From: a virus
Strand: one strand, 5' to 3'
Virus record (IMG/VR): IMGVR_UViG_3300025759_006953
Coordinates: 1 to 25,156 of that record
DNA: 25,156 bases
Below the pieces are notes generated by a model that saw only the letters and a list, made by a program, of their open reading frames with translations, was not told the origin of the DNA and did no database searches. Of this stretch, positions 1 to 25,156 are shown piece by piece. Both the position numbers and the translations under genes were made by a program. How positions within the stretch are numbered: the first letter of the stretch is position 1; each line of letters begins with the position of its first letter.

Positions 1-202
1 GAAACAAATTGAAAAAGAACAACTAGACGCTTATCCTGTTATATTCTATCATGATGAGATGGCGTGGGTCGCTAAAGACTCTGATGCAGAACGAGTAAAA
101 GAAATCTGTATTGAAGCATTTAGAGAAGCGCCTAAAGACTTTAATGTACAGTGCATGGATGGCGATGGTGTCATTGGTGACTGTTATGCAGACGTACACT
201 AG
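1..202 (+). CDS. Family A DNA polymerase, C-terminal end (partial)
   Basis: An open frame enters from the left edge (codons start at base 2) and ends with TAG at 200-202, giving the last 66 residues of a protein. It contains the motif C signature His-Asp-Glu (codons at 50-58, in the context FYHDEMAW), which places one of the two metal-binding carboxylates of family A polymerases. The ending (DGDGVIGDCYADVH) resembles the C-termini of T7-like phage DNA polymerases, which finish in a similar W/Y-A-x-x-H. It is the replicative polymerase of the phage, and its position just before exonuclease and primase-helicase genes fits. The palm and fingers lie outside the window, so the full domain set cannot be checked. 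Confidence 0.85.
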   Translation, partial: KQIEKEQLDAYPVIFYHDEMAWVAKDSDAERVKEICIEAFREAPKDFNVQCMDGDGVIGDCYADVH

Positions 203-214
203 AAAGGAAACGTT

Positions 215-901
215 ATGTTAGCAATAGTAGACGCTGATAGTTGCATCTATCAAGCTTCTTGGCAACAAAAATCTGTTAAAGAAGCACTTCGTAATTACAA
301 AACACTATTAGATAAAAATTGGACTAGCCCTGTATGGCCTGATGAAACTGTAGTTTATTGTGGTGGTAAAGATAACTTTAGGTACAAGCTTTGCCCTCAA
401 TATAAAGCTAATCGTAAAGATCCACCTGAAGATGCTAAATTATTTAGGCCTCTTATGCAAGCGATTATTGATGAAGGCTTAGCTATACCCGCACATGGTA
501 TGGAAGCTGATGATATGGTTCGTATTAAAGCAATTGAGTGTGCTAAAGAAGATATTGAGCATGTTATTGTTCATATCGATAAAGACCTTGATTGTATTGC
601 AGGTGATCACTACAATCCAAAACGCTCAGAGTTTTATCGGATTGATGAAGATGCTGCAGATCTTAATTACTGGTTACAAATGCTTAAAGGTGATCCTACT
701 GACAATTTGCCTGGATTGCCTCGCATTGGTGAAAAGAAAGCAGCAAAGATGCTTGAAGGAGTTCCTATGGAGCGCCGGAAACATCGTGTGTTAGCCGCAT
801 ATCGGGCTAAGTATGGTCGTGTAGACTGGGAAACTAAGCTTCTTGAGACTGCAAACGGCATTCATATTTTAAGGAGTCATGATGACTACTTCAAGATTTA
901 A
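215..901 (+). CDS. 5'-3' exonuclease / flap endonuclease (PIN-FEN family, T7 gp6-like)
   Basis: A 228-residue nuclease of the PIN/FEN superfamily. T7 gp6-type enzymes remove RNA primers and degrade host DNA to nucleotides. Visible motifs: N-terminal acidic pair D6/D8; YKANR (63-67), the conserved basic arch segment; E97, D99 and D100 in EADD; D122, D124 and D126 in DKDLD; then GDPTDNLPG (159-167) followed by IGEKKA, the helix-three-turn-helix that grips DNA and carries the last metal ligands. All expected acidic ligands are present, so it should be active. The start has a good ribosome site (AGAAAGGAAA at 201-210) and lies 12 nt after the polymerase stop, implying one transcript. The 3' end overlaps the next gene by about 20 nt. 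Confidence 0.92.
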   Translation: MLAIVDADSCIYQASWQQKSVKEALRNYKTLLDKNWTSPVWPDETVVYCGGKDNFRYKLCPQYKANRKDPPEDAKLFRPLMQAIIDEGLAIPAHGMEADDMVRIKAIECAKEDIEHVIVHIDKDLDCIAGDHYNPKRSEFYRIDEDAADLNYWLQMLKGDPTDNLPGLPRIGEKKAAKMLEGVPMERRKHRVLAAYRAKYGRVDWETKLLETANGIHILRSHDDYFKI

Positions 902-1502
902 TAATCATGAACGCTGGCGTAATGTAGAAATTATTCGCATTACTCAGTTTGATAAGCATGATTGGTGTGGAATTATCACTAAAGAGCATGGTGAAATTCG
1001 TTGTAAACGCCGTAATAAAAAGCGGTACAAGCTTAAGAAAGGTTATAAAGGCCCGTTGACTGTTTTCTTTTATAAAGGCAATACAGCAACAATTGCAGAT
1101 GATCCTCGTGGTCATATTGAAGTTGAAAATCATTGGACTATTATTGAGCCTAAACTCTTTGATGAGTCACATTATGGTTTTCTTTATGTCATTACAGACA
1201 AGCGTAATGATAAACGTTATGTCGGAATTAAGACATTACACACTAGCTGGAAGGGGTATACTAGCTCTTCCTCAGAACTTAACGATGAAATTGAAAAGGC
1301 AGGTAAAGAAAACTTTGAGTTTAATATTTTATTTTCTTGTGAAATGAAAGGAGATCTTAGTTATATGGAAGCATTTATGATACTTAAAACACACGCATTG
1401 TGTACTGATAATTGGTATAATAAATGGGTTCATGAAATTAAATTTAAACCTGTTATGAAAAACATGGAGAGGCAAATTGAAATCGCCGAAGCGTACTCGT
1501 AA
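882..1502 (+). CDS. GIY-YIG-like nuclease domain protein
   Basis: About 206 residues. The C-terminal half has the layout of a GIY-YIG nuclease-like domain: GFLY (99-102) as the first strand, YVG (113-115) as the second, then W123 and Y126 in a WxxY...SS segment, a Phe-rich strand around 145, E163 in the position of the metal-binding Glu, and a closing YN (179-180). This pattern is common in small phage nucleases and homing-type proteins. The N-terminal ~85 residues are Lys/Arg-rich and unrecognised, perhaps a nucleic-acid-binding domain. Two ATGs (879 and 882) follow AAGGAG at 871-876; the second is better spaced and is used here. The gene overlaps both neighbours by 20-26 nt. Its position inside the replication cluster suggests a recombination or resolution nuclease, or a domesticated homing enzyme. 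Function is inferred. Confidence 0.65.
   Translation: MTTSRFNNHERWRNVEIIRITQFDKHDWCGIITKEHGEIRCKRRNKKRYKLKKGYKGPLTVFFYKGNTATIADDPRGHIEVENHWTIIEPKLFDESHYGFLYVITDKRNDKRYVGIKTLHTSWKGYTSSSSELNDEIEKAGKENFEFNILFSCEMKGDLSYMEAFMILKTHALCTDNWYNKWVHEIKFKPVMKNMERQIEIAEAYS
1466..1472 (+). promoter_or_regulatory. Ribosome site deciding a TTG start
   Basis: GGAGAGG sits 4 nt before the TTG at 1477, inside the end of the upstream gene. No ATG in this frame follows at a usable distance, so the site is the main support for starting the 75-residue gene at TTG. Confidence 0.6.
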
Positions 1503-1704
1503 TCCTTATTATAGTGATATTCGAAAGCACAGCGTAATCCCTTCAAAACAAAATGAAGTTCATGAAGATGAATGGGATGAAGATGTGTTAGAGTTATTTA
1601 ATAATAAGCAACAAAAAGCACAACGAGTTAACAATTCACAAAAAGCACGACAGAAACGAAAGGAAGCTCGTCATGCCAAAGAAAACAGAATATACGGAGA
1701 GTAA
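1477..1704 (+). CDS. Small charged hypothetical protein (TTG start)
   Basis: A 75-residue protein that I do not recognise. The N-terminus is basic (KSPKRTR), the middle is acidic (EDEWDEDVLE), and the C-terminal third is a strongly basic predicted helix rich in K, R and Q. Such charge blocks are common in small nucleic-acid-binding or adaptor proteins, but nothing more can be said. The start codon is TTG, supported by a strong ribosome site (GGAGAGG, 1466-1472) at the right distance. The gene overlaps the upstream one by 26 nt and the primase-helicase by 32 nt, so it is probably translated in step with them. Confidence 0.7.
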   Translation: MKSPKRTRNPYYSDIRKHSVIPSKQNEVHEDEWDEDVLELFNNKQQKAQRVNNSQKARQKRKEARHAKENRIYGE

Positions 1705-3337
1705 AGAAATTGGCAAAACTAAATGCCCTGCTTGTCCGTCTAGTGATGGCTTTGCCGTATATGATGACGGACATGGCTATTGTTTTGTGTGTAATCATTA
1801 TGAGCGTAATGTAGAAGAAGGAAAGGAAGAGGATATGCCTCTAGATACTACAAAAACTGCATGGGATATTGATGTATTCTTTGCAAATACTGGTGATGCT
1901 CGCGGTTGTCGTGAGCGTGGTATAACAAAAGATGTAGCAGAACACTATGGTGTTCGGGTATCGTATGATAGTGATCGTAATATTACTGCATATCATTACC
2001 CTTATACTAAAGATAATGTAATTACATCTTATAAAACACGGACTTTACCTAAACAGTTTAGTACCGTAGGAGAGTTTAAAGATGTCGAGCCATATGGTAT
2101 TCAAAGCTTTAATGCTGGAGGGAAAAGACTCGTTGTCACTGAAGGCGAGTTTGACGCAATGGCGGTGGCGCAAGCGTCAATGGACAAATATAAAAAGATT
2201 TACCCGGTTATATCTGTTGCGTCTTCAAGCAACCTTAAAAGCCTTCTTAAATCACGCACTTGGATTCGCTCGTTTGAAGAAGTAGTATTATTCTTTGATC
2301 AGGACGATGCTGGCAAGAAAGCAGTAAAAGAAGCAGCTAATATTATTGGCATTGATAAAATCAAAGTTGTTAATGTAGCTGAAAATGATCCTTGCGAAGT
2401 ATACACTGCTAAAGGTATGAAAGGTATCTATGAAGCTATCTGGAATGCACAGCCTTATAGTCCTGCAGGTATTATTGTAGGGCATGAGCCAGTGTGGGAG
2501 CAGTATCTTGCAAGGCGTTCTACTGAGTCTGTAGCATATCCTGATTGTCTTCGTGGTATTAATGAAAAGACTAAAGGTATGCGTTTCGGTGAGATCACTT
2601 TGTTTACTTCAGGTACAGGCAGTGGTAAATCTACTGTTATTAAAGAAATTGTACTTGATGTTCTTAGCAAAACAGAAGATCGTGTAGGTATGATTTCACT
2701 TGAAGAATCGGTTGGTGATACTGCTGAAAAGTTTATTCAGATGCAGTTGAAAACTAATCTACAAGAAAATGAAGTACCATTAGAGCAGCAGGAGGCAGCT
2801 AGTCGTGAAGTATTTGGTTCAGAAAAGCTTGTGTTATTGGATCATCAAGGCTCAGTTGGTGATGAGTCTCTTATTGACAAGATTGAGTATATGGCTCTCA
2901 TGGGATGTCGATATCTTATTCTTGACCACATTACAATCGCAGTTTCTGAGGGCGCTGAAGGTTACTCTGGTAATGAAGCCATTGATAAAGTTATGTCTGA
3001 TCTTCTTAAGCTTACTAAGAAGCACAACATCTGGTTGGGTGTTATCAGCCATCTGCGGAAAGTCCAAGGAGGCGGCACCACTTTTGAACAAGGCAAGCTG
3101 CCTGCAATGGACGATATCAAAGGTTCAGGTAGTATTAAACAAATATCTTTTGACATTATCGGTTTTGCCCGTGACATGTCAAATGAAAACGAATCAATCC
3201 GTAACACTATTAAGTTTTCGGTGCTTAAAAGCCGATTTACAGGTAGGACAGGGCCAGCTGGAAACGCTAAGTATGACCACAATACGACCCGACTTTCTTA
3301 CCACAATGAAAATGAAGTTGACTTCGAGGTAATGTAA
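1673..3337 (+). CDS. DNA primase-helicase (T7 gp4-like)
   Basis: A 554-residue bifunctional enzyme that lays RNA primers and unwinds the fork, matching T7 gp4 (566 residues) in length and order. Domains: an N-terminal zinc ribbon with C18, C21, C37 and C40 for template recognition; a TOPRIM primase core with E157-G-E-F-D161 and the DQDDAG segment (D209, D211, D212); then a RecA-like hexameric helicase with Walker A GTGSGKS (314-320), a conserved Glu in SLEES (E344), Walker B ending in D418 (RYLILDH), and SHLRK (459-463) as the motif 3-type sensor. All key residues appear intact. The ATG follows AAGGAAG at a good distance and overlaps the preceding gene by 32 nt; the stop overlaps the next start as TAATG. 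It should work with the polymerase at the left edge. Confidence 0.95.
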   Translation: MPKKTEYTESKEIGKTKCPACPSSDGFAVYDDGHGYCFVCNHYERNVEEGKEEDMPLDTTKTAWDIDVFFANTGDARGCRERGITKDVAEHYGVRVSYDSDRNITAYHYPYTKDNVITSYKTRTLPKQFSTVGEFKDVEPYGIQSFNAGGKRLVVTEGEFDAMAVAQASMDKYKKIYPVISVASSSNLKSLLKSRTWIRSFEEVVLFFDQDDAGKKAVKEAANIIGIDKIKVVNVAENDPCEVYTAKGMKGIYEAIWNAQPYSPAGIIVGHEPVWEQYLARRSTESVAYPDCLRGINEKTKGMRFGEITLFTSGTGSGKSTVIKEIVLDVLSKTEDRVGMISLEESVGDTAEKFIQMQLKTNLQENEVPLEQQEAASREVFGSEKLVLLDHQGSVGDESLIDKIEYMALMGCRYLILDHITIAVSEGAEGYSGNEAIDKVMSDLLKLTKKHNIWLGVISHLRKVQGGGTTFEQGKLPAMDDIKGSGSIKQISFDIIGFARDMSNENESIRNTIKFSVLKSRFTGRTGPAGNAKYDHNTTRLSYHNENEVDFEVM

Positions 3338-3522
3338 TGGGCGAACAAGCATTGTATAATCAAATTGGTTTACTTCAACAAGAATTACAGTTAGCTAAAG
3401 CAATTGTAGAACATTTAACAAAAGAAAGAAATCAATATCGTAGTAAATCTCTTATGAGACAAAATAAAATTGAGGAACTCCAAAATGAATTACAAAAAGT
3501 CTATCAGAAGGAAAGCAATTAA
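3337..3522 (+). CDS. Small coiled-coil protein
   Basis: A 61-residue protein with a clear heptad-like run of Leu/Ile and charged residues over almost its whole length (from about residue 7 to 58), so probably one long coiled-coil helix that oligomerises. No known family is recognised. It starts in a TAATG overlap with the primase-helicase stop, which indicates translational coupling and a likely shared role in replication or its control; that role is inference only. Confidence 0.65.
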   Translation: MGEQALYNQIGLLQQELQLAKAIVEHLTKERNQYRSKSLMRQNKIEELQNELQKVYQKESN

Positions 3523-3628
3523 AATCCAAAACACTGACTCAAAAGGTGGCGGTAAAATTAGACCTATGTCTGAAGCAATTGCTGCCGTGGAGAAATCAAA
3601 TGACAGCGAAGCAGGTAAAGTACGATAA
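3485..3628 (+). CDS. Small basic bridging ORF, 47 residues
   Basis: An ATG at 3485 opens a 47-residue frame ending with TAA at 3626-3628. It overlaps the coiled-coil gene by 38 nt and the deaminase by 29 nt, filling the only gap between them. The product begins MNYKKSIRRKA, carries a Gly-rich KGGGK segment, and ends in a short amphipathic stretch. A weak ribosome site (GAGGAACT) lies about 10 nt upstream. The overlap lengths match those at other junctions of this arm, which is the main support. No family is recognised, and chance is a real alternative. Confidence 0.45.
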   Translation: MNYKKSIRRKAIKIQNTDSKGGGKIRPMSEAIAAVEKSNDSEAGKVR

Positions 3629-4034
3629 CTTTTATATGGATGTAGCAAATCGTGTAGCACAAATGTCTTATGATTGTGATACACAGGTCGGCGCAATTAT
3701 TGTAAAAGACGGTAATATTATTTCAATGGGCTGGAATGGAACACCAGCTGGTTTCCCTAATGAATGTAAGAACCCTCACACTGGCGCAACATTGCCTACA
3801 GTTATTCATGCAGAAGCTAATGCTATCTGTAAGCTAGCTAAATCAGGCATGTCAGGTGAGGGTGCAAGCATTTATGTTACTCTTTCACCTTGCATAGAAT
3901 GTACAAAATTAATCTTGCAATCTGGAATAAAAGAAGTTATAATAGCTAAAGGCGATGATAAATACATTGATAGCTTTAAAATCCTAAAAGAGAAAGGAAT
4001 GATTAGACTATGCGAGTCGAATTCAAAAGCATAG
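3600..4034 (+). CDS. dCMP deaminase (zinc-dependent)
   Basis: A 144-residue cytidine/deoxycytidylate deaminase family protein that converts dCMP to dUMP, feeding dTTP synthesis for phage DNA. The zinc and catalytic signature is complete: H70-A-E72 (the Glu shuttles protons) and P-C98-x-x-C101. The GWNGTPAG segment (44-51) is typical of dCMP deaminases. The frame is open upstream to a GTG at 3546, but the ATG at 3600 is preferred because GGAGA lies 7-8 nt before it and the protein then begins at the usual place for the family (YDNFYMDVANRVA). It overlaps the next gene by 25 nt. No thymidylate synthase or dUTPase is visible here; those would have to be elsewhere or supplied by the host. Confidence 0.9.
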   Translation: MTAKQVKYDNFYMDVANRVAQMSYDCDTQVGAIIVKDGNIISMGWNGTPAGFPNECKNPHTGATLPTVIHAEANAICKLAKSGMSGEGASIYVTLSPCIECTKLILQSGIKEVIIAKGDDKYIDSFKILKEKGMIRLCESNSKA

Positions 4035-4234
4035 AAGAAATGCCTAACTACATTGCATGGATTGAGTGTAACCGTGACGACTTAGATGAAGTCTATGCAA
4101 TGTTTCCTAAAGATAAATACGAAATTTTAGTTGCAATTAAACCCAACTATGATCCAATTACTTGTTCAACACAAGTATTATATAATCCACCAGCTCCAAC
4201 TTGGGGCGTAGACGTATGGAAGCGAGAAGACTAA
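4010..4234 (+). CDS. Hypothetical protein, 74 residues
   Basis: An acidic 74-residue protein that I do not recognise. It has alternating hydrophobic strands (YEILVAI, STQVLY) and a Trp-containing end (GVDVWKRED), consistent with a small alpha/beta fold. It lies between the deaminase (25 nt overlap) and the RNA polymerase (overlap of 1-19 nt depending on the polymerase start), so it is expressed with both. A regulator of the adjacent polymerase, like the small T7 inhibitors, is conceivable but unsupported. Confidence 0.6.
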   Translation: MRVEFKSIEEMPNYIAWIECNRDDLDEVYAMFPKDKYEILVAIKPNYDPITCSTQVLYNPPAPTWGVDVWKRED

Positions 4235-6351
4235 TGGATGATATTGTAAATTATCTGATTGATCGAGTACGTAGTGAGGACGCAGGTGTTCGGCCTCGGC
4301 GTAATTTACAACTAATGCGTATGATTGATACTGATGGCGTAGATATGCTTGATCATATTATGGTTGATATGGTAGGGCAAGCTCGGAAAGTAATTCAACG
4401 TGCATTTAAACGTAATAAAGTAGAAGGTGAAGCGCCTATTACTCAAATCTCAATGGCAATTGGTAAACACATTGTTGAGAATTGGGATGAAACAAATGTT
4501 AATTTTAGAGACCATGTACGAGTCGGAGACTTAATTGTTGAAGGCTTTGTTATGTGTGAATATCTTACTATTTCAGTAGGACATCTTAAAAGTCGCAAGC
4601 CAGTTACTATTCATGCGACTAAGAAATGGGGCGAGCTAGAAGCTCTGGACACAAGGACTGTCTGTATTAGCGGTGACGCTATTGCCCCTATTACTTCTCT
4701 TATTCAAGCTAATGGTAAGAGTGTAATTAAAACTTGGGATAAATCTAAAGAGAAAAAGTTTATAAAATATCTTGATACTCCATTCGTTAAGGCTATTAAT
4801 AAGCTTCAAAGCGTTCGGTTTCGGGTTAACACAGATGTACATAATGCAATCTTAAATAACTACGGTATGTTTATTAAAGATGAAATCTTTGATGGCGACA
4901 ATGAGGAAGAAAACAAAAAGCTTTATCAACGACAAGCCTCAAAGAACCGTGAGATGAAAGAGATTATGGCTATTGCAGCTAAGTGGCTGCACAAAGACTT
5001 TAGCTTTTATCTTGATGCCGACTACCGTGGTCGTATTTACTATAGCGAACCATTCTTTAACTTCCAAGGTGCAGACACTGCTCGTGGTCAATTGCTTTTC
5101 TCTAAAGGTAAATTGTTTGATGGCGAAGCTAGCTTTTGGTTAGGCGTACACACTGCTTGTTCTTTTAACGAGTCATATCACATAGATGAAATTCCTAACT
5201 GGGTTACATCTGATTACCGTAATGTACTTGAATCTGAAGACCTTGACACTATATCAGTAGATAAGATGACACTTGAAGATCGCGCACAATGGACTCAACA
5301 ACACATTGAAGAAATTGTAGAGTTAGGACGTACAGGCACTATATCTACCCTTGCTGAAAAGAATATTTCTTTTCTTGCTTGTTGTATTGAATGGTATAAG
5401 TACTCGATAGCCGAAGGTGATTACTATACACACTTACCTGTACCTATTGATGGCGCTAATAATGGGTGGCAACACCTTGGTGCAATGTCTAAAGATGAGT
5501 TAACTGGACGACTAGTAGGTCTTGTTCCTACTGATATTCAAAATGACTTCTATGTGCAGATAGCTAAGCGTCTGACTTTACGTATGCCTGAGTGGTTTGA
5601 AGAACGTAATATTCCAATGAAGCATATTCGTAAAGGTATTGCTAAGCGTGCTGCTATGACTCGCGCTTACAGTTGTGGACAAAAGAAAATGTCTGAGTCA
5701 ATGTATAGCGATTGTTATCAGTATGGCTTTACTGGCACATACAGCATCACTGAGAGAGATTGCGATGATCTTAGTGGTCAGGTAATACGAGCTATCGAAG
5801 AGGTCTGTCCTGGGCCTCTAGAGACAATGAGATACTTACAACGTTTAGCCGACCAAGAGATAGCTAATTGGCTGGGTATGTATGGTACTGATCGTGGTCA
5901 CGCTATTGAGTGGACTACCCCTTCTGGTTTTCCTGTTATCTACGAATGCTATCGTACACGACCCGCTAAAATTGACTGTTATGGATTTAACACACCCAAC
6001 GGTGAGATTAGGTTTAAACACGTTATCAGAGAGAAAACAGATATCCCTGATCGTCGTGGTTTTATGTGTGGCATTAGCCCTAACTTTGTACATAGTATGG
6101 ATGCTTCTCATATGGCTCTTACTGTAGCTAGCTGGGATCATGAGTTTGGCGCAGTGCATGACTCTTATAGTTGCCATGCTAGTGACGTTGAAGAATTAAT
6201 GATTACTACTAGAGAAAAGTTTGTTAGTCTTTATGATAAGCCTAACTTCTATGACAATATTCCTTTTGGTAAAGGCTTTCCAGGGCCGACACCAAGAATA
6301 GGAACACTTGAAGTGTCAGATGTAATTGCTTCTGATTATTTCTTTTGTTAA
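4216..6351 (+). CDS. T7-like single-subunit RNA polymerase
   Basis: A DNA-directed RNA polymerase of the T7/mitochondrial type, about 711 residues against 883 in T7. Ordered motifs, numbered from the ATG at 4216: DYRGR (D269-R273) as DxxGR; motif A with D412 in PIDGANNGWQH; motif B with K473, K477, M481 and Y485; motif C with H648-D649 in AVHDSY. SPNFVHSMD before motif C and a C-terminal SDYFFC correspond to T7 PNFVHSQD and SDFAFA. Oddities: Ser follows the motif B Tyr where T7 has Gly, Lys replaces T7 R627, and the N-terminal domain is about 150 residues shorter than in T7. Start choice: ATG 4216 gives a 19-nt overlap like the other junctions; ATG 4234 overlaps the preceding stop as TAATG and is about equally likely; a TTG at 4201 is less likely. 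It is the last gene of the plus arm. Confidence 0.95.
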   Translation: MEARRLMDDIVNYLIDRVRSEDAGVRPRRNLQLMRMIDTDGVDMLDHIMVDMVGQARKVIQRAFKRNKVEGEAPITQISMAIGKHIVENWDETNVNFRDHVRVGDLIVEGFVMCEYLTISVGHLKSRKPVTIHATKKWGELEALDTRTVCISGDAIAPITSLIQANGKSVIKTWDKSKEKKFIKYLDTPFVKAINKLQSVRFRVNTDVHNAILNNYGMFIKDEIFDGDNEEENKKLYQRQASKNREMKEIMAIAAKWLHKDFSFYLDADYRGRIYYSEPFFNFQGADTARGQLLFSKGKLFDGEASFWLGVHTACSFNESYHIDEIPNWVTSDYRNVLESEDLDTISVDKMTLEDRAQWTQQHIEEIVELGRTGTISTLAEKNISFLACCIEWYKYSIAEGDYYTHLPVPIDGANNGWQHLGAMSKDELTGRLVGLVPTDIQNDFYVQIAKRLTLRMPEWFEERNIPMKHIRKGIAKRAAMTRAYSCGQKKMSESMYSDCYQYGFTGTYSITERDCDDLSGQVIRAIEEVCPGPLETMRYLQRLADQEIANWLGMYGTDRGHAIEWTTPSGFPVIYECYRTRPAKIDCYGFNTPNGEIRFKHVIREKTDIPDRRGFMCGISPNFVHSMDASHMALTVASWDHEFGAVHDSYSCHASDVEELMITTREKFVSLYDKPNFYDNIPFGKGFPGPTPRIGTLEVSDVIASDYFFC

Positions 6352-6409
6352 AAAAAAAAATAACCCCCATAAGGTTTCCATTACGGATTCCCTATGGGGG
6401 TATTTTTAT
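6350..6409. terminator. Bidirectional intrinsic terminator between convergent arms
   Basis: A hairpin pairs 6363-6374 with 6390-6401 (ACCCCCATAAGG against CCCTATGGGGGT, one A/C mismatch) around a 15-nt loop. On the right it is followed by TATTTTTATT (U-tract for plus-strand transcripts). On the left lie eleven consecutive A (6350-6360), which give a U11 tract for minus-strand transcripts. The A-run begins inside the stop codon of the T7-like RNAP gene. Both arms can therefore end here, with the stronger U-tract serving the long late transcript. Confidence 0.88.
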
Positions 6410-6640
6410 TTATTGATTGTTATACTGCATTGCAGTTTTACGTAGACGACCAGCGGCTGCTTTAGCTTGGCCTTCTGAGTAACCTTGTTTAATAAAGTTT
6501 GATACATTAATATTAAACATACTATCGTATGCGGCTCTATTAATCTCTGGTGTTCCTGCAAGTTGTGGATCTAGTTTTAAAGTGTTTACTAAATCTACAT
6601 CAGTAACATTTTGTCGAGTAAGTACATTATAATTTTTCAT
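6410..6640 (-). CDS. Hypothetical protein, 76 residues, last gene of late arm
   Basis: A 76-residue protein of unknown function with a basic, Ala-rich C-terminal helix (EGQAKAAAGRLRK) and an N-terminal part rich in N, D and T. The ribosome site is a perfect AGGAGG a few nt before the ATG and overlaps the stop of the upstream 1206-residue gene, so it should be well translated. It ends within 10 nt of the terminator hairpin. Being last in the virion operon, next to the putative virion RNA polymerase, it could be a minor virion protein or a partner of that enzyme. This is inferred from position only. Confidence 0.7.
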   Translation of the reverse strand: MKNYNVLTRQNVTDVDLVNTLKLDPQLAGTPEINRAAYDSMFNINVSNFIKQGYSEGQAKAAAGRLRKTAMQYNNQ

Positions 6641-6649
6641 TTAGTCCTC

Positions 6650-9600
6650 CTAATTATATTGTGATCCATCAAGTTTAAATAATGGATCTTTAAATACTCT
6701 AGCAATATTATTTTCTGCTTGACGATGTAAGGCCGATAACTCTGTTAAAACTTCACTACGTTTAATTAACTCATTTATAATTTGTTTTAACACTTTACCG
6801 CTAACACTTCCTGTTCCGTCAATATTCCAATAAGCGCCTTCACCTTTAGTGGCCTTACGTAAAATATCTTTCATCCAGTTAGGTGTATTACCTGTTGTCT
6901 CTTCAAGTATACCGTCTTCAGAAATAACTTTTGACTTTCCTTCGACTGTAAACGTTTGCATACGCCTAAGCTCGTCATGGACAGCCCTATAAATAGAAGC
7001 ATCATTAAGCTCATACATTTGATTATCATTAATTTTGCTCATAGCTTTAGCTTTAGCTTGATTTAAACCATTATAAACAGCTTTAGTAACTGAATAACGT
7101 TTATTCATTTCAACAAAATTTCTGTTCATTGCACGATGATACTCATCCACTGAGCTGACATCTGTAATAATAGCATCATGCACTGGGATTAAAAACTTAA
7201 CTCCTTTTTTATTTTCAAATGCAGCTCTATTAACTTGAATAACAGACTCGGCCATAATTGCAGCATCTATTTGTTGAATTGGTAAAACAGGTAATTGGTT
7301 AGCTACTTCTTGACCATAACGACCTCCCGGTTGAATGGTCCATTTATTAGTTTTAGCATCAAAGATTAATTTACGATTACGCATTTGTGCGCTACCTGTA
7401 TAACGAGGCTTTCGAATAGTAATTTCTTGTAGCTCGTCTCCCATATCTACAGTTAATATTTCACCTGTATCATAGTATTCAGTAGAACCCATATAGATAT
7501 TATTGCCCATTGGACCTTGCATTTCAGGAACTAGTCCTAGTAATGCCCAAGTGCGACCCGCTTTTTTGTAAACGGATTGATGTTTAAAGCTTAATGTAGG
7601 TGCAATTGTTCCTGCAATAATGTAATTAAGATCATTAATTGCTTCTTGTCGTGTGTAGTTGTAAGCTTCTAAGTCTAGCATTACACTAACTTCTTCGTTA
7701 TCAATAAATGATCTAGCTGTTTCTTCATTAAAAAGAAAATGACGACCATATGATACTTCCATCAACGGTTGTTTTGAAAGTTCTTTAATTAACTCACGAT
7801 TATCTTCGATCTTTAAGAAAAAGTTTTTCCAATATTCACGTCTTTCGTCAGATAACCCACCGCTTTTAGTAGCATAATCAATGCCTTGATTTAAATTTTG
7901 TGCAAAGAGTTTACGAACATCACCTAAAGGTAACACATTGTCATCAGAGGCATAGATAAGACCTGTGCGTGACAATAGATCGGCGTTTCCCATTTGCATT
8001 GCTTGAATAGCAATACCATTTTGTTTACCGTCATGTTGTGTTTGTGCTTCAGGAGTAAATGAGCCTGTAACTTTTGTATCAGGTGGTAATCCCATTTCGT
8101 TTAACACTGCTGCAACTGCTTGTGTTTGACCACGGCCTTGCTTAGACGCTAAATCAAAATTAGCTAAATCAATATATGATTGGAATGCATAGCCCCATTC
8201 ACCTTTAGTATTTAACTCATTGAATAGATCTTGAAGAGAAGGATCTGCTGATAAAAATCCTGCTAAGTTTGCTTGTGGATCTGTCTTTAATGCATTAACT
8301 ATTTTAATTAGCTTACGACCTTTGGCTACCCATTGATCATATTCAGCACCATCCATTGCTTTTTTAGTTGTGTTTAAAATAGCATTCCAACCCATGTCTT
8401 CGGTATCTACTTCTTGACCAGTTAAATCTCGAATCATAGTAGGCGTTAAAAGGTTGCGTCCTGTAATGTACAAAAAGTTTTCATACGTTTTAGTTGATCT
8501 ATCTTTTAAAGGATTAAGGTAAGTTTTTTGTGCGCTACCTACAAACATACGAGCTAAGCTTTTGCTGTCTTGTGGGTTAAGCACTGTATTACGCACAAAG
8601 AAACGACCAACAGAAGTAGCATCCATAATTTTATTATAGAATACTTGATTTCTTTTGTTAAGGCCTTGAGTAATAATCTTAGAAAGCTTACGGGCTTCCA
8701 TACGCATTACCATATTTGCTTGTGCAGTAGCTTGCCCTTCATCCATAGTTTTTAATGCATGATCACGAGCTTTAAGCCATTTGGCTTTATCAAGCCCCAT
8801 TGTTTTAGCATAAGGCTGAGTAGAATAATCCCCTTCAGGTGCTTTGCCTCTAATGTCAACAAATTGTCTACCGTCTTGAGTTTGTCTAATTTGAATTACA
8901 TTATTAACCATCATACGCGCAAATACAAAACGATCTTCCATTACTCGATAAGGTATTGAGCCTAAAATACTTTTAGCTAAATCAGCTTTTGCTGTATTTG
9001 GATCTGATTGATTTGTTTTAGATTGGCTACCTTCTTTACGACGACCACGCTCTCTTGCTCTAAAAGGCGCTGTAGTTCCTCCGATAGTTGGTGTAGCTGA
9101 TGTATCAACTTCATTAGCAAAACCCATATCTTCCATAAGTGGTTGCATTGAGCGAATATAAGCAGCACCTTCATCACTAATTGCAATATAATCAGATTCG
9201 CCTTCTTGTTCAATTACTGAAAACATCCCTGTTTCAGTTAACACATTATTAAAAATTGCATTAGTAGCAGCAATAACATCTGAGCCTACTGATGCAGAAC
9301 CGCCACCAAACCCTGGACGAATGTCAGGTGAGTCTTGTGCAATAGGATTTTCTGCAATGATATCAAACAAAGTTTGCGAAATACGATTTCGAAATTCATT
9401 AGCATCTAATCGCCTATCTACACTAGGGCTTAAATCTGTTGAACCAAAAGATTTACCTCGTTGTGTAATTCGAGTATCTTCTTTATCTAAAACATTTTTA
9501 CCTTCAATAGCAATTGCAGTTGCTAATCCAGCACCAAGCCTAGTGCTTAATGTTCCTGTTTCTGAATCATACAAACCAAGACCTGATAATGTGCTTTGAA

Positions 9601-10270
9601 TTTTATTATCAATTTCAGTATTACCAGTTAACGTAGGTAACATTGTTCTTGGGATAATCTGATTATAAGTATCAGCTGCATCAGCTAACACTTCAAAGTC
9701 TGTTTCAACATCAAGTGCAGTTCGAGTAATATTTAATCCATACTTATCTGTTTGTCCTTGGATATTTTCAGGATCGTATGAAGCAATAATCTCCTGAACT
9801 TCAGGTTTAGCTTTTAATTCTGCAGGTGATTCAAAGTCTAATGTTGCTGGCATTGTTTCCCCGGTTTCAACATCAACTTCTGGTTGTCTAATACGGGGTG
9901 CTGCTGCTGCTTGGAAGGCAGCTTCTTCTTCTGCAATTCGTTGTTTGTCTTCTGGATTGTTTGTAAATTGATTAGTCTCAATATCAAACACAGGAGCCAT
10001 TGTATCTATTAAAGGCTGTGGATTTAATTCTGAGCCAGCTGTCATTGCCCTGTCAACTGCGCCTGAAGGATCAGACATATATGCAGGTTCAGTAGGGATA
10101 TCTTGACGACCCTCTATTCCTTTGCGTTGATATAATTCGTCTACTGCATCAGGGGTTTTAAGAAAATCATCTCCCCTAGCTTGTTGAGAACGCAAGCGAG
10201 ACATTGCTTGTTGTTCTTTTGCTGCTCTTTCTGCTTGTTTTTGTTTTGAACTTTTAATTTGAAAAGCCAT
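6650..10270 (-). CDS. Putative virion-packaged single-subunit RNA polymerase (N4 vRNAP-like), 1206 residues
   Basis: A long protein in the ejection-protein module with the ordered signature of single-subunit RNA polymerases. T552-S-V-G-R556 matches the T/DxxGR motif, in the T form known from the N4 virion enzyme, and is followed by NTVLNPQDS, which resembles T7 MFNPQGND. Motif A is D747-G in QHDGKQNGIAIQA. Motif B is K833-QPL-M837-EVS-Y841-G842, with the exact T7 K-to-Tyr spacing of 8 and K829 where T7 has R627. Motif C is H1031-D1032 in IPVHDAI, preceded by LPIQQID (996-1002). Met rather than Phe in motif B and the GR motif argue against a DNA polymerase. The first ~450 residues are Gln/Ala/Pro-rich and unrecognised, possibly for packaging or ejection. 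The total is close to the N4 mini-vRNAP (1106 residues). TAGGAG precedes the ATG. Catalysis and packaging are inferred. Confidence 0.82.
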   Translation of the reverse strand: MAFQIKSSKQKQAERAAKEQQAMSRLRSQQARGDDFLKTPDAVDELYQRKGIEGRQDIPTEPAYMSDPSGAVDRAMTAGSELNPQPLIDTMAPVFDIETNQFTNNPEDKQRIAEEEAAFQAAAAPRIRQPEVDVETGETMPATLDFESPAELKAKPEVQEIIASYDPENIQGQTDKYGLNITRTALDVETDFEVLADAADTYNQIIPRTMLPTLTGNTEIDNKIQSTLSGLGLYDSETGTLSTRLGAGLATAIAIEGKNVLDKEDTRITQRGKSFGSTDLSPSVDRRLDANEFRNRISQTLFDIIAENPIAQDSPDIRPGFGGGSASVGSDVIAATNAIFNNVLTETGMFSVIEQEGESDYIAISDEGAAYIRSMQPLMEDMGFANEVDTSATPTIGGTTAPFRARERGRRKEGSQSKTNQSDPNTAKADLAKSILGSIPYRVMEDRFVFARMMVNNVIQIRQTQDGRQFVDIRGKAPEGDYSTQPYAKTMGLDKAKWLKARDHALKTMDEGQATAQANMVMRMEARKLSKIITQGLNKRNQVFYNKIMDATSVGRFFVRNTVLNPQDSKSLARMFVGSAQKTYLNPLKDRSTKTYENFLYITGRNLLTPTMIRDLTGQEVDTEDMGWNAILNTTKKAMDGAEYDQWVAKGRKLIKIVNALKTDPQANLAGFLSADPSLQDLFNELNTKGEWGYAFQSYIDLANFDLASKQGRGQTQAVAAVLNEMGLPPDTKVTGSFTPEAQTQHDGKQNGIAIQAMQMGNADLLSRTGLIYASDDNVLPLGDVRKLFAQNLNQGIDYATKSGGLSDERREYWKNFFLKIEDNRELIKELSKQPLMEVSYGRHFLFNEETARSFIDNEEVSVMLDLEAYNYTRQEAINDLNYIIAGTIAPTLSFKHQSVYKKAGRTWALLGLVPEMQGPMGNNIYMGSTEYYDTGEILTVDMGDELQEITIRKPRYTGSAQMRNRKLIFDAKTNKWTIQPGGRYGQEVANQLPVLPIQQIDAAIMAESVIQVNRAAFENKKGVKFLIPVHDAIITDVSSVDEYHRAMNRNFVEMNKRYSVTKAVYNGLNQAKAKAMSKINDNQMYELNDASIYRAVHDELRRMQTFTVEGKSKVISEDGILEETTGNTPNWMKDILRKATKGEGAYWNIDGTGSVSGKVLKQIINELIKRSEVLTELSALHRQAENNIARVFKDPLFKLDGSQYN
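7121..8638 (-). other. RNA polymerase catalytic core within the 1206-residue protein
   Basis: This is the stretch coding residues about 545-1050, from the TxxGR motif to just past motif C. Spacing between key residues is R556 to D747 (191), D747 to K833 (86) and Y841 to D1032 (191), compared with 112, 94 and 173 in T7 RNA polymerase. The order and the short motif B spacing are conserved. The longer first and last intervals indicate insertions in the thumb/palm and fingers, which is also a feature of N4-type enzymes. Confidence 0.75.
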
Positions 10271-10285
10271 TTAAATCTCCTAGAT

Positions 10286-10310
10286 GGGTGACACCTTGGA
10301 AGTGCCACCC
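10286..10310 (-). promoter_or_regulatory. RNA hairpin in the leader of the putative virion RNAP gene
   Basis: In the 48-nt gap between the 1603-residue and 1206-residue genes, minus-strand RNA can form GGGTGGCAC / GTGTCACCC with a 7-nt loop. That is a 9-bp stem including one G-U pair, which becomes an A/C mismatch on the plus strand, so the fold is better as late mRNA. It lies just upstream of the TAGGAG ribosome site. No U-run follows, so it is not a standard terminator. A processing, mRNA-stability or translation-control element is likely. Confidence 0.6.
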
Positions 10311-10318
10311 GTAGTTAA

Positions 10319-13300
10319 TTATGTGTATTTTCCCATAAAGAAATCTCTAACATCATTACCTGTTGGCAATGAGCTATCTTTAAAAGGATTAGTTCCAGTT
10401 ACACCTTCAGCTAATGCACCACGAAGTCCTGTTGCTGGTCCAATGTAAGGTGCAGTTTTAAATATATTTCTAAAACCTCGTTCACCTTCACCAGCTAACA
10501 AGTCGCCTACGCCACCGCCTAAAGTTTGTACATTTCTGATAGTTGGCCCTGCTTCGCCTAACGCTGCATTCATTAACCATTCCATACCTTCATCTCGTTG
10601 TGGATAAAGTGGATGAATTAAATCAACTACACGCTCATACTGACCTAATGCACCTGATGCATAAACAGCACGCTGAATATACCCTGACGTATCTAGGTAA
10701 GGGCTAGGCTGACCGAACTTAATCATATCTTTAAGTAGTTGTGATGCACCGCCTAATGCCATTAGCATAATAATTAAAGCAAATGTGTCATACTTAACTT
10801 TAATATTGCCTCGTCTTAAACCTCTATCATATAGCTTTGGAATAATATTAGCAGTAAATGTACTAATAAAGCCGTTAAACTGTGTGATTAATTGGAAGTG
10901 AGGATCTTGAAAAACTAATGGACGATTAGAATGACCCGGCATTTGAATACGTTCATGAACATAACGTTGAATTGCATTACTCATTTCATCATGAATATAA
11001 CTTTCTAATTCTGATAAATTATTAACGTATAATTCAATTGCTTCACGACCTTTAATATTAGGAATTTTACTACGTAATGCTTTACGTAATGCAGCCTCTC
11101 GTTGAGTAGCAGGTCTTGCTGCAGCTTCATCTATTTCTAATGCAAGATCAGTAGCCATCATACTAGATAAGTTAGAATTAACACCATCTGTAATGTTAAG
11201 AAAAGAATCTCTTGACATAGAATCAAGATCTTCCATTAATAACATCATTCGATCTACATCAAGGCCTAATGAAGTTAACTGTCGGTAAGCTGACATTTCT
11301 AGTTCATTAAATTTATCAAAATTAAAACCATAAATACCTTTATCTTCGGCATCTATTTGATTTAATTTTGTAGGGGCTAACTCTAAAATTGAAAAAGAGT
11401 TTTTAATTGCATCTAAAGCAATTACTGAAACAATTCTACGTTGTAACTGAGTAATACCCTGGATACCTACGCCTTTAAAGAAAGCTTCATGCAATCTAGC
11501 AAATGCTAAATCACGTTCACCTGTTGCTAGCCTATCAGCAATAGTGTTTGCATTAACGTCTAGCCCTACTGCTTTAACTAACTCTCTGCCTTTATTTGCT
11601 TCTGAGTCTAATGCTTTATTAAACGAAGTAGAAATTTGTTTAATGAATTGATCAGTTGAATTCTTAAACATCTCATCATCTTTAACATCAAAATAAATCA
11701 TTGCAAATTCAGGCAATGAAGCTGGCATTGATAAAGGCAATCCAGCAAGGATTGACCATGAGGTAGCAAAGCTATTTAATGCAGCAAGCCTAGGATTTTC
11801 AATACGATTATAATTACCGTTAGCTGCATTAATCATTGATACTACATAGAATGCGAACTGAGAAAGTTCATCACGAGTTAGATCGCCTTCTGCTTCTAAC
11901 TCTCTAAATAAACGATGCAGCTTATGACCGCCTTGTCCAAAGTATTTTGCATTTGCAATATACCTTGCACTATCTACTTGCGTTTTATTCAAACTTTCAA
12001 ATAAGTTTTTATTTCTAAAGCGATTTAGCTTGTCTGATTGCGCTAGCTTATCTGCATCTTTTGTAAAAGCAAATGGAACACCTGTAGTTCTAAAATCAAT
12101 TAAAGAATAGCTAGGTGCATCCTCTCCTTGATTTTCTTTACTTAAAGTAGGATCTACTGAGTTAATAGTTTGTTCACCGCGCCTTGCAATATTATCATAT
12201 ATGCGTTGTGCAGCTTCTTCACTGTAATTTAACTCCTCAACTAAAAGTTTTTTAAACAACACTGGATTTTTTCTAACTGAACGCCAATCAAAGCCTTGAT
12301 TTTGCCACCACATATTTATATTATAAATTAATTCTGGACCAGCAGGATTTTCTTTCACATGCTCTTCTTTTGTTTTAACATACAAATAATCGTAAGAGCG
12401 TTTGATTGAATCAGCAGATAAAAAATTACGTCTTAGTAACTCAATATTTGATGCACTAACTTCTCGGTCTTTAACTGATTTAGGAAGAAATTGCATTAAA
12501 GTAGCTTCATCAATTGTACCATTTGTCCCAAACTTATTTACAACATCCATATACACATCTATTTCTTCAGACAAAATTACAGGATCTGTTGTGTTAAATC
12601 CTAAGTTATTTAAAATTTCAATATATGCAGTATGTTCTTCTGTTCCCGGAGTAGAACGCTGATAGTCTGAAATAACTTGATTTAAAGAAGGCAATTTAGA
12701 TTGCATATCAAAGGCTTTATAAACTGCATAACCTCTTGATGTTCCAAATTCAATTAAGTCTTCTGAAATCTTTACTGCATTTTTATAAGTCATTTTACTT
12801 TTGCCAAATAAATTTGCAATAACTTTTTCATCTACAAATAACTTTGCTTTATGAATAATTGTTTGTTGAAACTCTTTAAAGTTAATTCCAGGATGTACAA
12901 CATCGCCTAATACACTTCCTACCCTTGCTAATATTTCTAGTGCTTTTGGATTTGCAATAGCTCTAGCTGCTTTAATAGCTGAACGTTCTGCACCACGTAC
13001 AAGACGTCCTGCACCTACTGCTAATACTTCAAGAAAATCACTAGCACCTTGTATATTGCTTAGAGTATTACGCATACCTTTTTTACGAGTAATATAGTCT
13101 TTAGCAAGCGTATTAGCTTTGTTTTGTTCAGAAGCAAGATTATACTCTACAACTTTGTTTTGTTTTTTCTTATTTAAAACTTGTTGTTTATTACGTGCTT
13201 GCCTTTCATTTATAGCACGCTCTTGCGCTTTAGTTGCTGCTGTAATATATGCGTCAGCAGCTGCTGGGTCATTAGAACGAATATTACTTTCAGTACCAGA

Positions 13301-15130
13301 AACTACTTTACTAACTAAGCCTCCTTGTGCAACAACATCTGCAACTCCTCGTTGTGCATATTCAATTAACGCAGGATCATTTGTTGTTTCTTCAACTAGC
13401 TGTTGATCTGTTTTTTGATTGTTAATAATACTAGCTTGTGTAGCACTTTCATTTTCAACATTAGTAACAGCTGCTTGTTCTGCAGGATTTGTAGCTGTAT
13501 TTTCTTGTTCACGAGCTTGTCTTTCAATTCCTTCATCAATAGTACTAATGCCTTCACCTGATTGCATACGTCCTATTTTATAAAGCTCAAACAAGTTCAT
13601 TCGCTCTTGATCAGCACGACGATATATTGACTTATTAAGTCTGTTTCGACTTTGAGCATATACATTACCTGCACTGCCTAAGCCTGTACCTAACACACCA
13701 CCCGCTACAGCAGCATTAGTAAGCCTGTTAAATACTTCGTCACGAGTATACTCTTTTTCAGAAAAACCTGCAGCCGAAGCCATTTGTAAACCTTCTTGGC
13801 CTACCTCAGTTAATGCCTCACGAACTAAACCTTTACCTGCTGCAGTACCTAAAGAACCTACAGAAAAATTAGCAATATCAGAAGGTTGAATTCTTTGTTT
13901 ACCAATTTCTTTTAAAAATTCTTTTTGTTTTTTAGCAGTAGCTTTAGCAAAAGTAGTTGCGGCTTGTTGTTGTGTCATGCCTTTATTCATTAAGGCTTTA
14001 ATTACTTTTTGTTTACCTTGTGCGCTAAACACTTGTACAGGTGCAATCAATCCTCTTAAACCTAAGTATTCAAGTGTTGCTTGACCTACACCAGAAATAG
14101 AGGCCACTACAAATTGTGAAGTACCTTTGTCTCCTTCCATTTCATTCCAAGTTTGACCTGCATAAATAACAGAGTTTGGAAGTGCGGTTAAACCTGCTAC
14201 TGCTAATGAGCCACCCCCTGTTGCTAAAGCAATTGGAACTGCAGCTGCAAAAGCAGCAAAAGAAGTAACCATATAAGGAGCTGACATTGCAGCGTTATTT
14301 AATACGTATTGAAAACCATTATACAAGTTGTCAACTTCATCGTAGTTAAGCAATAAGTCAGGCGTGTCAGCAATAGCTGATCTAGCTCGCATTACACCTT
14401 GTTCACCAATATTTTCAATTAATTCAATATCAGTTGTTTGTCCAATAGCATCTAAGTAACCCCAAAAACCTTCGCGGATACCGTCCCAACCAAGACCCCC
14501 TGCAAAGCCCATACCACTAAGTAAACCTTTAGGTTTATTTTCTAGTGTTCTATTAGGATCTCTAAACTGAACTCCAGCATGAATCTCAGGAATATACTCT
14601 GACTCATCAATAGCTAATGATTTATATTCAGGACGACCTTGTTCTATCGCATCGGTATAAGCATCACGTTGTTCTTGAAATAAACTACGTTGATCTCCAA
14701 AAAGTCGACGATACATTTCACCTTCACGATAAAGAGTAGCGTTCTTTTCAGAAGTAAAAGTATCTAGCTTAGCTAAACCTTCTTTATAAAGTGTTTCCGA
14801 TAGGTCTTCACCTGCATCATTTTGAATTGATGCAAGATCTCGGCCATAGTCATCTTGTTTACCCGAATATATAATTCGATTAAACCCACCTTTGTTGATG
14901 ACATCGGCAACAACTTCCGTATTCATGTTGCCGCCGATTTCACCATGTTTAGTTTCAAACTCACCATCGTCATTCTTAATAAGAGAACTAGTTTCAAGGC
15001 CATCAAAGCCCATGATACGAATTCTACGCCCTGTTTTATTATCATGAAGCGTATCGCTATCAATCAAGGTCTGAGTATTTCCTTTATTATCTGTAAAAGA
15101 AAATATCTCTGCTGGCTTATAACCTTCCAT
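10319..15130 (-). CDS. Giant internal virion / ejection protein with N-terminal nuclease domain (gp16-like position)
   Basis: A 1603-residue protein in the slot of T7 gp16, so probably ejected to form the trans-envelope DNA channel. Residues ~20-125 are a staphylococcal-nuclease fold with all catalytic residues present (listed separately). Residues ~280-315 are strongly hydrophobic and Ala/Gly-rich, able to span a membrane, and a second hydrophobic stretch lies at ~1450-1465. Between them are long helical, Gln/Lys-rich regions, one (~540-680) looking like coiled coil. The C-terminal ~160 residues are Gly-rich, with turns typical of ejection proteins. Unlike T7 gp16, no transglycosylase domain is seen here; that activity sits in the next protein upstream. 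AGGAG precedes the ATG, and the gene starts 9 nt after the 884-residue gene ends. The structural role is inferred from order and length; the nuclease domain rests on motifs. Confidence 0.85.
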   Translation of the reverse strand: MEGYKPAEIFSFTDNKGNTQTLIDSDTLHDNKTGRRIRIMGFDGLETSSLIKNDDGEFETKHGEIGGNMNTEVVADVINKGGFNRIIYSGKQDDYGRDLASIQNDAGEDLSETLYKEGLAKLDTFTSEKNATLYREGEMYRRLFGDQRSLFQEQRDAYTDAIEQGRPEYKSLAIDESEYIPEIHAGVQFRDPNRTLENKPKGLLSGMGFAGGLGWDGIREGFWGYLDAIGQTTDIELIENIGEQGVMRARSAIADTPDLLLNYDEVDNLYNGFQYVLNNAAMSAPYMVTSFAAFAAAVPIALATGGGSLAVAGLTALPNSVIYAGQTWNEMEGDKGTSQFVVASISGVGQATLEYLGLRGLIAPVQVFSAQGKQKVIKALMNKGMTQQQAATTFAKATAKKQKEFLKEIGKQRIQPSDIANFSVGSLGTAAGKGLVREALTEVGQEGLQMASAAGFSEKEYTRDEVFNRLTNAAVAGGVLGTGLGSAGNVYAQSRNRLNKSIYRRADQERMNLFELYKIGRMQSGEGISTIDEGIERQAREQENTATNPAEQAAVTNVENESATQASIINNQKTDQQLVEETTNDPALIEYAQRGVADVVAQGGLVSKVVSGTESNIRSNDPAAADAYITAATKAQERAINERQARNKQQVLNKKKQNKVVEYNLASEQNKANTLAKDYITRKKGMRNTLSNIQGASDFLEVLAVGAGRLVRGAERSAIKAARAIANPKALEILARVGSVLGDVVHPGINFKEFQQTIIHKAKLFVDEKVIANLFGKSKMTYKNAVKISEDLIEFGTSRGYAVYKAFDMQSKLPSLNQVISDYQRSTPGTEEHTAYIEILNNLGFNTTDPVILSEEIDVYMDVVNKFGTNGTIDEATLMQFLPKSVKDREVSASNIELLRRNFLSADSIKRSYDYLYVKTKEEHVKENPAGPELIYNINMWWQNQGFDWRSVRKNPVLFKKLLVEELNYSEEAAQRIYDNIARRGEQTINSVDPTLSKENQGEDAPSYSLIDFRTTGVPFAFTKDADKLAQSDKLNRFRNKNLFESLNKTQVDSARYIANAKYFGQGGHKLHRLFRELEAEGDLTRDELSQFAFYVVSMINAANGNYNRIENPRLAALNSFATSWSILAGLPLSMPASLPEFAMIYFDVKDDEMFKNSTDQFIKQISTSFNKALDSEANKGRELVKAVGLDVNANTIADRLATGERDLAFARLHEAFFKGVGIQGITQLQRRIVSVIALDAIKNSFSILELAPTKLNQIDAEDKGIYGFNFDKFNELEMSAYRQLTSLGLDVDRMMLLMEDLDSMSRDSFLNITDGVNSNLSSMMATDLALEIDEAAARPATQREAALRKALRSKIPNIKGREAIELYVNNLSELESYIHDEMSNAIQRYVHERIQMPGHSNRPLVFQDPHFQLITQFNGFISTFTANIIPKLYDRGLRRGNIKVKYDTFALIIMLMALGGASQLLKDMIKFGQPSPYLDTSGYIQRAVYASGALGQYERVVDLIHPLYPQRDEGMEWLMNAALGEAGPTIRNVQTLGGGVGDLLAGEGERGFRNIFKTAPYIGPATGLRGALAEGVTGTNPFKDSSLPTGNDVRDFFMGKYT
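14756..15073 (-). other. Staphylococcal-nuclease (SNase/TNase) domain
   Basis: Residues about 20-125 of the 1603-residue protein. By alignment to the Staphylococcus aureus enzyme: D26 in DSDT equals D21, R38 and D43 in RIMGFD equal R35 and D40 with the same 5-residue spacing, E46 equals E43 at the same +3 spacing, and R97 in DDYGRDLA equals R87 in DKYGRGLA. LYKEGLAKL matches the family's VRQGLAKV helix. All metal and phosphate contacts are therefore present, and calcium-dependent cleavage of DNA or RNA is expected. Confidence 0.85.
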
Positions 15131-15139
15131 TAATTGCTC

Positions 15140-17794
15140 CTACTGTTTAACAAGTTTAAATATTTCTAATGCTTTTTTATTGCCTGACAAACATTCATTA
15201 ATCCAATTCATCATAGGATTCATGCCTTCGCCACCTGCATTAAGAAATACTGTTGGTACGTTTTTGCCTTGTGCTGCCATAGCAGTGTATTTAGTCCAAG
15301 TAGACTTATACTTAGCCATATTAAATTGATATAATTCCATAGCTCTTTTAGGATTTTCATTAGAAGATTCCCAAGCTTTGTCTTTAATTTGTTTATCAAT
15401 TTTAGCAAAAGTTCTAGCATCAGTGCCTTCAATATCTGCATTAGACCACGCGCCACCTGTATCAATGTTGATTTGCCGCTTTTGAAAATAAGCTTGTAAA
15501 GAAGAAGGCTCACGGCCTTTCTTTTTACCATCATCAATCCATGCAGCATAGTCACGGTAATACTCTGACATTGCTAAATTAAGATTACTAATAAGATCTG
15601 CACGTTGTTGTGCGCCCATTCCGCCATACCCAAACTTACGGGTATTAAATAGCGTATCTGCTTCATCACTTATTCTAACTGACAAAGCTTCAGGTACTTT
15701 ATCTTCAGGCTCTCTATTAGCATTAACTTCTTTTAAATAAGTTAATCCATCAGTTCTAAAAGCTTTTTTAATATTATCACGATCATGTTGTGACTCTTGA
15801 TAATCTTCAATATAAGGTGCTACAACAGGATTGTCTAATCGAAGTAATTGACCATCAACATTAATTCTTTCAATATCATCAGTACCAATTACTGTAGGTA
15901 ACACACCTAATTGAGTATGATAAATTCTACCTCCTCGTTTTTTAATTCCAAGAGGTGTTTTATCAAGCTTTTCATCTAACTCTGTCATGTAATCTTTAGC
16001 TGCATAACGAGCAGAAGTAAGATGGTCATATCCTAATACACGACTACCAAAGTATTGTACAGCCATACGAGCAAGAAGCTTATCATCTTTAAGATAACCA
16101 AAGTTATCTGCTACCCAAGTCTTAGCTTTTTCCCAAGCACCCGGATCTTGATTTGCTCCTTCATCTGCTGCGCCTTCAATATCACTATCATCAGTATCAT
16201 CTAGTGTTTGAACGCCTTGTGAAGTATCTGGTGTAGTGCCTGGAGTGCCATCAGGTAATGGAACTAACCCTTCTGTAGCAGGTGGAACAGTTGAACGTTG
16301 AGACTCATCAATAAAGATAATATCATCTTCGGTACCCATAACACTAGATAATCGTTCTCTAACTCCACCATACCCGACTTTAATAAAGTCACCATTTTCA
16401 GTACGATATACATCATAAAACTCAGGTCCAACTATACCTTCATTTTTAATTTTACCTACTAAGGTTGAATCTGCAGGTGGACCAATGCTTTCTTCACCAA
16501 GCCTTGATAAACCTTCAAATATATCTCCAATAAATTCACCCGGACTTCTACTATATTCACGCCCTTCTGCATCTACATACTCATCTTTTTCAGAGTCATA
16601 AATGTAAGGCACACCATTACGAATAATAGTATCATTAACTCCTACTTCACCTGCATCTGCTGGTACTTCAGGTTGTTCTACAGTAGCAGGAGGTGCTACT
16701 ACAGGTGGTACAGTTGTTGCAGCAGGTGGCACAGGTGGAGTAACTGCAGTTGGTGTTTGTGTATTATTTGCTGGCGGTGTTACAACTGGAGGTGCATTTC
16801 TTGTACCCGGAGGTGGAGTATAAACAATTTCATCATCATTATTACCGCCAAAAAAATCTAAGATTGGTTGATAAAATGGGTCTTTATCATCTTCATTATT
16901 AGCAGAACTACCAGTAGCATAATAACTTGGACTGGGAAACACTTCACCGCCAACTGACATTTTATCAACATCAGACATATATTTTTCATATTCTTTCATT
17001 GTCATTGGCGCAGGAACAGGTAATGGTAGTGATTCAGGTTTAGGAGATTGACTAGGTATTTCTTCATACTCAGAATAACCTGCACGGCCTAATACCTTAT
17101 AAGGATATTCAAATGCCTCTTGTGTTAACCCAAAATCAGTTAATTTACCACTGCCTTCATCTGGACCTCTAACGTTTTTTCTAACTGTACCTGGCCCAGC
17201 ATTAAACGCACGAATAACATCTTTAGGACTCCATTCAGGATGCGCTAATTGAATACCTTGTAAATACTCTTTTGTTTTTTGACGCATACCTTCTTCGCCA
17301 ATCGTTGTAACATTAAAAGGCTCTACTCCAAATCCAGGACTATCTGCACTTGATTGTTTCCACTGATAAGCGCCTGTTGCTCCTGATTTTGGATTTACTA
17401 ATAATGTACCATCTTCTTTAAAATGTCGATCACTTGATTCTACAAATCTTAAAGCATCTAATACTTCATCATTAATCCAACGAGTTTTATACCAATCACT
17501 TATTCTATTACCAAAACTTTTACCTTCAGCAGCATAAGTCGGAATAGGGCCACCTTGTTGTGCTTGAATAGCTCTGCCAGCGTCATTTAATTCGTCAAGC
17601 ATCGGTTGAACACCGGGAAGCCTAGAAGCTTCTGCATTAATAACATTTTCACCGGGAGTTAACCATGCTGGAACTGTATCCGTTCCTTTTGGTCCTCCGG
17701 GATGCGGTATGTCTTGCATTGGAGGCACTTCAAACTCAATAGATGTCATATTACCATGACGATCTTTTTGAGTTAACTTTTTAATTTGCATCAT
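15140..17794 (-). CDS. Ejection protein with lytic transglycosylase (SLT) domain
   Basis: An 884-residue virion protein. An N-terminal segment (GTDTVPAWLTPGENVINAEA, about 37-56) is of a kind often seen in phage tape-measure and ejection proteins. Residues ~108-245 form a soluble lytic transglycosylase domain with catalytic E119 in RFVESSD, SGATGAYQW (137-145), AFNAGPG (196-202) and YPYKVLG (230-236); it would cleave peptidoglycan during DNA entry. A Pro/Thr-rich linker spans ~326-379. The C-terminal half (~500-884) is helical and unrecognised. T7 places this activity at the N-terminus of gp16, whereas here it is in the protein upstream of the gp16-sized one. The start codon lies in the ATGATG overlapping the stop of the 404-residue gene, whose last codons hold the ribosome site. 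Confidence 0.88.
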   Translation of the reverse strand: MMQIKKLTQKDRHGNMTSIEFEVPPMQDIPHPGGPKGTDTVPAWLTPGENVINAEASRLPGVQPMLDELNDAGRAIQAQQGGPIPTYAAEGKSFGNRISDWYKTRWINDEVLDALRFVESSDRHFKEDGTLLVNPKSGATGAYQWKQSSADSPGFGVEPFNVTTIGEEGMRQKTKEYLQGIQLAHPEWSPKDVIRAFNAGPGTVRKNVRGPDEGSGKLTDFGLTQEAFEYPYKVLGRAGYSEYEEIPSQSPKPESLPLPVPAPMTMKEYEKYMSDVDKMSVGGEVFPSPSYYATGSSANNEDDKDPFYQPILDFFGGNNDDEIVYTPPPGTRNAPPVVTPPANNTQTPTAVTPPVPPAATTVPPVVAPPATVEQPEVPADAGEVGVNDTIIRNGVPYIYDSEKDEYVDAEGREYSRSPGEFIGDIFEGLSRLGEESIGPPADSTLVGKIKNEGIVGPEFYDVYRTENGDFIKVGYGGVRERLSSVMGTEDDIIFIDESQRSTVPPATEGLVPLPDGTPGTTPDTSQGVQTLDDTDDSDIEGAADEGANQDPGAWEKAKTWVADNFGYLKDDKLLARMAVQYFGSRVLGYDHLTSARYAAKDYMTELDEKLDKTPLGIKKRGGRIYHTQLGVLPTVIGTDDIERINVDGQLLRLDNPVVAPYIEDYQESQHDRDNIKKAFRTDGLTYLKEVNANREPEDKVPEALSVRISDEADTLFNTRKFGYGGMGAQQRADLISNLNLAMSEYYRDYAAWIDDGKKKGREPSSLQAYFQKRQINIDTGGAWSNADIEGTDARTFAKIDKQIKDKAWESSNENPKRAMELYQFNMAKYKSTWTKYTAMAAQGKNVPTVFLNAGGEGMNPMMNWINECLSGNKKALEIFKLVKQ
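16658..16819 (-). repeat. Pro/Thr/Val-rich linker coding segment
   Basis: Residues ~326-379 of the transglycosylase protein are mainly Pro, Thr, Val and Ala (TPPPG, VVTPPAN, VTPPVPP, VVAPPAT), encoded by imperfect repeats of a short ACCxCC-type unit. It probably makes an extended flexible tether between the enzyme domain and the C-terminal half. Confidence 0.7.
17060..17473 (-). other. SLT lytic transglycosylase domain
   Basis: Residues ~108-245 of the 884-residue protein. The Glu in VESS, the SGATGAYQW block, the AFNAGPG block and the closing YP..VLG are the four signature blocks of family 1-type lytic transglycosylases, in the correct order and within a normal domain length. Confidence 0.85.
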
Positions 17795-19005
17795 TTGCCT
17801 CCTCCGCTGCCGGAATCATCGCTATCGTCAATTCTTTGGCCTACACTAGTATAGCCATAAGCAGGATGATACTCACCTCGTTTAGTTTTTTCAATTTCTT
17901 GTTGTATAACTTGTCCTGATCCTTTTGTAGAATAGCTATCATCATCTTGCTTAGAAAGCAAAGATACTTCTTTATTAGTAACAGGATTAGTTGTTTGTAT
18001 TAATGTTCCGCTAGTTCCTACAAGGCTACCATCATCTGTAACAACATATGGATTGTAAGTATCTCCTGAAATAAATACGTCACCTGTATCAGTACCTAGC
18101 TCTCCTGTTAACTCAGGAATACCTGGAGTTGATTGAGTATCTATGCCTAACATTTCAGGAGTAATTTCTTGAAATTCATCACCAATTAAAGGATCTATAT
18201 TAGTATTGCTTCGTAATAAAGAAGGAGTATCTATCATTCCTGCTTTGCTTGCAGGAGTAATTCCTTTCATTCGATCAATACGATCAATATTATAAACAGA
18301 ATTTTCATAACTACCTAAAGCAGAGCTAAGCATACCTTCACCTGAATCTCTAAGGTTTGAATAGCTGTCGCCTACAGTTGATAAAGCAGTTCCTCTATCT
18401 TTGTAAGAAGCTACTGCTTTGCCTGTAAGCGGATCGTATGCACGACCTGAAGCTCCAAATACATTTCCTTGTGCATCAAACGTACCTTCTGCGCCATAAT
18501 CGCTATCAAATAAACCACCAACAAAAGGCACTAAAGCTAATGGATTTGCTTCAGTAGGCGTATAACCAAACATGCTTGAAGTATTTCTACGCATTCCGCT
18601 TAAATCACCTTGTACGTTATCATCACTTCCTGTTGGCACAAACGGTGCTGGTTCAGCGTCAGGCATTGGAGGTGCTGCAACTGGAATAAAAGGTGGAATA
18701 TTTGTAGTAGGGCTTTGATAAGGGTTTGAAGTAGTTCTAAAGCCTACACTACCTTGTACAAAGTTTTGATTATCAGATAATGGATCTGTTGTAAAACCCA
18801 TTTGTTCTTGTTGTACTTGGGGTGTTTCACTAGCCGTTTGATTACCTGCGCCTGTAGATAAAACTGCTGGTGTTGCTGTTGCATCTAATGAAGCTTCTTC
18901 TGGCTTTTGTCTAAACGCTACTGAAGGCGCAAATTGAGAAGGGCCATAGCGGTCGCCATATTTACCTTTAATAGTAAAACTTGGCTGATATGCAATACCT
19001 GACAT
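17791..19005 (-). CDS. Low-complexity virion protein, 404 residues
   Basis: I do not recognise a family. The sequence is rich in Pro, Ser, Thr, Gly and Asp, with a Pro-rich stretch at ~100-125 (NIPPFIPVAAPPMPDAEPAP), few predicted helices and an acidic, Gly-ending tail (DDSDDSGSGGGK). Such disordered proteins are frequent between gp14-like and gp15/16-like genes in podoviruses, and a structural or scaffolding-type role in the internal core is likely. TAGGAG lies just before the ATG. The terminal Gly codons contain the ribosome site for the transglycosylase gene. Confidence 0.7.
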   Translation of the reverse strand: MSGIAYQPSFTIKGKYGDRYGPSQFAPSVAFRQKPEEASLDATATPAVLSTGAGNQTASETPQVQQEQMGFTTDPLSDNQNFVQGSVGFRTTSNPYQSPTTNIPPFIPVAAPPMPDAEPAPFVPTGSDDNVQGDLSGMRRNTSSMFGYTPTEANPLALVPFVGGLFDSDYGAEGTFDAQGNVFGASGRAYDPLTGKAVASYKDRGTALSTVGDSYSNLRDSGEGMLSSALGSYENSVYNIDRIDRMKGITPASKAGMIDTPSLLRSNTNIDPLIGDEFQEITPEMLGIDTQSTPGIPELTGELGTDTGDVFISGDTYNPYVVTDDGSLVGTSGTLIQTTNPVTNKEVSLLSKQDDDSYSTKGSGQVIQQEIEKTKRGEYHPAYGYTSVGQRIDDSDDSGSGGGK

Positions 19006-19014
19006 ATAACTCTC

Positions 19015-19617
19015 CTATTTTAAACCGTAATCAATTTCAGTAACTTCGCCACCTTTTGATTTATATTTAATCTTAGAAATTGGACCTTGCAAACCTGGAA
19101 TATCTAATGGCGCACGACCTAATGGACGGCGTGGCTTAGTATAACCTGTCTCTTCAGGATTAGCACGAGGTAATGGCATAATTCGCCTTCGCATATTACC
19201 TTCAGGTTTAGCAACAGGTAACGGTACAATTGGCCCTTTATCTTTACGATCAACTACTGTACCTTCCTCTGCATACAATGGACCTTTAATTTTACCGCCA
19301 TGACTGTACAATCCAAATAATTTTCCTGCTGCTAATGCAGCTAAGATATAAGGTCCACCAGCTGCTGCGGCTGGGCCTAAACCCCCTGCAACTGCTGGAG
19401 TTGCTGCAGTTGTTGCGGTAGCTGCTGTTGCAGGTGTACCTGCCCCTGCTGTAAAAGCACTTTCAATTCCTTTATTAATTGTAGTATCTAAAACTGTTTT
19501 ACCAATTTCTTGCATTGGTCCCGGTTTTTGTTCCATTAAAGGCGCAGCTTGCACAGGATTTGTAACGCCGCTAAGTAATGCTTTTCTTTTTTCGTCATCC
19601 ATAGCAATTTCAATCAT
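19015..19617 (-). CDS. Small virion protein with Ala/Gly hydrophobic segment, 200 residues
   Basis: Unrecognised 200-residue protein. Residues ~50-110 are Ala/Gly/Thr-rich and end in a hydrophobic segment (GGPYILAALAAGKLFGL) long enough to contact or cross a membrane. HGGKIKGPLYAEEG follows, then a Pro/Arg-rich region with two related units (VPLPVAKPEG and MPLPRANPEE). The hydrophobic segment and position between core-type proteins suggest an ejected or membrane-associated virion component. It starts in a TAATG overlap with the stop of the gene before it. Confidence 0.7.
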   Translation of the reverse strand: MIEIAMDDEKRKALLSGVTNPVQAAPLMEQKPGPMQEIGKTVLDTTINKGIESAFTAGAGTPATAATATTAATPAVAGGLGPAAAAGGPYILAALAAGKLFGLYSHGGKIKGPLYAEEGTVVDRKDKGPIVPLPVAKPEGNMRRRIMPLPRANPEETGYTKPRRPLGRAPLDIPGLQGPISKIKYKSKGGEVTEIDYGLK

Positions 19618-20216
19618 TACTTACCTCCACCTGTAGTAACAGTTTGTTTAGGAGCTACGCCTGTTAAACGATTAAAGAAACGATCAAGTGAAGTATCACG
19701 AGCTTCAAGCTCTGCTTGTGCTTGTTTTTGCATTGTTGTACCTGCTTGACCAAGTTGTGTTACTCCTTGATCTGCAAAGTCTTGTCGTTGTTTTTGATAC
19801 TCACCTGCACGACCTGCTAGCGCTGAACCCATTGCTTTAGTTCCTCTTGCCGAACCAAGAAAACCACCAGCTTCTGCAGCCTGTAAGTTTTGCCCTGCAA
19901 GATTTCTTAACGCTGCTTGTTCTGCAGCAGCAGTATCATATAGTCCACGACCTAACATTTTATCTTGTGCTATTTGTGTTGATGCATCAATAGCTGCTTG
20001 TTGTCGCGGATCTAAGCCTGCAACTACTGTGCTAGGGTCTGCTTGTTGTTGTTCAAGCAAACTTCTTGAAATACCTAATCCTTTTTGAAGGTCAGGTTTA
20101 AACTCAGGATCAATTCCAGTTGTTTGAGTAGAGCCTCCTCCAGATCCACCACCATATACTGTACGACTTCCAAACGGGGCATGAATATCGCCAGTGATGT
20201 ATTTTCCTAAAAGCAT
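19617..20216 (-). CDS. Internal core protein, gp14-like position
   Basis: A 199-residue Ala/Gln/Gly-rich protein. After a Gly/Ser-rich N-terminus (GGGSGGGS) come long helices full of Ala and Gln, including GGFLGSARGTKAMGSALAGR (about 118-137), a kind of segment seen in internal core/ejection proteins of marine podoviruses. Size and rank (after the GNAT-like gene, before the transglycosylase protein) match T7 gp14 (196 residues), which forms the outer-membrane part of the ejection channel. The family link is by composition and order, not by a diagnostic motif. CAGGAG precedes the ATG. The Gly-rich C-terminus (TTGGGK) carries the ribosome site of the next gene. Confidence 0.7.
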   Translation of the reverse strand: MLLGKYITGDIHAPFGSRTVYGGGSGGGSTQTTGIDPEFKPDLQKGLGISRSLLEQQQADPSTVVAGLDPRQQAAIDASTQIAQDKMLGRGLYDTAAAEQAALRNLAGQNLQAAEAGGFLGSARGTKAMGSALAGRAGEYQKQRQDFADQGVTQLGQAGTTMQKQAQAELEARDTSLDRFFNRLTGVAPKQTVTTGGGK

Positions 20217-20693
20217 TTAATTCTCCTGTATTACGCCTCTCACTGAAACGTGTAATGCCGCATTGTATCTGTGTTTTAAAAAACGACCGTAATCAAGAGC
20301 TTCTTGTTCACCCCTAATTGAATCGGCTCGCCAGTGACGACCACCGTTAGCTTTAACGTGTTCAATCATAGCATCAAATAATCTATAGACAACAAAAGCA
20401 TTATTGTAATCATGATCTACAATACAATCTTTAACATCCATAACATATTCTTTATTATAATAATTACTAAAAGTTGCAGCAGAAAGAAACCCTCTAAGTT
20501 TACCGTTGTCATCATAGTCACCTATAACTATAACATGAGGGCTTCCTTCTATCTGTTTTTCTACTAAGGATGTAAAGTACTGAATCCAAACAGCTTCATT
20601 ACGATCATATCCAAAGTAATTATTATCTTTAGTTGATTTATTCATAAGCTGAATAGCTTCGAACACATCATTGTCCCCAATCTTTTTTATCAT
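20217..20693 (-). CDS. GNAT-fold protein, gp13-like position
   Basis: A 158-residue protein resembling the acetyltransferase-like proteins found at the T7 gp13 position. Visible are an N-terminal helix region, a central beta section (HVIVIGDYD...GKLRGFLSAATFS), a helix (VVYRLFDAMIEHVKANGG) and a closing strand (VSVRGVI). A clear acetyl-CoA-binding Q/RxxGxG/A signature is not visible, so it may be a virion-assembly protein with a GNAT scaffold rather than an active enzyme. It starts in an ATGA overlap with the small gene upstream. Confidence 0.65.
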   Translation of the reverse strand: MIKKIGDNDVFEAIQLMNKSTKDNNYFGYDRNEAVWIQYFTSLVEKQIEGSPHVIVIGDYDDNGKLRGFLSAATFSNYYNKEYVMDVKDCIVDHDYNNAFVVYRLFDAMIEHVKANGGRHWRADSIRGEQEALDYGRFLKHRYNAALHVSVRGVIQEN

Positions 20694-20857
20694 TGTCTAT
20701 TTACCTTTGCTTGTAAATCGGCAAAATTAGTAGCTTCTTTAATATCATTAATCAACTTTAAATTTTGTTGTTCAAGTTCATTAATAAGCTTAACCATTTC
20801 TAACAGTGTAAAATCAAGTGAAGATTGTTCTGTAATTGGCGGGTTTTGAATTGCCAT
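20690..20857 (-). CDS. Small coiled-coil protein, 55 residues
   Basis: A short frame (55 residues, MAIQNPPITEQ... to ...AKVNRQ) fills the gap between the nozzle protein and the GNAT-like gene. Its ATG overlaps the nozzle stop as TAATG and its stop overlaps the next ATG as ATGA. A ribosome site (AAAGGAGG) lies inside the nozzle gene's last codons. The sequence from ~14 to 41 has Leu/Ile/Val heptad spacing, so a coiled coil is expected. Tight two-sided coupling and the ribosome site argue strongly that it is a real gene. Function unknown. Confidence 0.75.
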   Translation of the reverse strand: MAIQNPPITEQSSLDFTLLEMVKLINELEQQNLKLINDIKEATNFADLQAKVNRQ

Positions 20858-23800
20858 TACTTAACGCCTCCTTTCATTACGCCTAGTTGAAAGCCTGATA
20901 CATTCCATGCTTTAGTATTACTACCTGTGTAACCTGACTCTGTGCTAGCTGCAGCATCATCAATACGATAATTAAGAAAACGTCCTGTGACTCTTAAATC
21001 GGTTTTATACGAATCTGCAACTGTAAAACCATTAACTACTAGTTTATTAGCTTTAGCATTAGTTTGTGTATTATCTTCTGCTGTAGTAAGAAATGGATTT
21101 TCTCCAGGGTAATTAGTAGCTCTTGCTCTTAATTGAAGAGTAGCACGTTGTGGCTCACCACCTACCGTAGTAATAGTGCCACCATCAGCCCATAAAGCAA
21201 TGCTATTAAGTGTTTCTGTATCAAAGTTAGGTGTTACAGAAAGTTGTTCACGTTCAGCATAAGAAATATACGGAGTGCCACCAAAGTCATAACCAAGGTC
21301 AGCTGCTCTAATACGATTAAACAACGTACCGCTTACATAACCACTTTCTATAAGAATAGGAAATAGTTTATTAGGGTTAGTTTGACTGCTAGACCAAGAC
21401 CTAACAATGTCAAATGTAGTGCTAATGTTTGTACCTGAAGTACTTTGAGTAGGGTTAGTTGTAGCTACTGTGTTGCCTTCTGCTACAGCCACTAGATTAT
21501 TAGTTGTAGGAGCTACACTAGCCGCTACTACTTGTGTAGCTGGACTAAATGCAGTTACATAGTTAGCGCCCGAACTAAACTGGCTAGGGCTAATGTCAAT
21601 TGAAGTAGGAGCAGACGTACTGTCTGGTGTTACAATCAATGCATTATTAGTGCTAATTTCAGCTAGTGCTGCGAGCAACGCACTCTGTAGTGTAGATACT
21701 GTACCATTTGGTTTAGCTAACTCTGTAGAGTTTTGTGTTTTATCAGGATCGTAATAAGCATTAAGATAATCTGTAGCATTAGTATGGCTAGTGTCACCAT
21801 ATGTGCTATCATTAGCTGCTGCTGTAAAGTTAGGGTCTAAAAGTCTGCCCGGACCTTCACCATAGTGCCTATCGAATATTACACTACTACCGCTAGTTGT
21901 GTTAATAGTAATTGTAACACGAGTCATTTTAGCATAAATAGGTGCAACACCTTCTGTAACTGAAATATTACTTCCTGTTGAATTAGCAATCAAAGGAGAT
22001 ACTAACGTACCTGTACGAGTATTACCCGGAGTTACAGTATAAGCAAAAGAACCTGTTACATTTTTTCTATCTGCACTAGTAAACGTAAGTACTTCATTAG
22101 AACGACTTACGGTAAAATAAGTTGTATCTGTCCATGCAGCTTCAATAGCTGTAGCAATTTCTGTAGCTGTAATTTCTTCTACATTAGTAGGTGAACTTCC
22201 AGAGTCAGGGTCAAATGCTGTTGTGCTATCAAAGTTTACTGTTACTGCGTTACCTTCAGGTGGCGTAATAGTAATACGATCTGTAGTACTGTGTGCGGCC
22301 CGTCCTGCTCTTGTTTGAGCGCCTGTAAAAGTACTGTTACTAAAACCAGCAGGTAAACTACCTGTACTAGCTACTGTAACTGTAAAGTTATTACTAACAA
22401 TACCAACTGTTGCAGCTGTAGCTGTAACAAGACCTGTCCCTGTAGTTGTACTCCATCCGCTATTAGCATTTATAAGCCCACTGACAGCGGTTACAACTGT
22501 AGCTCTAGTCTGAGTACCGCTAAGTACTGTAGTGCTTGTAGAGGCATCTGGGAACGTTACTGTAAGTACTGGTTGTGGAATACTGTTATCAACACCTGTA
22601 GTAACTACACTTACTGAAGAAGTAAGATTGCCACCAAAAGTTGTTTCACTATAACCCGTACCTTGATAATCAGTTGCAAAAGCAATTGTTAAGGCACTGT
22701 GATTCCCACCGTTAACTGAAGTAAATCTTATATTGTTTCCATTAGCTGCAACACTATAGATAGCAGAAGAACCACCACTAAAGACGCTAAGAGCAGATAA
22801 TTTAGACACAATATCATCTCTAATCGCTGCTTGACCTGTGAGATTTTTTGTAAGAGTAATTGTCTCGTTGATTGCACCTTGTACTCCGCTTACGGCTGGT
22901 GCCGTGATAGTCATTGAAATAGCAGGGCTAAGTGCTGCTGTAATACCGTATACACCTATTCCTGTAGTTGTAGAGTTAGGTGAAATATTAGTTGTTGAAC
23001 CACTACCAGACACTGCAAAAGTAGATGTACTAAATGCACGAGGTCCAGGAACGTCAGAAGTAAGTGTAAGAACATTAGTAGATGCTGTTGCTGTAAAATC
23101 TGCTAAGGCATTGTTACTATTAATATAATCACGAATAGCAGCTACAAATTGTGTCATAGTAATCGTAGCACCATCTGCATAGTCAGTGCCAAGAATAGCA
23201 CTAGCAGGAAAACTAACATTACCAATACTAGCGTCACCATTAATAACAGCACTAGCACCACCGTCAAGATGTGTAGACTTATCACGATCATAAGTAAATG
23301 TTGCTGACGATGGATAAGTAAGTGTGCTTACTGCGTTAACAGTATTCGGACCAGTATCACCTGTTACTGTAAGATCTACAACTTCAAGCACATCAGTAGT
23401 AAAGCTACTAAATGTACCAACTGCTACTGTTTTAATAGCTTTAGTACCTACTGTCTTTTTAGGCGTTTTACCATTAATAGTAACTGCTTGAGTCTCTCGT
23501 TTACCGCGATTAGTATAACCTGCATTACCGCTGTTCCCCGTTGCGGCAATTGTAGCAGTTGGAATACCGCCACCTTTAATCGGACCAACATCTCCAGCTG
23601 CAACCGCATCAAGATCTCGAATAGTCCAAGTATTGTCTCTGTAATTCCATATAAGTGCTTCATCACATTCTCCACCTGTTGAATTAAGAGTTGGATAACA
23701 CACCCATATTTCTGCTTCTTGATGGTTTTGAAGCGTAAACAATTGACGTTCATGAATTGGATTAAGGTTATTATAAAAGTATTCAGTAACTCTGTTATCT

Positions 23801-25119
23801 GAAAGAGATTGAATATTTCCTGGGTTTCCAGCAAATGTATAAATGTCGTTAGCACCTACTACAAAATGTTTACCGTCATATTCTACAACGGCACCTGTAG
23901 TAAGGCAACCATACTCATCTGTATTAGGCGCAAATGAAACAGGCGCTGCAACATTACCAGTAAGACGCATAACGTGAATACTGTCTGTACTGTAAATATA
24001 CATATTACCTTGCAGTGATTTCATTTCTTGAATAACGTTTGTTTCAGACAAAGTAAATTCATCTGCTGTACTTACACCTGCTGCAAACGGATTCCAATTG
24101 TTTGGAACAGATCCTGGAACTGCAACATCTGATGTACGCACTACACCCGAAAGTCTACGAATAATCTTAGCAGGATTAGTTGAATCTACTTCAGTAAGAT
24201 CACCTGCAACTAACAAGTCGCCAAATGATTGTACAATTCCTGCTCGACAAGATACAGGATTTCTTGATTCAATATTTACTTTTACAGTGTCACCTACTGA
24301 TAACCCACCAATTACAATAACTGTAGTATTAGTAGATGTATCTGTATAAATTTGAAAGTTATTACCTGATACAGTAGGTATAGTTCCCGGTAAATTTCCT
24401 GGAACAAAGTTAGTTCCATTTACTGTGCCTGAACCAGCAGGGCTACCTGCCTGTGCTGATTTATTATTAGTTCCTGTTACATGAATTTGATTAACAGTAA
24501 AGTCTACCTTTTGTCCAAGATCAAATACTGTACTTGCACCTTGTGAATAAGTATCTTCATGAACAATCTGTTCAACTTGATAGCTATCCCATCCCGGAAG
24601 CTCTGCAAGAACAAGATCATTAATATTTGTATTACCTGCTGTGTCAAGAATGTAATGTGGTTTATCAATACCATTATTAATAATAAAAGTAAAACCACCA
24701 CTAAACAATGTATGTTGCCAACCATAAGTTGTAAACGTAAAACCATCACCACTATTTAATGAAGCTGGTGTAATATCTCGTTTAGTTCCTGTGTGATCTT
24801 GTACATAAATTTTTTGACCAACTATAATATTATTGCGTACGTAATCAACAACCCAAATATAATAACAACCATGCGGTGCTAAGTTAGGATTTTCCCATAC
24901 TGCAAAATATCGTGTTTGTCCAAATGTTTCACCTGATGTAGTAATATCACTTGTAATATTATTAAGTAATAGTTCACCAGTAATCTTTCTTACTGCGCCA
25001 TCTTTAAATCTAACATTCCTAACGTCTGTAAAAACATTAGAGCCTAGCGCAATGGGAGGGGTGTCAATGACTACCCCCGCCGATGCAATATCGACAACAG
25101 AAACTACTTCTTCTGCCAT
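20857..25119 (-). CDS. Tail nozzle / tail tube B-like protein (gp12 position) with large repeat insertion
   Basis: A 1420-residue protein at the T7 gp12 position. The N-terminus (IALGSNVFTDVRNVRFKDGA, about 23-42) is characteristic of podovirus nozzle and DNA-stabilisation proteins that form a beta-propeller closing the tail. Propeller-like strands run to ~505 (ALIWNYRDNTWTIRDL) and resume at ~1236 (DIVRSW...KLFPILIESG), ending with RVTGRFLNYRIDD...WNVSGFQLGVMKG, which matches the family's final blade. The ~720 residues between are extra, Thr/Ser/Gly-rich and repetitive (listed separately). T7 gp12 is 794 residues, so the excess is roughly the insert. The insert would project outward and may contact the host surface. 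GGAGGGG precedes the ATG. Confidence 0.82.
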   Translation of the reverse strand: MAEEVVSVVDIASAGVVIDTPPIALGSNVFTDVRNVRFKDGAVRKITGELLLNNITSDITTSGETFGQTRYFAVWENPNLAPHGCYYIWVVDYVRNNIIVGQKIYVQDHTGTKRDITPASLNSGDGFTFTTYGWQHTLFSGGFTFIINNGIDKPHYILDTAGNTNINDLVLAELPGWDSYQVEQIVHEDTYSQGASTVFDLGQKVDFTVNQIHVTGTNNKSAQAGSPAGSGTVNGTNFVPGNLPGTIPTVSGNNFQIYTDTSTNTTVIVIGGLSVGDTVKVNIESRNPVSCRAGIVQSFGDLLVAGDLTEVDSTNPAKIIRRLSGVVRTSDVAVPGSVPNNWNPFAAGVSTADEFTLSETNVIQEMKSLQGNMYIYSTDSIHVMRLTGNVAAPVSFAPNTDEYGCLTTGAVVEYDGKHFVVGANDIYTFAGNPGNIQSLSDNRVTEYFYNNLNPIHERQLFTLQNHQEAEIWVCYPTLNSTGGECDEALIWNYRDNTWTIRDLDAVAAGDVGPIKGGGIPTATIAATGNSGNAGYTNRGKRETQAVTINGKTPKKTVGTKAIKTVAVGTFSSFTTDVLEVVDLTVTGDTGPNTVNAVSTLTYPSSATFTYDRDKSTHLDGGASAVINGDASIGNVSFPASAILGTDYADGATITMTQFVAAIRDYINSNNALADFTATASTNVLTLTSDVPGPRAFSTSTFAVSGSGSTTNISPNSTTTGIGVYGITAALSPAISMTITAPAVSGVQGAINETITLTKNLTGQAAIRDDIVSKLSALSVFSGGSSAIYSVAANGNNIRFTSVNGGNHSALTIAFATDYQGTGYSETTFGGNLTSSVSVVTTGVDNSIPQPVLTVTFPDASTSTTVLSGTQTRATVVTAVSGLINANSGWSTTTGTGLVTATAATVGIVSNNFTVTVASTGSLPAGFSNSTFTGAQTRAGRAAHSTTDRITITPPEGNAVTVNFDSTTAFDPDSGSSPTNVEEITATEIATAIEAAWTDTTYFTVSRSNEVLTFTSADRKNVTGSFAYTVTPGNTRTGTLVSPLIANSTGSNISVTEGVAPIYAKMTRVTITINTTSGSSVIFDRHYGEGPGRLLDPNFTAAANDSTYGDTSHTNATDYLNAYYDPDKTQNSTELAKPNGTVSTLQSALLAALAEISTNNALIVTPDSTSAPTSIDISPSQFSSGANYVTAFSPATQVVAASVAPTTNNLVAVAEGNTVATTNPTQSTSGTNISTTFDIVRSWSSSQTNPNKLFPILIESGYVSGTLFNRIRAADLGYDFGGTPYISYAEREQLSVTPNFDTETLNSIALWADGGTITTVGGEPQRATLQLRARATNYPGENPFLTTAEDNTQTNAKANKLVVNGFTVADSYKTDLRVTGRFLNYRIDDAAASTESGYTGSNTKAWNVSGFQLGVMKGGVK
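21520..23427 (-). repeat. Diverged ~90-120-residue repeats inserted in the nozzle protein
   Basis: Residues ~565-1200 contain about five related units, roughly 580-705, 733-830, 850-935, 946-1040 and 1062-1200. Shared pattern: a beta strand (such as LTVTFP or ITITPPEG), a loop, a short helix (QFVAAIRDYINSN, AAIRDDIVSKLSA, ATVVTAVSGLINA, TEIATAIEAAW, STLQSALLAALAE), then a strand pair near a vLTlTS-type motif. Boundaries are read by eye and approximate. The coding DNA is not an exact repeat, so the duplications are old. Confidence 0.7.
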
Positions 25120-25120
25120 T

Positions 25121-25156
25121 TTACCCCTCCGTTATATAATTATTAAGCGCACTCTT
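25121..25156 (-). CDS. End of upstream late gene (partial, gp11 position)
   Basis: Reading in from the right edge, one minus-strand frame stays open for 11 codons (ending NNYITEG) and stops with TAA one base before the nozzle ATG. Its last codons contain the nozzle gene's ribosome site, as at other junctions of this arm. The other two frames stop sooner. By T7 order this should be the tail tube A (gp11-like) gene, but too little is visible to identify it. Confidence 0.35.
   Translation of the reverse strand, partial: KSALNNYITEG

Follow-up and report, generated by a model that had tools for sequence, protein, structure and literature searches.

A giant virion RNA polymerase (vRNAP) is treated as a defining trait of N4-like phages, and we found no report in the literature of a vRNAP family of ~1,200 aa. 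A large survey of N4-like viruses removed vRNAP-related proteins of <2,500 aa (PMC10654107); hence, a compact vRNAP would have been missed. Two other papers (PMC10770324 and PMC4666361) describe phiKZ-like phages and P23-45 (tape-measure fusion) as using a packaged polymerase first and a non-virion polymerase afterwards, and they relate these virion polymerases to cellular RNAPs, not to the T7/N4 single-subunit family.

Here, we analyzed a viral stretch of 25,156 nucleotides (IMG/VR record IMGVR_UViG_3300025759_006953; the window) that encodes a 1206-aa protein. The original prediction, made from the letters alone, regarded this protein as a compact N4-type vRNAP in the ejection module of a T7-organised phage and as a sign of a new or little-described transcription strategy. 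We put a probability of roughly 0.75 on the reading that a compact N4-family vRNAP would be packaged, injected, and used to transcribe the early genes, after which a T7-type enzyme would take over. A more apt description of the strategy is a cascade of two polymerases, from the compact vRNAP to the T7-type enzyme.

Motifs, family, and fold of the 1206-aa protein

The ORF opens with an ATG and carries the signature of the single-subunit RNAP superfamily ([T/D]xxGR, then motifs A, B, and C), which is kept in homologues (Table 1). Each motif lies at the residues originally claimed, including the K...M...Y of motif B, whose spacing is identical to that in T7 gp1 (KRSVMTLAYG at 631), and motif A has the DGxxxG form (DGKQNG). 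The T form of the first motif, originally described as an N4 trait, holds for the window protein, but Ser replaces Thr in some relatives (TSVGR, TAVGR, and SSVGR occur). The N4 mini-vRNAP residues K437 and R440, which have aligned counterparts here, are initiating-NTP contacts (PMC4496689). The predicted likeness in size to the N4 mini-vRNAP catalytic domain also stands.

Profile-profile comparison, proposed as a check on the prediction, favored N4 vRNAP over the T7 type. In hhalign, N4 vRNAPs matched at E=1.9e-11, and their motif regions aligned in register; a T7-type profile built to the same depth gave 7e-4, and reversed controls gave 0.6-0.8. The nearest Schitoviridae vRNAP by profile is that of Vibrio phage phi50-12, and the N4 match drops to E=1.1e-7 once this phage is left out. 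Single-sequence hhalign comparisons were mostly insignificant, i.e., the N4 link is carried by profiles only, and sequence searches of the PDB returned nothing relevant. Pfam RNA_pol (PF00940) scored 14-17 bits, under the gathering cut-off of 22; on this score, and with TSVGR in place of DxxGR, a T7-type (Autographiviridae) identity was rejected.

Structure prediction, the other computational check proposed, pointed the same way. A template-free AlphaFold2 model (pLDDT 72.9) has the right-hand fold of the superfamily and, by Foldseek, matches single-subunit RNA polymerases in the PDB and BFVD. All PDB matches listed belong to this class, N4 mini-vRNAP (2po4, 3c46, and 3c3l) among them, and the list of viral matches contains RNA polymerases as far as E=8e-4, a DNA polymerase following only at 1.4e-3. 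It is strongly supported that the 1206-aa protein is a single-subunit RNA polymerase; the sequence comparisons also support a closer kinship with N4 vRNAP than with T7 polymerase.

Table 1. Features of the window (positions count from its first letter)
Feature	Position	Strand	Basis or remark
Primase-helicase, replication module	1673..3337	+	phrog_239, E=2e-154
T7-type single-subunit RNA polymerase, 716 aa, 14 Cys; putative middle/late polymerase	4201..6351	+	PF00940, E=1.6e-55; phrog_414, E=2.5e-98
Bidirectional terminator-like hairpin between the convergent polymerase genes	6364..6400	.	Same element in the relatives compared
76-aa ORF directly 3' of the vRNAP gene	6410..6640	-	Conserved; 76-92 aa in relatives
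Putative compact N4-type virion RNA polymerase, 1206 aa, no cysteine	6650..10270	-	Motifs, hhalign, AlphaFold2 and Foldseek, Cys count
Motif C, H1031-D1032 AIIT	7163..7180	-	Alignments
Motif B, K833-QPLMEVS-Y841-G842	7745..7774	-	Alignments; K to R in the CRP-7 clade
Motif A, QTQHDGKQNG, catalytic D747	8015..8044	-	Alignments
K570...R574, aligned to N4 mini-vRNAP K437/R440	8549..8563	-	Alignment
TSVGR motif, residues 552-556, aligned to N4 TRVGR	8603..8617	-	R556 invariant in both clades
Putative ejection protein, 1603 aa, cysteine-free	10319..15130	-	Homologous to CRP-7 gp34
Putative ejection/tail protein, 884 aa, 1 Cys	15140..17794	-	Homologue in relative G008, with lytic transglycosylase-type domain

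Locus layout, candidate promoters, and ejection-type neighbors

The idea of a T7-organised phage had to be given up. Gene order is convergent, as in N4 and roseophage CRP-7 and not in T7's single direction, with replication genes on the plus strand and virion genes on the minus strand; a near-complete relative, G008, is akin to CRP-7; and there is a separate T7-type polymerase. This second enzyme, unmentioned in the original prediction, is also encoded on 17/17 contigs that bear a compact-vRNAP homologue. Close to the end of the late (virion) operon, the vRNAP gene adjoins the genes for two large ejection-type proteins, and the small ORF at its 3' side has no family match.

We propose that the vRNAP, once injected, would use DNA hairpin promoters at the left end of the genome to express the early genes and that the T7-type polymerase would then transcribe the middle and late genes. 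The candidate elements come from relatives. T7-type promoter-like sites, (A)AACNCCCTTATAGG, precede middle and late genes there; a search of the window's own contigs gave none. The early hairpins are likewise known from relatives only, and the window's own contigs end without the early region. With a pattern defined post hoc, after direct repeats in the early region had been inspected, they number 8 in 15 kb vs. 1 in 128 kb. Each has a 4-nt loop closed by an A:T pair. When long perfect hairpins were sought across the genome, they were not in excess, and no similar hairpin was recognized in CRP-7.

These elements might instead be stem-loops of mRNA leaders or protein-binding sites, with the host polymerase transcribing the early genes, which we consider somewhat unlikely. 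Positioned 25-50 nt before start codons, the hairpins could lie within transcripts, and their size is unlike that in N4. However, like N4 promoters, they occur in the early region alone and ahead of the first T7-type site, and in relatives with early regions their stems covary while the sequence changes. Sigma-70-like matches in the early region are at chance level, which argues against host transcription; the host may, though, have a promoter consensus unlike that of sigma-70.

The predicted placement in an ejection module was borne out, as the polymerase and the ejection-type proteins beside it form a block nearly free of cysteine. Neither the 1206-aa nor the 1603-aa protein has a cysteine, nor does N4 vRNAP, vs. 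14-16 cysteines in T7-type enzymes; a rationale for the absence of cysteine as an N4-type vRNAP trait is given in PMC3715699. The compact vRNAP thus probably belongs to the N4 branch, pared down roughly to the dimensions of the N4 mini-vRNAP catalytic domain, and we suggest that it would be packaged and threaded into the host. It has no counterpart of the N- and C-terminal domains of N4 gp50 and must therefore be packaged in a different way. The missing domains, together with a second polymerase of another type in the same phage, would also suit an active single-subunit RNAP that the infected cell produces for late or specialised transcription and whose gene is a neighbor of the virion genes by position only. 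We regard this as improbable: the protein shares its lack of cysteine with the adjoining ejection-type proteins, unlike the T7-type enzyme of the genome, and its place at the late operon's end corresponds to the N4 gp50 locus. Moreover, a late-made enzyme would have no obvious task, with no new genes left.

Conservation among relatives and the CRP-7 clade

The motifs are conserved on 17 related contigs, and the compact vRNAPs of relatives are 1180-1220 aa long; G008 (57.85 kb) carries both polymerase genes, with a vRNAP of 1180 aa. As anticipated for homologues, the catalytic residues are kept in the window's clade at only 32-51% identity, so the motif set is not due to chance. The contig behind match L003 belongs to the same phage, with 20,271 bp matching at 99.98%, and was excluded as independent evidence. 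Two pattern matches were rejected, namely L015, with neither polymerase on its contig, and L018, a 111-aa ORF without the remaining motifs. A tblastn search with the window protein and two relatives found no homologue among 50,697 phage records. No relative turned up in one scan covering 84,980 bacterial and archaeal genomes, which therefore names no host or provirus.

Through synteny and profiles only, we found an overlooked homologue in cultured roseophage CRP-7, the 1235-aa gp33, which is listed as hypothetical without a polymerase annotation; the cultured host of CRP-7 is FZCC0042. With its clade, gp33 matches the compact vRNAP by profile (E=2e-8) at about 15-17% identity. R556, D747, Y841, H1031, and D1032 are invariant even in this far more distant clade. 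An AlphaFold2 model for the clade has low confidence (pLDDT 47), and its 19 best PDB matches, all single-subunit RNA polymerases, lend weak support to a polymerase fold. Judged by sequence, G008 is related to CRP-7-type podoviruses in terminase (61% identity), portal (55%), capsid (53%), T7-type polymerase (33%), and layout; the kinship was measured on G008, as the window does not extend to the terminase and portal genes. Among the core virion proteins that Schitoviridae share, the G008 portal is in N4's PHROG 1216, and its capsid is in a different one from N4's (1328 vs. 1357).

Two motif residues are changed in the CRP-7 clade (Ala for the Gly that follows the motif A Asp, and Arg for motif B K833), as might be seen if a former virion polymerase were now a structural ejection protein without catalysis. 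This is very unlikely, since the window's clade keeps every catalytic residue despite its divergence, and a purely structural protein should lose the two catalytic Asp, the Tyr, and the Arg, all of which are invariant across clades; the early hairpins, too, suggest a working promoter system. Another right-hand polymerase or palm protein (DNA polymerase or primase) or coincidental motifs, to which the low Pfam score might point, were rejected as hardly credible on the fold matches and the in-register N4 alignment, the replication genes being accounted for elsewhere.

The occurrence of both enzymes suggests that these marine phages start transcription without the host polymerase. At about even odds, a widespread marine podovirus lineage including CRP-7 would run a host-polymerase-independent cascade on just two single-subunit enzymes, in which a minimal injected N4-type enzyme, lacking the giant terminal domains, acts on 4-nt-loop DNA hairpins as a promoter class of their own and a T7-type enzyme then serves all middle and late genes. 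The phage group is marine and little studied, and the compact enzyme, one third of the size of N4's, is among the proteins that are probably injected. With a ~1,200-aa family labeled hypothetical even in a cultured phage, packaged single-subunit polymerases probably reach beyond Schitoviridae. The catalytic core can occupy the ejection locus without giant flanking domains, and the role of these domains in N4 (ejection, membrane anchoring, or autoinhibition) thus becomes testable by comparison. The hairpin elements would allow the recognition of DNA-hairpin promoters to be studied in an independent system.

Comparison with N4, T7, CRP-7, and phiKZ-like systems

Like N4 gp50 and other Schitoviridae vRNAPs, the window protein has TxxGR, motifs A, B, and C in register, the K437/R440 block, DGxxxG, and no cysteine. 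As in N4, its gene is near the end of the late operon and converges on early genes, the phage has a second, T7-type polymerase, and hairpins precede early genes, here seen in relatives. Unlike gp50, it has 1206 aa instead of about 3500 and lacks the giant N- and C-terminal domains, and motif A has Gln, not Glu, two residues before the Asp. Hairpin loops in N4 have 3 nt with C:G closing, whereas those of the relatives have 4 nt with A:T, and the second polymerase is one polypeptide here but a gp15/gp16 heterodimer in N4.

With T7-type (Autographiviridae) RNAPs, the protein shares the single-subunit right-hand fold, the motif order, and the exact K...M...Y spacing; it differs from them in TxxGR instead of DxxGR, a profile match of only 7e-4, the absence of cysteine, its larger size, and its virion locus. 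CRP-7 gp33 is similar in length, locus, convergent T7-type polymerase, absence of cysteine, and the invariant catalytic Arg, Asp, Tyr, and His-Asp, yet it is very divergent, with Arg for the motif B Lys and Ala for the motif A Gly. Finally, phiKZ-like phages and P23-45 share the proposed strategy with a different enzyme family.

A compact single-subunit RNA polymerase and its homologs

The original prediction read a 1206-residue product of the window as a compact N4-type virion RNA polymerase (vRNAP). All of the motifs it listed (TSVGR at 552-556, D747-G, K833...M837...Y841-G842, and H1031-D1032) were found at those residues. The protein is nearly invisible to ordinary searches: Pfam RNA_pol scored 14-17 bits, below the cut-off of 22, PHROGs returned E=0.01, tblastn against 50,697 phage records gave no match, and a sequence search of the PDB was equally empty. 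Homologs lie on 17 IMG/VR contigs, some near-identical to one another and one from the window's own phage, and are 1180-1220 aa when full length. The motifs expected to persist among homologs do so (TxxGR with T or S first, QHDGKQxGIAIQA, KxPLMExSY, and HDAIIT), despite an overall identity mostly of 31-36%, with two nearer relatives at 45-51%. The family C terminus is also kept, as Y[QE]YN or QYN; this is possibly a packaging or interaction signal.

Profile-profile comparison (hhalign), which the original prediction had proposed as a check, matched a 12-sequence family profile to N4-type vRNAPs at E=1.9e-11 (1.1e-7 without Vibrio phage phi50-12) and to a T7-type profile of equal depth at 7e-4. 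For comparison, the N4 and T7 profiles matched each other at 1.8e-10, and reversed-profile controls gave 0.6-0.8. In the alignment to N4-type vRNAPs, TSVGR falls on TRVGR, QHDG on EADG, KQPLMEVSYG on KNPLTITIYG, and HD on FD, while an NPQ..K..R block pairs with the N4 block holding K437 and R440. A template-free AlphaFold2 model (pLDDT 72.9, pTM 0.68) retrieved single-subunit RNA polymerases from the PDB, i.e., mitochondrial (8e-14), T7 (2e-12), and N4 mini-vRNAP (about 2e-10; 2po4, 3c46, and 3c3l); among viral models, it matched T7-type polymerases and N4-type vRNAPs. The predicted likeness in size to mini-vRNAP also holds: the transcription activity of N4's gp50 resides in that 1106-aa protein (PMC4496689).

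A convergent T7-type polymerase and the relative CRP-7

A T7-type RNA polymerase gene lies close to the compact-enzyme gene in all 17 contigs. In the window, where it encodes a canonical enzyme of this type, it follows genes for a 5'-3' exonuclease, a GIY-YIG nuclease, a primase-helicase, and a dCMP deaminase; in G008, a 57.85-kb relative, a similarly sized nuclease-like ORF occupies the place of the GIY-YIG gene. The N4 vRNAP gene is likewise last in its late operon and converges with early genes. The phage is therefore not T7-organised, contrary to the original prediction. Besides its complementary arms, the convergent terminator keeps its interior (AAGGTTTCCAT...GGATTCCCT), which exceeds a terminator's needs. 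A gap of 9 bases separates the vRNAP gene from the 76-aa ORF on its downstream side, which is conserved (76-92 aa) in the relatives compared and has the motif YNxLALQG..DDMEFV...LDPxLAYTPxIN...AGRLRxxAK; it returned no family match, and its product is a possible polymerase partner.

Features of the window and its relatives
Feature	Position	Strand	Remarks
GIY-YIG (SegE-like) endonuclease gene	879-1502	+	between exonuclease and primase-helicase genes
T7-type RNA polymerase	4201-6351	+	716 aa; last gene of replication module
Terminator-like hairpin	6364-6400		bidirectional, conserved; both polymerase genes converge there
76-aa ORF	6410-6640	-	conserved; between hairpin and compact-enzyme gene
Family C terminus	6650-6670	-	
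Compact enzyme	6650-10270	-	ORF, 1206 aa
1603-aa protein	10319-15130	-	putative ejection-type
884-aa protein	15140-17794	-	putative ejection-type
CRP-7 gp33	L042:17859-21566		1235 aa, annotated 'hypothetical'; matching convergent position
T7-type promoter-like sites, (A)AACNCCCTTATAGG	L061 3873 and 7994; G008 57307	- (G008)	

Among named phages, the nearest T7-type enzyme is gp30 of the cultured roseophage CRP-7 (34%). CRP-7 gp33, which contains no cysteine, gave E=2e-7 against the family profile when compared singly and 2e-8 together with its IMG/VR relatives. R556, K570, R574, D747, Y841, H1031, and D1032, among others, are invariant in the clades of the window and CRP-7, whereas in the CRP-7 clade K833 is changed to arginine and the glycine of DG to alanine. 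The gp33 protein seems to belong to the compact family as a divergent member. Since the terminase, portal, and capsid of G008 are 61%, 55%, and 53% identical to those of CRP-7, we regard the group as CRP-7-like; the G008 portal falls in the PHROG of its N4 counterpart, but the capsid does not. ORF30 is the only one that the CRP-7 paper named as an RNA polymerase, and the paper called these podoviruses non-N4-like (PMC6918029).

Cysteine content, promoter candidates, and a proposed mechanism

At the rate of the T7-type enzymes, which carry 14-16 cysteines in about 710 residues, ~24 would be expected in the 1206 residues of the compact enzyme, but it contains none. Of 11 relatives examined, 10 are also cysteine-free, and the remaining one has a single cysteine close to the N terminus, in a stretch that seems to result from an over-extended start. 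Of the two putative ejection-type proteins, the 1603-aa one, encoded just before the compact enzyme, lacks cysteine and the 884-aa one contains a single residue; the former shows a weak staphylococcal-nuclease-like match (residues 75-130, PF00565, E=0.0027, below cut-off). N4 vRNAP also lacks cysteine, in 3500 residues, and this lack was proposed as a requirement for passage through the tail or periplasm (PMC3715699). Mainly from the lack of cysteine and the late-operon position, we infer that the compact enzyme is packaged in virions.

The promoter candidates are those of relatives; an early region is missing from both of the window's contigs. In G008 and G015, the T7-type promoter-like (A)AACNCCCTTATAGG lies ahead of middle genes (+) and of the first late gene (-); two further relatives (G017 and G018) have it ahead of the late gene. 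In the region upstream of the first plus-strand T7-type site, a hairpin, AGGRYA-NTYN-TRYCCT, precedes early genes. This pattern, defined post hoc, occurs 8 times in 15 kb of early region versus once in 128 kb elsewhere in four genomes (shuffled controls: mean 0.23, maximum 3). In three of the six stem pairs both partners change, 98% of cells pair, and six early hairpins folded as single-stranded DNA gave z-scores of -2 to -5. The same search at the N4 left end returned GTTGC-TTC-GCAAC and AAGAAGC-TCC-GCTTCTT ahead of the first two genes, which we take to be P1 and P2; compared with these, the hairpins of the relatives have one more base in the loop, with an A:T closing pair. No hairpin counterpart was recognised in CRP-7, and sigma-70-like matches in the relatives' early region showed no excess over chance.

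Most likely, the compact enzyme would be made late in infection, packaged, and ejected along with the 1603- and 884-aa proteins. It would then transcribe early genes from extruded hairpins before the T7-type enzyme takes over middle and late transcription.

Comparison with known virion RNA polymerases

We found no report, in the literature searched, of a ~1,200-aa vRNAP family or of a vRNAP in CRP-7-type phages. Single-subunit vRNAPs of Schitoviridae span 2,842-3,820 aa in reference genomes, and a survey of hidden N4-like viruses dropped candidates <2,500 aa (PMC10654107). A 2,083-aa case has been reported from Alteromonas phage R22Y (PMC11705849), and in StenR_269 a large cysteine-free protein was suggested as a vRNAP, although neither sequence nor structure gave reliable support (PMC10747016). 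The compact enzyme falls outside the size and domain criteria for a Schitoviridae vRNAP; it belongs to the N4 vRNAP branch of the superfamily and would work like N4 vRNAP. Virion RNA polymerases as such are already known, the single-subunit ones from Schitoviridae.
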